Part shown: piece by piece, positions 1 through 64,000 of the stretch
How the letters are laid out: every line of letters starts with the position of its first letter
Position numbering within the stretch: position 1 is the stretch's first letter
Assembly (NCBI GenBank): GCA_008375315.1
Contig: CP032507.1
Coordinates: forward strand, 3,310,071-3,374,070
DNA from: Ectothiorhodospiraceae bacterium BW-2
GTDB lineage: Bacteria; Pseudomonadota; Gammaproteobacteria; Thiohalomonadales; Thiohalomonadaceae
Reading direction: 5' to 3'
DNA: 64,000 bases
The notes under the pieces: model-generated
The model's input: only the letters and a program-made list of their open reading frames with translations
Databases searched by the model: none
What the model was told of the DNA's origin: nothing
Position numbers and translations under genes: made by a program

Positions 1-18
1 ATGCGGCGCAACCGCTAA
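1..18 (+). CDS. possible 3' tail of an upstream gene
   Basis: The first 18 bases read as five sense codons (M-R-R-N-R) and a TAA stop just before the malQ ribosome binding site. This could be the end of an upstream co-directional gene, such as another glycogen gene, but six codons cannot identify it. The frame itself is unproven. Confidence 0.25.
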   Translation: MRRNR

Positions 19-33
19 ATGATAGGAGCCCCT

Positions 34-1401
34 ATGTCCCCATCCGCTCCCTTAACTCGCCGTCGAGCCGGTGTACTCCTCCACCCCACCTCCCTCCCCT
101 CGGGGACATTGGCCGACACTCAGCGCTGGCTCGACTTTATGGCCGCTGCCCACCTAGGGGTCTGGCAGATGCTACCGCTCGGTATTCCGCAACACGGCCT
201 CTCCCCCTATCAGTGCCTCTCTGCCTTTGCGGTTAACCCTAAGCTCTACCCCGCTATCGCCCCCCTACCGCAGGGGGAGCCACTACCAGAAGAGTTTCAC
301 ACCTTCTGCCAACGGCACCACTACTGGCTCGATGACTACGCCCTGTTCGCCCTAACCAAACAGCAGCGCCAGCAGCAGCCGTGGTACCAGTGGCCCCCCG
401 AGCTGCGTGATCGCGAACCCGCTACCCTACACCTGCTCACCGAGCGCCATCAGGATGCCCTGATCCGGCTAAAATGGGAGCAGTTTCAGCTCCATCAGCA
501 GTGGCAACAGCTGCGTGCCGAAGCGCAGCAGCGCGATATTCTACTCTTTGGCGATATGCCGATCTTTGTTGCCCACGACAGTGTCGATGTCTGGGCTCAT
601 CGCGATGAGTTTCTACTCGATAGAGACGGGATGCCGAGCGTAGTCACCGGCGTCCCCCCCGACTACTTCTCTGTCACCGGTCAGCGCTGGGGTAACCCCC
701 ACTTTAACTGGGAGGCGATGCGTGATAACCGCTTTCACTGGTGGCGGCAACGGATCCATACCCAACTCGACTGGTTCGATATCGTCCGTATCGACCACTT
801 TCGGGGGCTGGAGGCGGTCTGGGTGATCGATGCTAACTGTGATACTGCCATTGATGGCTACTGGCAGCCAGTACCTGGCGATGAGATGCTACAGCAGATA
901 CTGAACGATCTAGGCGATAATCCCCCCCTAGTGGCCGAAGATCTAGGGGTCATTACTGATAAAGTTCGCGCCCTGAAAGAGCAGTTTCAGCTACCGGGAA
1001 TGTCGGTACTACAGTTCAGTTTTGATGCGTTTGAGGATAATCCCCATAAACCGCCTAACATTCCTGTCAATGCCACCGCCTACACCGGCACCCACGATAA
1101 CGATACGACCCGAGGCTGGTTTGATACCCTTGATGGGGCAACCCAGAACCACATTCGGGAGAACTTGGCGATGAGCGACGGGGACGATATTGTCACCGCC
1201 CTCATCACCACCACTCTCAATACCGCCGCCACGCTAGCTATCGTGCCGATGCAGGACTGGCTTGGACTCGGCTCCGAGGCACGAATGAACACCCCCGGCA
1301 CCACCGAGAATAACTGGCGTTGGCACCTGCATGATAGTCAGCTTACCCCCGAGCTGAGCCAATGGATTGCAACACAGATTGAGAAGAGCCACAGAGGATA
1401 G
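34..1401 (+). CDS. malQ: 4-alpha-glucanotransferase (amylomaltase, GH77)
   Basis: Cytoplasmic amylomaltase that transfers 4-alpha-glucan segments between maltodextrins; here it probably processes the oligosaccharides released by glycogen phosphorylase. The N-terminus has the GH77 signature GVLLHPTSLPS. Three catalytic acid regions are visible: Asp in VRIDHFRGLEAVW, Glu in LVAEDLGVI and Asp in TGTHDNDTTRGW. The ATG at 34 is preferred over the ATG at 19 because TAGGAGC sits just upstream of it, giving 455 residues, compact for the family. It is the first gene of malQ-glgB-glgA-glgP, with 8 bases to glgB. Confidence 0.95.
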   Translation: MSPSAPLTRRRAGVLLHPTSLPSGTLADTQRWLDFMAAAHLGVWQMLPLGIPQHGLSPYQCLSAFAVNPKLYPAIAPLPQGEPLPEEFHTFCQRHHYWLDDYALFALTKQQRQQQPWYQWPPELRDREPATLHLLTERHQDALIRLKWEQFQLHQQWQQLRAEAQQRDILLFGDMPIFVAHDSVDVWAHRDEFLLDRDGMPSVVTGVPPDYFSVTGQRWGNPHFNWEAMRDNRFHWWRQRIHTQLDWFDIVRIDHFRGLEAVWVIDANCDTAIDGYWQPVPGDEMLQQILNDLGDNPPLVAEDLGVITDKVRALKEQFQLPGMSVLQFSFDAFEDNPHKPPNIPVNATAYTGTHDNDTTRGWFDTLDGATQNHIRENLAMSDGDDIVTALITTTLNTAATLAIVPMQDWLGLGSEARMNTPGTTENNWRWHLHDSQLTPELSQWIATQIEKSHRG

Positions 1402-1409
1402 GTAACCCC

Positions 1410-3581
1410 ATGCATACTGACGATATTCAGCGCCTGCAACACGGCACCCACCACGACCCCTTCGCGATTTTGGGCAAACACCCCCATCGCAATGGCATCG
1501 CCTATCGCGCCTTTATGCCCGAGGCGGAGCGGGTCATTTTAGAGGATGTCGGGCCGATGAAACGGATTGAGCATAGCGATCTGTTTGAGATCGTCATCCC
1601 CTCTCGACAAGCACGCCAAATCCCCCTCCACTACCAGCTCCACTGGCAGCCGAAGGGGGAGAAGGCCTCTGTTCGTCATACCACCCTCTCCCCCTACAGC
1701 TTTGCGCCTCAATTAGGCGAGATGGATCTCTACCTCTTCGGTGAAGGTAAACATCGCAAATTGTGGCAAGTCATGGGGAGCCACCTAACCACGATTGATG
1801 AGATAGCTGGAGTCCTCTTTAGCGTCTGGGCACCAGGGGTGATCCGCGTCAGTGTGGTAGGCGATTTTAATAACTGGAACGGTCTGCGCCACCCGATGCG
1901 CAACCGTGGCAGCTCTGGGGTATGGGAGCTATTTATTCCCGGGCTCCACGCCGAAGATGCCTACAAATATGAGATTCGCACCACCGCTGGCCAACTGCTG
2001 CTAAAGACCGATCCCTTTGCCCAACGCTTAGGGGTTCGTCCCGAGACCACCACCTTAGTGACCCCCGAACCGGCCTACCGTTGGCAAGATCAGAGATGGC
2101 TCACTCAGCGCTCACAGTGGGAGTGGCAACATAGCCCGATAGCGATCTACGAAATCCACCCTAGCTCTTGGAAGCGCCACAACGATGGCTCTTTCTACAG
2201 CTATCGCGAACTGGCCGATAGCCTCATTCCCTATGTCAGTCAGCTCGGCTATACCCATATCGAGCTGTTACCAATTATGGAGCACCCGCTAGATGAGTCG
2301 TGGGGCTATCAGGTGTCGGGCTACTATGCGGCCACCTCCCGTTTTGGCTCCCCCGATGATCTGCGCTACTTCATCGATCAGTGCCATCAGGCCGATATCG
2401 GCGTGCTGCTAGATTGGGTTCCGGCCCACTTTCCGCGTGATGAGTGGGCGCTAGCCCGCTTTACCGGCGAGGCGACCTATGAGTATGGCGACCCACATAA
2501 GGGCGAACATCAGGACTGGGGCACGCTCATCTTCAACTACGGCCGTCACGAGGTACGCAACTTTCTGATTGCCAATGCGCTCTTCTGGATTGATCAGTTC
2601 CATATCGACGGCCTACGAGTCGATGCCGTCGCCTCCATGCTCTATCTCGACTACTCTCGCGATGAGGGGCAGTGGACACCTAACCGTTTCGGAGGGCGAG
2701 AACATCTGGAGGCGATCGACTTTCTGCGCGAAATGAACGAACTGGTTCATGAGATCTACCCCGGTGTCATTACCATCGCCGAAGAGTCAACCGCTTGGCC
2801 GATGGTCTCTCGTCCAACCTATATGGGGGGGCTCGGCTTCTCTATTAAATGGAATATGGGCTGGATGCACGACACCTTAAGCTACTTTCAAGAAGATCCC
2901 ATCTATCGCAAATATCACCATGATCGCCTCACCTTCAGCCAGCTCTACGCTTGGAGCGAAAACTTTATCCTCCCCTTTTCGCACGATGAGGTAGTCCACC
3001 TAAAGAGGAGCATGCTCGATAAGATGCCGGGCGATCTATGGCAACGATTTGCCAACCTACGCCTCCTCTACAGCTATCAATATATGCATCCGGGCAAAAA
3101 GCTGCTCTTTATGGGGGGGGAGCTAGGGCAGTGGGTCGAGTGGGATGCGAAGCAGCAGCTACAGTGGGAGCTGTTAAACTACCCCACCCATCGTGGCGTG
3201 CAGCAGCTCATTCAGGACTTAAACCGCCTCTACCGTGACCATCCGGCGCTCTACCACTTCGACTTCGATTTTCAGGGGTTTGACTGGATCGACTGCCACG
3301 ATAGCGAACAGTCGGTCATCAGCTTCTTCCGCTCAGCACCGACCGAAAAGCTGGTCTGTGTCGTCAACTTCACCCCAGTACCACGAGACCACTATCGCAT
3401 CGGCGTTCCAGCCTGTGGCCACTATGCCGAAATCTTTAATAGCGACTCGGCCCACTACGGCGGCTCCAATTTGGGTAATCAGGGGGATATTGAGGCAACA
3501 GAGACCCCCTGGATGGGTATGCCCCACTCGATAGAGCTGACGATACCGCCACTAGCGGCACTCATCCTCAAAGGGCGTTGA
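1410..3581 (+). CDS. glgB: 1,4-alpha-glucan branching enzyme
   Basis: Introduces alpha-1,6 branches into glycogen (GH13). The 723 residues match the usual length of bacterial GlgB. An N-terminal carbohydrate-binding region and an Ig-like CBM48 domain (around residues 120-210, VWAPGVIRVSVVGDFNNW) precede the catalytic barrel. Catalytic regions seen are the Asp nucleophile in GLRVDAVASMLYLDYSR, Glu in TIAEESTAWP and Asp in FSHDEVVH. The stop lies 2 bases before the glgA ATG, which suggests translational coupling. No frameshift or missing catalytic residue was seen. Confidence 0.97.
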   Translation: MHTDDIQRLQHGTHHDPFAILGKHPHRNGIAYRAFMPEAERVILEDVGPMKRIEHSDLFEIVIPSRQARQIPLHYQLHWQPKGEKASVRHTTLSPYSFAPQLGEMDLYLFGEGKHRKLWQVMGSHLTTIDEIAGVLFSVWAPGVIRVSVVGDFNNWNGLRHPMRNRGSSGVWELFIPGLHAEDAYKYEIRTTAGQLLLKTDPFAQRLGVRPETTTLVTPEPAYRWQDQRWLTQRSQWEWQHSPIAIYEIHPSSWKRHNDGSFYSYRELADSLIPYVSQLGYTHIELLPIMEHPLDESWGYQVSGYYAATSRFGSPDDLRYFIDQCHQADIGVLLDWVPAHFPRDEWALARFTGEATYEYGDPHKGEHQDWGTLIFNYGRHEVRNFLIANALFWIDQFHIDGLRVDAVASMLYLDYSRDEGQWTPNRFGGREHLEAIDFLREMNELVHEIYPGVITIAEESTAWPMVSRPTYMGGLGFSIKWNMGWMHDTLSYFQEDPIYRKYHHDRLTFSQLYAWSENFILPFSHDEVVHLKRSMLDKMPGDLWQRFANLRLLYSYQYMHPGKKLLFMGGELGQWVEWDAKQQLQWELLNYPTHRGVQQLIQDLNRLYRDHPALYHFDFDFQGFDWIDCHDSEQSVISFFRSAPTEKLVCVVNFTPVPRDHYRIGVPACGHYAEIFNSDSAHYGGSNLGNQGDIEATETPWMGMPHSIELTIPPLAALILKGR

Positions 3582-3583
3582 CC

Positions 3584-5056
3584 ATGAATATTCTATTTGC
3601 CGCGAGCGAAGCCTATCCACTGATTAAAACCGGGGGCTTGGCTGATGTTCTCTACGGACTACCACTGGCCCTACAGCAGTTAGGGCACGATGTGCGACTG
3701 GTGCTCCCCGCCTATCGTGAGGTGCTGCACCAATGCGATCAGCTTAAAATTGTCGGTTGGATGGATCTCGATAGCCCCGATGGGCGTCTGAGTGTACGCA
3801 TCTTCGAGGCCAAAACGGAACGGTTTAACCTGCCACTCTTTTTAGTCGATATTCCAGCGCTGTTTGATCGCCCAGGTAACCCCTACCTTAACCCGATGGG
3901 TGAGAACTGGCCCGATAACGGCAAACGCTTTGCCATTTTTAGTAGAGCAGTGGCCGAGCTAGCTCTGAACCACGCCCACCTAAGCTGGTGTGCCGATATT
4001 GTACATGCCCACGACTGGCAGACCGGACTTATCCCCGCCTATCTATCGCAGCGCCCCTACTCTCCCCCTTCGGTATTTACTATCCATAACCTCTCCTATG
4101 CCGGTATCTTCTCCCGTCTTGAGTACGATACGCTGCAACTGCCGTGGGAGTGGTGGCATCCGGACGGGGTCGAATTTTATGGCAACTTCTCCATGCTCAA
4201 AGCGGGGATTGTCTTTGCTAACCGAGTGACGACCGTCAGCCCAAGTTATGCTCGCGAGGTGACATCTTCCCACCACGGCTACGGCTTTGAGGGGCTGTTT
4301 CGCGCCATCGACCACAAATTTAGCGGCATTTTAAACGGCATCGATAGCTCGGTATGGAACCCGGAGGGCGATCCATACCTCACCACCCGCTACTCGCTAA
4401 ACCACCACTATCTAGCCGGCAAGCGAGCGAATAAAGAGGAGCTACTGCACCTATTTAACCTCACTGTCGATGAGGAGCGGATGCGCTCACCACTGTTTGG
4501 CTTTATCGGCCGCATGGTCTCACAAAAGGGGATTGATCTCATCGCCACCGCGATTCCCCGTATTTTAGGCCACCATAAAGCGACCTTTATTCTACTCGGC
4601 ACCGGCGAGCACCACTATCAGGCCGAACTACAGGCGCTCGCGAACCTCTATCCCGGTCAAGTCGCACTCCACTTCGGCTACTCCGAAGAGCTCGCCCACC
4701 GTATTGAGGCGGGCTGTGACGCCTTTCTAATGCCCTCCCGTTTTGAGCCTTGTGGTCTAAATCAGCTCTACAGCCTCGCCTATGGCACCCCGCCGATTGT
4801 CCACGCCGTCGGCGGACTAGCCGACTCGATCGTCGATGCCACCTTAGATCACCTAACCACCAAGACCGCCAACGGCTTCTGCTTCTATCAGCCGACCACC
4901 GACTCGCTGCTCGGCGCTATCTACCGAGCGATAGATATCTACCAAAATCATCCCGCTCAGTGGCGACAGCTAATACGCACCGGCATGGCGCACCAGTTCG
5001 ATTGGCACCATAGCGCGTTACACTATCAAGCGCTCTATGAGTTGATTAAATTATAG
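3584..5056 (+). CDS. glgA: glycogen synthase (ADP-glucose, GT5)
   Basis: Extends alpha-1,4-glucan chains from ADP-glucose. The N-terminus MNILFAASEAYPLIKTGGLA carries the GT5 KTGGLADV sugar-nucleotide loop, and the C-terminal Rossmann half contains FIGRMVSQKGIDL and the RFEPCGLNQLY active-site motif. The ATG at 3584 is chosen over an in-frame TTG six bases upstream because family members begin with MNILF-type sequence. The result is 490 residues, close to the usual 475-500. No glgC (ADP-glucose pyrophosphorylase) is in the window; it may lie upstream. Confidence 0.97.
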   Translation: MNILFAASEAYPLIKTGGLADVLYGLPLALQQLGHDVRLVLPAYREVLHQCDQLKIVGWMDLDSPDGRLSVRIFEAKTERFNLPLFLVDIPALFDRPGNPYLNPMGENWPDNGKRFAIFSRAVAELALNHAHLSWCADIVHAHDWQTGLIPAYLSQRPYSPPSVFTIHNLSYAGIFSRLEYDTLQLPWEWWHPDGVEFYGNFSMLKAGIVFANRVTTVSPSYAREVTSSHHGYGFEGLFRAIDHKFSGILNGIDSSVWNPEGDPYLTTRYSLNHHYLAGKRANKEELLHLFNLTVDEERMRSPLFGFIGRMVSQKGIDLIATAIPRILGHHKATFILLGTGEHHYQAELQALANLYPGQVALHFGYSEELAHRIEAGCDAFLMPSRFEPCGLNQLYSLAYGTPPIVHAVGGLADSIVDATLDHLTTKTANGFCFYQPTTDSLLGAIYRAIDIYQNHPAQWRQLIRTGMAHQFDWHHSALHYQALYELIKL

Positions 5057-5089
5057 ACCCCCCTCTATTTTCAACTACAGGATACTTCC

Positions 5090-7582
5090 ATGAAAGAAAC
5101 CTCAACCACTGATGTCTGTCTGCTACCCAATATTCCCGACATTAATAACGATCCCTTGGCGCTCTCGCAAGATTTTCAGCGCTACCTAATGCACCACCTA
5201 GGCCGTTTTCAGGGCTGCAACCCCTACTTTCTCTACTACGCCCTCTCGCTCGCCATTCGGGATCGGGTGATGGAGAACTGGCGCGAAACATGGTTACGAG
5301 ACTCCCGACCTAATACCCGCCGCGCCTACTATCTATCGTTAGAGTTTCTGATTGGCCGCTCACTAGCTAACCACCTGCTCAATCTCGATCTAAAACAGCC
5401 GACTGAGGTGGCGATGCAGCAGTTCTCGCTGGCGATGGAAGATCTTATCGAACAGGAGCATGACGCCGGTCTCGGTAACGGTGGTCTAGGACGGCTAGCC
5501 GCCTGCTTTATGGATAGCTGTGCTACTTTAAACCTACCGGTGCTCGGATACGGTATCCGTTATGAGTACGGCATGTTCCGCCAACATATCGAAAATGGCT
5601 ATCAGGTCGAAAACCCCGATCACTGGCTAGTCGATGGCAACCCATGGGAGCTAGAGCGGCACGAATATGCCCAAACCGTCCACTTCGGCGGCTACACCGA
5701 ACACTTTATCTGCCCCGATGGACGCCACCGCAGCCGCTGGATTAGCTCCGAACAGGTGTTGGCCATCCCCTACGATGTTCCGGTATCGGGCTACAACAAC
5801 GGTCGCGTTAACACTCTGCGGCTATGGAAATCGACCGCCACCAACGAGTTCAACCTAGATGAGTTTAATGCTGGCGACTACGCCGAATCGGTGGCTACCA
5901 AAAATACCGCCGAACACATCTCAATGGTACTCTATCCGAACGATAGTAACGAAAACGGCAAGGAGCTGCGTCTAAAGCAGCAGTACTTCCTCGCCTCGGC
6001 CAGTTTACAAGATATTTTAGAGCGCTGGATCGATCTACACGGGGTCGATTTTAGCCAATTTGCCGCCCAAAATGTCTTTCAAATGAACGATACCCACCCC
6101 ACCATTGCCGTTGCCGAGCTGATGCGACTATTAATGGATGACTATAGGCTAAGCTGGGATAGCGCATGGAAAATCACCACCCAAACCATGGCCTATACCA
6201 ACCACACCCTACTCCCAGAGGCGCTAGAGCGCTGGCCGGTCCCCCTATTTGAGCGCCTCCTGCCGCGCCTATTGGAGATTATTTACGATATTAACGCCCG
6301 TTTTATGGATATCGTCTCCTGTCGCTGGCCTGGCGATACGGCTCGACTACGGCGGATGTCGATTATTGAGGAGGGGCCGGTTAAGCAGATTCGTATGGCC
6401 TACCTCGCCATCGTTAGCAGCTTTTCCGTCAACGGCGTTGCCGCACTCCACTCTAATCTGCTGCAACAGGGGCTATTTGCCGACTTCTACGCCCTATGGC
6501 CGGAAAAGTTTAACAACAAAACCAACGGGGTCACCCCTAGGCGCTGGATCGCCCACGCCAACCCCGCCATGAGCCGCCTGATTAGCCAAAAGATCGGTCA
6601 TAGCTGGATTGGTGATCTCAGCCAAATTGAGCAGCTCAAACCCTTCGCTAAAGGCAAAAAGAACCAACCTTTTCATAAAGCGTGGGCTAAAGCTAAGCTG
6701 GAGAATAAAGAGCGCCTCGCCGCCATCGTAGAGCGGGAGTGTGGTATCCGTTTCGATACCGAATCGATGTTTGATGTACAGGTCAAACGCATTCATGAGT
6801 ATAAACGCCAACTGCTCAATATCCTGCATGTTATCCACCTCTACCGCCGCCTTAAGAGCGGTGATTGCCACAACTGGACTAACCGCGCGGTACTGATTGG
6901 TGGCAAGGCTGCTCCCGGCTATATGATGGCCAAGCAGATTATTAAGTTAATCAATAATGTTGCCCATGTGGTGAACCACGACTCCGACATTGGCAACAGA
7001 CTGAAAGTCGCCTTCTTCCCCAACTACAGCGTCTCGGCGATGGAGATTATCGCCCCCGGTACCGATCTCTCCGAGCAGATATCAACGGCAGGCAAAGAGG
7101 CCTCCGGCACCGGCAATATGAAGTTCATGATGAACGGGGCGTTAACCATCGGCACCTACGATGGGGCCAATATCGAAATTTTAGAGGCTGTCGGGGCGGA
7201 GAACTTCTTCCTCTTTGGGCTTAAAGCGGACGAAGTCTCAGATCTGCGCCAACACTACCGGCCCCAAAGCTATATCGATAATGACACCCATCTGCAAGCG
7301 GTGATGCAGCTATTAACCTCCGGCCACTTTAACCGCCATGAACCCGGCCTATTCGATGATATTATTCGTGCCCTGCTCAACCCACACGATCCTTGGCTGA
7401 CCTTGGCCGACTTCAGCAGCTATGTCACTGCCCAACAGCAGGCGGCTGAGGCGTATCAGGATCAGAGTCGCTGGATTAAGATGAGTATTCTCAATAGCGC
7501 CAGTAGCGGCTTCTTCTCCACAGATCGAACCATTAGTCACTATAACAACGATATCTGGAAACTGACCCCGATCACCGCCTAG
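5090..7582 (+). CDS. glgP: glycogen/maltodextrin phosphorylase
   Basis: PLP-dependent GT35 enzyme that releases glucose-1-phosphate from alpha-glucans. It has 830 residues, typical of GlgP/MalP. Visible family landmarks are EHDAGLGNGGLGRLAACFMD, the FQMNDTHPTIAV region, VKRIHEYKRQLLN, and the PLP-lysine motif ASGTGNMKFMMNG. GlgP and MalP cannot be separated by eye; glgA next door favours GlgP. AGGATACTTCC before the ATG supplies the ribosome binding site. The operon pairs synthesis (glgB, glgA) with breakdown (glgP, malQ), so transcription alone is unlikely to set the direction of flux. Confidence 0.96.
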   Translation: MKETSTTDVCLLPNIPDINNDPLALSQDFQRYLMHHLGRFQGCNPYFLYYALSLAIRDRVMENWRETWLRDSRPNTRRAYYLSLEFLIGRSLANHLLNLDLKQPTEVAMQQFSLAMEDLIEQEHDAGLGNGGLGRLAACFMDSCATLNLPVLGYGIRYEYGMFRQHIENGYQVENPDHWLVDGNPWELERHEYAQTVHFGGYTEHFICPDGRHRSRWISSEQVLAIPYDVPVSGYNNGRVNTLRLWKSTATNEFNLDEFNAGDYAESVATKNTAEHISMVLYPNDSNENGKELRLKQQYFLASASLQDILERWIDLHGVDFSQFAAQNVFQMNDTHPTIAVAELMRLLMDDYRLSWDSAWKITTQTMAYTNHTLLPEALERWPVPLFERLLPRLLEIIYDINARFMDIVSCRWPGDTARLRRMSIIEEGPVKQIRMAYLAIVSSFSVNGVAALHSNLLQQGLFADFYALWPEKFNNKTNGVTPRRWIAHANPAMSRLISQKIGHSWIGDLSQIEQLKPFAKGKKNQPFHKAWAKAKLENKERLAAIVERECGIRFDTESMFDVQVKRIHEYKRQLLNILHVIHLYRRLKSGDCHNWTNRAVLIGGKAAPGYMMAKQIIKLINNVAHVVNHDSDIGNRLKVAFFPNYSVSAMEIIAPGTDLSEQISTAGKEASGTGNMKFMMNGALTIGTYDGANIEILEAVGAENFFLFGLKADEVSDLRQHYRPQSYIDNDTHLQAVMQLLTSGHFNRHEPGLFDDIIRALLNPHDPWLTLADFSSYVTAQQQAAEAYQDQSRWIKMSILNSASSGFFSTDRTISHYNNDIWKLTPITA

Positions 7583-7605
7583 CTTCACGATACGATATAC
7601 GATAA

Positions 7606-7613
7606 CAGAGGTG
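7606..7613 (+). promoter_or_regulatory. strong Shine-Dalgarno-like site overlapping the recJ GTG
   Basis: AGAGGTGA closely matches the anti-Shine-Dalgarno complement but overlaps the first in-frame GTG (7611). Placed normally it would serve an in-frame CTG at 7620, six bases downstream. The true recJ start may therefore be a rare CTG, three codons later than annotated. Confidence 0.35.
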
Positions 7614-9407
7614 ACCCCACTGCCGCTGCAGATCCACAATGGCCGCTGGCTAAGCCACCTGAGGCGGCGTGCGGTTACCGAAGAGGAGCTTGCCGCCTTT
7701 ACCAGCGGCGAGGTAAAACTCTCGCCCACCGCTGCCCGAATCGCCGCTAGCCGCACGCGGGGCAGCGCTGCCGTTTCGACGCTATTTGCCACCGCAGCCG
7801 ATCTAACCCATCCCGATCAGCTCCCCGATGCCCTACTAGCCGCCCAGCGCATGGTTAGGGCGTTAGCTGATCGCGAAATCATCGCCTTAGTCTCCGACTC
7901 CGACACCGATGGTCTCACCAGTCACGCCCTGTCGCGACTGATCCTAGAGCAGCAGTTCAACACAGCGCCAGCACAGCTAATCTCAGAGATCGGCCATAAA
8001 ATCAATGATGGTTACGGATTGTCAGATAACCTCTGCCAGCGACTACTACAGCGCACTCCCCGACCCACTTTAGTCATCACCATGGATTGCGGTTCAAGCG
8101 ATGAGGCTCGCATTGCGCAGTTAAAAGAGGCCGGTATCGATGTCATCGTCACCGACCACCATGAACTACCGCAAGCGAGCCCCCCCCCTTCCGCCTTGGC
8201 CACCCTCTCCCCAATTAGAGCCGACAGCGGCTATGGCGATCCGACCATTGCCGGCTGTATGGTTGCTTGGCTCTTCTGGTGTCAAGTTCGAGTGGCGCTC
8301 ATTGAATCGAACCGACTACCCGCATCAGCCCCGAAGCTAAGCCGCTATCTCGACTTTGTCGCCTTAGGTACCGTTGCCGACTGTGTTACCCTAGCCCACA
8401 GCCACAATAATCGCGCCGTGGTAAAGCTGGGATTAGAGATCATTAATCGCTCTAACCATCCAGCCTGGCAAATTGTACGGCAGGAGGCCGGCAGTCATGG
8501 CACGATTAACGCCTCAGCTCTAGCCTTTGATGTCGCCCCACGCATTAACGGTGCCTCACGCATGGCAACCCCTTGGCCGGCACTCAAATTTCTGCTAACC
8601 CCCAACCACAGTGAGGCAGAACAGCTCTGGCTTGAGATCAGTGGTTACAACCAGCAGCGCAAACAGGTACAGCAGCAGATGGTACAGCAGGCGATGGCCC
8701 AGATCCGCCTAATCGACTTCAGGTACCAATATGGCCTAGCCCTCTACCTAGCAGAGGGCCACCCCGGTGTTCAGGGGATTGTTGCTAGCCGCCTCCTAGA
8801 GCGCAGCGGTATGCCGGTCGCCTGTATGACCCCCCACCGCCACGACGAACAGCTACTCTCCGGCTCAATGCGCAGTCTCGACACTGTTCACGCCCGCAAG
8901 GTACTACAGCACTGTTTTGACACCATCCCCGACTGCGGTCCTGGGTATGGGGGCCACGCCGCCGCCGGTGGTTTCACCCTCTATCGAGACAAGCTGCCAC
9001 AATTTATCCACCACTTCTGCGCCGCAATCGAGCAGCAGCATCCTCAACCGTTTGAACCTGTGATCTATAGTGATGGAGAGCTCGCGACCGAGCTGCTCTC
9101 CCTAGATCTGGTAACAGAGTTAGAGCGACTCGAACCGTTCGGACGCCAATTTCCAGCGGCCGCCTTTGAGGCGATCTTTACTATTGAGCGGCTCTTTCAC
9201 ATGGGAAAAAATGGTGAACACCTGCGTCTGGAGCTCACCGCCTGCCACCACAGATTTAACGCTGTCTGGTTTTTTGCACTCGATCCGCTCGGCAATACCC
9301 CAGTGGTGCAGGGCCAAAGCTACCGCTTTCTCTTTACCCCGATAAGAAACGACTACCGAGGGATGGAGGCGCTACAGCTAAGGGTTACTGGCATCATTAC
9401 CGTTTAA
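7611..9407 (+). CDS. recJ: single-stranded-DNA-specific exonuclease RecJ-like (DHH family)
   Basis: Predicted 5'-3' single-strand DNA exonuclease in recombination and mismatch repair. DHH motifs appear in order: motif I as SDSDTDGLTSHAL (aspartates kept, though not the usual DYDADG), motif II as VITMDCGSSDEA, motif III as VIVTDHHELP, and the DHHA1 motif GYGGHAAAGGF near residue 450. An OB-like C-terminal region follows. The 598 residues fit RecJ (about 575). It is more divergent than textbook RecJ, so a RecJ-like paralogue is possible. The start is uncertain (GTG 7611 or CTG 7620). It faces parE, with 10 bases between the stops. Confidence 0.82.
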   Translation: MTPLPLQIHNGRWLSHLRRRAVTEEELAAFTSGEVKLSPTAARIAASRTRGSAAVSTLFATAADLTHPDQLPDALLAAQRMVRALADREIIALVSDSDTDGLTSHALSRLILEQQFNTAPAQLISEIGHKINDGYGLSDNLCQRLLQRTPRPTLVITMDCGSSDEARIAQLKEAGIDVIVTDHHELPQASPPPSALATLSPIRADSGYGDPTIAGCMVAWLFWCQVRVALIESNRLPASAPKLSRYLDFVALGTVADCVTLAHSHNNRAVVKLGLEIINRSNHPAWQIVRQEAGSHGTINASALAFDVAPRINGASRMATPWPALKFLLTPNHSEAEQLWLEISGYNQQRKQVQQQMVQQAMAQIRLIDFRYQYGLALYLAEGHPGVQGIVASRLLERSGMPVACMTPHRHDEQLLSGSMRSLDTVHARKVLQHCFDTIPDCGPGYGGHAAAGGFTLYRDKLPQFIHHFCAAIEQQHPQPFEPVIYSDGELATELLSLDLVTELERLEPFGRQFPAAAFEAIFTIERLFHMGKNGEHLRLELTACHHRFNAVWFFALDPLGNTPVVQGQSYRFLFTPIRNDYRGMEALQLRVTGIITV

Positions 9408-9417
9408 CCGCTCCCTT

Positions 9418-11313
9418 CTATCCTGTCAGTTGGGCTAAATCCCCCTTGCTGCCTAGCCAGTGGCGTCGGTCGGCTGAACGCTTTTTAGCCAACAGCATAT
9501 CCATTAAATGGTTATCCGCCTCCCCGTCACTATCACTGAGTTGCATCTGTACTAAGCGTCGAGTATCGGGGTTAAGCGCGGTCTCTCGTAGCTGCTTAGG
9601 GTTCATCTCCCCTAACCCTTTAAAACGGGTAACTTGTGCTTTTCCGCGCCGCTTCTCCTGCTCAATGCGCTGTAAAATGGCGTCCCGCTCTCTGTTATCG
9701 AGCGCATAGAGGGTCTCTTTGCCAATATCGATACGGTAGAGTGGCGGCATGGCGATATAGAGATGGCCAGCGGCGATTAACGGTCGATAGTGGCGTAAAA
9801 AGAGGGCCGACAATAGGGTGGCGATGTGGGCTCCATCGGAGTCGGCATCGGCCAAAATACAGATTTTGCCGTAACGCAGTTTGCTAAGATCACCAGAGCC
9901 TGGATCAACGCCAATCGCGACCGAAATATCGTGCACCTCCTGCGACGCAAGCACTTCGGTTGAATCGACCTCCCAAGTGTTTAGAATCTTGCCTCGTAGA
10001 GGCATAATCGCCTGAAACTCCTTATCTCTAGCCTGCTTAGCGGAGCCTCCGGCCGAATCCCCCTCCACCAGAAATAGCTCGGTACGAGAGCTATCGGTCG
10101 TACTACAATCGGCCAGTTTACCCGGTAGCGCCGGCCCTTGGGTGATCTTTTTCCGCTCCACCTTACGACCAGCACGAAGCCTTTTTTGAGCCGAATTGAT
10201 CGCCAGCTCAGCGAGCTGTTCGCCTAACTCATGGTGCTGGTTGAGCCATAATGAGAAGCTATCTTTCACCACGGCCGAGACAAAGCCGGCACACTCCCGC
10301 GATGATAAGCGCTCTTTGGTTTGACCAGAGAACTGCGGATCGGCCAGTTTGACCGACAGAATATAGCTAACCCGCTCCCAGACATCTTCTGGTGCCAATT
10401 TGACTCCACGCGGCAATAGGTTACGAAAGTCACAAAACTCCCGCATCGCCTCGGTCAACCCGCTTCGTAAACCGTTAACATGGGTCCCCCCTTGAGAGGT
10501 CGGGACGAGATTGACATAGCTCTCGCTGATCCCCTCCCCTTCAGGAACCCACACCAGTGCCCACTCGGCTGCCTGCTGGCTATCCTCATGTTTGCCGATA
10601 AACGGCTCCGCTGGCACCCTCTCGGCCCCCTGCAAGCTAGAGCTAAGGTAGTCGGCTAACCCCTCTTCGTAACACCACTCCTGCTCAATATCGTTCACCT
10701 CGTCCACCAAGCGAATCGTTAACCCCGGACAGAGCACCGCTTTAGCGCGCAGCAGATGGGTTAAACGGGTGCGGGAGAGGGTCGGAGAGTCGAAGAATGT
10801 CTCATCCGGTTGAAAGCGCACTATCGTTCCTGTCACTCGCTTGGCAACTTTACCGATAATCTCCAGATCGCTCACCTTGTTGCCATTAGCAAAGCGCATG
10901 GCGTATTCATTGCCATCCCGCCGCACCCTCACTTCGAGCAATTTAGAGAGTGCATTGACCACCGACACCCCGACACCGTGTAAGCCGCCAGAGAATTGAT
11001 AGTTTTTATGGGAGAATTTACCGCCAGCATGGAGTTTAGTTAAAATCACCTCAACCCCAGGAACCCCCTGCTGTGGGTGGATATCGACCGGCATTCCACG
11101 ACCATCATCACTGACCTCTACCGAGCCATCTTTTAACAGAGTGACCTCAATGCGGCTGCAGAAACCGGCCATCGCCTCGTCGATCGAGTTATCGACAACC
11201 TCCTGAACCAAGTGGTTAGGGCGTTCGGTTTGGGTGTACATCCCAGGCCGTTTGCGTACCGGTTCTAGTCCGCTTAAAACCTCAATCGATTCCGCTGTGT
11301 AGTTATGACTCAT
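9418..11313 (-). CDS. parE: DNA topoisomerase IV subunit B
   Basis: ATPase subunit of topoisomerase IV, which decatenates daughter chromosomes together with ParC (not in the window). Order: GHKL ATPase with VVDNSIDEAMAGF and the GGLHGVGVSVVNAL lid, transducer, then the TOPRIM domain with ELFLVEGDSAGGSAKQ and the acidic ILADADSDGAHI motif, and a short C-terminus ending GLGEMNPKQL. The 631 residues match ParE; GyrB is normally about 800 with an extra insert, which is absent here. The ATG at 11313 gives the standard N-terminus. It lies downstream of the grxD terminator, so it probably has its own promoter. Confidence 0.96.
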   Translation of the reverse strand: MSHNYTAESIEVLSGLEPVRKRPGMYTQTERPNHLVQEVVDNSIDEAMAGFCSRIEVTLLKDGSVEVSDDGRGMPVDIHPQQGVPGVEVILTKLHAGGKFSHKNYQFSGGLHGVGVSVVNALSKLLEVRVRRDGNEYAMRFANGNKVSDLEIIGKVAKRVTGTIVRFQPDETFFDSPTLSRTRLTHLLRAKAVLCPGLTIRLVDEVNDIEQEWCYEEGLADYLSSSLQGAERVPAEPFIGKHEDSQQAAEWALVWVPEGEGISESYVNLVPTSQGGTHVNGLRSGLTEAMREFCDFRNLLPRGVKLAPEDVWERVSYILSVKLADPQFSGQTKERLSSRECAGFVSAVVKDSFSLWLNQHHELGEQLAELAINSAQKRLRAGRKVERKKITQGPALPGKLADCSTTDSSRTELFLVEGDSAGGSAKQARDKEFQAIMPLRGKILNTWEVDSTEVLASQEVHDISVAIGVDPGSGDLSKLRYGKICILADADSDGAHIATLLSALFLRHYRPLIAAGHLYIAMPPLYRIDIGKETLYALDNRERDAILQRIEQEKRRGKAQVTRFKGLGEMNPKQLRETALNPDTRRLVQMQLSDSDGEADNHLMDMLLAKKRSADRRHWLGSKGDLAQLTG

Positions 11314-11345
11314 TAGCTAGCTGCACCTGTTCATGGCTCCGGCAA

Positions 11346-11374
11346 TAAAAAAGGCCCGCAATATAGCAGGCCTT
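11346..11374 (-). terminator. Rho-independent terminator after grxD
   Basis: On the minus strand AAGGCCTGC pairs with GCGGGCCTT (9 bp, one G-U) around a 6-base loop and is followed by a run of T. It sits 28 bases past the grxD stop and just upstream of parE, separating the two transcripts. Confidence 0.85.
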
Positions 11375-11402
11375 GGGGGAGAGTCCAAATCGGTTACAAA
11401 GA

Positions 11403-11744
11403 TTATTGGCTATCCGAGGCAGTTTTTGCGCCAGATGCCTGCTGTAGTAGCGGCTTTAACTCCCCTTTTTGGTACATCTCCATCAAAATATCGTGGCCGC
11501 CGATGAGCTCGCCGCTGACATAGATCTGCGGAAAAGTCGGCCAGTCGGCGTAGCGGGGCAGGTTCTGAAAAATATCAGCATCCGCCAAGACATTGACATG
11601 GGCAAACTCGACCTCACAGCTCTGCATCACCTGAACGGCGCGGCTAGAGAAGCCGCACATCGGCATCTGCGGCGTCCCCTTCATGTAGATAACAATCGGG
11701 TTGCCCTTTACCTGTTCATCAATGCGCTGTAGTACATCGTCCAT
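11403..11744 (-). CDS. grxD: monothiol glutaredoxin (Grx4/GrxD family)
   Basis: Carries the monothiol CGFS active site in MPMCGFSSRAVQVMQ, preceded by YMKGTPQ, with the TFPQIYVSGELIGGHD glutathione-binding region after it. The 113 residues match GrxD. Family members bind and transfer [2Fe-2S] clusters, often with BolA proteins, rather than reducing disulfides. The ATG follows GAGGTGA. A strong terminator follows the gene, so it looks monocistronic. Confidence 0.95.
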   Translation of the reverse strand: MDDVLQRIDEQVKGNPIVIYMKGTPQMPMCGFSSRAVQVMQSCEVEFAHVNVLADADIFQNLPRYADWPTFPQIYVSGELIGGHDILMEMYQKGELKPLLQQASGAKTASDSQ

Positions 11745-11910
11745 TCATTCACCTCAAAATTTCAGTTAAATCTTTACCAAAAAAGTCGGAAAGGATATGG
11801 TTATCATAGCTACCGATATCAATAGCTGCTAAAAATACGGTTTAAATTTTATTTTCCTGTTACCATTAAGCCACTTTTAAACCCTCTCTATTCGTTTTAA
11901 GGAGTATTGT

Positions 11911-13206
11911 ATGCAGAAACGATGCCTTGCCCTTGCAGTCTCGTTAGCGCTCGTAACGACCCTTCCACTGAGCCAATCCATGGCCGAAGAGCGCGGCCAA
12001 CGCGATGCGCTTAGCCTTTTAGGGGGGGCAACCGACTTTGATAGTGATACCGGATTTGATACCGGCATGATGCTCCGCTACGGCTATCAATACCTCTTTA
12101 CCTCCAATATCGGTCTGGAGCTAAGTGGCCAGGTAGGAAAGAGCGAAGTTGAGACAAGTGGTGATGATGTTAAACATAAGCAGTGGCAGCTCGATGGCCT
12201 CTACCACTTCGATCAGGGGCAGAGCCTAGTCCCCTACCTTGCCGCCGGCGTAGGTCAGCTTATTATCGATACCGACTCGACCCAAAATGATGTCGATCAT
12301 TTACTCAATGTAGGCGGTGGTTTTAACTACTATTTTAACGATAACCTAAGCTGGCGCTCCGATTTACGGCTACTGGCGGTGAGAGATCAAGATAGTGCGG
12401 CGCAAAATACCCAAGATTTGCAACTCGCTACCGGGATAAACTACCTGTTCGATGATCGCCGTAAATCGACCGATAGCGATAGTGATGGCGTCTCTGACTA
12501 CAGCGATCAGTGCCCAGATACCCCGGCAGGTGCTGCTGTCGATGGCCAAGGGTGCCTGCTCGATAGTGACCGCGATGGCGTGGCTGACTACCTAGATCAG
12601 TGCTCAACCACCCCGGCTAATGTGGCCGTCGATGAGCAGGGGTGTATGTTAGATAGCGATGGAGATCGAGTGGCCGATGCTAACGATCAGTGCCCGTCAA
12701 CGATGGCTGGCATCGCGGTCGATCGTTACGGCTGTCCTCTCGACAGTGATCGCGATGGGGTCATTGATGCCAATGATCGCTGCCCGAATACCGGCGCAGG
12801 TGTTATCGTCGATAGTCACGGCTGTGTTCAGCTTGAAGAGAAGGTCGTATCGGTTCGATTAAGTGTACAGTTTGCCACCAATAGCAGCGAGATCGATCAG
12901 CGCTACCACGCCGAGCTACAGCAGGTGGCCGATTTTATTAGCCAGTATGTCAAGGTCGAAGATTTTGAACGCATTATGATCGAAGGGCACACCGATAGCC
13001 GTGGTAGCGAGAGCTACAATCGTAAACTATCGCAACTCAGAGCCGATGCCGTGCGCAACCACCTGATAGGGTTAGGTGTTAACCCGATTGTGATTAGCGC
13101 TAAAGGGTTTGGGGAGTCCACACCGATTGGCGATAACAGCACCGATGCAGGACGGCAGCAGAATCGGCGCGTGGTGATGAGTGTCTCTCGGACAATAAAG
13201 CAGTAG
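11911..13206 (+). CDS. OmpA/OprF-like outer-membrane porin with TSP type-3 repeats
   Basis: A signal peptide (residues 1 to about 25, ending QSMA) is followed by an eight-strand OmpA-like barrel (to about residue 185, ending GINYLFDD). Four calcium-binding thrombospondin type-3-like repeats then occupy about residues 187-305, each with a DSDGDGV-type acidic run and a paired Cys. A C-terminal OmpA peptidoglycan-binding domain (about 315-431) has FATNSSEID, IEGHTDSRGS and NRRV. The order barrel-TSP3-OmpA matches OprF-type porins that tether the outer membrane to peptidoglycan. AAGGAG lies 6 bases before the ATG. It is a single-gene unit. Confidence 0.93.
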   Translation: MQKRCLALAVSLALVTTLPLSQSMAEERGQRDALSLLGGATDFDSDTGFDTGMMLRYGYQYLFTSNIGLELSGQVGKSEVETSGDDVKHKQWQLDGLYHFDQGQSLVPYLAAGVGQLIIDTDSTQNDVDHLLNVGGGFNYYFNDNLSWRSDLRLLAVRDQDSAAQNTQDLQLATGINYLFDDRRKSTDSDSDGVSDYSDQCPDTPAGAAVDGQGCLLDSDRDGVADYLDQCSTTPANVAVDEQGCMLDSDGDRVADANDQCPSTMAGIAVDRYGCPLDSDRDGVIDANDRCPNTGAGVIVDSHGCVQLEEKVVSVRLSVQFATNSSEIDQRYHAELQQVADFISQYVKVEDFERIMIEGHTDSRGSESYNRKLSQLRADAVRNHLIGLGVNPIVISAKGFGESTPIGDNSTDAGRQQNRRVVMSVSRTIKQ

Positions 13207-13253
13207 CTCTAAACTTACCCCCCTCCCCCTCTTTAGCACGGGGGGGGTTAGAG
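13207..13253. terminator. possible bidirectional hairpin between ompA-like gene and purD
   Basis: CTCTAA (13207-13212) and TTAGAG (13248-13253) are complementary arms, enclosing CCCCCC (13218-13223) facing a run of G (13240-13247). The arms are interrupted by a 5-base bulge and there is no clear T-run. It overlaps the purD stop codon and lies between convergent genes. Confidence 0.35.
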
Positions 13254-14519
13254 TGCTCGGTGCCCTATATCGCGGCGATACCATACCCCGGTAAAAGAGA
13301 CCGACTCGGCTAGACGGTAGCACGCCTCGTTCGCCTCCGCTAGCGTCTCGCCTAAGGCAGCGGCACCTAATACCCGCCCACCGTTACTCACGATCTCCCC
13401 CTGCTGTAGGGCGGTACCGGCATGGAACAGCTTGGTAGTTACGCCATTATCCCCCCCTAAACCACGAATCGGATCACCCTTGCGATAAGCGCCCGGATAC
13501 CCCGCTGCCGCAAGCACCACCACCATTGCCGATCGAGGATCCCACTCAATCGACTGCTCTGCCAACCGCCCCTCCAACGCAGCCAGACAGAGCTTAGCTA
13601 AATTCGATTTTAGCCTTAACAGCAGCGGCTGGGTCTCAGGATCACCTAGGCGGCAGTTATACTCTAATACCTTAGGGATGCCGTCAGCACCAATCATCAA
13701 TCCAGCATAGAGAAAGCCCTTATAGTGGCACTTATCAGCCTCTAACCCGCGCACCGTCGGATAGATCACCTGCTCCATAATCCGCTGCTCTAACGCTGGA
13801 GTCACGATAGGCGCCGGCGAGTAGGCTCCCATACCGCCAGTATTAGGGCCGGCATCGCCCTCATAGGCCGCTTTATGATCTTGCGAGCTCGCCATCGGCA
13901 GCACCGTCGTGCCATCGACCATACAGATAAAACTCACCTCCTCCCCGCTCAAAAACTCTTCGATAACCACCCGACTTCCCGCCTCCCCAAACTGGTTATC
14001 GGCTAGCATCTGCTCGACTGCCGCCTTCGCTTCGGCCACACTCTGCGCCACAATGACCCCTTTACCGGCGGCCAAGCCATCGGCTTTAACGACGATAGGA
14101 GCCCCCTGCTGTTCGATATAGCGCTGCGCCTCAGCCACATCGGTAAAGGTCGCATAGGCAGCAGTCGGGATCTGGTGACGAAGCATAAACTCTTTGGCGT
14201 ATGCCTTTGAACCCTCTAGCTGCGCTGCCACTTTGGAGGGGCCAAAACAGGGAAATCCTGCCGCAGAAAAGGCATCAACAACCCCAGACACTAGCGCGAC
14301 TTCTGGCCCCACTACCGTTAAATCGATACCCGTTTTAGTCGCAAACTCAAGTAGTGCGGCGATATCGCTGATCTCTATCGCCACACTCTCCAATCTCTCC
14401 TCCATCGCAATACCGGCATTGCCCGGTGCGACATAGACCCTCTCGACCCCCTCTGCCTGCGCCAATTTCCAGCTCAGCGCATGTTCACGCCCGCCACTAC
14501 CTAGCACCAAGACTCTCAT
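13248..14519 (-). CDS. purD: phosphoribosylamine-glycine ligase (GARS)
   Basis: Second step of purine synthesis: ATP-dependent joining of phosphoribosylamine and glycine. The ATP-grasp protein of 423 residues has the expected N-terminus MRVLVLGSGGREHALSWKL, KADGLAAGKGVIVA in the ATP-binding region, GGMGAYSPAP, and YNCRLGDPETQPLL near the metal site. AAGGAGATGAT precedes the ATG. It follows the PAS-EAL gene by 36 bases on the same strand, so it may be cotranscribed. purH, the usual neighbour, is not seen. Confidence 0.97.
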   Translation of the reverse strand: MRVLVLGSGGREHALSWKLAQAEGVERVYVAPGNAGIAMEERLESVAIEISDIAALLEFATKTGIDLTVVGPEVALVSGVVDAFSAAGFPCFGPSKVAAQLEGSKAYAKEFMLRHQIPTAAYATFTDVAEAQRYIEQQGAPIVVKADGLAAGKGVIVAQSVAEAKAAVEQMLADNQFGEAGSRVVIEEFLSGEEVSFICMVDGTTVLPMASSQDHKAAYEGDAGPNTGGMGAYSPAPIVTPALEQRIMEQVIYPTVRGLEADKCHYKGFLYAGLMIGADGIPKVLEYNCRLGDPETQPLLLRLKSNLAKLCLAALEGRLAEQSIEWDPRSAMVVVLAAAGYPGAYRKGDPIRGLGGDNGVTTKLFHAGTALQQGEIVSNGGRVLGAAALGETLAEANEACYRLAESVSFTGVWYRRDIGHRAL

Positions 14520-14555
14520 ATCATCTCCTTGAGTTCTGTTATTAACTATGACCGC

Positions 14556-16631
14556 TCAACCAACGCCCGCATCAACCCGAACAAGCTGCAATAGATCATC
14601 GAACGGCATCGGTTTAGCAAAATAGAAACCTTGAAACTGATAACAGGCCATCTGCTGCAGTAGCTGTAGCTGCTCCTTGCTCTCGACCCCCTCAGCGATC
14701 ACCTCCATATTCATCGATCGCGCCATCTGAATAATCATATTCACAATAACGCGCGAGGTGTCAGTGCAGTTCATCTCTTTAACAAACGATTGGTCAATTT
14801 TTAGCTGATCAATCGGCATATTCGCTAAATAGGCTAATGAGGAGTAACCGGTGCCAAAGTCGTCTAGCGCAATCTTCACCCCTAAGCGGCGAATTTGAGT
14901 TAACTGCTGTCGCACCACCATCGGATCGTTAATCATTGAGGTCTCGGTTAACTCCAGTTTGAGCCACTTTGGCGCAAGATGGTAGTTATTGAGCTGCTGC
15001 TGTAACTGATCGACAAAGTCGGGTTGAGCTAACTGCATGGCACTGACATTCATCGAAATAGCCTTAAAACTGCTCAAAGTGCAGCCGTGTAACAGTTGCA
15101 CGCTATCGCGCACTGTTCGTTGCAGTACCCAGTTACCGATATCGAGAATAAGATTCGACTTTTCGGCCAGTGGAATAAACTCCGCTGGCGAGACAAACTC
15201 CCCGTCACGATGCCAGCGCAGTAGCGCCTCGGCCCCTATCAGCTGCTGTTGCTGGTTATACTGCGGCTGGTAGTAGAGCTCTAGCTCGTCACGACTAACC
15301 GCATATCGTAGCGCAATGTCGAGCTGATGGCTCTTGTAGGCCGCCTTCTGAATATCGCGAGAGAAGAGCTGAAACGAATTAGCGCCGCTAATCTGCCAAG
15401 CGCTCTCAGCTGCCAACCACCCTTGGTGCAGAATCTCCTCCGGCAGCGTGCGCGACTGAGGTAGAGTAGTAACACCCACCGTCGCACGGGGGAAAAAGTG
15501 TTCGCCGCTGTTACCAAATCCGGCCTGCAGCTCCTCGAACAGACTCTCAACCACCCGAATGGCATGGTGATAGATGGAGTGATTCGGCGCTATTTCGGCC
15601 AGTAACACAAAGTTACCGCTACCTAAATAGCCGCTCTCTAGTGGGGTTGAGTGTAGCTGATGCAGCAGTTTAGCCACTTCAATCAGGAAATTTTCCATCT
15701 CCACCCGACCGATATTGACCTGTAGCTCATTAAACTGCAATAGATGGATATAAAATAGCAGCGCCCTCTTATGCTGCCGCTGTAGCAGCCCCTGCTGCCG
15801 ATGCAGCTTCTCCAGAAAGAAGCGCTGGTTAGGCAGATTGGTAATCTCATCGAAACGGCTATGGTAGTTTAGCTGCTCCTCAGCCTCACGAATATCGCTC
15901 AAATCGGTAAAGGTCGCCACATAGTGGGTCAACTTCCCCTGCAGATCCCTAACCGCAGTAATGCGCAGATATTCGGGATAGATCTCACCACTTTTGCGCC
16001 GATTCCAAATCTCGCCACTCCAGCTCCCCTGAGCTAACAGACTCTGCCATAGCTGCTGATAGAACTGCTTATCGTGCTGCCCCGATTTCAGTAGTGAAGT
16101 CGATTGGCCGACCACCTCACTATTCAGATAGCCGGTAATACGGCTAAAGGCCCCATTGACGCGCAAAAATCGCGCCTCAGGTGAGATAATCGCAATCGCC
16201 TCATGAGTCTCAAAAGCGACAGCGGCGATCTGTAGCTCCCTGCGGCTCTGTTCGATTTCGGTCATATCGATGCCGGTTGCCACCACATAGGCCACCTCCC
16301 CATCGCTATCGAGTAGGGCGCTATTTGACCACTCTAACACCACCTCATGACCATCTTTACAGAGCCAAGGGTTAATATGGTGGCTAGGGAAGTTGCCTGC
16401 CATGAGGGAGTGGAAGACCTGAATCACCTGCTGCCGCGCCCGCTGGGGGATCACCCACTCCCATACCGGCTGGCCGACGATCTCCTCCCTCGTAAAACCG
16501 GTGACCCTCTCGGCGGCCCGATTAAAACAGACGATACGCCCCTCACTATCGATGACAGTGACCACGGCCGCGACGGTCTCCAATAGCTCGGAGGCAAACC
16601 TCTGGCTCTGTAACAGACAGCGATTTATCAC
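14556..16631 (-). CDS. PAS-PAS-GGDEF(degenerate)-EAL c-di-GMP phosphodiesterase
   Basis: Predicted c-di-GMP phosphodiesterase. Two PAS domains (about residues 14-125 and 130-250) lead into a GGDEF domain (about 255-410) whose signature is replaced by LGSGNF, so cyclase activity is unlikely. The EAL domain (about 430-680) keeps AEALLRW, NVSAMQ, ELTET, DDFGTGYSSL, KIDQSF and EGVES, so hydrolysis should be intact. No transmembrane segment was noticed, which suggests a cytoplasmic sensor. The start is a GTG 11 bases after the CbiX-like stop; the frame stays open further upstream, so the exact start is unsure. Confidence 0.9.
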   Translation of the reverse strand: MINRCLLQSQRFASELLETVAAVVTVIDSEGRIVCFNRAAERVTGFTREEIVGQPVWEWVIPQRARQQVIQVFHSLMAGNFPSHHINPWLCKDGHEVVLEWSNSALLDSDGEVAYVVATGIDMTEIEQSRRELQIAAVAFETHEAIAIISPEARFLRVNGAFSRITGYLNSEVVGQSTSLLKSGQHDKQFYQQLWQSLLAQGSWSGEIWNRRKSGEIYPEYLRITAVRDLQGKLTHYVATFTDLSDIREAEEQLNYHSRFDEITNLPNQRFFLEKLHRQQGLLQRQHKRALLFYIHLLQFNELQVNIGRVEMENFLIEVAKLLHQLHSTPLESGYLGSGNFVLLAEIAPNHSIYHHAIRVVESLFEELQAGFGNSGEHFFPRATVGVTTLPQSRTLPEEILHQGWLAAESAWQISGANSFQLFSRDIQKAAYKSHQLDIALRYAVSRDELELYYQPQYNQQQQLIGAEALLRWHRDGEFVSPAEFIPLAEKSNLILDIGNWVLQRTVRDSVQLLHGCTLSSFKAISMNVSAMQLAQPDFVDQLQQQLNNYHLAPKWLKLELTETSMINDPMVVRQQLTQIRRLGVKIALDDFGTGYSSLAYLANMPIDQLKIDQSFVKEMNCTDTSRVIVNMIIQMARSMNMEVIAEGVESKEQLQLLQQMACYQFQGFYFAKPMPFDDLLQLVRVDAGVG

Positions 16632-16642
16632 TCGTTTAGCAA

Positions 16643-17011
16643 CTAAGGTGCAGACTGTAGGGCAGAGGCGATTAGCTGCGGCAGAGCAGCATTGGCCCCT
16701 AAATGGGTGGCGACGCGAAGAGTCACCTGAGGATACTTGGCGATAATGGGTGCCATCTCCGCTGGAATATCTTGCACCACATGGCGGCCTGCGGCCAGAA
16801 AATAGGGGAAAATCTGAATCTCGGTCGCCCCGCGCTGAATCAGAGACTCTAACCCCTCGGCAATTGAAGGCTTGGCTAACTCCAGAAAAGCGGCATCGAC
16901 TAACGGTACGCTCTCCCCTAATAGCTCGGCAATATGGGTAGTTAACGCACGCACCTCATCATTAGAGGCGGCGCGACGGCTACCGTGAGCCGCGAGTAAG
17001 ATAGCTTGCAT
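16643..17011 (-). CDS. CbiX/SirB-type sirohydrochlorin chelatase family protein
   Basis: Short single-domain chelatase (122 residues) with the N-terminal metal/tetrapyrrole-binding motif LLAAHGSRR. ATEIQIFPYFLAAGRH contains the second conserved region with its His. Family members insert Co or Fe into sirohydrochlorin as homodimers; the metal cannot be told here. The ATG at 17011 is chosen over a start 54 bases upstream because AGGAGAG lies just before it and the family begins near LLAAHGS. It sits between rsmD and the PAS-EAL gene with short gaps, in a run of unrelated housekeeping genes. Confidence 0.85.
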   Translation of the reverse strand: MQAILLAAHGSRRAASNDEVRALTTHIAELLGESVPLVDAAFLELAKPSIAEGLESLIQRGATEIQIFPYFLAAGRHVVQDIPAEMAPIIAKYPQVTLRVATHLGANAALPQLIASALQSAP

Positions 17012-17048
17012 AGAACTCTCCTGTCTTATCTCATTGTCTAAAAAGGCT

Positions 17049-17606
17049 CTACTCAGCCAGACCATACCAGACCTGACCGGCCCGTTGCTGTTTCAGTAGT
17101 TGCAGTCCACAACGGGCCATATCGGCCTCCTGCTGCGGCGCGTCACTCTCAAAGTAGAGCACCCCCTTCGGGGTCAATAGCCGCTGCTGCTGTAACAGCG
17201 TTAGGGCTTGTGGCAACAGACCAGAGCCAAAGGGCGGATCGATAAAAATAATATCGAACGGCTGCTGACAAGCAGAGAGATAGGCTAGCGCGTCACTCTG
17301 CACCACCCTCGCCTGCTCGCTAGCTTGTAACAGAGCAAGGTTACGCTGCAACTGCTCGACCACCGCCGCACTGCGATCGACAAACAGACTCTCTACCGCA
17401 CCACGAGAGAGCGCCTCTAACCCCAAAGCACCACTACCGGCAAAGAGATCGAGACAGCGCGATGAGGCGATAGAGCCCTGCAACCAGTTAAACAGCGTCT
17501 CTCGCACCCTATCGGTGGTCGGGCGCAGCCCTGGCAGCGCCAGTACCGGCAACTTTCGGCTACGCCACTTGCCGCCGATAATGCGTAGCTGATGGCTCCT
17601 TGCCAT
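17049..17606 (-). CDS. rsmD: 16S rRNA (guanine966-N2)-methyltransferase
   Basis: SAM-dependent methylation of G966 in 16S rRNA. Typical RsmD features in 185 residues: N-terminal RIIGGKWRSRKLPV, LRPTTDRVRETLFNWL, SAM motif CLDLFAGSGALGLEALSRGA, and the catalytic motif DIIFIDPPFG. It lies 15 bases downstream of the M16 pair, an arrangement frequent in Gammaproteobacteria where ftsY, M16 peptidases and rsmD cluster. Confidence 0.95.
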   Translation of the reverse strand: MARSHQLRIIGGKWRSRKLPVLALPGLRPTTDRVRETLFNWLQGSIASSRCLDLFAGSGALGLEALSRGAVESLFVDRSAAVVEQLQRNLALLQASEQARVVQSDALAYLSACQQPFDIIFIDPPFGSGLLPQALTLLQQQRLLTPKGVLYFESDAPQQEADMARCGLQLLKQQRAGQVWYGLAE

Positions 17607-17621
17607 AGTCGCTAGTTTGAC

Positions 17622-18947
17622 TTAGGGGCGCTGCGTCGACTGGGCATCGTTAAACTCTTGCCCCGCCCCAACAGAGACGATTAGCGCCGCTCTACCCTTT
17701 AGGCGCCGTTGCCAGGCGTCACGAATCTGCTCTAGTGTCACCGCCTCGATCTGTGCGGTAAAGGTGTCAAGATAGTTAATCGGAAAGCGGTAGAAGGCCA
17801 TGACGGCGACATAGCTGAGAATATCGCTATTAGAATCGATCTTAAGCGGAAAACTGCCACTGATATTCTTTTTCGCGGCAGTGAGCTCCGCCTCAGTCGG
17901 CCCCTGCTCAATAAACTCATTTAGCGTCTGCGCTAGCACCTCTAGTGCATAGGCTCGTTGGCTATTTTTAGTCTGCAACCCCATCACAAACACCCCACCG
18001 AGCTCTAGTGGGCTAAAGTAGCTATAGGCGCTGTAGGAGAGGCCCCGCTGCTCCCGAATCTCATCGCTAATGCGCGATACGAGCCCCCCGCCGCCCAAAA
18101 TATGGTTACCGACATAGAGGGCAAACTTATCCTTATCACCGCGAGCATACCCCTCCATGCCCCACATTAGGTGGCTTTGGCTACTCTCATGGGCAATATG
18201 GTGCTGTTGTGAGACTGTGAGCGGTTTGACCACAGGCAGCTTCGATACCGGCTCCCCCGGCGGCAGGGCTGCCGCTAGGCGATTAGCGTAGCGTTTAGCC
18301 TCGGCGGTCGATAGCGCCCCGACAATGACCATCAGACCGTGGCTGACACTATAGTGGTGCCGATAGAAGTCGAGTAGCTGCGGTTGCTGTAACGCCTTCA
18401 CCGAGCTGGCCTCGCCCACAACGGGCGTGGCGTAAGGGTGGTCGGCGTAAACATGGCGGTAGAAGGCATCAGATAGAATCGAGGCGGGGTTCTGCTGCCC
18501 CATCTCGATACTGGTTAATATCTGCTGGCGCACCCGCTCTAGCGCCTCTGGAGGGAAGTTGGCACCTTGTAACAGCGCCGCCATCTGGCTAACGGCCTGG
18601 GATACAATGTTCTCCTCTGCTAACGAACGCAGCGATACGGTCGCCATATCGCGACTAGCGTTAAAGCCGGTGATTGCCCCTAACGACTCAAACTGCTGCG
18701 CCACCTCATCGGCACTCCACTTCGCCGTCCCCTCCTCGATCATAGCGCTGACAAAATTAGCGATACCGCTGAGGGTAGCGTCACGACGACTGCCGGCATC
18801 GAACACTAGCTCTATATCGACCATCGGCACCGACATAGCCGGTACAAACCAGACCGGCAGGCCATTATCGGTCTGCCAAGTCTCGATTTGGGGGGTAGCG
18901 TTCGCGATAAGAGGCAGTAACAGTAGCATTGATAATAGTCGTCTCAT
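17622..18947 (-). CDS. M16 peptidase family, non-catalytic partner subunit
   Basis: Secreted M16-fold protein of 441 residues with a signal peptide (about residues 1-17, ending IANA). At the position of the zinc motif it has SAMIEEGTAKW, so HxxEH is absent and it should be inactive. The core fold is recognisable, for example HHYSVSHGLMVIVGALS and GGGGLVSRISDEIREQRGLS. Known M16 pairs combine one active and one inactive subunit into a closed chamber. It starts one base after the stop of the active paralogue, so the two are surely coexpressed. Confidence 0.9.
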   Translation of the reverse strand: MRRLLSMLLLLPLIANATPQIETWQTDNGLPVWFVPAMSVPMVDIELVFDAGSRRDATLSGIANFVSAMIEEGTAKWSADEVAQQFESLGAITGFNASRDMATVSLRSLAEENIVSQAVSQMAALLQGANFPPEALERVRQQILTSIEMGQQNPASILSDAFYRHVYADHPYATPVVGEASSVKALQQPQLLDFYRHHYSVSHGLMVIVGALSTAEAKRYANRLAAALPPGEPVSKLPVVKPLTVSQQHHIAHESSQSHLMWGMEGYARGDKDKFALYVGNHILGGGGLVSRISDEIREQRGLSYSAYSYFSPLELGGVFVMGLQTKNSQRAYALEVLAQTLNEFIEQGPTEAELTAAKKNISGSFPLKIDSNSDILSYVAVMAFYRFPINYLDTFTAQIEAVTLEQIRDAWQRRLKGRAALIVSVGAGQEFNDAQSTQRP

Positions 18948-18948
18948 C

Positions 18949-20301
18949 TCAACTCTCCTGCTCTGGCAGCAGCCAAGCGACAGTGAGCCGACTATCGATC
19001 AAGTACTCCTGCGCCACCTGCTGCAACTGTTGAGGGGTAAGCGCTTGTAGCTGTTCGATATAGCTATCGGCGAGCTGCCAATTGAGCCCAACCGTCTCTA
19101 ACATCCCGATCTGCATCGCCTGATAAAAGAGCGAATCCTGCTCATAGACTTTAGAGGCGATGAGTTGCGTCTTAATTCGCTCTAGCTCTTCAGGCTTGAC
19201 CAGCTGCTGCTGTAGCTCGGCCACTTGGCGTTTTAGCGCCTGCTCTATTTTAGCCGGAGTGACCCCGTCAACCGGTACCCCCTCTAGCAGAAAGAGTGAG
19301 TCGTGACGGGCGTAGAGATCATAACCGGCACCGGCTGAGGCGGCCAGCGCCTCCCCCCTCACCAGATCGCGACTTAAACGGGCGCTATCGCCACCATCGA
19401 GCACATAGGCTAAAAGCTCTAGGGCGTAGCTCTTCCACGGCGCATCGCTAGTGCGCAGAACGGGCACTTGATAGCCCATCAGCACCAGCGGCACTTTAGC
19501 GGCAGCGCGGACGGTCAACCTACGCTCGCCATACTGAGGGGGCTCCTGTCGCTGTTTAACCGCCGTGAGTTGGCTGGGGGGAAGATTACCGAAATGGCGT
19601 TTAGCCAGCGCAAACACCGCCTCAGGCTCCACATCGCCAGCCACGACTAACGTCGCGTTATTGGGGGCGTACCAGCGCTGGTACCACTGCTGTAGATCGT
19701 CTAGCGTTAGCTGTTCCAGATCGCTCATCCAACCGATAATCGGTTGCCCATAGGGGTTATTGTTAAAGGCGGTAGCCATAAACTGCTCATAGGTGAGCGC
19801 CGTCGGTTTATCGTCGGTTCTCAGCCGCCGCTCTTCGATCACCACCTCTCGCTCGCGTTTAAAATCGTCCGCCTGCAGCCGCAGATTGCGCATCCTATCG
19901 GCCTCCAGCTCAAAGGCGATCTCTAGCCGACTACGCTCTAACTGCTGAAAGTAGGAGGTGTAGTCGCGACCGGTAAAAGCGTTCTCCTTACCGCCATTGT
20001 CGGCAATAATGCGCGAAAACTCACTACCGGGAACTTTGTCAGTCCCCTGAAACATCATGTGCTCTAACACATGGGAGATACCGGTCGCGCCGCTCGGCTC
20101 ATAGCTAGAGCCGATCTTATACCAAATTTGTGATACCACCACCGGCGCACGGCGATCTACTTTGACAACGATCTTCAGGCCGTTATCGAGCTGATATTGG
20201 TGCACGGTAGAGGGCGGCATTGGGGCCGCAGACAACGAGACACTAAACCACACTAGCAGTAGCTGGGCGGCTGTAGCGATCGAAATGGCGAATAGAGACA
20301 T
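18949..20301 (-). CDS. M16 family zinc metallopeptidase, catalytic subunit
   Basis: Secreted peptidase of 450 residues. An N-terminal signal sequence (about residues 1-25) is followed by the inverted zinc motif HVLEHMMFQGT (HxxEH) and the downstream zinc-ligand region EVVIEERRLRTDD, so the active site is complete. The periplasmic substrate is unknown; the family degrades peptides within an enclosed cavity. AAGGAG lies upstream of the ATG. It is divergent from ftsY and heads the minus-strand run M16-M16-rsmD-cbiX-PAS/EAL-purD. Confidence 0.93.
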   Translation of the reverse strand: MSLFAISIATAAQLLLVWFSVSLSAAPMPPSTVHQYQLDNGLKIVVKVDRRAPVVVSQIWYKIGSSYEPSGATGISHVLEHMMFQGTDKVPGSEFSRIIADNGGKENAFTGRDYTSYFQQLERSRLEIAFELEADRMRNLRLQADDFKREREVVIEERRLRTDDKPTALTYEQFMATAFNNNPYGQPIIGWMSDLEQLTLDDLQQWYQRWYAPNNATLVVAGDVEPEAVFALAKRHFGNLPPSQLTAVKQRQEPPQYGERRLTVRAAAKVPLVLMGYQVPVLRTSDAPWKSYALELLAYVLDGGDSARLSRDLVRGEALAASAGAGYDLYARHDSLFLLEGVPVDGVTPAKIEQALKRQVAELQQQLVKPEELERIKTQLIASKVYEQDSLFYQAMQIGMLETVGLNWQLADSYIEQLQALTPQQLQQVAQEYLIDSRLTVAWLLPEQES

Positions 20302-20457
20302 GTCGTGAGGGCTCCTTCATAATCAAATTTGACCAATTTTGCCCTGTTAGTGTGCCATCGGCTACCATTTTTTCAAGCCTTCCCCCCTTAATTGCACAAA
20401 GTGGTACGATATGGGCCTAACCTTTGTAACTGCCTCAACCCTATAAGGAGCGAATTT

Positions 20458-21456
20458 ATGTTTGGCTTTGGCAAAAAAAGAGCCGCCGTTAGCGATGATG
20501 TAATCCCCACCGAACCGCCGGCAACAGAGAAGAGTCACGGTCTTCTAGGGCGGCTCAAACAGGGGCTCAAAAAGACCGGAGAGATTTTAAACAGCGATGT
20601 TCGCGATCTGGTTAAACTGAAGCGGGAGATCGATGATGAGCTGATAGAGGAGCTGGAGACGCAGCTTCTTAGCGCCGATCTCGGCATTGAAGCGACCGCA
20701 GAGATTATCGATACCCTATCGCAGCAGGTCTCACGCAAGGAACTGAAAGATGGTGAAGCGCTCTTCAGTGCCATGAAGCAGTCGATGAAGCAGCAGCTAC
20801 AGCGAGTCGAGGCTCCTCTGGTGATCGACACCCACAAGCGGCCCTATGTCATTCTAGTCGTTGGCGTTAACGGTGCCGGCAAGACCACCACGATCGGCAA
20901 ATTGGCCAAACACCTGCAGCAGCAGGGCAAGCGGGTACTCTTAGCTGCCGGCGATACCTTTCGCGCCGCCGCCGTAGAGCAGCTTCAGATATGGGGCGAG
21001 CGTAACGATATCGAAGTCGTCGCTCAAAAGGGGGGTGCCGACTCCGCCTCGGTCATTTTTGATGCCATAAGCGCCGGCAGAGCTAGAGAGGTCGATGTGG
21101 TGATTGCCGACACCGCCGGCAGACTCCATACCCAATCTGGTTTAATGGATGAGCTAACGAAGGTGAGGCGGGTGAGCGGTAAACTCGACGCCACCGCTCC
21201 GCATGAGGTACTGTTGGTGCTAGATGCCGGTATTGGCCAAAATGGGGTCAAACAGGCTGAACAGTTTGACCGTGCGGTAGGGGTGACCGGTATTGTCTTA
21301 ACCAAACTTGATGGCACCGCTAAGGGGGGAGTCATTTTCGCTATCGCTAATAAACTCCGTATTCCGATCCGCTTTATCGGGGTGGGGGAGCAAATTGACG
21401 ATCTGCGGCCATTTAACGCTGCCGACTTTATCGCTGCGCTGTTTGATGAGTCGTAA
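20458..21456 (+). CDS. ftsY: signal recognition particle receptor FtsY
   Basis: SRP-receptor GTPase that docks ribosome-nascent chain complexes at the inner membrane. NG domain motifs: GVNGAGKTTTIGKLA (P-loop), DTFRAAAVEQL, DTAGRLHTQSGLMDEL and TKLDGTAKGG. The acidic N-terminal A region is short here. The ATG at 20458 (MFGFGKKR) follows AAGGAG, whereas the longer frame from 20392 lacks such a site, giving 332 residues. ftsE and ftsX, which often follow ftsY, are absent; a convergent HMA gene follows instead. Confidence 0.96.
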   Translation: MFGFGKKRAAVSDDVIPTEPPATEKSHGLLGRLKQGLKKTGEILNSDVRDLVKLKREIDDELIEELETQLLSADLGIEATAEIIDTLSQQVSRKELKDGEALFSAMKQSMKQQLQRVEAPLVIDTHKRPYVILVVGVNGAGKTTTIGKLAKHLQQQGKRVLLAAGDTFRAAAVEQLQIWGERNDIEVVAQKGGADSASVIFDAISAGRAREVDVVIADTAGRLHTQSGLMDELTKVRRVSGKLDATAPHEVLLVLDAGIGQNGVKQAEQFDRAVGVTGIVLTKLDGTAKGGVIFAIANKLRIPIRFIGVGEQIDDLRPFNAADFIAALFDES

Positions 21457-21457
21457 A

Positions 21458-21485
21458 TAGCCCCCAGGGCCTCTAGGGGGGGCTA
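21458..21485. terminator. hairpin between convergent ftsY and HMA gene
   Basis: TAGCCCCC and GGGGGCTA form an 8 bp stem straddling a 12-base loop just after the ftsY stop. There is no T-run on the plus side, so it could be a weak bidirectional terminator or only an mRNA 3' structure. Confidence 0.4.
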
Positions 21486-21494
21486 AACGATAAA

Positions 21495-21770
21495 CTACTG
21501 GTTAATACGCCCAACCGCACAGCTCACAAACGATTTGGCCTTCGCCCCGACCGAACTTAAACCGTGCAGCGTATCGACTTCGGGATAGCCCATCGCTGCA
21601 AGCGCCTCGCAATAGCGCTGGCGATCCTCGTTTTGCCCCTCAATCGCAACGACCCCCTCTTCAATGTTAACAGTCACCCCCTCAACGCCCTCTAGGGCAC
21701 CCATTTTGGTCACAATGGTATTGGCGCAGCCGCCACACTTAATGTTCTCTACTGCAATGGTTACATTCAT
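21495..21770 (-). CDS. heavy-metal-associated (HMA) domain protein
   Basis: Small cytoplasmic metal-binding protein (91 residues). The N-terminal ferredoxin-like HMA fold carries the metal-binding pair in ENIKCGGCANTI (Cys12 and Cys15), as in copper chaperones and P-type ATPase N-termini. A 20-residue tail with one extra Cys follows. The ATG at 21770 is preferred to a GTG nine bases upstream because AGAGGTG is then well spaced. No copper ATPase or regulator is nearby, so the partner and the metal are unknown. Confidence 0.8.
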   Translation of the reverse strand: MNVTIAVENIKCGGCANTIVTKMGALEGVEGVTVNIEEGVVAIEGQNEDRQRYCEALAAMGYPEVDTLHGLSSVGAKAKSFVSCAVGRINQ

Positions 21771-21932
21771 CTCTCTCACCTCTTCTGTTTCAGAACGCTA
21801 GACTCTAACGGTCTTGTAGAGGCTATGTCAATTAGCACTCAGCGGCAACACAATTTTCATCACGGATTAATTAACCTGTCACATTTTTACGGCACTATGC
21901 CGACTAATTTGTACTACACCTAGGAGTCAACC

Positions 21933-22538
21933 ATGCCTAAATCCCCCTTCGCCATTACCCTGTTAACCTCTTCAATTGTGCTATCGTTAGGGGTCGCCCT
22001 CTCAGGCTGTAGCGCTACGGCCGAACAGAGCTCGCCTGCCCCTGTGAGCACAAGCAAGCCGATGACGGCCCCAAAGAGCGAAGCGCCGGCCATGATCATG
22101 GAGGTCTATGAGATCCACCATGAAGGTCGAATTAATCTCTTCTACGATAAGGCGCTCTACCATGAGTTTGCCCAGTTACATGAGACCCCCTTTCGCCTAA
22201 CCCGTATCGGTGCTGGCCCTAACGGGGAGACGGTAGTCTTCGGTCTCACGGACAAAGATAAGAAAAAACCAGACAATGTTGACCTAGTCAAGCTGTTTGA
22301 TGGCAAAATGGCAGCGCCCGCCGACTTTTATGGCGAGATGCGGATGCATGGTCGCATCTATGTATTTGATAACTATGAAGATATGAAGCAAGTCAGGCAG
22401 GTTGGTGAGCCGAGCTACTTCTACTCTGAAATCGGCTCCGGCCCTAACGGCGAGACGGTCAAATATGTGCTTAACAGCAGCAACAACAAAAAGCGTCCCG
22501 ATGCGCTAATTGCCAAATTCAAAGCGCATAACCGCTAG
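21933..22538 (+). CDS. lipoprotein with two copies of a GPNGETV-type repeat domain
   Basis: Not assigned to a known family. A lipoprotein signal with lipobox ALSGC (Cys26) is followed by a Ser/Thr/Pro-rich linker and then two homologous units of about 50-60 residues. Unit 1 (about 60-120) and unit 2 (about 130-195) share GRI-x-(L/V)-F, an IG(A/S)GPNGETV core, and a KKxPD end. The residue after the lipid Cys is Ser, favouring outer-membrane sorting. A strong terminator follows at 22663, so it appears monocistronic. The function is unknown; the tandem units suggest ligand binding or a structural role. Confidence 0.75.
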   Translation: MPKSPFAITLLTSSIVLSLGVALSGCSATAEQSSPAPVSTSKPMTAPKSEAPAMIMEVYEIHHEGRINLFYDKALYHEFAQLHETPFRLTRIGAGPNGETVVFGLTDKDKKKPDNVDLVKLFDGKMAAPADFYGEMRMHGRIYVFDNYEDMKQVRQVGEPSYFYSEIGSGPNGETVKYVLNSSNNKKRPDALIAKFKAHNR

Positions 22539-22662
22539 AGCGCCTTACCCTCCTCTCACTCTTACTCTCACTGGCAGCCTCGGGGGCTATCGTTTGTATG
22601 TCGATAACCATCAATCTGCCCGCTCCGTTTTGCTCTTCTCCTCTCTCAAACATGACGAGTCG

Positions 22663-22695
22663 TGCCCGCACCCTAGCTTGGTGCGGGCATTTTTT
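22663..22695 (+). terminator. Rho-independent terminator after the two-repeat lipoprotein gene
   Basis: TGCCCGCACC and GGTGCGGGCA form a perfect 10 bp GC-rich stem around a 7-base loop, followed by TTTTTT. It ends 26 bases before the next ATG. Confidence 0.92.
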
Positions 22696-22720
22696 CACGC
22701 TCAATCGACCCTAAGCGATC

Positions 22721-24448
22721 ATGCAACTCCCTAACGAGCTGACGATTCTGTTTCAGCCTATCGTCATGATCCATCAACAGACAATTCTTGGCTATGAGGC
22801 TTTTATTCGGGGTCCGGCCAACTCGCCCTATATTAATCCACAACTGCTATTTGAACAGGCACAACACCAAGGACGCGAGGCGGTTATCGATCTGGAGATC
22901 TACTGCCACCTTCAGGTCATTAAGCAGTTTGTTAGCCTAGAGTTGCCAGGAAAACTCTTTCTCAACAGTACCCTGTTTCACCACAACCCCCTCTACCACT
23001 ATACCGCTGCCGATATTGTCGATATCGCCGCCGGTAGCGGCCTTCATCGCGAAAAGTTGGTCGTTGAGCTTAAAGTAAATGGCGATTTTAACGCTAGTGA
23101 CACCGAACACCAAATTGCGCTCTGTCACCAAAGTGGTATTCAGCTATCGCTCTATCAGCAGGCCTACATTGATAAGTTGACCGCTTATCAGGGCGAGATG
23201 CCCGACTATATTAAATTTAATCGCCATCTGATTAACGATATCGCCGCCTCACCCGAGCGACAACAGCTACTACAGCAGAGCATCACCCACTGGGAGGTGC
23301 AGGGAGCCCCCCTAATCGCCGAGGGCGTTGAGTCGCGTGACGACTTTCGCTACATCGCCAACAGCGGTATCGCCGCCGCTCAGGGCTACTACTTCAGTCG
23401 TCCCTCAGCCTCCCCACCTCGTGCCCTAAAGTTAGAGCTCTTCTGCACTAGCGAGGTCGAAATCAACCGCTCACAAGCGACACTATTAAATGAGACGGTG
23501 GCTATTTTAAGCACTCCAACCCCCTCAGTCCCCCCCGATACGCTCCTCAACGAAGTAGAGCAGCTATTCCGTCACCATCAGACGCTCCAATCGATTCCGG
23601 TGGTCACCGACACAGGTCAACCGCTAGGGTTAGTGCGGCGCCAGCACCTCTACTCACTCTTTGCGCTACAGTATGGCCGTTCGCTCTACGCTAAAAATCG
23701 GGTCACCACACTGATCGATGAGGATACGGTCACGCTCGATGCCCATACCCCCATTACTGAGGCCAGTAGCAAAATTACCGCAGTGATGCAGCAGCAGGTC
23801 GAGAGCGATTTTATCATTACGGAACGGGGGCGCTATCTTGGTATCGGCAAGGTGATTGAGCTGCTACGGCGAATTACCGAGCTACAGGTACGCAACGCCC
23901 ACTATGCTAATCCGTTGACCCTGCTGCCCGGCAATGTCCCGATCTATGAACACTTTGAGGGCTGTGTTCGCGACGGTATGACCTTTGTTGTCGCCTACTG
24001 CGATCTCGATCACTTTAAACCGTTTAACGATATCTACGGTTACAGCCAAGGCGATGGCGTCATTCGCAAAGTGGCCGAGATTCTGCTCGAACATAGCGGT
24101 TCGGCCACTGACTTTGTCGGCCATGTGGGGGGAGATGATTTTATTATTATCTTTCGTAGTATCGACTGGAAGCGCCGCTGCCATAAAATCTTAGAGCGTT
24201 TCGCCGCTAGCGTCGCCGAGTTCTACGCTAGCGATGACTATCAGCGTGGCGGTTTTTACGCCAAAAGTCGCCAAGGAGAGATGACCTTCTACCACCTGCT
24301 TAGCCTCTCTATCGGCGCAGTCGAGATCAACCCCCACCCCGAAATGACCCACCACGATATCTCAACGCTAACGACTGAGGCCAAAAAGGGGGCTAAAGCA
24401 ATAGCGGGTAACTCGCTCTATGTCCGTACCTATACTAAGGCGTCGTAA
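22721..24448 (+). CDS. EAL(degenerate)-CBS-GGDEF signalling protein
   Basis: Order: EAL-like domain (about residues 5-240), CBS pair (about 255-385), GGDEF domain (about 400-575). The EAL part reads GYEAFIRGP instead of EALLR, lacks the DDFG motif, and has IKFNRHL instead of KIDxxF; only AEGVES remains, so phosphodiesterase activity is unlikely. The GGDEF core is VGGDDFIII with CDLDHFKPFNDIYG intact, compatible with a cyclase (GGDDF variant), and no RxxD inhibitory site is seen. CBS domains usually sense adenine nucleotides. The stop codon abuts the next ATG with no gap. The ATG at 22721 has no clear ribosome binding site. Confidence 0.88.
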   Translation: MQLPNELTILFQPIVMIHQQTILGYEAFIRGPANSPYINPQLLFEQAQHQGREAVIDLEIYCHLQVIKQFVSLELPGKLFLNSTLFHHNPLYHYTAADIVDIAAGSGLHREKLVVELKVNGDFNASDTEHQIALCHQSGIQLSLYQQAYIDKLTAYQGEMPDYIKFNRHLINDIAASPERQQLLQQSITHWEVQGAPLIAEGVESRDDFRYIANSGIAAAQGYYFSRPSASPPRALKLELFCTSEVEINRSQATLLNETVAILSTPTPSVPPDTLLNEVEQLFRHHQTLQSIPVVTDTGQPLGLVRRQHLYSLFALQYGRSLYAKNRVTTLIDEDTVTLDAHTPITEASSKITAVMQQQVESDFIITERGRYLGIGKVIELLRRITELQVRNAHYANPLTLLPGNVPIYEHFEGCVRDGMTFVVAYCDLDHFKPFNDIYGYSQGDGVIRKVAEILLEHSGSATDFVGHVGGDDFIIIFRSIDWKRRCHKILERFAASVAEFYASDDYQRGGFYAKSRQGEMTFYHLLSLSIGAVEINPHPEMTHHDISTLTTEAKKGAKAIAGNSLYVRTYTKAS

Positions 24449-26824
24449 ATGCTTGATCGACTCCTGCGCCTCTACTGGACGGTAAAACGCAAAACTCGCC
24501 TAGTACGATTTTTTAACGGGTTAAACTATTTAGGCCGTCCTGGTAAGGTCTTCTTTCCAGTCGAACTCATTGACCAGGGGCTAGAGCTAATTCTGTCGGG
24601 GCTAAATAACACCCTCGCCATACAGTGCAATCTCGATTGGGTCTGGCCTTGGTGGGTCGAACAGCAGCAGAATCCGGCCAAGGAGTCGTTTATCCCCACT
24701 GGGATCAATCTGGTCACCACCAACTTATCGCAACGCAACTGGTGCTCTATCGGCGTCTATGGTAGCTGCCACGAAAGCATGGTCGATCCGGTCGGGATGT
24801 TAACCCTCCACCCCTTTGGCTGGTCGCTGCTCCCCTATCTTCGCCTAGAGCAGCAGCTCTACCTGCCACCGACACTCTCTCAGGCGGTCAGACAGTCGCT
24901 GCTGCATGAGGATCTGCCGGTTATTATCACCCACTACCCTATCGACAACTCCCCCTTACAGTGGCAGACCACCCTTCGAGCGCTCGAAATCGACGGCGAG
25001 GAGCTCATTGAGATGACCCAACAGTGCCATAATCGCGGTACCACCCCCCTCACCATTACCCTCGGCTTCTCTATTCGCCCCTATAATGCCCTCACGGTGG
25101 GTCACATTCATAGCATCGGCTATAAAAAGCGCCTCTGGCGAGTCAATGGCCATGCGGCGGTGCTCTTTTTGAGCGAACCTAATCGCCACTCAGTCTCTGG
25201 ACGACAGGGGGGCGATCCGATCTACTACCCGACTCCCCAGAGCTATCCGCGCCACGCCTCCCGCTCTGGGATTGCCGCCGGTATCTCGGAGTACGATCTG
25301 AGCTTAAATGGCGGCGAGAGAGTTGAGATTACCGCCCTAGGGATGGTGCATAAACGGAGTCGCCGCGCTAATAATCAGTTTCGTAATCTCCATCTCGATA
25401 GCCTCAAGCGGGCACGAGAGCGCGATCTGGCGCTACGACAGCAGTGGCGCGAACGAGGTATGATGCTACAGCTACCAGACGCTAGCTGGCAGCGGCTCTT
25501 TTATGCGCTAAAAAACCATCTACCGGTCTTCGATGATGGCAGCCACTTCTCCCCCGGTACCTTCTTCTACCATAGCCACTGGTTTCGCGATAGCAGCTTT
25601 ATCGCCACCGCCTTCGACTGCCTAGGTTTAGGTGAGGTGGTAGAACCCAAATTTACCGACTACCTGCGCCGCCAGACCCCCTCCGGCTTCTTTCGCAGCC
25701 AAAATGGGGAGTGGGATAGTAATGGTCAGGCGATGGTGGCGATGGTAAACCACTGCCGCCGCTACGGAAAAACAGCCCTATTAACCCGACTACTGCCCGC
25801 GCTCCTAAAGGGTGCCCGCTGGATAGAGAGGATGCGCCTACCGCTACAGGAGGGGAGCGCTAAACCGCCCCACGCCGGACTGCTGCCGGCCGGCTTTTCG
25901 GCGGAGCACTTCGGCCCGAACGATCACTACTATTGGGATAACTTCTGGTCGCTCGCCGGATTAGAGGCAGTCGTCTGGGCGACCACAACGCTTAACCACC
26001 CGAAACGCCGCCACTATGAGCAGCTACTGAGTGAGTACCGCAGCGTGGTCGAGGCCTCCATGCAGCTCTCTCTTCAGCGAACGATGGGGGGGGTACTCCC
26101 CTGCTCCCCCTATCGGCGTATCGACTCTGCCGCCATCGGTAACCTAGTCGCCATCTCACCCTTAGGGCTCTTTCCTCCCGATAGCGATTGGGTCGGTGCC
26201 ACGACCGACTATCTGTGGCAAAACAACCTCAGTCAGGGGCTGTTTTACCAAAAAATTATCCATACCGGCCTCAATGTCTATCTCTCGGTACAGCTAGCTA
26301 GAGTGATGCTGCTACGACAGGATTGGCGTTGGTTGGAGATAATGGCCGCCATTCAGAGCCACGCCTCGCCACTCTACACTTGGCCTGAAGCGATCCACCC
26401 GGCCACTGGCGGAGGCTGCATGGGCGATGGTGACCACGGCTGGGCCACGGCCGATGTGCTAATGCTGCTGCGAACGGCGCTAGTGACAGAGGAGCAGCAG
26501 CAGTTGTGGCTGGCGATCGGCGTTCCCATCGGTTGGTATGGGGAGGGGATGAGGCTCTCGCTAAACCACGCCCCGACCCAAGCCGGCTGGCTCGATTTTG
26601 CCATTGAGCAGCACGAAAAAGAGCGCGTTAAAGTGAGTTGGAAGCTAACCCCCCACCCCCTAGCCACCCCCATGCCGCTGCTCCTCCATCTACCACGATA
26701 CCTTAGCGCCACCGAAGGGCTCACCCTAGGTGAGAGCTTCGATCCTAACTATCAGCGACTGCAACTGCCCTCTCCTGAAGGGAGTCTCTATTTACAGGCC
26801 GATGAGGACAAAAAGAGCCATTAA
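24449..26824 (+). CDS. six-hairpin glycosidase-like protein
   Basis: 791-residue cytoplasmic protein without a signal peptide. The C-terminal two thirds resemble an (alpha/alpha)6 toroid of the kind in glycogen-debranching and GH15/GH63-like enzymes: HSHWFRDSSFIATAF, NGEWDSNGQAMVAM, DHYYWDNFWSLAGLE and a late DGDHGWATADVLMLLR. Acidic residues in these stretches are candidate catalytic groups. The N-terminal part looks like a beta-rich domain. No specific glycoside family can be named. It begins on the base after the EAL-CBS-GGDEF stop and precedes a glycosyltransferase, which suggests a glycan-related role. Confidence 0.65.
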   Translation: MLDRLLRLYWTVKRKTRLVRFFNGLNYLGRPGKVFFPVELIDQGLELILSGLNNTLAIQCNLDWVWPWWVEQQQNPAKESFIPTGINLVTTNLSQRNWCSIGVYGSCHESMVDPVGMLTLHPFGWSLLPYLRLEQQLYLPPTLSQAVRQSLLHEDLPVIITHYPIDNSPLQWQTTLRALEIDGEELIEMTQQCHNRGTTPLTITLGFSIRPYNALTVGHIHSIGYKKRLWRVNGHAAVLFLSEPNRHSVSGRQGGDPIYYPTPQSYPRHASRSGIAAGISEYDLSLNGGERVEITALGMVHKRSRRANNQFRNLHLDSLKRARERDLALRQQWRERGMMLQLPDASWQRLFYALKNHLPVFDDGSHFSPGTFFYHSHWFRDSSFIATAFDCLGLGEVVEPKFTDYLRRQTPSGFFRSQNGEWDSNGQAMVAMVNHCRRYGKTALLTRLLPALLKGARWIERMRLPLQEGSAKPPHAGLLPAGFSAEHFGPNDHYYWDNFWSLAGLEAVVWATTTLNHPKRRHYEQLLSEYRSVVEASMQLSLQRTMGGVLPCSPYRRIDSAAIGNLVAISPLGLFPPDSDWVGATTDYLWQNNLSQGLFYQKIIHTGLNVYLSVQLARVMLLRQDWRWLEIMAAIQSHASPLYTWPEAIHPATGGGCMGDGDHGWATADVLMLLRTALVTEEQQQLWLAIGVPIGWYGEGMRLSLNHAPTQAGWLDFAIEQHEKERVKVSWKLTPHPLATPMPLLLHLPRYLSATEGLTLGESFDPNYQRLQLPSPEGSLYLQADEDKKSH

Positions 26825-26914
26825 CAGGCTTCACACAATATTCAATCCCATTTAATAGAGTTGTCACTCTCTGACAGCACAATAGCGCTCATCTATTTAA
26901 CCCGTAGTAGTACC

Positions 26915-29644
26915 ATGCCCCCCAGCCCCTTCTACCGACAGCTGCGTCTCGGTTACGATCAATTTCTGCTAGAGCAGTCTAACCGTTTCCCATCAGCAGA
27001 GACAGTTCGTATCGATCTCCACTGCCACGATCACAATAGCGATCGCCCCGATGAGCTCTATGGCCGCATTCTCAATCTGCCAGAGACTTGGTTAAAGACC
27101 AAAACCTTGATAAAGCGGCTCGCTAACCAGCGTTGCGATCTCTTTACCATTACCAACCACAATAACGCCCGCTCCTGCTGGAAGCTGCTCGATAAGGGGA
27201 TTGATGTTCTGCCAGGGGCCGAATTTACCTGCCACTTTCCCGATCGACAGACCAGTATCCATGTTTTGACCTACGGCTTCACGCCAGAGCAGGAGAGCCA
27301 CCTAAATCGGCTACGACACAATATCTACCACTTTGCCGCCTACGCCAATGAGCACTACCTGCCGACAGTCTTGCCACACCCCCTCTACTTCTACAGCCTT
27401 AAGCACCAACCGACACTTGAGCTACTAGAGCTGTTCGCCTGCCTATTTGAGCGCTTTGAGGTGTTAAATGGCCAACGAGGCTATTGGCAAAATGGTCTCA
27501 CCCGCCACTGGATTGAGAGCCTGACCGAGGAGACGATTGACGCCTACGGCAAAAAGCACGGCTTAAATCCGTTCGATTTTTGTCGTCGCCCCTACCAGAA
27601 GCGGTTAACGGGGGGGTCGGATGACCATAATGGCATCTTTGCCGGTAGTTGCGGCACCTTAGTGAGAATCCCCGATCTAGAGCGGCGGTTACGACAGCAG
27701 AAGCTCTCTACGCTGGTTTTAGAGGGGTTAAGAGAGGGGGAGTTAGCCCCCTTCGGTAGCGTGGGTGAAGATGAAAAGCTTAGCGTCACCTTTCTCGACT
27801 ACTTCGCCCAGGTAACGATGACGATGGATGATCCCGGGCTAATGCGGCTACTGCTATTTAATGCCCCCACAGAAGATAAGCTCTGGTGCCTAGCCATTGG
27901 TAACGCCATTTTTGAGCTGCGTCGGCATAAATATACGATGCAGTTTCTGCGAGCGTTTCACCACGCCCTGCACGGAAAAAAGCCGGGCAAATGGCTCAAG
28001 TGGAGCGTTAGTCGCGACTATAAGCCGGTTCTACTGCAGCTAGAGCAGCTAGCGAAGGCCGAACGCCAGCAACCCGAGCAGTTTCAGCTCCAGCTTCGCC
28101 AAACCCTGTTCCAAGTTCATAACGATATTTTGCAACTCATGCTGCACCGTATCGATAAAGGGGCCGCTACCCCTATCGACTTTAGCCATCTGCTCTCCCT
28201 CTCAACCGAAGAGCTAGGGGAGAGTCTGGAGCTACCGGCCCATCTGCGCCAACTCTTTACCCCCACTAAAAGCAAAAGAGGGAGTGCCGGCGAATCACAA
28301 CAGCCGATGGCTAATTTCAACCCCGCAGAGCTAGTTGATCAACTCTCTTTCCCGACGCTCGCGCTGTCGCTACTACTCGGTGCCTTTTTTACCAGTAGTC
28401 GGGTAGTACACGCTAACCGCCCCTTTTTAAACTCTCTTGCAGAGCATCTACAGCAGCTACAACATCCCCAACGAATCTTATGGCTAACCGACACCTTTGA
28501 CGATAAAAATGGGGTCTCTAACAGTATGCAGAGTCTGCTCAAGGCGATTCAACACCAAAACTACCCTATCGACATTTTGGTCTGCCACCCAACCCTACAG
28601 CCACAAGCGCATCTGTTAGTGGTGCGGCCGCTGACCTCAGTCACCGCGAGTCAACTCTCAGAGCAGCAGCTCCACCTGCCCAATCTGCTAGAGATTCAAA
28701 AACTATTTGAACAGCAAAACTATGATCGCCTACTCTGCTCGACCGAGCTCTTTATGGGGCCGGTAGCGCTCTATCTGCAACGCGCCTTTTCGGTACCGGC
28801 TTGGTTCTATATGCACACCGATTGGCTCGACTATCTTAAGTATAGTACTCGCCTAACACACGAGCTTAGAGATCGGTTTCGGCGCATATTGCGGCTATTC
28901 TACCGTCAGTTTGATGGCATTTTTGTACTCAACAGCGACCATAAAGCGTGGTTAGCTAGTCAAGATATGGGCCTCAAAGAGAGTCAACTCCATCTAACCG
29001 CCCACTGGCTCCACCCAAACTTTCGACAGCAGGTTGCAGCAACCCCGCTGCCGACACCCTATCGGCATGATCCACAAAGTGATCACACCCCAATCCTTAT
29101 CTTTGTCGGTCGTTTGAGTGAAGAGAAGGGGGTGCTAAAAATTCCCTCAATGATGAAGCATATTTGCCGAGAGCTGCCCCAGGCTCAGATCTGGTTTGCC
29201 GGTACCGGTCCGGCCGAGGCCGCCCTACAACAGCTACTACCCGAGCCGCAGGCCCGTTTTTTTGGCTGGGTCGATAAGAGCAGGCTCATTGAGCTGCTAC
29301 TTAGCGCTGATATGATGGTGATGCCCTCCAAATTTGACACCTTCGGTAATGTCATCTTAGAGGCGTTCCACTGTCACCTGCCGGTTGCCGCCTTTAACCT
29401 TAAAGGGCCGAAAGAGATTATCGGCCAAAGTGGTGGCGGAATTTTAGCCGATAGCAGCAAAGAGCTTGCCCAGCAGATCGTTGCAGTCCTACAGGATCAC
29501 GACCAGCTACAGCAAATGCGCCAAGCGGCTTATCGGCGCAGCCTCGACTATAGTGAAGCACCGATTATGCAGCAGATGTTAACCGCAATGGGGGTATCCC
29601 CCCCTTTTTCTAAATCCAATCTAGTGGAGATATCATCAACATGA
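26915..29644 (+). CDS. PHP domain - GT4 glycosyltransferase fusion
   Basis: About 909 residues. The N-terminal PHP metallohydrolase domain has RIDLHCHDHNSD, FTITNHNNARS, LPGAEFTCHF and a later GGSDDHNG motif, so its metal ligands look complete. A helical region separates it from a C-terminal GT-B glycosyltransferase of family 4, with LWLTDTFDDKNGVSNSM, IFVGRLSEEKGVLKIP, GWVDKSRLIELL and PSKFDTFGNVILEAFH. The start is set at ATG 26915; an in-frame TTG at 26861 would add 18 residues, and neither has a strong ribosome binding site. The last four bases overlap phoX (ATGA). The sugar acceptor and the phosphoester cleaved by the PHP domain are unknown. Confidence 0.82.
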   Translation: MPPSPFYRQLRLGYDQFLLEQSNRFPSAETVRIDLHCHDHNSDRPDELYGRILNLPETWLKTKTLIKRLANQRCDLFTITNHNNARSCWKLLDKGIDVLPGAEFTCHFPDRQTSIHVLTYGFTPEQESHLNRLRHNIYHFAAYANEHYLPTVLPHPLYFYSLKHQPTLELLELFACLFERFEVLNGQRGYWQNGLTRHWIESLTEETIDAYGKKHGLNPFDFCRRPYQKRLTGGSDDHNGIFAGSCGTLVRIPDLERRLRQQKLSTLVLEGLREGELAPFGSVGEDEKLSVTFLDYFAQVTMTMDDPGLMRLLLFNAPTEDKLWCLAIGNAIFELRRHKYTMQFLRAFHHALHGKKPGKWLKWSVSRDYKPVLLQLEQLAKAERQQPEQFQLQLRQTLFQVHNDILQLMLHRIDKGAATPIDFSHLLSLSTEELGESLELPAHLRQLFTPTKSKRGSAGESQQPMANFNPAELVDQLSFPTLALSLLLGAFFTSSRVVHANRPFLNSLAEHLQQLQHPQRILWLTDTFDDKNGVSNSMQSLLKAIQHQNYPIDILVCHPTLQPQAHLLVVRPLTSVTASQLSEQQLHLPNLLEIQKLFEQQNYDRLLCSTELFMGPVALYLQRAFSVPAWFYMHTDWLDYLKYSTRLTHELRDRFRRILRLFYRQFDGIFVLNSDHKAWLASQDMGLKESQLHLTAHWLHPNFRQQVAATPLPTPYRHDPQSDHTPILIFVGRLSEEKGVLKIPSMMKHICRELPQAQIWFAGTGPAEAALQQLLPEPQARFFGWVDKSRLIELLLSADMMVMPSKFDTFGNVILEAFHCHLPVAAFNLKGPKEIIGQSGGGILADSSKELAQQIVAVLQDHDQLQQMRQAAYRRSLDYSEAPIMQQMLTAMGVSPPFSKSNLVEISST

Positions 29645-31497
29645 CTCACAACACGCTCGATGAGACCGATTTTGCCAAACTGACCGAGCTCGCGCTATCG
29701 CGACGCAGCTTTCTAAAAGGGGGGCTCTATTTGGGGGCTGCCTCTTTTGTCACCGCTTCAGGGGCCTCTCTATTCGCCCCCGAAGTTCAGGCCACCACCA
29801 CTCGCTGGCTCCCCTTTTCCCCCGTTGAAGCCAACAGCCATGACACCGTTACCGTGCCCAAAGGGTTTAAGTGGCAGAGTGTTGTTAGCTGGGGCGATCC
29901 GATGTGGTCAACCGGCGTCCCCTTCGACCATGCCAGCCGAGGCGATGCCGCCTCGCAAGCGCTCGCCTTTGGTGATAACTGCGATGGCATGACGCTATTC
30001 AACCACAACGGCCGCTCAATACTCGCCTGCAATAACGAATATGCTAACAACGAGATCATCTTCGGCAATCGAGCCTCTAACCGGCCAGAGAGTGTCGATG
30101 ATGCCAAAAAGGGGATGCTGGCGCACGGAGTCTCTATCGTTGAGCTAAAAAATGAGGGGGGCCACTGGAAAGTAGTTAAAGATAGCTACTATAACCGCAA
30201 GATCACCCCTGAGACCCCGATGGAGATCACCGGTCCGGCGCGTGGTCATCTGCTAATGCAGACCGCCGCCGATCCAAAGGGTGAACTGACACTAGGCACT
30301 TGGAATAACTGCGGTAACGGCGAAACCCCTTGGGGCACCTATCTAACCTGTGAGGAGAATTTTCATGACTACTTCTCCAGTAGTGAGGCTGAGTTGGAGA
30401 TCTCCGCTGAACTGAAGCGTTACGGAGTTAATACCAAAGATAGGGGCTACTCATGGGCGATGGTCGATGAGCGCTTTGATATCGCCAAACACCCTAACGA
30501 GCCGAATCGAGTCGGTTATGTGGTTGAAATCGACCCGTTAGATCCCTCCTCAACGCCAAAGAAACGCACCGCCTTAGGTCGCTTTAAACACGAAAATGCC
30601 GAGTTAGTTATCGCCCAGGATGGCCGTGTCGTCGTCTATATGGGAGATGATGAGCGCGGGGAGTATCTCTATAAATTTGTCTCTGCCAAACAATATAGCG
30701 AGATGGGAGATAACCGCGATCTACTCGAAGAGGGAGATCTATTTGCCGCCAAATTTAACCCCGATGGCTCTGGCGAATGGTTAGCCTTAACCCCTGAAAC
30801 CACTGCTATGGCCTCACAGGCGGAGATCGCTATCTATACTCGTCAGGCCGCCTCTGCCGTTAAAGCGACCACCATGGATCGCCCCGAGTGGGTCGCCGCC
30901 CACCCTGTTAAAGCCGAGGCCTACTGCTGCCTTACCAATAACAAAAATCGTGGTATCAAACCGAATGCAGGTGGCGATCCTACCCCGGTTGGCGGCCCTA
31001 ATCCGCGCCAAGATAACCGCTACGGCCAAATTGTCCGCTGGCAGGCTGCCAATGGTGATCACACCGCTGCCAAATTTAGCTGGGATCTGTTTGTGATGGC
31101 GGGCAATCCGACCGTTCACAGTGATAGCCGCAAGGGCTCGGACAATATCAATGCAGAGAATATGTTTAACTCCCCTGATGGCCTAAAGTTCGACTCCAGA
31201 GGGGGGATGTGGATTCAAACTGATGGCAACTACAGCAATCAAGAGGGGTTTGCCGGCATGGGTAATAACCAGATGCTGCTAGCGAATACTGACACTGGCG
31301 AAATTAGCCGTTTTATGGTCGGCCCTAAAGAGTGTGAAGTCACCGGTATCACTTGGAGTGCTGATCGTAAAACTCTCTTTGTCGGTATTCAGCACCCGGG
31401 GGAGAAGGGGGAGAGCCACTTCCCTGCCGGAGGAGATTCGGTACCCCGCTCAACAGTCATCGCCATTAGCCGAGAGGATGGGGGTGTGATCGGCTAG
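29641..31497 (+). CDS. PhoX family phosphatase, Tat-exported
   Basis: 618 residues, PhoX/DUF839-type alkaline phosphatase, a calcium- and iron-dependent periplasmic enzyme. The twin-arginine signal SRRSFLKGG (Arg21-Arg22) is followed by a hydrophobic stretch ending PEVQA. Family-typical regions are WGTYLTCEENFHDYF, RFKHENAELV, YMGDDERGEYLYKFV and the C-terminal FDSRGGMWIQTDG. The start overlaps the PHP-GT4 stop by four bases, implying translational coupling. No Pho box was identified, so phosphate regulation is not shown by the sequence. Confidence 0.9.
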   Translation: MTHNTLDETDFAKLTELALSRRSFLKGGLYLGAASFVTASGASLFAPEVQATTTRWLPFSPVEANSHDTVTVPKGFKWQSVVSWGDPMWSTGVPFDHASRGDAASQALAFGDNCDGMTLFNHNGRSILACNNEYANNEIIFGNRASNRPESVDDAKKGMLAHGVSIVELKNEGGHWKVVKDSYYNRKITPETPMEITGPARGHLLMQTAADPKGELTLGTWNNCGNGETPWGTYLTCEENFHDYFSSSEAELEISAELKRYGVNTKDRGYSWAMVDERFDIAKHPNEPNRVGYVVEIDPLDPSSTPKKRTALGRFKHENAELVIAQDGRVVVYMGDDERGEYLYKFVSAKQYSEMGDNRDLLEEGDLFAAKFNPDGSGEWLALTPETTAMASQAEIAIYTRQAASAVKATTMDRPEWVAAHPVKAEAYCCLTNNKNRGIKPNAGGDPTPVGGPNPRQDNRYGQIVRWQAANGDHTAAKFSWDLFVMAGNPTVHSDSRKGSDNINAENMFNSPDGLKFDSRGGMWIQTDGNYSNQEGFAGMGNNQMLLANTDTGEISRFMVGPKECEVTGITWSADRKTLFVGIQHPGEKGESHFPAGGDSVPRSTVIAISREDGGVIG

Positions 31498-31511
31498 CCG
31501 CCCTCTCAAGT

Positions 31512-31536
31512 AGGGGCGGGTTTCAAACCCGCCCCT
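31512..31536. terminator. 25-base perfect palindrome between convergent phoX and ACP gene
   Basis: AGGGGCGGGTTT and AAACCCGCCCCT are exact 12-base complements around a single central C. It lies between convergent genes, 14 bases after the phoX stop, so it may act as a bidirectional terminator or be a copy of a repetitive extragenic palindrome. No T-run follows on either side. Confidence 0.6.
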
Positions 31537-31555
31537 GGTTATGGTAGCGATATAA

Positions 31556-31792
31556 CTACCGCTTCTGTTCGATAAACGCCACAATCGCATTGACCGACTT
31601 GAAGTTTTCGTAGTCAAGATCTTCGTTGGCGACCACAATGCCGTACTCTTTTTCAACAAATAGTACTAGCTGCATTGCAAATAACGAGTTGACCATGCCG
31701 GAAGCAAATAGATCGTGTTCGCCATCTACATCCGGATCACTCACAAACTGCCCTAAAAAATCACGAACATTGCTCTCTACTGCACCACTCAC
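31556..31792 (-). CDS. acyl carrier protein (stand-alone, secondary-metabolism type)
   Basis: 78 residues with the carrier-protein helix motif DLFASGMVNSLFAMQLV, in which Ser36 would carry phosphopantetheine; the usual DSL is NSL here. It is unlike the fatty-acid-synthesis AcpP and resembles ACPs that load special extender units or aminoacyl/hydroxyacyl groups. The start is GTG at 31792, overlapping the upstream dehydrogenase stop (GTGA), with GGAGGG upstream. The overlap argues that the dehydrogenase acts on the substrate carried by this ACP. Confidence 0.88.
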   Translation of the reverse strand: MSGAVESNVRDFLGQFVSDPDVDGEHDLFASGMVNSLFAMQLVLFVEKEYGIVVANEDLDYENFKSVNAIVAFIEQKR

Positions 31793-32661
31793 TTCTTCAT
31801 CCCTCCCTGATATTGATAGAACCCTTCGCCACTTTTACGCCCTAACAGTCCCGCATCGACCATCTTCTTCAATAGCGGACAGGGGCGATATTTACTGTCG
31901 TTGTAGCTCTCCCACAACACCTCAACTGAATAGAGGATGGTATCGAGACCAATCAGATCGGCGGTCTCTAGCGGCCCCATCTTGTGGCCAAAACATTTAC
32001 GGAAAATCTCATCGACCTGTTGGGCGCTCGCCACACCCTCATGGAGTAGATAGATCGCTTCGTTTACCGTTAACATTAATACCCGATTGGAGACAAAACC
32101 GGGCAGATCATTGACTACAATCCCCTCTTTACCAAAAGAGGCCAGAAAATCGAGGCCGATTTTAATCGTCTCTTCGCTGGTATGGTACCCCTTAATCACC
32201 TCAACCGTCGGCTTCATCGGGACTGGATTCATAAAGTGCATCCCGATAATTTTATCGGCTCGTTGAGTGAGTGAGGCTAACCGAGTAATCGAAAAGCAGG
32301 AGGTATCGGCTGCAACTCTCGCCTCAGCTGGGGCATATTGATCAATCAGCGGATAGACCGCCTGTTTGACCTCCCACTTCTCTGAGGCGTTTTCGACTAC
32401 AAAGTAAACATCCTTTAATTGGCTGTAATCGGTGGTAAAGTCGATTCTCGCTAGGACAGTCTCGACCGGCTCCACTTTCGACTTATCTTTGGCGTAGAAG
32501 GCCGAAAAGCGGACATTATTGCTAATCTCTTGTCGAGTTTTACTCAACACCTCTTCACTAATGTCGATTAACACCACCTCATAGCCACTTTGGGCCAGAT
32601 TTTGGGCAACTCCGCTACCCATGACTCCAGCGCCGACAACGCCAACTCTGTTTTGGTTCAT
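31789..32661 (-). CDS. 3-hydroxyacyl-CoA dehydrogenase family protein
   Basis: NAD-dependent dehydrogenase of 290 residues. The N-terminal Rossmann motif is VGVVGAGVMGSGVA; the catalytic His lies in KIIGMHFMNPVPM, and the Asn-containing NDLPGFVSNRVLM and the C-terminal dimerisation domain are present. Canonical members oxidise 3-hydroxybutyryl-CoA. The translational overlap with an ACP resembles the dehydrogenase/ACP pair in methoxymalonyl-ACP pathways (FkbK/FkbJ type), but the HAD-like FkbH and acyl-ACP dehydrogenase partners are absent here. AAGGAG precedes the ATG. Confidence 0.88.
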   Translation of the reverse strand: MNQNRVGVVGAGVMGSGVAQNLAQSGYEVVLIDISEEVLSKTRQEISNNVRFSAFYAKDKSKVEPVETVLARIDFTTDYSQLKDVYFVVENASEKWEVKQAVYPLIDQYAPAEARVAADTSCFSITRLASLTQRADKIIGMHFMNPVPMKPTVEVIKGYHTSEETIKIGLDFLASFGKEGIVVNDLPGFVSNRVLMLTVNEAIYLLHEGVASAQQVDEIFRKCFGHKMGPLETADLIGLDTILYSVEVLWESYNDSKYRPCPLLKKMVDAGLLGRKSGEGFYQYQGGMKK

Positions 32662-32866
32662 TGATACTCCTTAAGGGTTTCATGGTTCATGGCAATTCAC
32701 AGATACAACGCCGCGCATTGTACCGAACCACCGGCCACTGCGGTAGCTGTTTACGGCGATTGACTGAGGGAAGCGGCTGCGCTGCCAAAAGGATCCGTTT
32801 CAGTGGCGAATCTTAGAACTGTGCTATGATCGCCCCTTTCGGCTGTTTCACAGGGTAGGCTAACTC

Positions 32867-34834
32867 ATGCCCCATAGTACAATTCTTAACGATATTCTCA
32901 TCCTACTTAGCTGCGCTGTGGTGGCGGTGGCGCTGTTTCGGCGGCTGCAACTACCGCCCATTCTCGGCTATCTGGTGGTCGGCATCGCGACCGGCACCCA
33001 TGCCCTCGGCTGGGTACCCCATGGCGAAGCGATAGAGCTTTTGGCCGAAATTGGGGTGGTGTTTCTGCTGTTTATGATTGGGCTGGAGATTTCGATCCCC
33101 CACCTAATTGCCATGCGTACAGCGGTATTGGGGCTCGGCACGGCCCAAGTCTTCATAACGATGAGTGTGGTGGCGCTTATCGCCATCGCCTTTGGCGTAC
33201 CGACAGCGGCAGCTTGGATCATCGGCGGCATTATCGCCCTCTCCTCTACCGCTATTGTCGCGAAACAGCTTGTAGAGCAGCTAGAGATGCAGTCGCGCCA
33301 CGGCCGTACCGTTCTCGGCATCCTGCTGTTTCAGGATCTAGCGGTGGTGCCGTTTTTGGTCACTATTCCGATCTTAGCCCAAAGCGGCGAGCAGTCGATG
33401 CTACAGCCGATGTTGTGGGCACTCCTAAAGGCGGCCATCGCCTTTGCGATCCTCTTTGCCGCCGGCCACTGGCTGCTGCGCCCCCTGTTTCACGCTGTGA
33501 CCGCCGCCCGCTCAATTGAGCTCTTTACCCTCACCATTTTATTAGTGACGCTCACCGCCGCCGCCTTTACCTTTGAGTTAGGGCTGTCGCTGGCGCTAGG
33601 GGCCTTTTTAGCCGGTATGATGCTGGGCGAAACCGAATATCGTCACCAAATCGAGGCTGAAGTGCGCCCCTTTCGAGATGTACTGATGGGGCTCTTTTTT
33701 ATTACCGTCGGCACTCGGCTCGATATCTCACTGGTCATCGAGGCTTGGGGGACGATTCTGTTATTAACAGTGGGGTTAATCGCCCTAAAAAGCTCGATTA
33801 TTATCGCCATCGTTCGGCTCTCGGGACAGGAGCTGGGGGTAGCGGTGCGCAGCGGCGTCATTTTGGCTCAAGGGGGTGAGTTCGGCTTTGCTCTGTTAAC
33901 TTTGGGGTTAAGTCAGGGACTCTTTGCCGATCAGATCACCCAGCCGATTTTGGCGGCGCTTATCTTTAGCATGATTATCGCCCCACTCATGATTCGTTTT
34001 AACGGTGCCATCGCCTACCGCCTCTGCCACGACTACCGCCACCACACTCTGACCGAAGCTCGCAATCTGGAGCAGGCGAGTGAGGAGTTACAGCAGCATG
34101 TGATCATTTGCGGCTTTGGCCGTATTGGGCAAAATCTAGCCAGTTTCCTACGCAGCGAAGGGTTTACCTATGTGGCGCTCGATCTCGATCCGAATCTGAT
34201 TCGAGAGGCGTGGGAGGCGGGAGAGCAGGTCTTTTATGGCGATAGCCGTAGCCGCGATATCCTCCACGCTGCGGGTATCGATCGTGCTAGTGCGCTGGTG
34301 GTCACCTTCCACGACTACCATCTCGCCCACCATATTACGGCCACCGCCCGCCAGAGCGCCCCCCACCTAATGATTGTCGCCCGCACCTATGATGATCACC
34401 ACTTTGACGAACTCATCGCCGCGGGTGCAAACGATGTCGTCCCTGAGTCACTTGAAGCGAGCCTCATGCTCGCGACCCACACCCTGCACCACTTAGGGGT
34501 AGAGCGGGAGGAAATCGACACCCTCATTGAGAGCACCCGTGACGAACAGTATCAGCGTTTAAGAACGGTCTTTCATGGTAACGAGATCGAAGATGAGATC
34601 GGTGGTGAGGAGCCACGCCTCCACTCCCTTGTCTTTCATAGCGATAGCCGCCTGTTAGGCACCGCACTTGCTGATCTTCATGCTAGCCACTACGGCGTGG
34701 AACTCATCGCACTACGGCGCCACGGGATTCATGGTGAAAACCCCTCCCCTAGCCTCACCCTTGAGGCCGACGATACGCTAGTGATTCGGGGACAACCGGC
34801 GGCGATTAACGCTTTTGAAAATAGCACACTGTAA
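32867..34834 (+). CDS. KefB/CPA2-type cation:proton antiporter with TrkA-N domain
   Basis: Inner-membrane transporter of 655 residues. About 12 hydrophobic segments (residues 5-385) form the Na/H-exchanger-like membrane part, including [24 protein letters not shown] and [14 protein letters not shown]. They are followed by a RCK/TrkA-N nucleotide-binding domain ([18 protein letters not shown], about 410-530) and a TrkA-C-like end (about 575-650). This architecture fits glutathione-gated potassium efflux systems such as KefB/KefC, but the gating ligand cannot be inferred. No KefF/KefG ancillary gene is adjacent. uvrB follows after 14 bases. Confidence 0.92.
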
Positions 34835-34848
34835 GAGAGTCAAGCGCC

Positions 34849-36861
34849 ATGGCAGACAAACCATTTCAGTTACAGACCGATTTTACCCCCGCAGGTGATC
34901 AACCCGAGGCGATAAACGCCCTCGTAGAGGGGTTGAGAAACGGTGAGGCGGCTAAAACCCTACTCGGCGTCACCGGCTCTGGCAAGACCTTTACCATCGC
35001 CAATGTGATTGCCGAACTCAACCGGCCGACGATGATTATGGCGCACAACAAGACCCTCGCAGCACAGCTCTATGGCGAGATGAAGGGCTTCTTCCCCCAC
35101 AATGCCGTCGAATATTTTGTCTCCTACTACGACTACTACCAGCCCGAGGCCTATGTCCCCGCCAGCGATACCTTTATCGAGAAAGATGCCTCGATTAACG
35201 ACCATATCGAGCAGATGCGCCTCTCGGCCACCAAAGCGCTCATGGAGCGGCGCGATGTCGTCATTGTCGCCACCGTCTCGGCCATCTACGGTCTCGGTGA
35301 TCCCGACAGCTACCTAAAGATGATGCTCCACCTAGTTAAGGGCGATATTATCGACCAGCGGCAGATTTTACGCCGCCTAGCCGAGCTCCAATATAGCCGT
35401 AACGATACCGCCTTTGAACGGGCTACCTATCGGGTACGGGGGGAGGTGATCGATATCTTCCCCGCCGAAGCCGAAGCGGAAGCGATTCGCATCGAGCTAT
35501 TCGATGATGAGGTCGAATCTCTCGCTTGGTTTGATCCGCTGACCGGCGAGCTGTTACGACGAGTGCCACGAGTGACTATCTACCCCAAAACCCACTATGT
35601 CACCCCGCGCGAGACAATGCTTGCAGCCGCCGAGGCGATTAAAGCGGAGCTAAAAGAGCGGCTAGAGCAGCTACGAGCGCAAGATAGACTGGTTGAGGCG
35701 CAGCGACTGGAACAGCGCACCCGCTACGATTTAGAGATGATCTATGAGTTAGGCTACTGCTCCGGTATCGAGAACTACTCCCGCCACCTCTCCGGTCGTA
35801 ACCCCGGCGAGCCCCCACCGACCCTATTTGACTATCTACCCGCCGAGGCACTGCTGGTGATCGATGAGAGCCATGTCACTATCCCCCAAATTGGGGCAAT
35901 GTATAAGGGAGATCGCTCTCGCAAAGAGAATTTGGTCAACTACGGCTTTCGCCTCCCCTCCGCGCTCGATAACCGCCCGCTTAAATTTGAGGAGTTTGAG
36001 CGGCTAGCGCCACAGTCGATCTATCTCTCGGCCACCCCCTCTCGCTACGAAAAGGCACACGGCGGCGAGCCGGTAGAGCAGGTAGTGCGTCCGACCGGAC
36101 TTATCGATCCTGATGTGGAGATCCGACCCGCTACCACTCAAGTCGATGATCTACTCTCCGAAATCGCCCTCTCGGTCGCAAAAAAGGAGCGAGTTCTAGT
36201 CACCACCCTCACCAAAAAGATGGCGGAAGATTTGAGCGACTATCTGGCCGAACACGGTGTTAAAGTGCGCTATATGCACGCCGATATCGACACCGTCGAG
36301 CGCATGGAGATTATTCGCGATCTCCGTTTAGGCGAATTTGATGTACTCGTCGGCATCAATCTACTGCGAGAGGGGCTCGATATGCCCGAAGTGGCGCTAG
36401 TGGCGATTCTCGATGCCGATAAAGAGGGCTTTTTACGCTCCGAGACCTCACTCATTCAGACCATAGGGCGTGCGGCAAGACATCTGCGTGGCCGGGCGAT
36501 TCTCTATGCCGATAAGATCACAGGCTCAATGCAACGGGCGCTGGAGGAGACTGAACGGCGTCGCCAAAAACAGCTCACCTATAATGCCGCCCACCAGATT
36601 ACCCCCAAGGGGATCGAGAAGGCGGTAAAAGATATTCTCGAAAGCGGCCACTACCCCGCCGGCCACAAACCGACCAGAGAGCTTGCACAGGCGGCAGATC
36701 AGAGGGCTAGCTATACGCTAAAGAGTGAAAAAGAGCTCGAATCGGAGCTAAAACAGCTAGAGAGAGAGATGCTCGCCTGCGCTGACAATCTTGAGTTTGA
36801 AAAGGCCGCCAAGCTGCGCGATACCATTCGGGCGTTGGAGAGGGGGGCTCTGGGGTTATAA
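34849..36861 (+). CDS. uvrB: excinuclease ABC subunit B
   Basis: Damage-verification helicase of nucleotide excision repair, working with UvrA and UvrC (not in the window). 670 residues: Walker [17 protein letters not shown], the DNA-wedging beta-hairpin [13 protein letters not shown], Walker B region [13 protein letters not shown], motif [14 protein letters not shown], and the C-terminal UVR motif [13 protein letters not shown] that binds UvrC. Length and motifs are complete. It is close behind the antiporter gene and possibly cotranscribed; no LexA box was recognised in the 14-base gap. Confidence 0.98.
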
Positions 36862-36936
36862 ATCGTCAAAAGGCATGTATCTGGCCAAAAAACCAGCTAA
36901 AATAGCCCTCTTGAACCACTGAGGAGCCATCCATAG

Positions 36937-37431
36937 ATGATGCGTTACGCTCTACTACCCCTTCTGCTGCTCAGCGGTTGCGCATCACTTCCGCCGCCGC
37001 AAGAGGGGATCCGTTTTATTGGCGCAGAGCACACAGAGGCGACCCTCTGTTACCACTATAGTCTGGAACAGGGACGACAGTTTGCCCGTAACGAAGTACG
37101 AAAAATGGCGCTAAAAGAGGCGATCGCAGCCTATCAGGTGACGATTCGCTCCAACTTCGTCAGCCGTACCCACTGTTTAGATAGCCAGTGTGAGCAGCAG
37201 ATTGAAAACTACCTACAACAGGTGAGCGAACACGCCATTCAGAGGATGGAGACCCACTACTTTGAACCCTCTCATCGGCAGATGTGCATTGTCGCTACCA
37301 TTAACTTTGCCGAATCGATGGATTCGGCCGCACGCGCGCTCGGTTTTGACGAGCCCGCCCCCTCCCCTACCTCTCCGCCGCCGAGAGAGTCGATTCGCTC
37401 CTGTGAACTTTTAGGTGCCTGCCATGATTAA
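36937..37431 (+). CDS. small lipoprotein of unknown function
   Basis: 164 residues with a short lipoprotein signal (lipobox LLSGC, Cys15). The body (about 25-135) has four further Cys residues and no family I can name; it is predicted alpha/beta with an amphipathic ARNEVRKMALKEAIAAYQ stretch. A Pro-rich linker (about 137-150) leads to the tail SCELLGACHD. The next gene overlaps by eight bases and its product ends in a similar Cys-x-x-LLG-x-Cys tail, so the two products may work together at the membrane. TGAGGAG precedes the ATG. Confidence 0.75.
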   Translation: MMRYALLPLLLLSGCASLPPPQEGIRFIGAEHTEATLCYHYSLEQGRQFARNEVRKMALKEAIAAYQVTIRSNFVSRTHCLDSQCEQQIENYLQQVSEHAIQRMETHYFEPSHRQMCIVATINFAESMDSAARALGFDEPAPSPTSPPPRESIRSCELLGACHD

Positions 37432-38560
37432 ACAACTACTTCCGCTACTACTCGGTTTACTTAACCTACCCACAGTCAGTGCCGATATCACTCGCCACTT
37501 TCCCGACTGCCCCGCCTTTCCGAACTACTGCATTGTGACCGGCTCCCCAGAGTACACCTACCACAAAATTGGCCAGTCACTCGCACAGATCGTCGCCGCA
37601 GATGCCGATCTTACCCTCACGGTCATGCCCGGTGGCTCGATCGAGAATATACAACGAATGCGCTACCAAAACGGGGTTAAACTAGCCATCGTCCAGTCTG
37701 ATGTGATTTTGCACTATAAAAAATTGGCGCAACACAATCGCGAAGTAAACCAACTGCTAGCGCCACTACGGGTGATGTTACCGCTCTATCCGGAGGAGAT
37801 CCATCTACTGGTTCGTGCCGATGCTAAGTTAGACTCCCTACGAGATATCGAACATAGCCGTATCGCCGTCGGCCCGAAAGAGAGTGGCTCAGGCTTAACC
37901 GCTGTCTCCATCTATGAGCTACTCTTTGGCCGTGCACCAGATAATATCCACTTCTTTGATAGCCACGATGAGGCCCTACGCGCAGTCACCATCGATGAAA
38001 CGGCCGATGTCTGGGTGATGACGGTCGGTCAGGGAACCTCTCGGTTACAGTTCCCCGCCGAGGCGGCAGCGAGAATTAAGCTATTGCGATTTAATGCCGA
38101 TGATCCTATCGAGAGTCGGGTACTGGATGGCCCCTATTTTAGGGAGACGCTCCACCAAAGCAGCTACCCTTGGTTAAGAGAGGATACTCCGGTGGTGGCA
38201 GTGAAGGCTTTTCTTATCACCCAAGCGTACCATCGCAATGAGACCCGCAATAACATTAATGCCTTAACTCGGTCGTTGTGCCGCAACTTTGCGCGGTTAC
38301 AGCGCGAGATAGGATCGATTTGGCGTGACAAGCGCGGTAACCCAGTCCCGATCAAATGGCGCGATGTCCCGCTAACCGTCTCCCCGCTTCCCGGCGGATG
38401 GCAATACTCCGAGGATGTCTTAGCCGCCTTCGCAACAGCAGAGTGTGGCCTATTACCCCCCCCCGTCACAACCGACTCTAAAGCGAAGGCGGTGCGACCG
38501 GCTGCGACTCAGGGGGAAGGATGCAGTTCGGAGGAGATGCTGCTCGGTTTTTGTCCTTAG
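37424..38560 (+). CDS. TAXI-family TRAP transporter solute-binding protein
   Basis: Periplasmic binding protein of 378 residues. A signal peptide (about 1-20, ending VSA) precedes the TAXI core: CIVTGSPEYTYHKIGQSLA, MPGGSIENIQRMR, AIVQSDVILHY, and RIAVGPKESGSGLTAV. The ATG at 37424 is used because AGGTG lies 7 bases upstream; it overlaps the lipoprotein stop. The C-terminus adds a low-complexity linker and the tail GCSSEEMLLGFCP, beyond the normal TAXI fold. No DctM/DctQ-type TRAP permease is nearby, so it may serve a distant permease or act as a sensor. Confidence 0.87.
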   Translation: MIKQLLPLLLGLLNLPTVSADITRHFPDCPAFPNYCIVTGSPEYTYHKIGQSLAQIVAADADLTLTVMPGGSIENIQRMRYQNGVKLAIVQSDVILHYKKLAQHNREVNQLLAPLRVMLPLYPEEIHLLVRADAKLDSLRDIEHSRIAVGPKESGSGLTAVSIYELLFGRAPDNIHFFDSHDEALRAVTIDETADVWVMTVGQGTSRLQFPAEAAARIKLLRFNADDPIESRVLDGPYFRETLHQSSYPWLREDTPVVAVKAFLITQAYHRNETRNNINALTRSLCRNFARLQREIGSIWRDKRGNPVPIKWRDVPLTVSPLPGGWQYSEDVLAAFATAECGLLPPPVTTDSKAKAVRPAATQGEGCSSEEMLLGFCP

Positions 38561-38628
38561 TCTGGCATCAGCCGCAGTACCGCTACAATCAGACCGCCTA
38601 AAATAGCGAAGGTATTGTTATTAGGAAA

Positions 38629-38732
38629 GGTGTTTCATGTTTTGGCTACCGTTTTAGAGTGTACAAAAGTATTAGGAGCATGGGCTGATTGCCCGACATT
38701 TAGCGCTGTTAATTCAATCTGACCATGCGGCT
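38629..38732. repeat. direct repeat A (104 bp), downstream flank of the adhesin module
   Basis: Gapless 104-base match to 59406-59509 with 10 mismatches (94/104). On the minus strand it contains the same ATG-AAA-CAC start as the sensor kinase, but the frame here stops after five codons (MKHLS). It lies immediately after the TPR/GT41 stop. It therefore looks like a relic of a second kinase promoter and start. Confidence 0.9.
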
Positions 38733-40494
38733 AGTTCAGTATGTTCTGATGATCGCAATATTGATGCCACATGCGCAATAGCCCCCGCTCAAAATCACGG
38801 GTAAACTGCCGAGCATCACAGAGTGGTGAATCGAGCAGCCGCTGGCGCAAATCCCGTCTTAGTTCAGATAACTGTTCCAGATGCCCACTGTACCACACTA
38901 CTTTTTCGACATACGCAGCCTCCGAGTCAACCACCCAGTCCCCTAATCCCGCATTGACCAAGTGGCTGGCCGCATGACGACCAGCAAAGGTTGGTCTGGG
39001 CAGGGTCACGGTGGGCACCCCCATCCAGAGGGCTTCAATGGTTGTCAAACCACCGGAGTAGGGCCACGGATCAAGTGCAAGATCAATTTTGCCATAGGTA
39101 TTCAATAGCTCTGCATGCGGTGAAAAGGTCTCAAAGATAATCCGTTCACTCGCCACCCCCTGTAGTTGAAACCACTGCCGCAGGCGCGTTTTAACAACAG
39201 AGCTACAATAAGCCTTGCCTTTAAGTAAAAGGCGGCTCTGTGGCAGTTGACGCAGAATCTTCGCCCACCATATCACCAGTTTTTGATTAATTTTGGCAGG
39301 ATTATTAAAACAGCCCAAAGTCAACTGTCCGGTTTTCAGCGCCGGTAGTTCGGTCACCGGCGGCGAGATTTGTGGCGGTGAATAGCAGATATAGCTGTGT
39401 GGCATACGGTAAATCTGCTCTGTAAAACCGGCATCGCACCCCTCTGGCGTCTCAACTTCATCACTAATCAGCCAGTCCATCTGTTTAATGCCGGTGGTAT
39501 TAAACAACCCGCCGACCCACTTCACCTGCACCGGTGCCGCCCGCATTACCGCTACCAGCGGTCGCCCCTGCATATGGCCTGCCATGTCAATTAAGATATC
39601 AATCTCATCACGACGAATCTGCGCGGTAATCGCCGCATCGCTTTGGTTTGATAACTCACGCCAAAGGACACAACATTGGCGCAGCCGGGCAGTCATGCGA
39701 TCCGGTTTAGTGCCGAAGCTGTAGCCATAGAGCGCAAACTGTTCACGATTAAGCTGTTCAAACGCCGCTATCGATAGCCACAGTGCCGGATGGGTATGCA
39801 AAGCACCGGATAACAGACCCATCTTTAATGGCCGCTGGTCGGCTGTGGCTGTTTTAGTGATTGGTGGGTAATTGATAAAGTTATTTTCCCGCCACTGGCG
39901 AAATTGAACGGCTAGATCTGTTGCAGTGATATCCGGATGATAATGCATAGCACAGAGCAGATTACTGTGAGCCAGGGTGTAGTTACGCCTTAACTGTAAT
40001 GTCTGCTGCAGCGTGGCGATAGCGGCATCAATATCCCCCCGATCAATCAGCACACTGCCCAGATTATTTCGGGCAGCCGTGTGATTGGGGTTTAACTGCA
40101 ACACCCGCTCAAAGGCGGTTATCGCACCATCCATGTCACCGCTCAGTGCCAGTATATTGCCTCTGTTATAGTGAGCATCGGCATAATCGCTCTGCCCTGC
40201 AATAGCGCGGTCGTAGCAACTTAAAGCGGTCTTCATATCTCCGATCCGCTGATAGTAGTTGCCCCAGCTTAGCAGTAGTGGCGGATAGTCAGGACGCAGT
40301 GCATCGGCTCGCTCAAAAGCATCCAGCGAACTGGCGTAATCGCCTGATTCCAGCGAGAGAAGGGCATGCAGGTGGAACAGGTCAAACTGAATGACCTGCT
40401 TTTCGACCATCTCCCGGGTGATGGCCAGTGCCTGTTGCAATTCACCCTGACGGTAGTGATTTACCGCTCGGGTAAACTGCGCTGTATCAAACAT
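38731..40494 (-). CDS. TPR / GT41 O-GlcNAc transferase-like protein
   Basis: 587 residues. The N-terminus (about 1-200) has roughly five TPR units, for example ALSCYDRAIAGQSDYADAHY and AITAFERVLQLNPNHTAA. The C-terminal GT41 domain (about 220-580) carries GALHTHPALWLSI, DMAGHMQGRPL, APVQVKWVGG, TTGIKQMDWLISDE, GCFNNPAKINQKLV, PYSGGLTTIEALWMGVPTVT and FAGRHAASH, matching the SPINDLY/OGT catalytic and UDP-binding regions. Bacterial relatives glycosylate Ser/Thr of surface proteins. It begins 29 bases after the giant adhesin stop on the same strand, so that protein is the natural candidate substrate. Its ribosome binding site is weak, suggesting coupling or low expression. Confidence 0.9.
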   Translation of the reverse strand: MFDTAQFTRAVNHYRQGELQQALAITREMVEKQVIQFDLFHLHALLSLESGDYASSLDAFERADALRPDYPPLLLSWGNYYQRIGDMKTALSCYDRAIAGQSDYADAHYNRGNILALSGDMDGAITAFERVLQLNPNHTAARNNLGSVLIDRGDIDAAIATLQQTLQLRRNYTLAHSNLLCAMHYHPDITATDLAVQFRQWRENNFINYPPITKTATADQRPLKMGLLSGALHTHPALWLSIAAFEQLNREQFALYGYSFGTKPDRMTARLRQCCVLWRELSNQSDAAITAQIRRDEIDILIDMAGHMQGRPLVAVMRAAPVQVKWVGGLFNTTGIKQMDWLISDEVETPEGCDAGFTEQIYRMPHSYICYSPPQISPPVTELPALKTGQLTLGCFNNPAKINQKLVIWWAKILRQLPQSRLLLKGKAYCSSVVKTRLRQWFQLQGVASERIIFETFSPHAELLNTYGKIDLALDPWPYSGGLTTIEALWMGVPTVTLPRPTFAGRHAASHLVNAGLGDWVVDSEAAYVEKVVWYSGHLEQLSELRRDLRQRLLDSPLCDARQFTRDFERGLLRMWHQYCDHQNILN

Positions 40495-40523
40495 TATAAT
40501 AGGGGAGCAGTTAAGCGTTCAGG

Positions 40524-43500
40524 CTATACCAGCCCCTGTGAGGTTAAAATACCGTTGGGCATAGTTGTGAGAACAAAATCGTTGAATTTACCAGTGCTAT
40601 AGGTAGTAGGTCTTAGATCTCCAACACTTATATTACCATCCCATAATTTTTCACTACTAGCATAGTTATTTCTGGCAATAGACCCAACACCCAGATATAT
40701 ATATAGCTGAACCGTTCGACTGTTCAAAGAATAATTAAGCTCCAATAAACCTGCACTTTTATAATAAAAAGTTACTTCTTGAGCCGGATTGGAATTATTT
40801 TTGATTACCGACCCGCTGCCAACAAATATAACTTTGTCATCAGTTCCCAAATTATTCGCACTGCTCCATGTCCCCCAGGTACCGGGTCCACTGCCTGCTG
40901 TTGAGAGTGTTGAAGAATCACTATCCATCCGGATATAGATGGTATAACTGGTATTAGCATCAAAAGTGCGGCTCGAATGGCTCGATGAGACTCCCTGAAT
41001 CAGATCAAACACCACAATACTGGTATCAGGATTGACATAGCCATCACCTGTGGCAGCATTACCGTTCGAATCCCGGCTAAAGCCGGCAGTTACTGTTAGT
41101 TTATGCCCATCGCTAAATGGAGCATAATTAGGATTTGAAGTATCAAAGCCGTTAAAAAAAGATTCCAGTCCTGAGCCACAGGCATTCGCTGCGTCATCGG
41201 TAAAAGTAATTTCCAAACTGGTATCACTAACCGCCTTAACACTTAAAATATCATCGCCTGTATTATTTCCTAGATCGCCAGAACCAAAGTCGTAGCTGGT
41301 ATTATTATTAAATGTCCAAACCAGCTTACTCCAGTCGAGCCGATCTTTAATATCGGTCGTTGCATCTTCACCGCTCTCCAGCATGGAGTTTATTCCGGTG
41401 CCGGTCAGGGTGAGGGTGTTGCTGGCCATATCGTAACTGACTCCGCTGTAGGTGGTTGTGGGTGGAGTCGTATCTATCGTGACACTGTTGGTCGATACAG
41501 TGCTCAGGTTGCCCGCACTGTCAGTCGTATATACCTTATAATCACCATCAACTAAACCGGCGGCAGCCAGATTGGTATCACTACTGGCGGTGCTAATAGT
41601 CACCCAATTCCAGTTATTGTCTGAGGCACCGGTAATATCGCTCAGGCTGTTGACCGTGATCGAGTCTTTAACCAAAAAGGCTGTGCCAGCTTCCGTGCTC
41701 TGAACCACCGCATTGCCGCTGCTACCGATGGTAGCCGCAGTGACGCTGGCGGTGGGTGCTGTATTATCAATAGTCAACCCATCGGTTGTAATACCTAAAT
41801 TACCGGCAGCATCAACAAGATAGAGTTTGTAATCACCTGCTTCGAGTCCACTTAATGTCAAATCAGTAAATGTGTTGGCGCTGGTAATGCTGACGCTATT
41901 GATCTGGCTGTCGGTGACACCAGAAAAATCTGCTGCACTATTAATGGTGACGCTGTCTTTGATCAGATAAGCCATACCTGGGCCGTCGCTTTGTACTTGA
42001 ACTGTTTTACTGTTGTTAAATACCGTCGAGGCGTCAAATTGTCTGACATAAACACTGTCATCACCGCCGCTATCATCACCACGCGAGGTGATTGCAAACT
42101 GACTGCCTATCCCTACTGCAGCAATTTCAGGATATCCTTTTGATGCAATCTCATTGTTTCCAACCTCGACTAATGTAACACTGCCGGATTTGGAACCATC
42201 AGCATTAAATTGCTGCAGATAGACCTGATCATCATTATTCGCATCATCGCCGAGCCAGGTGACGACATAGCCGCTGTTTGCCAGTGCTGTAATCTGTGGG
42301 TTTTCATCTCTGTCATCTGTCACTCCTATCGCTTCAAGTTGAACGATTGAATGATTCGTAGTACTGCCATCCGCATTGAAGTGCTGGACAAAGATACTAT
42401 CATCACCATCACTGTCCTTTCCAGGCCAGGTCACCACAAATTCTCCGCTACTACCTATTGCGGCTATTTTTGCTTGCATATCAGATTGATCTGTTACACC
42501 TGTTGCTTCCAACAATACCTCTGTACCATTTTTTGTACCATCGGCATTAAAACGCTGTACAAAGACACTCCTGTCACCATCAGCATCAACACCATCCCAA
42601 ACCACGACATATTCACCATTGCTACCTACAGCACTCACCTGCGGGCGTAAGTCATCTCCAGATAGTTGTCCTGTCGGCTCCAGCTTGACCTGATCTTTGC
42701 CCGTAATAGTTCCGTCGGCATTAAAATGCTGTACATAGATGCTTTCATCAGAACCATCATTACCCACCCAGGTCACCACATACTCACCGCTAATTCCGAC
42801 ACTGGTCACTTGAGGATCTTTGTCACCTCTATCTGTAACGCCAGTCGGTTCAAGTTTAACTTGAGCTTTGCCCGTGATTGTACCGTCAGCATTAAAATGC
42901 TGCACATAGATACTGTCATCATAATCACCAGGACCATCATTACCCACCCAGGTCACCACATACTCACCGCTAATTCCGACACTGGTCACTTGAGGAGCTT
43001 CGTCACCTCTATCTGTAACGCCAGTCGATTCAAGTTTAACTTGAGCTTTACCCGTGATTGTACCGTCAGCATTAAAATGCTGCACATAGATACTGTCATC
43101 ATAATCATCAGGACCATCATTGCCCACCCAGGTCACCACATACTCACCGCTAATTCCGACACTGGTCACTTGAGGTGCACTGTCACCTCCATCTGTAACG
43201 CCAGTCGATTCAAGTTTAACTTGAGCTTTACCCGTGATTGTACCGTCAGTATTAAAATGCTGCACATAGATACTGTCATCATAATCATCAGGACCATCAC
43301 CGCCTGTCCAGGTCACCACATACTCACCATTGCTGCCAATTGCAGATATTTGAGGATTTCTATCATCCATGTTTGTAACACCGCTCGCTTCCAGCGTCAC
43401 AAAGGCTGTCGTCGATACAACATTGCCGTCGGGGGCGGTTGTATCAATGGTGACATCGGCGGCACCATCGGTAGAAAACTCACCAATATTGCCAAAAGCG

Positions 43501-46500
43501 TCGGTAATATTGGCGCGGAAGTTATAGCTGGTGCCTGCGGTCAGAGTCGGTGTGTCGATATCGACATAGCCGTTGCTGATATCGGTGCTGGTCAGGGTTA
43601 CTGCCGTACCCAGTGCTGAGAAACCGTCATAGAGCTGTACTGAATCGCCACTGAGGGCGTTGGTACTATCCAGACTGACCCGGACGGTGAGTATGGTATC
43701 GTCAGAGATACCGTCATCAGCAACTGTGCCGGTGACACTCCCCTGATCGTCGGTAACAGCACTGATGGTCGGTGCATTGGGTGGCGTGTGGTCAACGGTC
43801 ACGCTGGTACCTACCGTACCGATATTACCCGCCGCATCGACCAGATAGAGGGTATAGTTGCCCTCTTCCAGACCGGTCAACGGCAGATCGGTATCGGTAT
43901 TGGCGCTGGTAATGGCCACTGTGTTCATCTGGCTATCAGGAGCACCGGTTAAATCTGTCACACTATTAACAGTAATCGTGTCCTTCACCAGATAGGCGGT
44001 TGCCGCTTCGCTGCTCTGCGCCCGCACCATGCCATCGATAAAGAACTGCTTGACGAAGATACTGACATCATCATCGCTGTCACGGCCATGCCAGGCAAGA
44101 ACAAAGGCACCGCTATCGCCCAGTGCCAAAACTTCCGGGTACTGATCCGAACCGGTGGTATTACCGGTTGCTTCAAACTGCTGCGTCGGGCCGGCAGTGG
44201 TGCCATCAGCATTAAAGGCTTGCAGAAAGATGCTCTCGTCGCCTTCCTCATCATAATCATACCAGGTCACTAAATAGCGACCGGAATCCCCCAGCGCGGC
44301 AATTTTAGGTTTCGCTCCATTCCCGGAGTCGGGATTATTTATCGACTCCAGTTTTACCGTAGTAAATCCATCGGTGGTGCCACTGGCGTTAAACTGCTGT
44401 ACAAAGATATCGTAGCTGTAATTAGAATCCATTCCTACCCAGGTAGCAACATACTGACCACTGCTGCCAACAGCGGCAATTTGTACATCTCTGTCATTAC
44501 TGTGAGAATTTAGTTGCACCGGCGTATAGCCAGTAATGGTGCCATTAGCATCAAATTGCTGTACAAAGATACTGTCTCGATTGTCACTATTCTGACCTTT
44601 CCAGGCGACGACATAGCCGCCATTAAAATCAAGCGCAGTGACTTGAGAATGCTCGTCTCCACCAGTCGTATTACCCGTACCCTCTAGCTTCACCGGTGTG
44701 TCTCCGGTCCGGGTACCGTCGGCATTAAACTGCTGCACATAGATACTGTAGTCAGTATCAGGATAAATCGTTCCGTCCAAACCCGTCCAGGTTACCACAT
44801 AGCCACCAGAATTCAGTGTGGTAATCTGTTGATATTGATCCCATGAACCATGAGCCTCCAGTATCACCGGTGTGTCATTTTTAACTGTGCCGTTCGCATT
44901 AAATTGTTGCACAAAAATGCTTCTATCACTGGATGTGCTACTGTTTTGGCCACGCCAAATCACCACATACTCACCACTACTACCTAATGAGGTAATTTGC
45001 GGCTCGTCATCCTCTCCGGCAGTGTATCCGGTTGCCTCCAGTTGTACTGGGTCATAGCCGGTCGTGGTGCCATCCGCATTAAACTGCTGCACGAATACAC
45101 TGGTGTCGTTGTCACCACTATCGTCCAAACCGGACCAAGTCACCACATAACCGCCACTTTCGAGAGCAGTGATTTTGGGACGGTAATCATAGCTATCGGT
45201 AACCCCTATCCCGTCAAGCTGTACCGGCGAATAACCGGTTGTTGTTCCGTCCGCATTAAACTGCTGTACATAGATGCTCTTTAGAGGATAACTTCCGTAT
45301 TCACCTTCCCACGCCACCACATAGCCGCCGTCGCTGCCGACTGACTCAAGGGCAACATATCTGTCCTCACCCGTTGTATAACCGGTAGCCTCCAGTTGAA
45401 TCGTAGGGAAAGTAACCAGATCACTGACGCTGCCGGTGGGGCTGTTGCCATCAATACTTTCGCCCGCCAGTGTGACACTGGTGGTGGCACTGCTGGCATT
45501 GCCAGCCGCATCGGTTAAAGTGATATTGGTGGTGACACTGCCGGCATCGGCCACATCACTATCCCCCTCGACCGCGGTGTAGGTCGCACTGTAGGTGCCA
45601 TCATTATTGTCGGTTATTCCGGTCAGGGTCTGGCCGTTAAAGGTGCCGGCCAGTGTCAGGCCGGTTTCATTACTGCCTGCGGTAACGGTAATTGTTATGG
45701 CATCACCAATTTTGTATGTACCATCGGCTACCGAGACACTGTTAATGGTCGGTGCGGTCTCATCAAAGCTGACGCTGCTGCTGTCGGTGGTGGCGGTAAC
45801 TTGGGTCATGGCGTTACCGGCGGCATCGACCGCATCAATGGTAAAGCTCACCGCCCCTTCGGTATCACCCGCTTGCAGGGTGTAGCTGGCGGTGTAGGTG
45901 TTACCGCTGGTGTTGGTCGCTGTGACGCTGTTGCCACCAAGGGTCACTGTCGGTGTGCCACTGTGGCTGCCGTCGGTGGTGAAACTTAAGGTCACCGTAT
46001 CGCCGACTTTGGCCAGGGTGGTGTCGCTGTTATCGGAGGCGATGCTGACGGCGGTTAAGGCCGGTGCGGTCTCATCAAAGCTGACGCTGCTGCTGTCGGT
46101 GGTGGCGGTAACTTGGGTCATGGCGTTACCGGCGGCATCGACCGCATCAATGCTGAAGCTCACCGCCCCTTCGGTATCACCGGCTTGCAGGGTGTAGCTG
46201 GCGGTGTAGGTGTTACCGCTGGTGTTGGTCGCTGTGACGCCGTTGCCACCAAGGGTCACTGTCGGTGTGCCACTGTGGCTGCCGTCGGTGGTAAAGCTGA
46301 GGGTCACGGTATCGCCCGTTTTGGCCAGGGCGGTGTCGCTGTTATCCGAGGCGATGCTGACGGCGGTTAAGGCCGGTGCGGTGGTGTCAAAGCTGACGCT
46401 GCTGCTGTCGGTGGTGGCGGTAACTTGGGTCATGGCGTTACCGGCGGCATCGACCGCATCAATGGTAAAGCTCACCGCCCCTTCGGTATCACCCGCTTGC

Positions 46501-49500
46501 AGGGTGTAGCTGGCGGTGTAGGTGTTACCGCTGGTGTTGGTCGCTGTGACGCTGTTGCCACCAAGAGTCACTGTCGGTGTGCCACTGTGGCTGCCGTCGG
46601 TGGTGAAACTTAAGGTCACGGTATCACCCACTTTGGCTAAGGTGGTGTCACTGTTATCGGAGGCGATGCTGACGGCGGTTAAGGCCGGTGCGGTCTCATC
46701 AAAGCTGACGCTGCTGCTGTCGGTGGTGGCGGTAACTTGGGTCATGGCGTTACCGGCGGCATCGACCGCATCAATGGTAAAACTGAGTGTCCCTTCGATA
46801 TCACCGGCTTGCAGGGTGTAGCTGGCGGTGTAGGTGTTACCGCTGGTGTTGGTCGCTGTGACGCTGTTGCCACCAAGGGTCACTGTCGGTGTGCCACTGT
46901 GGCTGCCGTCGGTGGTGAAACTTAAGGTCACCGTATCGCCGACTTTGGCCAAGGTGGTGTCGCTGTTATCGGAGGCGATGCTGACGGCGGTTAAGGCCGG
47001 TGCGGTCTCATCAAAGCTGACGCTGCTGCTGTCGGTGGTGGCGGTAACTTGGGTCATGGCGTTACCGGCGGCATCGACCGCATCAATGGTAAAGCTCACC
47101 GCCCCTTCGGTATCACCGGCTTGCAGGGTGTAGCTGGCGGTGTAGGTGTTACCGCTGGTGTTGGTCGCTGTGACGCCGTTGCCACCAAGGGTCACTGTCG
47201 GTGTGCCACTGTGGCTGCCGTCGGTGGTGAAACTTAAGGTCACCGTATCGCCGACTTTGGCTAAGGTGGTGTCGCTGTTATCGGAGGCGATGCTGACGGC
47301 GGTTAAGGCCGGTGCGGTCTCATCAAAGCTGACGCTGCTGCTGTCGGTGGTGGCGGTAACTTGGGTCATGGCGTTACCGGCGGCATCGACCGCATCAATG
47401 GTAAAACTCACCGCCCCTTCGGTATCACCGGCTTGCAGGGTGTAGCTGGCGGTGTAGGTGTTACCGCTGGTGTTGGTCGCTGTGACGCTGTTGCCACCAA
47501 GGGTCACTGTCGGTGTGCCACTGTGGCTGCCGTCGGTGGTGAAGCTGAGGGTCACGGTATCGCCCGTTTTGGCCAGGGCGGTGTCGCTGTTATCGGAGGC
47601 GATGCTGACGGCGGTTAAGGCCGGTGCGGTCTCATCAAAGCTGACGCTGCTGCTGTCGGTGGTGGCGGTAACTTGGGTCATGGCGTTACCGGCGGCATCG
47701 ACCGCATCAATGGTAAAGCTCACCGCCCCTTCGGTATCACCGGCTTGCAGGGTGTAGCTGGCGGTGTAGGTGTTACCGCTGGTGTTGGTCGCTGTGACGC
47801 CGTTGCCACCAAGGGTCACTGTCGGTGTGCCACTGTGGCTGCCGTCGGTGGTGAAGCTGAGGGTCACGGTATCGCCCGTTTTGGCCAAGGTGGTGTCGCT
47901 GTTATCGGAGGCGATGCTGACGGCGGTTAAGGCCGGTGCGGTCTCATCAAAGCTGACGCTGCTGCTGTCGGTGGTGGCGGTAACTTGGGTCATGGCGTTA
48001 CCGGCGGCATCGACCGCATCAATGGTAAACTCACCGCCCCTTCGGTATCACCGGCTTGCAGGGTGTAGCTGGCGGTGTAGGTGTTACCGCTGGTGTTGGT
48101 CACTGTGACGCCGTTGCCACCAAGGGTCACTATCGGTGTGCCGCTGTGGCTGCCGTCGGTGGTGAAACTTAAGGTCACGGTATCACCCACTTTGGCTAAG
48201 GTGGTGTCGCTGTTATCGGAGGCGATGCTGACGGCGGTTAAGGCCGGTGCGGTGGTGTCAAAGCTGACGCTGCTGCTGTCGGTGGTGGCGGTAACTTGGG
48301 TCATGGCGTTACCGGCGGCATCGACCGCATCAATGGTAAAGCTCACCGCCCCTTCGGTATCACCCGCTTGCAGGGTGTAGCTGGCGGTGTAGGTGTTACC
48401 GCTGGTGTTGGTCGCTGTGACGCTGTTGCCACCAAGGTCACTGTCGGTGTGCCACTGTGGCTGCCGTCGGTGGTGAAACTTAAGGTCACCGTATCGCCGA
48501 CTTTGGCTAAGGTGGTGTCGCTGTTATCGGAGGCGATGCTGACGGCGGTTAAGGCCGGTGCGGTCTCATCAAAGCTGACGCTGCTGCTGTCGGTGGTGGC
48601 GGTAACTTGGGTCATGGCGTTACCGGCGGCATCGACCGCATCAATGGTAAAGCTGAGTCGGCCCTTCGGTATCACCGGCTTGCAGGGTGTAGCTGGCGGT
48701 GTAGGTGTTACCGCTGGTGTTGGTCGCTGTGACGCTGTTGCCGCCAAGGGTCACTGTCGGTGTGCCACTGTGGCTGCCGTCGGTGGTGAAACTTAAGGTC
48801 ACGGTATCGCCCGTTTTGGCCAAGGCGGTGTCGCTGTTATCGGAGGCGATGCTGACGGCGGTTAAGGCCGGTGCGGTGGTGTCAAAGCTGACGCTGCTGC
48901 TGTCGGTGGTGGCGGTAACTTGGGTCATGGCGTTACCGGCGGCATCGACCGCATCAATGGTAAAGCTCACCGCCCCTTCGGTATCACCCGCTTGCAGGGT
49001 GTAGCTGGCGGTGTAGGTGTTACCGCTGGTGTTGGTCACTGTGACGCCGTTGCCACCAAGGGTCACTGTCGGTGTGCCACTGTGGCTGCCGTCGGTGGTG
49101 AAACTTAAGGTCACCGTATCGCCGACTTTGGCCAGGGTGGTGTCGCTGTTATCGGAGGCGATGCTGACGGCGGTTAAGGCCGGTGCGGTCTCATCAAAGC
49201 TGACGCTGCTGCTGTCGGTGGTGGCGGTAACTTGGGTCATGGCGTTACCGGCGGCATCGACCGCATCAATGGTGAAGCTCACCGCCCCTTCGGTATCACC
49301 GGCTTGCAGGGTGTAGCTGGCGGTGTAGGTGTTACCGCTGGTGTTGGTCGCTGTGACGCCGTTGCCGCCAAGGGTCACTGTCGGTGTGCCACTGTGGCTG
49401 CCGTCGGTGGTAAAGCTGAGGGTCACGGTATCGCCCGTTTTGGCCAGGGCGGTGTCGCTGTTATCGGAGGCGATGCTGACGGCGGTTAAGGCCGGTGCGG

Positions 49501-52500
49501 TGGTGTCAAAGCTGACGCTGCTGCTGTCGGTGGTGGCGGTAACTTGGGTCATGGCGTTACCGGCGGCATCGACCGCATCAATGGTAAAGCTCACCGCCCC
49601 TTCGGTATCACCCGCTTGCAGGGTGTAGCTGGCGGTGTAGGTGTTACCGCTGGTGTTGGTCGCTGTGACGCTGTTGCCACCAAGGGTCACTGTCGGTGTG
49701 CCACTGTGGCTGCCGTCGGTGGTGAAACTTAAGGTCACCGTATCGCCGACTTTGGCTAAGGTGGTGTCGCTGTTATCGGAGGCGATGCTGACGGCGGTTA
49801 AGGCCGGTGCGGTCTCATCAAAGCTGACGCTGCTGCTGTCGGTGGTGGCGGTAACTTGGGTCATGGCGTTACCGGCGGCATCGACCGCATCAATGGTAAA
49901 ACTGAGTGTCCCTTCGATATCACCGGCTTGCAGGGTGTAGCTGGCGGTGTAGGTGTTACCGCTGGTGTTGGTCGCTGTGACGCTGTTGCCACCAAGGGTC
50001 ACTGTCGGTGTGCCACTGTGGCTGCCGTCGGTGGTGAAAGCTGAGGGTCACGGTATCGCCCGTTTTGGCCAGGGTGGTGTCGCTGTTATCGGAGGCGATG
50101 CTGACGGCGGTTAAGGCCGGTGCGGTCTCATCAAAGCTGACGCTGCTGCTGTCGGTGGTGGCGGTAACTTGGGTCATGGCGTTACCAGCGGCATCGACCG
50201 CATCAATGGTAAAACTCACCGCCCCTTCGGTATCACCGGCTTGCAGGGTGTAGCTGGCGGTGTAGGTGTTACCGCTGGTGTTGGTCACTGTGACGCCGTT
50301 GCCGCCAAGGGTCACTGTCGGTGTGCCACTGTGGCTGCCGTCGGTGGTAAAGCTGAGGGTCACGGTATCACCCGTTTTGGCCAAGGTGGTGTCACTGTTA
50401 TCGGAGGCGATGCTGACGGCGGTTAAGGCCGGTGCGGTCTCATCAAAGCTGACGCTGCTGCTGTCGGTGGTGGCGGTAACTTGGGTCATGGCGTTACCAG
50501 CGGCATCGACCGCATCAATGGTAAAACTCACCGCCCCTTCGGTATCACCGGCTTGCAGGGTGTAGCTGGCGGTGTAGGTGTTACCGCTGGTGTTGGTCGC
50601 TGTGACGCCGTTGCCACCAAGGGTCACTGTCGGTGTGCCGCTGTGGCTGCCGTCGGTGGTGAAACTTAAGGTCACGGTATCCCCACTTTGGCTAAGGTGG
50701 TGTCGCTGTTATCGGAGGCGATGCTGACGGCGGTTAAGGCCGGTGCGGTGTCGTCAAAGCTGACGCTGCTGCTGTCGGTGGTGGCGGTAACTTGGGTCAT
50801 GGCGTTACCGGCGGCATCGACCGCATCAATGGTAAAGCTCACCGCCCCTTCGGTATCACCCGCTTGCAGGGTGTAGCTGGCGGTGTAGGTGTTACCGCTG
50901 GTGTTGGTCGCTGTGACGCTGTTGCCACCAAGGGTCACTGTCGGTGTGCCACTGTGGCTGCCGTCGGTGGTGAAACTTAAGGTCACCGTATCGCCGACTT
51001 TGGCCAGGGTGGTGTCGCTGTTATCGGAGGCGATGCTGACGGCGGTTAAGGCCGGTGCGGTCTCATCAAAGCTGACGCTGCTGCTGTCGGTGGTGGCGGT
51101 AACTTGGGTCATGGCGTTACCGGCGGCATCGACCGCATCAATGGTGAAGCTCACCGCCCCTTCGGTATCACCGGCTTGCAGGGTGTAGCTGGCGGTGTAG
51201 GTGTTACCGCTGGTGTTGGTCGCTGTGACGCCGTTGCCACCAAGGGTCACTGTCGGTGTGCCACTGTGGCTGCCGTCGGTGGTAAAGCTGAGGGTCACGG
51301 TATCGCCCGTTTTGGCCAGGGCGGTGTCGCTGTTATCGGAGGCGATGCTGACGGCGGTTAAGGCCGGTGCGGTGGTGTCAAAGCTGACGCTGCTGCTGTC
51401 GGTGGTGGCGGTAACTTGGGTCATGGCGTTACCGGCGGCATCGACCGCATCAATGGTAAAGCTCACCGCCCCTTCGGTATCACCCGCTTGCAGGGTGTAG
51501 CTGGCGGTGTAGGTGTTACCGCTGGTGTTGGTCGCTGTGACGCTGTTGCCACCAAGGGTCACTGTCGGTGTGCCACTGTGGCTGCCGTCGGTGGTGAAAC
51601 TTAAGGTCACCGTATCGCCGACTTTGGCTAAGGTGGTGTCGCTGTTATCGGAGGCGATGCTGACGGCGGTTAAGGCCGGTGCGGTCTCATCAAAGCTGAC
51701 GCTGCTGCTGTCGGTGGTGGCGGTAACTTGGGTCATGGCGTTACCGGCGGCATCGACCGCATCAATGGTAAAACTGAGTGTCCCTTCGATATCACCCGCT
51801 TGCAGGGTGTAGCTGGCGGTGTAGGTGTTACCGCTGGTGTTGGTCGCTGTGACGCTGTTGCCGCCAAGGGTCACTGTCGGTGTGCCACTGTGGCTGCCGT
51901 CGGTGGTGAAACTTAAGGTCACGGTATCACCCGTTTTGGCCAAGGCGGTGTCGCTGTTATCGGAGGCGATGCTGACGGCGGTTAAGGCCGGTGCGGTGGT
52001 GTCAAAGCTGACGCTGCTGCTGTCGGTGGTGGCGGTAACTTGGGTCATGGCGTTACCGGCGGCATCGACCGCATCAATGGTAAAGCTCACCGCCCCTTCG
52101 GTATCACCCGCTTGCAGGGTGTAGCTGGCGGTGTAGGTGTTACCGCTGGTGTTGGTCACTGTGACGCCGTTGCCGCCAAGGGTCACTGTCGGTGTGCCAC
52201 TGTGGCTGCCGTCGGTGGTGAAACTTAAGGTCACCGTATCGCCGACTTTGGCCAGGGTGGTGTCGCTGTTATCGGAGGCGATGCTGACGGCGGTTAAGGC
52301 CGGTGCGGTCTCATCAAAGCTGACGCTGCTGCTGTCGGTGGTGGCGGTAACTTGGGTCATGGCGTTACCGGCGGCATCGACCGCATCAATGCTGAAGCTC
52401 ACCGCCCCTTCGGTATCACCGGCTTGCAGGGTGTAGCTGGCGGTGTAGGTGTTACCGCTGGTGTTGGTCGCTGTGACGCCGTTGCCACCAAGGGTCACTG

Positions 52501-55500
52501 TCGGTGTGCCACTGTGGCTGCCGTCGGTGGTAAAGCTGAGGGTCACGGTATCGCCCGTTTTGGCCAGGGCGGTGTCGCTGTTATCGAGGCGATGCTGACG
52601 GCGGTTAAGGCCGGTGCGGTGGTGTCAAAGCTGACGCTGCTGCTGTCGGTGGTGGCGGTAACTTGGGTCATGGCGTTACCGGCGGCATCGACCGCATCAA
52701 TGGTAAAGCTCACCGCCCCTTCGGTATCACCCGCTTGCAGGGTGTAGCTGGCGGTGTAGGTGTTACCGCTGGTGTTGGTCGCTGTGACGCTGTTGCCACC
52801 AAGAGTCACTGTCGGTGTGCCACTGTGGCTGCCGTCGGTGGTGAAACTTAAGGTCACCGTATCGCCGACTTTGGCTAAGGTGGTGTCGCTGTTATCGGAG
52901 GCGATGCTGACGGCGGTTAAGGCCGGTGCGGTCTCATCAAAGCTGACGCTGCTGCTGTCGGTGGTGGCGGTAACTTGGGTCATGGCGTTACCGGCGGCAT
53001 CGACCGCATCAATGGTAAAACTGAGTGTCCCTTCGATATCACCGGCCTGCAGGGTGTAGCTGGCGGTGTAGGTGTTACCGCTGGTGTTGGTCGCTGTGAC
53101 GCTGTTGCCACCAAGGGTCACTGTCGGTGTGCCACTGTGGCTGCCGTCGGTAGTGAAGCTGAGGGTCACGGTATCGCCCGTTTTGGCCAGGGCGGTGTCG
53201 CTGTTATCGGAGGCGATGCTGACGGCGGTTAAGGCCGGTGCGGTCTCATCAAAGCTGACGCTGCTGCTGTCGGTGGTGGCGGTAACTTGGGTCATGGCGT
53301 TACCAGCGGCATCGTTCGCATCAATGGTAAAACTCACCGCCCCTTCGGTATCACCGGCTTGCAGGGTGTAGCTGGCGGTGTAGGTGTTACCGCTGGTGTT
53401 GGTCACTGTGACGCCGTTGCCACCAAGGGTCACTATCGGTGTGCCGCTGTGGCTGCCGTCGGTGGTGAAACTTAAGGTCACGGTATCGCCGACTTTGGCC
53501 TGTGTATTATTGCTGTTATTGGAGGCAATCGACATGTCAGTTAAGATCGGAGCCGTGGTATCCACCACAAGTGTTTGACTGGCGACAGCCGAGCGATTGC
53601 CAGCACTATCTGTGGCCGTGACCGATACGCTGTTATCGCCGTTGCTATTCATCGCTAAGGTACCACTGACCGCAGTGGCGGTAGCGGTATCAATACGCCA
53701 GTTACCGCTGCTGTCGGCAGTGGTGTTGTAGGTTGCACCGGCAATATCGACGGTGACTGTGCTGCCGGCTTCGGCGGTACCACTGATGGTCGGGGTGGTG
53801 ATATTACTTAATGCCGCTGAGCTGATGGTCGGCATATCAGGATTGAGAGTGTCTACAGACTGAACTGATTGAATAGCAGCAACATTACTATTCCCTGCGC
53901 CATCATTAACAACACCGGCGGCTATATCAACCGTCATATCACTGACACTACTGCTATCCGGTGAAACCACCAAGGTGTATTCAGTAGCACTAATAGTCGT
54001 CAAAGTGCCTTTGGTACCCCCATTAACATTCACATCTTCAACCGTAAAGCCACTCACTGCCTCACTGAAGGTAAAGGTATAGGTAACATCACGATTAGTC
54101 GTACCGGCAGTATCATCGGTAATGATCACAGAGGGACGAATAGCGTTTAACACTACAGCTAACTCTGTGTTATTAGCGAGATCATCTGTGGTAAACATAG
54201 CAAGGATCGCATTGCCCCGGTTATCCACATCCTCAGCGGTCATATTCAATACTAAATTCGTTCTGACACTTAACGGCAATCCTTGCTGACTGGCTGCGTC
54301 AAGACTGTCGAGCAACTCTGTAACTGTGGCACTTTGCAATTGAGCAATCACTGTGGTCGGCAGGTTGCCGATAATGTCGGCACTTTTGTTCTCATCAATA
54401 CTGCTAAAGTCGATGGGTAGTGCTTCAATCAGGCTGACCAGGTTGGTCTCATTAACAGTCGCCAACTCACTGCCGCTAAGACGCTCTATCGCCCCAGAGA
54501 CTATCAGGCTTTGGTTGCCGGACAATGCCGTCGGGTCAAGTGTGTTCAGGTTGTTCAGCAGTTCATCGTTGCTGTACATCGCCTCAATAGCGGCTAACCG
54601 GGTCTCGGTCAGCTCAGTTTCAGTCAAGTTCTCTACCAGAGCGTTTTTATTACTCAGGGGGAGCGCGGAGCGGCTGGCAGGCTCCAGAGTATCAAGCAGG
54701 CTAGCGATAGTGTTTGGCGCTAGCTGACTGATAACAGTAGTCGGTATGTTATTTAAAACAAAACTACGCTGTTCATCGGTAAGTTCTGGACTCCCCGCAG
54801 TGATCAACCCTGCCAACACCATCGAATCGATTGTCTGTAGCTGTTCAGCCGTTAATCCTGCTAACTGTTGCCCCAGAGTAACCGAAGGAGGCTCTGTTGG
54901 AGTGGGTGTGACCGGAACAGGGGGTTCAATATTCTGATCTTGATCTGTAGTCTCACCCACATCACCTGTAGCGGGTGTTTCTGCCTGTTCTCCCTCCTCT
55001 TCACCGCCGCCGGTCGGCTCTGACCCAGTGGTACTCTCTCCGTTTGGGGTATCGGTCTGCTCCCCAGAGTTATTGATCGTATCGGCATCAGCATTATCAT
55101 CGCCATCGACATCGCCCAATACTGTGCGAGCCACCTCTGATGACCGATTCAGTTCAGAACTGCTACTTTTGGCAACCACAGCTGCGGTATCACCGCTTTG
55201 AGCACTGTTTTGCACATCATTTTCAATCTCCTCTGCTACAATCTGCACTGCAGCAATCGCTTTTAAGGCATCGAGCCCGGTGGTTGCGGCACTACTCTTT
55301 TCAACAATGGTGCGATTCAGATTAACTGTCGCGGTTGCAGCAGCCGTAACCACCTGCCCAATTTGTTGTTGCTGCACCTCATCTGCCCCGGCTTTAACCG
55401 TTGCACCTTTAAACAGCGTTTCGGTTTGAGTCGTATCGGCCAGATCAATCTGAAATTCAGTATCCACCTGCAGACCGTTAACGATAATATCGGCCATGGT

Positions 55501-56517
55501 GTCGAGTATCGCCTCTTGCCCTGTCGACTTATCACTGGTAATACCACCACCGGTCAATAGTGACGCTCCCTGTCCTAGCGTAGTATTAAGCTGTGCGGCA
55601 ATGCGTTGTGTCACTAACGCTTGCTCGACCTGTTCCGGGGTTGCATCTGCGGCTGTAGTAGTCGCTATCGGGTCGTAGTTTTTAAGCTCTATGGCTTCAT
55701 CTATACTTAAAGAACGCTTAACCATTATCTCAGCGGTAGTTGCATCGACATTATTGCCCGCTTTCATCACCTTGGACACTAAGGTAGTGATCGGCCCGAT
55801 AATAGTTGCCCCCTCCGGAGAGCGGTAGCTACCCTCTACTGCCTTACCGGTTGAGATGTCGATCCCGCCAATTGAGATGAGCTCCCCCCGAATCGGGCTG
55901 CCATCGGCTGTTTCAAGCAGAAAGTCACCTTTATCAACGGTTACGGTGCTTAACTCGCCCTCATCCAGCACCCCATTGCCATTTGCGTCAGCAAAGACGA
56001 TTGCCTCACGCACATAACCATCAATTACTTTCCCTTCATGTCGATTGGGCAAGCTCTCATCAGGCTCGGGCTCAATCACCTCAGACGCACCACTACTGCT
56101 GCTATCACCCCCACTGCCAAGTAGCACTCCCCCCAATCCCAGCGCTCCACCCGCCCAGAGCCAGCCACTGTCAGAATCACGCTCTTCAGTCATCAAAACA
56201 TCGGTTTCCTGTCTTAGCTGCCAGACAATGTCACCATCTGCTGTGGAGTCTTCGGTAGTGATGAGAGTAGTTTCTGTATCGTTTTCCGTGCCCATCAAAG
56301 TCGCTGTAGCCGCTTTTCCCGGTTCGTAGAAACTTTGTAGCAACAGGACAGGGCTACCCTCGACCTCCACAACCAAGTCATCCCCCTCTCGCTTTAACAG
56401 CAATCCTGTAGGTATCTGACCTAACGGTTCAAAGATGAGCTGATAAACCGTACCCATTTGAACGGATACCATTTGTACCTGATCGGTAATTTGAATGGCT
56501 TGACTTTTCGGACTCAT
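40524..56517 (-). CDS. giant repetitive adhesin (about 5,331 aa), frame broken by six 1-base indels in this sequence
   Basis: Start ATG at 56517 with GGAG upstream. Residues 1-70 resemble the BapA/LapA-type N-terminal retention module, followed by a Gly-rich segment (WLWAGGALGLGG, about 119-137) and an EF-hand-like DANGNGVLDEGE loop (about 177-188). Next come a helical region, an acidic/Pro linker (about 480-560), further helices, Ig-like domains, 25 repeats of 104 residues, two sets of eight propeller-like repeats separated by Ig-like domains, and a unique C-terminus. No RTX nonapeptides, LPXTG or autotransporter barrel was found. Six single-base indels, all inside the repeat array, split the frame into seven pieces. 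Correcting them gives exactly 5,332 codons, so sequencing or assembly error is likelier than decay. Type I secretion is assumed, but no ABC/MFP/OMP genes are present. Confidence 0.88.
41990..43415 (-). repeat. propeller-like repeat block B in the adhesin (8 units)
   Basis: Eight units of about 55-60 residues with the pattern LE-x-TGVT, PQVTSVG, GEYVVTW, DDSIYVQHFNADGT. Three to four of them (about 42,780-43,320) are almost identical at DNA level with a 180-base period. Eight consecutive beta-rich units would suit an eight-bladed propeller, but this is inferred from repeat count only. Confidence 0.75.
44015..45405 (-). repeat. propeller-like repeat block A in the adhesin (8 units)
   Basis: Eight divergent units of the same family as block B (YVVTWSG, SIFVQQFNADGTT). 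Their divergence suggests an older block from which B may have been copied. Ig-like domains separate the two blocks. Confidence 0.72.
48027..48030 (-). other. frame-breaking deletion (-1) in the adhesin array
   Basis: GGTAAACTCACC here, where all sister units have GGTAAAACTCACC or GGTAAAGCTCACC; one base is missing in an A-run. Confidence 0.85.
48435..48438 (-). other. frame-breaking deletion (-1) in the adhesin array
   Basis: ACCAAGGTCACTG here versus ACCAAGGGTCACTG in sister units; one G missing from a three-G run. Confidence 0.85.
48648..48664 (-). other. frame-breaking insertion (+1) at a hybrid repeat junction
   Basis: The sequence is AAGCTGAGTCGGCCCTTCGG. It joins the CTGAGT of one repeat variant to the GCCCTTCGG of another with one extra base, matching no other unit. 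It looks like an artificial or recombinational join between variants. Confidence 0.8.
50036..50042 (-). other. frame-breaking insertion (+1) in the adhesin array
   Basis: GGTGAAAGCTGAGG here versus GGTGAAGCTGAGG or GGTAAAGCTGAGG in sister units; one extra A. Confidence 0.83.
50679..50686 (-). other. frame-breaking deletion (-1) in the adhesin array
   Basis: GGTATCCCCACTTTGG here versus GGTATCACCCACTTTGG in sister units; one base missing. Confidence 0.83.
52586..52590 (-). other. frame-breaking deletion (-1) in the adhesin array
   Basis: GTTATCGAGGCGATG here versus GTTATCGGAGGCGATG in sister units; one G missing. Confidence 0.85.
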
Positions 56518-56569
56518 TGGTTTTCTCCGGCTATAATCTGCGGTAACGCTTATTAAAAAATTGCGTTAG

Positions 56570-56640
56570 ATAGTAACCATTTTTATTAACAGAAAAACTC
56601 ACAAACCCTTGCAAACCCTTGCAAAAGCTTGCATTGAACA
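56570..56640 (-). promoter_or_regulatory. putative adhesin promoter with 10-bp direct repeats
   Basis: Four 10-base units in a row (ACAAACCCTT, GCAAACCCTT, GCAAAAGCTT, GCATTGAACA, plus-strand view, 56601-56640) follow CTC at 56598. On the minus strand a -10-like TACTAT lies at 56575-56570, with 22 bases between. The -35 position holds only a T-run, as in activator-dependent promoters. Ten-base direct half-sites suit OmpR/PhoB-type regulators, and such a regulator is encoded next door. Confidence 0.55.
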
Positions 56641-56693
56641 AAACGATGACTATTTTTATAGCAACAGAGCTCGGTTATGCTGCAACACCTGAC

Positions 56694-57425
56694 TCAGCGT
56701 AAATCTTCAACTATCACCGCCTGACTGAATACATAACCTACTCCGCGTACTGTTTTTATCGGTGATTGCTCTACAGCCGGATGATGCTCTGCAACGGTTT
56801 GTTGTATCTTTTGGCGTAAGCGGCTGACACAGACCTCCAGCCGGCGCGGGTCAAAAGCGAGTACATTACCCGGGCTAACTACCGCAATTAGCTCATCACG
56901 GGTGATAGTTTGGCCGGCACTCTGCGCTAAACGCAACACAATCGCCGCTTCCATGCCGGTAAGGGGGATAGATGCGCCTAACGGGCTGACCAGTTCATAC
57001 CCACCCTGTAGTAGCTGCCAACTACCATGGTTTGGCTTTGGCTGCGCATGGCTCACCCGCCGATAGAGCGCGGCAATTTGTGCCGATAGCCTGCGCCAGT
57101 CAACCGGCTTGGCCATAAAGATATCGGCGCCGTGTTGATAGCTTTTCAGGCAGGTCTCCACCTCATCCAGTGCAGTCAGAATAATAATGCCGATGTCCGG
57201 AAAGGTGCTGCGTAACCGCGTGGCGATAGAGAGCCCATCTTCACCCGGCAGACCGATATCGAGTAGTGCAATATCGAAGTTTCGTTGCCTGATGACCTCG
57301 TCCATCGCTTTAGCATCGCTAACCGCAGTGACCGCAATACCATCGGTTTGCAATTGAAAACCGAGATCGTCTCGCAGATCTGCGTTATCTTCGACAAACA
57401 GGAGTTGGATAGGTGTTGGCTTCAT
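56694..57425 (-). CDS. OmpR/PhoB-family response regulator
   Basis: 243 residues. The receiver domain has the acidic pair Glu12-Asp13 (FVEDNADLRDD), phospho-acceptor Asp56 in ALLDIGLPGEDG, the switch Thr in IILTALDEVE and Lys106 in FMAKPVDW. A winged-helix DNA-binding domain follows (about 135-235), ending IKTVRGVGYVFS. The ATG at 57425 is chosen over a TTG 51 bases upstream because family members begin near here and a TATAAT lies just before it. The kinase stop is 58 bases upstream. It is the probable activator of the adhesin gene, 176 bases downstream. Confidence 0.93.
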   Translation of the reverse strand: MKPTPIQLLFVEDNADLRDDLGFQLQTDGIAVTAVSDAKAMDEVIRQRNFDIALLDIGLPGEDGLSIATRLRSTFPDIGIIILTALDEVETCLKSYQHGADIFMAKPVDWRRLSAQIAALYRRVSHAQPKPNHGSWQLLQGGYELVSPLGASIPLTGMEAAIVLRLAQSAGQTITRDELIAVVSPGNVLAFDPRRLEVCVSRLRQKIQQTVAEHHPAVEQSPIKTVRGVGYVFSQAVIVEDLR

Positions 57426-57431
57426 GCCGCT

Positions 57432-57482
57432 ATTATAGAAACTATTGCGCGGTAAAAACCTCACAAAAGCTTGCAATCGGCG
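57432..57482 (-). promoter_or_regulatory. putative internal promoter of the response-regulator gene
   Basis: A perfect minus-strand TATAAT (57437-57432) is preceded by 22 bases and then by the CTCACAAA-N2-CTTGCAA element (57460-57476 plus-strand view), matching the adhesin promoter element in sequence and in distance to the -10. Transcription would begin almost at the ATG, giving a nearly leaderless mRNA. Confidence 0.5.
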
Positions 57483-57483
57483 A

Positions 57484-59415
57484 TTATTTACCGGGCAACC
57501 AGACGCTAAAGCGAATTTTAGCCGATGGCAGATTCTCTACCGTAACCGTTCCCTGATGTTTTTGCGCAATACCCGCAACCAGATAGAGTCCTAAGCCCAT
57601 TCCCGGCTGATTATGGATCTCCGAGCCGCGTTGGTATTTGTGAAAGATAGTCGCCTGGCTCTGCTCCGGAATAGGTTCTCCGGCGTTGGTAATCTGCCAG
57701 ACGATTCCCGCTCTGCTATTGTTGGATTGGTGGCTTATTGCAATATCGATTTGGCTTTTTGGGGTCGAATATTTATGGGCATTATCCAGTAGATTAATTA
57801 GGACTATTCGTATCAAGCGCTGATCAGCCCATATTGGCATAACCGGCTGTTCACAGCGTACATCCACCCGATCTAGCGCGTGTATCCGGTTCAACTCCAC
57901 CACTTCATAAGTCAGCTCGACCAGATCCATTTCACCGAGTTCTAAGGGTAAGAACTCCTCCTGATGCTTCTTTTGCAGCGCCATCTCCATAACCCCATTC
58001 ATCCGTTTCACCGCATTTTGAATCCGATCATAGCGTTTACTGCGATCTTCGGCGCTGTGTTCAATTTTTTCGTCCAATAACTTTAACGACGCATTGGCCG
58101 CATCGATGACTGCTATGGGGGTTTTGATCTCATGGGTCAGCATCGACAACAACTGGCTCTGCTCTTCGCGGTAGATTTTTTCGATGGCTATCTGTCGCTG
58201 CGCATTTAGAGCCTCTTCCATGGTGCGTTTGTGATCTTGTTCCAGTTTTTGATAGTGCAGCATCATCGCAAAGTGGAGGGTAAGTATATGGAACAGATGA
58301 CTTAACATACCGGTGAAGGTGACCGACTCATCAAAGGGTATCAATGCCAGTACACCTAATATATTCATACTTATCAGCAGCACATAAGCCATATGCGATA
58401 CCACCAGCATACGATTCCACAGATAACCTGTCTGCCACAAACGCCACATTGGCCACAAAAATGTCCCTAAGGAGAAGATAGCTGTGAATAACATTATCGG
58501 TGCAAATAGTTGATAATAGCCTAGTGGCGTTGCTATGGCGGTAATCAGGCTTACTGTGGCACCGAACTGATTCACCCGATAGATAAACGGATGATATTTT
58601 CTATACTCATATAAAACCGCAAAAAAGAGATAGGCCGATGCCGCTGACAACGAGATAGAGATGCCCAACAGCAGGTTGGCATATAACGGATTTTCCGGAA
58701 ACAGATATTCCGACGCAAAGCCGTTAATCGCCATCCACTGCACACTGTTTAGTCCTAGATAGACCACATAAATAAGAAATACCGTCCGGCGCGATAGCAG
58801 ATAGTTCGCTGCATTAAACAGCAATACGGTCATCATCAGACTCCAAAAGAGGCCAAACAAAAAATAGCTGTCACGGCTATAGCCGGAAAAGTCATCCGGT
58901 TGCCACAGTCGTATCGATGCCACCATCGTGCTTGAGGTTTGTAGCCGCAGGTAAAAGTGGTGTGTTCCGGGTTCGATAAGCAGCTTAAACACAGTAGCAC
59001 GATAGTCGACCTCTTTGCGCGATTGGGGGACAAAATCGCCACCGGAGCGTTTGCTTAATGCGCCATGTTCATTGAGATGATATAGCTGAATACTATCGAG
59101 ATAGGGCGGAATTACCTCCATCCAGACAGGTTTGTCTATTTGTTCAGGTTGTCGCAGCGAAAAGTGTAACCAGTAAACATGGGGTACATAGCCGACACTG
59201 AGATTGCCGCTCAGGGTTTGGAATTTTCCCTCTGCCTGTCGCTGTTGTATCTGTTTAAATGAGAGCTCGCTGCTGCGGTCAAGATAGGCGGAGAGCTCTC
59301 CCTGATTGAGCTCGATGCGGTTATTGTCGCTAAATTCGAGGGTAAATGGTTCGGCGGCCTGTACTGATTTGAGCAGTAAACCTAGCAAGATGACCAAAGC
59401 GATAGGGTGTTTCAT
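57484..59415 (-). CDS. 7TMR-DISM-type sensor histidine kinase
   Basis: 643 residues. A signal sequence (about 1-20, ending SVQA) is followed by a periplasmic 7TMR-DISMED2-like beta domain (about 25-180; NLSVGYVPHVYWLHFSL). Seven transmembrane helices (about 185-395) and a short coiled coil lead to HisKA with SMLTHEIKTPIAVID (phospho-His near residue 425), and HATPase with LINLLDNAHKYS and GMGLGLYLVAGIA. DISMED2 domains are thought to bind carbohydrates or small ligands, so a glycan cue is possible. The start codon lies inside direct repeat B. It pairs with the response regulator directly downstream. Confidence 0.92.
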   Translation of the reverse strand: MKHPIALVILLGLLLKSVQAAEPFTLEFSDNNRIELNQGELSAYLDRSSELSFKQIQQRQAEGKFQTLSGNLSVGYVPHVYWLHFSLRQPEQIDKPVWMEVIPPYLDSIQLYHLNEHGALSKRSGGDFVPQSRKEVDYRATVFKLLIEPGTHHFYLRLQTSSTMVASIRLWQPDDFSGYSRDSYFLFGLFWSLMMTVLLFNAANYLLSRRTVFLIYVVYLGLNSVQWMAINGFASEYLFPENPLYANLLLGISISLSAASAYLFFAVLYEYRKYHPFIYRVNQFGATVSLITAIATPLGYYQLFAPIMLFTAIFSLGTFLWPMWRLWQTGYLWNRMLVVSHMAYVLLISMNILGVLALIPFDESVTFTGMLSHLFHILTLHFAMMLHYQKLEQDHKRTMEEALNAQRQIAIEKIYREEQSQLLSMLTHEIKTPIAVIDAANASLKLLDEKIEHSAEDRSKRYDRIQNAVKRMNGVMEMALQKKHQEEFLPLELGEMDLVELTYEVVELNRIHALDRVDVRCEQPVMPIWADQRLIRIVLINLLDNAHKYSTPKSQIDIAISHQSNNSRAGIVWQITNAGEPIPEQSQATIFHKYQRGSEIHNQPGMGLGLYLVAGIAQKHQGTVTVENLPSAKIRFSVWLPGK

Positions 59416-59509
59416 GTTTTGGCTACTGTTTTAGATTGTACAAAAGCATCAAGAGCATGGGCTGATCACCCCACATTTGGCGCTGTTAATTCAATCTGAC
59501 CATGCTGCT
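59406..59509. repeat. direct repeat B (104 bp), upstream flank of the adhesin module
   Basis: Partner of 38629-38732. It contains the kinase start codon and its upstream region. Beyond it, ACATACTGAA (minus strand) is again shared with repeat A, after a 31-base interruption in this copy. Confidence 0.9.
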
Positions 59510-59531
59510 TGAACCGGGAAGCACGACCGGC

Positions 59532-61268
59532 TTATACCGCTTCAGTATGTACCAACTCCCAACCAACCCAGAGCAGAATCAGGCTGTGGATTTCGGCGTG
59601 TCCTGCCCGCTCTAATACCCGCTGGTCGTGGCGGTATTTTTGGAGTTGTTCTTTGGCATCGGCTATCAGTTCGGTGCGTTTTTTGGGCGTATCATCGCTT
59701 TTACTAAGATATTTCAGTTCAATCAGCCAGGCGTGTTTCATCTCGGGGTATTTGGCATAAAACGGCGTCAGATAGAGGTCGACAAAGCCGCTACCGAGCT
59801 CCTGTTCACTCAGGGCATAGAACCACGGGTTGAGATTAAGATAGGCCAGCAGAAATCCCTGCACCATCTTTTCGCCGTTAAGGTAGTCGCGCATCCCCGC
59901 ATGGGCTTTAAGCTGTTCACTAAGGTGGTCAAAGAAGGCTTGCCACTCGCCATCCCAAGCGAAATCGCGTAGTTTTTCACCGAGCTTAAACAGATCAGGG
60001 CGAAACAGGCCGACATCATCTATCGCTTCACGAATATAGCCATACATCAGCTGTCTGACCGTCTGGTTAGGAATCGTCAATACCGGGTTGCCACGATCGG
60101 TCTCGGTGCTGTGGGTCAACAGGCCGAAGTAGTAGAGCAGTGAGACAAAGTTATCGGGATTGGCGAGCAGCTCCGCCGGAAAACTGGTTTTAATCGCACT
60201 GGTGATGCCGCCCTGATTGATAATTTGGTTCAACTGTTCAAAGCTGCCGTTGAGTTTACGGTCGAGCTGGATTAAGTGGCGCAGTTTGCCGTAGTCGATG
60301 CGAATATTGGTGTCGATCAGCTCTTTCGGAGGGGTGCCATTGCGGTAGAGGGCTTGCAGGTAATAGAGCGCCATATTGCTGTTGGTGATAGTCTCTTTCA
60401 CCTCTTCACTAAAACGGTAGTGGTTGTACCACTGCTGCATCAGCGGTTTATGTTCGGCATAGTTTTGTCCGAAGGCGGCAAACAGTTCGGTCAGTTCCGC
60501 TTCATTAAAACCGAGCAGACCGTTAAGGCTCGGGTCGAGTGAGATATTGAGGCCGATGTTAAAGCCGCTGGTGACATCGTCGAGCGTTACCGGCGAGACG
60601 CCGGTAATAAACAGCCTTGAGAGCGCACCGCCGGTCGCACCGGTCGCCCCTTTCAGTTCAGCAAAGAAGTCACGCAGAAAGCCGCGACCGTGAGTCAGTT
60701 GTTGATAGGCATCACGCCCTTCGGTGGCCAGCAGGGTGTTGGCGAAGTTGTCATATTCGTCGATAAAGAGGTAGAGGGCATAGCCTAACCGCTTTAGATG
60801 GCGATTAATAAAACTCAGTTTGTTATCAGGTTGCTGTTCTTGGCGTAGGCCATTGATAAAAATGGGGTCTAGCCGTTGCTCATAACTGTAACAGAACTCA
60901 TCCGTCGCTAAGCGGATATGGTCAGAAAACGACTGCTGTAGCGCCTCCAGATGCGACCCACTCACCTGAGAGAAGTCAAACCGTAGCACCATATATTGGT
61001 GCTTTTCATCGGTAGAGTTAGCATGAATCCAGGTGCCGCTAAACAGTTCATCAAACTGGTCTCGGCGGTTGATGTCGTAGTAGCACTCCATCACCGATTG
61101 CAGCAGGCTTTTACCAAACCTGCGCGGGCGAATCAGAAACAGGAAGTCACCCGCCTGCTCTATTAGCGGCAGGTAGTGGGTTTTATCCTGATAGTATTCG
61201 CTTTTTTGCCGTAGTTTGATGTAGTCGGCAACGCCGTAGGGGATGCGTAGTTTTTTTTCTAAATTCAT
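59532..61268 (-). CDS. AAA-ATPase / PD-(D/E)XK nuclease-like protein (DUF1703 type), copy 1
   Basis: 578 residues. The N-terminal AAA-ATPase-like domain has Walker A LIRPRRFGKSLLQS (residues 46-59) and Walker B ALYLFIDEYDNF (about 164-175). The C-terminal PD-(D/E)XK-like domain has GFVDLYLTPF and HAWLIELKYL, giving Asp and ExK. Families with this pair are abundant as lineage-specific expansions, and their function is not established. Residues 105-163 differ sharply from copy 2 while the flanks are nearly identical. The C-terminus VHTEAV replaces the VFSEEEIHL of copy 2. The ATG overlaps the copy 2 stop (ATGA). Confidence 0.9.
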   Translation of the reverse strand: MNLEKKLRIPYGVADYIKLRQKSEYYQDKTHYLPLIEQAGDFLFLIRPRRFGKSLLQSVMECYYDINRRDQFDELFSGTWIHANSTDEKHQYMVLRFDFSQVSGSHLEALQQSFSDHIRLATDEFCYSYEQRLDPIFINGLRQEQQPDNKLSFINRHLKRLGYALYLFIDEYDNFANTLLATEGRDAYQQLTHGRGFLRDFFAELKGATGATGGALSRLFITGVSPVTLDDVTSGFNIGLNISLDPSLNGLLGFNEAELTELFAAFGQNYAEHKPLMQQWYNHYRFSEEVKETITNSNMALYYLQALYRNGTPPKELIDTNIRIDYGKLRHLIQLDRKLNGSFEQLNQIINQGGITSAIKTSFPAELLANPDNFVSLLYYFGLLTHSTETDRGNPVLTIPNQTVRQLMYGYIREAIDDVGLFRPDLFKLGEKLRDFAWDGEWQAFFDHLSEQLKAHAGMRDYLNGEKMVQGFLLAYLNLNPWFYALSEQELGSGFVDLYLTPFYAKYPEMKHAWLIELKYLSKSDDTPKKRTELIADAKEQLQKYRHDQRVLERAGHAEIHSLILLWVGWELVHTEAV

Positions 61269-63010
61269 AAATGGATCTCCTCCTCGCTAAATACCAACTC
61301 CCACCCAACCCAAAGCAGAATCAGGCTGTGGATTTCGGCGTGTCCTGCCCGCTCTAATACCCGCTGGTCGTGGCGGTATTTTTGGAGTTGTTCTTTGGCA
61401 TCAGCTATCAGTTCGGTGCGTTTTTTAGGCGTATCATCGCTTTTACTGAGATATTTGAGTTCAATCAGCCAGGCGTGTTTCATCTCGGGGTATTTGGCAT
61501 AAAACGGCGTCAGATAGAGGTCGACAAAGCCGCCACCGAGCTCCTGTTCACTCAGGGCATAGAACCACGGGTTGAGGTTAAGATAGGCCAGCAGAAACCC
61601 CTGCACCATCTTTTCGCCGTTAAGGTAGTCGCGCATCCCCGCATGGGCTTTAAGTTGTTCACTAAGGTGGTCAAAGAAGGCTTGCCACTCCGCTCGCCAG
61701 GCAAAAGCGTGGAGCTTTTCACCGAGCTTAAACAGGTCGGGACGGAATAGGCCGACATCGTCGATGGCATCGCGGATGTAGCTATACATCAGCTGTTTTA
61801 CCGTCTGGTTAGGCACCACCAGATGAGGTCGTCCTTCGCGCTGTTCGGTGCTGTGGGTCAACAGGCCGAAGTAGTAGAGCAGTGAGACAAAGTTATCGGG
61901 GTTGGCGAGCAACTCCGCCGGAAAGCTAGTTTTAATCGCACTGGTGATGCCGCCCTGATTGATAATTTGGTTCAACTGTTCAAAGCTGCCGTTGAGTTTA
62001 CGGTCGAGCTGGATTAAGTGGCGCAGTTTGCCGTAGTCGATGCGAATATTGGTGTCGATCAGCTCTTTCGGAGGGGTGCCATTGCGGTAGAGGGCTTGCA
62101 GGTAATAGAGCGCCATATCGCTGTTGGTGATAGTCTCTTTCACCTCTTCACTAAAACGGTAGTGGTTGTACCACTGCTGCATCAGCGGTTTATGTTCGGC
62201 ATAATTTTGTCCGAAGGCGGCAAACAGTTCGTTCAGTTCCGCTTCGTTAAAACCGAGCAGACCGTTAAGGCTCGGGTCGAGTGAGATATTGAGGCCAATG
62301 TTAAAGCCGCTGGTGACATCGTCGAGCGTTACCGGCGAGACGCCGGTAATAAATAGCCTTGAGAGCGCACCGCCGGTCGCACCGGTCGCCCCTTTCAGTT
62401 CAGCAAAGAAGTCACGCAGAAAGCCGCGACCGTGAGTCAGTTGTTGATAGGCATCACGCCCTTCGGTGGTCAGCAGGGTGTTGGCGAAGTTGTCATATTC
62501 GTCGATAAAGAGGTAGAGCGCGTGGTTGTGCTGCTGCAGTTGTCGGTTTAGCTGCTCGATCTGTTTGTGGGGTTCCCGTTCGGCTAGGATCACTGCCTGC
62601 AAGGTTGGGGGAAGCTGTTGTTGGTAGTAACCAAAGAAGTGTTGCAGGGTAATGCGGATGTGATCGGCAAACGACTGTTCCAGTGCGGCAAGATTGGCGC
62701 CACTCACCTGGGAGAAGTCAAACCGTAGCACCATATATTGGTGCTTTTCGTCGGTAGGGTTAGCATGAATCCAGGTGCCGCTAAACAGCTCATCAAACTG
62801 GTCTCGGCGGTTGATGTCGTAGTAACACTCCATCACCGATTGCAGCAGGCTTTTACCAAACCTGCGCGGGCGAATCAGAAACAGGAAGTCACCCGCCTGC
62901 TCTATTAGCGGCAGGTAGTGGGTTTTATCCTGATAGTATTCGCTTTTTTGCCGTAGTTTGATGTAGTCGGCAACGCCGTAGGGGATGCGTAGTTTTTTTT
63001 CTAAATTCAT
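61265..63010 (-). CDS. AAA-ATPase / PD-(D/E)XK nuclease-like protein (DUF1703 type), copy 2
   Basis: 581 residues with the same Walker A, Walker B, Asp and ExK motifs as copy 1. The segment at residues 105-163 (62522-62698) has diverged without length change. The last codons (EEEIHL) encode the GGAGGAGAT ribosome binding site of the next gene, followed by the ATGA overlap; the junction with copy 3 is the same, so the tandem unit includes its own translational coupling signal. Confidence 0.9.
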   Translation of the reverse strand: MNLEKKLRIPYGVADYIKLRQKSEYYQDKTHYLPLIEQAGDFLFLIRPRRFGKSLLQSVMECYYDINRRDQFDELFSGTWIHANPTDEKHQYMVLRFDFSQVSGANLAALEQSFADHIRITLQHFFGYYQQQLPPTLQAVILAEREPHKQIEQLNRQLQQHNHALYLFIDEYDNFANTLLTTEGRDAYQQLTHGRGFLRDFFAELKGATGATGGALSRLFITGVSPVTLDDVTSGFNIGLNISLDPSLNGLLGFNEAELNELFAAFGQNYAEHKPLMQQWYNHYRFSEEVKETITNSDMALYYLQALYRNGTPPKELIDTNIRIDYGKLRHLIQLDRKLNGSFEQLNQIINQGGITSAIKTSFPAELLANPDNFVSLLYYFGLLTHSTEQREGRPHLVVPNQTVKQLMYSYIRDAIDDVGLFRPDLFKLGEKLHAFAWRAEWQAFFDHLSEQLKAHAGMRDYLNGEKMVQGFLLAYLNLNPWFYALSEQELGGGFVDLYLTPFYAKYPEMKHAWLIELKYLSKSDDTPKKRTELIADAKEQLQKYRHDQRVLERAGHAEIHSLILLWVGWELVFSEEEIHL

Positions 63011-63149
63011 AAATGGATCTCCTCCTCGCTAAATACCAACTCCCACCCAACCCAAAGCAGGATCAGGCTGTGAATCTCGGCGTGTCCTGCCCGCTCTAAT
63101 ACCCGCTGGTCGTGGCGGTATTTTTGGAGTTGTTCTTTGGCATCGGCTA

Positions 63150-64000
63150 TCAGTTCGGTGCGTTTTTTGGCGTATCATCGCTTTTACTGAGATATTTGAG
63201 TTCAATCAGCCAGGCGTGTTTCATCTCGGGGTATTTGGCATAAAACGGCGTCAGATAGAGGTCGACAAAGCCGCCACCGAGCTCCTGTTCACTCAGGGCA
63301 TAGAACCACGGGTTGAGGTTAAGATAGGCCAGCAGAAATCCCTGCACCATCTTTTCGCCGTTAAGGTAGTCGCGCATCCCCACATGGGCTTTAAGCTGTT
63401 CACTAAGGTGGTCAAAGAAGGCTTGCCACTCCGCTCGCCAGGCAAAAGCGTGGAGCTTTTCACCGAGCTTAAACAGGTCGGGACGGAATAGGCCGACATC
63501 GTCGATGGCATCGCGGATGTAGCTATACATCAGCTGTTTTACCGTCTGGTTAGGCACCACCAGATGAGGTCGTCCTTCGCACTGTTCGGTGCTGTGGGTC
63601 AACAGGCCGAAGTAGTAGAGCAGTGAGACAAAGTTATCGGGGTTGGCGAGCAGTTCAGCCGGAAAGCTGGTTTTAATCGCACTGGTGATGCCGCCCTGAT
63701 TGATAATTTGGTTCAACTGTTCAAAGCTGCCGTTGAGTTTACGGTCGAGCTGGATTAAGTGGCGCAGTTTGCCGTAGTCGGTGCGAATATTGGTGTCGAT
63801 CAGCTCTTTCGGAGGGGTGCCATTGCGGTAGAGGGCTTGCAGGTAATAGAGCGCCATATCGCTGTTGGTGATAGTCTCTTTCACCTCTTCACTAAAACGG
63901 TAGTGGTTGTACCACTGCTGCATCAGCGGTTTATGTTCGGCATAATTTTGTCCGAAGGCGGCAAACAGTTCGTTCAGTTCCGCTTCATTAAAGCCGAGCA
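63150..64000 (-). CDS. AAA-ATPase / PD-(D/E)XK nuclease-like protein, copy 3 (partial, frameshifted C-terminus)
   Basis: The 5' part lies beyond the window end, so the frame is open at 64000. The visible part is nearly identical to copy 2 and keeps GGFVDLYLTPF and HAWLIELKYL. At 63169-63170 one base of the sister run is missing, so the frame stops at 63150 instead of 63007 and loses about 50 C-terminal residues. The out-of-frame remainder (63007-63168) still matches copy 2 closely, so the event is recent or a sequencing error. Confidence 0.85.
   Translation of the reverse strand, partial: LGFNEAELNELFAAFGQNYAEHKPLMQQWYNHYRFSEEVKETITNSDMALYYLQALYRNGTPPKELIDTNIRTDYGKLRHLIQLDRKLNGSFEQLNQIINQGGITSAIKTSFPAELLANPDNFVSLLYYFGLLTHSTEQCEGRPHLVVPNQTVKQLMYSYIRDAIDDVGLFRPDLFKLGEKLHAFAWRAEWQAFFDHLSEQLKAHVGMRDYLNGEKMVQGFLLAYLNLNPWFYALSEQELGGGFVDLYLTPFYAKYPEMKHAWLIELKYLSKSDDTPKNAPN
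63165..63172 (-). other. frameshift site in copy 3
   Basis: TTTTTTGGCGTATC here, versus TTTTTTGGGCGTATC in copy 1 and TTTTTTAGGCGTATC in copy 2; one base deleted next to a T-run. Confidence 0.85.

Follow-up and report, generated by a model that had tools for sequence, protein, structure and literature searches.

The window, a stretch of 64,000 nucleotides from Ectothiorhodospiraceae bacterium BW-2, contains a gene for an OmpR-family response regulator and a gene for a giant adhesin that are preceded by the same short repeats. This raises the question of which protein reads the repeats, and with what effect on the two genes. The repeats are very probably the operator of the adjacent OmpR-family regulator, because on sequence grounds the motif is restricted, within this genome, to the regulator's own promoter and the adhesin promoter, and recurs next to the orthologous regulator of another genus.

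The regulator, its kinase and the shared repeat

The regulator (positions 56694..57425, minus strand) is a protein of 243 amino acids. It contains a receiver domain (PF00072, 6e-21) and a winged-helix Trans_reg_C domain (PF00486, 1.7e-13), both above the cut-off, which agrees with its assignment to the OmpR/PhoB type in an initial annotation of this DNA. The ATG start codon is backed by alignment with the N-termini of relatives. Residues E12, D13, D56, T84 and K106, which belong to the phosphorylation and switch positions, are invariant in the alignment with close relatives. No NCBIfam equivalog for a named subfamily (OmpR, PhoP, ArcA, TorR, PhoB and others) reached its cut-off, the best being OmpR with 121 of 331 bits.

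The regulator gene lies 58 bp downstream of a gene for a 7TMR-DISM sensor histidine kinase of 643 amino acids (57484..59415, minus strand; PF07696, PF07695, PF00512 and PF02518), which carries HisKA and HATPase_c domains. Upstream of the kinase gene, at 59532-63923, are two complete tandem AAA-ATPase_like/PDDEXK_9 genes and a third, shorter PDDEXK_9 gene.

The element CTCACAAA-N2-CTTGCAA had been reported upstream of both the regulator and the adhesin, and it matches exactly at 57460-57476 and 56598-56614 of the plus strand, in the same orientation. Regulator and adhesin are both encoded on the minus strand; on that strand the repeat has a period of 10 bp and its units read TTTGCAAG or TTTGTGAG, with TTTGTGAG closest to the promoter at either gene. 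The predicted operator in the gap between kinase and regulator (57460..57477, minus strand) has two units, ATTGCAAG-CT-TTTGTGAG, with the distal unit ATTGCAAG at 57477-57470 and the proximal unit TTTGTGAG at 57467-57460. The predicted operator 5' of the adhesin gene (56598..56635, minus strand) is the array AATGCAAG-CT-TTTGCAAG-GG-TTTGCAAG-GG-TTTGTGAG. Its units start at 56598, 56608, 56618 and 56628, and the outermost is degenerate (CTTGCATT). The adhesin copy thus comprises four 10-bp units, as the initial annotation had it, and the larger site predicted at the adhesin is borne out as four units against two, the status of putative operator coming from the restriction of the motif and from the repeat in the second genus.

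When the two intergenic regions were compared after dinucleotide shuffling, 23 of 10,000 shuffles gave a match of at least 15 of 17 positions, a figure that covers the match alone, before orientation, spacing and tandem structure are added. For the adhesin region, about 1 in 3,000 shuffles produced a perfect 10-mer tandem offset by 10 bp.

Distribution of the motif

The scan of the genome that had been proposed as a check was done by pattern searches allowing mismatches, not with a weight matrix. Across the 4.07-Mb genome the exact 15/15 element is present only at the regulator and adhesin promoters, and the pattern CTYRCAAA-N2-CTTGCA is likewise confined to these two sites. Allowing up to three mismatches gave 58 matches, against 33 for the reversed control. 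Most of the other matches at this level fall inside open reading frames, and none of them has a good -10 hexamer at 23 bases. At this stringency the predicted regulon is the regulator and the adhesin only. A short cluster of weak TTGCAA repeats was also seen at G000:C1:2404090.

Searches of the sampled family and class turned up no close orthologue of the regulator: apart from the present one, no regulator matched at E 1e-40 or better in the 20 family genomes, nor at 1e-36 in the class (369 genomes). The class sample likewise gave nothing for the kinase at 1e-85; a scan of named genomes returned only distant regulators, with 26-38% identity over partial matches. In genome G002, which belongs to another genus, a counterpart of the kinase is 45-46% identical, and the overlapping regulator gene that adjoins it encodes a protein of 33% identity.

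The pattern TTTGYRAG-N2-TTTGYRAG, with at most one mismatch, has five matches in the 20 family genomes, three of them at the present locus, one in G002 and one in G007; the reversed control gave five scattered matches. The match in G007 was set aside, its neighbours being unrelated genes. The match in G002, TTTGCGAGGGTTTGCGCG, is the only one in that genome and lies between the orthologous regulator gene (upstream) and a gene for a ShlB-type two-partner-secretion transporter (downstream). It is found 32 bases before a perfect TATAAT; the register of units 2 and 3 in the present array would call for 33, a difference of one base that we count against the regulator as reader. Shuffling the G002 region 20,000 times gave a match as good as TTTGCGAGGGTTTGCGCG in 27 cases, and our own estimate of chance occurrence in this 284-bp region, taken from the genome-wide rate of control matches, is about 2e-5. 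The regulators that have the motif, here and in G002, share the recognition-helix pattern R-LE---SRLR----Q, from which the regulators of G011 and G012 differ. On sequence evidence, the G002 repeat and this shared pattern speak most strongly for the repeats being the regulator's operator. Since the motif in G002 precedes a gene for a different surface protein, the two-partner-secretion transporter, it is suggested that the pair of regulator and operator has been conserved and the adhesin under its control exchanged.

Gene order is kept in G011 and G012, but their target regions lack the motif, and we count this against the regulator as reader of the repeats. In G011 (contig C52, 2820-9730, locus L086) the kinase, the regulator and a giant FG-GAP repeat protein follow in order without the motif; in G012 the order is kinase, regulator, small protein. 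The comparison of orthologous promoters proposed with the initial annotation is supportive in part, with a near-identical 10-bp repeat beside the G002 regulator and no motif at G011 and G012, and the comparative support amounts to one informative relative, G002.

A second, distant pair of DISM kinase and OmpR-type regulator lies directly before an adhesin gene on contig C80 of G002 (289-3200, locus L125). The 10-bp repeat TTGTGCTGAAGTGTGCTG upstream of TATAAA at this locus (shuffle P 0.003) is unrelated in sequence; it was rejected as an instance of the present operator and is a parallel only, alike in design but with a motif of its own.

The TTGCAA core of the units is palindromic and could be read by regulators of other families, so that a DNA-binding protein other than the adjacent regulator might use the sites. 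The possibility that TTTGTGAG is a CRP site was given up, as a second CRP-like half-site at the right spacing is absent. This absence, the 10-bp direct spacing typical of dimers of the OmpR family, and the restriction of the motif to this locus and to the orthologous regulator locus in another genus make a different reader very improbable.

Predicted promoters and start sites, and the array hairpin

The regulator promoter has a perfect candidate -10 hexamer, TATAAT (6/6; 57432..57437, minus strand), with no -35-like hexamer, and the predicted +1 is 57425, the A of the ATG. At the adhesin promoter the -10-like hexamer is TACTAT (4/6; 56570..56575, minus strand), with a predicted +1 at about 56563. 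Each hexamer begins exactly 23 bases from the edge of the operator, as the initial annotation had claimed. TACTAT has two competitors in the adhesin leader with the same score of 4/6, AAAAAT (at 14) and GATTAT (at 60), so that the identical spacing gives modest support at the adhesin and strong support at the regulator. Weak 4/6 hexamers also lie exactly 14 bases from the operator edge at both promoters (AAAAAT at 56584 and AATAGT at 57446), which is probably a coincidence.

No sigma-70-like promoter with a -35 element was found in 56400-57600. The proximal unit reaches roughly one base into the -35 region without covering it; a bound protein would therefore sit just upstream of the -35 region or at its edge. 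The missing -35 elements favour activation over repression. The opposite sign, with the regulator repressing both promoters over the -35 region (negative autoregulation) until a signal through the kinase relieves them, is geometrically possible, since a unit ending near -35 could occlude RNA polymerase. We consider such repression unlikely: the lack of a -35-like hexamer at both promoters points to dependence on an activator, and the extra upstream units at the adhesin suit activation better, although neither point is decisive.

The gap of 58 bp between kinase and regulator holds both the operator and TATAAT; in G002, G011 and G012 the two genes overlap by a few bases. No Shine-Dalgarno sequence was found before the regulator ATG. 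As standard -10 spacing puts the +1 on the A of this ATG, the regulator mRNA is predicted to be leaderless as well as autoregulated, the leaderless start being a point that the initial annotation lacked.

The four-unit array can also be read as RNA. At 56600..56633 (minus strand), 61 nucleotides after the stop codon of the regulator gene, it forms a terminator-like hairpin of 14 pairs (-16.4 kcal/mol, z -3.3) followed by T5, the strongest hairpin-plus-T site among the gene ends in the window. The array may thus double as the terminator of the regulator gene, a role absent from the earlier account. It could be argued that the repeats are mainly RNA elements: the array would serve the regulator transcript as an intrinsic terminator or attenuator, and the kinase-side copy, which T5 also follows, would be a weak relative after the kinase gene. 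The kinase-side copy, however, reaches only -2.7 kcal/mol, a fold that does not stand out from shuffles, and the G002 copy lacks a T run and has a z of -0.3. In the array itself only about four of the 14 pairs are G-C. Tandem units with random spacers average -11 kcal/mol, and 6% of them reach the observed energy, owing to the palindromic TTGCAA core; the hairpin is partly a by-product of this core. Moreover, a terminator needs neither strict 10-bp direct spacing nor a fixed distance to a -10 hexamer. A mainly RNA-level function is on these grounds quite improbable. Because tandem TTGCAA units fold anyway, and the kinase-side and G002 copies are not terminator-like, we regard termination as a possible second role of the array and not as its main one.

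Proposed mechanism, known systems and the adhesin

The reading that we consider likely is that the phosphorylated regulator binds the 10-bp units and activates its own promoter and that of the adhesin; binding, phosphorylation dependence, activation, start sites and feedback are here all inferred from sequence. The 7TMR-DISM kinase would phosphorylate the regulator, which would then bind head-to-tail to the units (TTTGCAAG or TTTGTGAG plus 2 bp). With its proximal edge near -35, the bound regulator would activate two promoters that have no -35 element. At the regulator gene the two-unit site would hold one dimer and drive the promoter between kinase and regulator, which would yield the leaderless mRNA and set up positive feedback. 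The four-unit array before the adhesin gene would hold two dimers and drive the adhesin, and it might also serve as a terminator that parts the regulator transcript from the adhesin. A fuller version is a two-component system dedicated to this one giant adhesin, in which the array is both DNA operator and RNA terminator of the regulator transcript and the two-unit copy drives leaderless regulator mRNA inside the kinase-regulator operon; we put this forward as a doubtful but possible extension.

Tandem sites of the OmpR family as such are already known. ArcA of Escherichia coli, an OmpR/PhoB-family protein, recognises head-to-tail direct repeats with two to five units per site, the number varying by promoter (PMC3798270). 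Its dimers bind adjacent units spaced 11 bp centre to centre, in a global regulon of more than 150 sites (PMC3798270). The present sites resemble those of ArcA in having head-to-tail direct repeats whose number differs between promoters, dimers being predicted here. They differ in their spacing of 10 bp, their unrelated unit sequence and their local regulon of two genes.

The PHO box is a direct repeat bound in tandem by the OmpR-family regulator PhoB at promoters without a -35 element (PMC4415409). Its units are 11 nucleotides long and replace the -35 (PMC3413638). The direct repeats described here are likewise found at promoters without a -35, with binding predicted; unlike the PHO box, they have their edge near -35, 23 bases from the -10.

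The tor box is a unit of 10 bp. Several tor boxes precede torCAD, a target of the OmpR-family regulator TorR (PMC9239176). Several repeated boxes before one target are common to both systems, but the unit sequence is different here, and the target function is adhesion rather than TMAO respiration.

In Pseudomonas aeruginosa the two-component system PprAB raises expression of the giant secreted adhesin BapA (PMC3510237). The likeness lies in a two-component system with a giant adhesin as target, control being predicted in the present case. PprB, however, is of the NarL/LuxR type, OmpR-type direct repeats are not part of that system, and gene adjacency differs.

The lambda repressor cI activates its own promoter, PRM. 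The cI mRNA made from PRM is leaderless (PMC4965119). It shares with the regulator mRNA a start at its own AUG and an autoregulated promoter; the proteins are unrelated, and leaderlessness is a prediction here.

Our literature search found no report of this system of kinase, regulator and adhesin, and no earlier description of the operator motif. For an uncharacterised system of the 7TMR-DISM/OmpR type, which appears to be dedicated to surface adhesion, the locus provides a concrete predicted binding motif together with a regulon of two genes and predicted start sites.

The N-terminal part of the giant Ig-repeat adhesin (52543..56517, minus strand; PF19078/PF19077, NF033510) has a good Shine-Dalgarno sequence (GGAG) and leads into a 312-bp repeat present in about 25 copies. 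Its N-terminus resembles adhesins of the BapA type, as read from the translation and not from a database match. The remainder of the adhesin, comprising the repeat array and the C-terminal part (40524..52546, minus strand), is broken in frame by four single-base indels within the array, a feature of the deposited sequence that the initial annotation did not mention. In the region containing them (47990-52560) the spacings are 623, 935, 625 and 1559, which are not multiples of 312. As all four indels sit in near-identical repeats, assembly error seems likelier than decay.

A TPR / Glyco_transf_41 (OGT-like) protein is encoded 29 bp after the adhesin (38731..40494, minus strand; PF13844 and TPR families), and its position makes it a possible glycosyltransferase dedicated to the adhesin. 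About 0.22 Mb from the adhesin, at a locus where the operator motif was not found (G000:C1:3583435-3585507), is a gene for an LssB-type type I secretion ATPase over the TIGR03375 cut-off, a candidate for the adhesin exporter.
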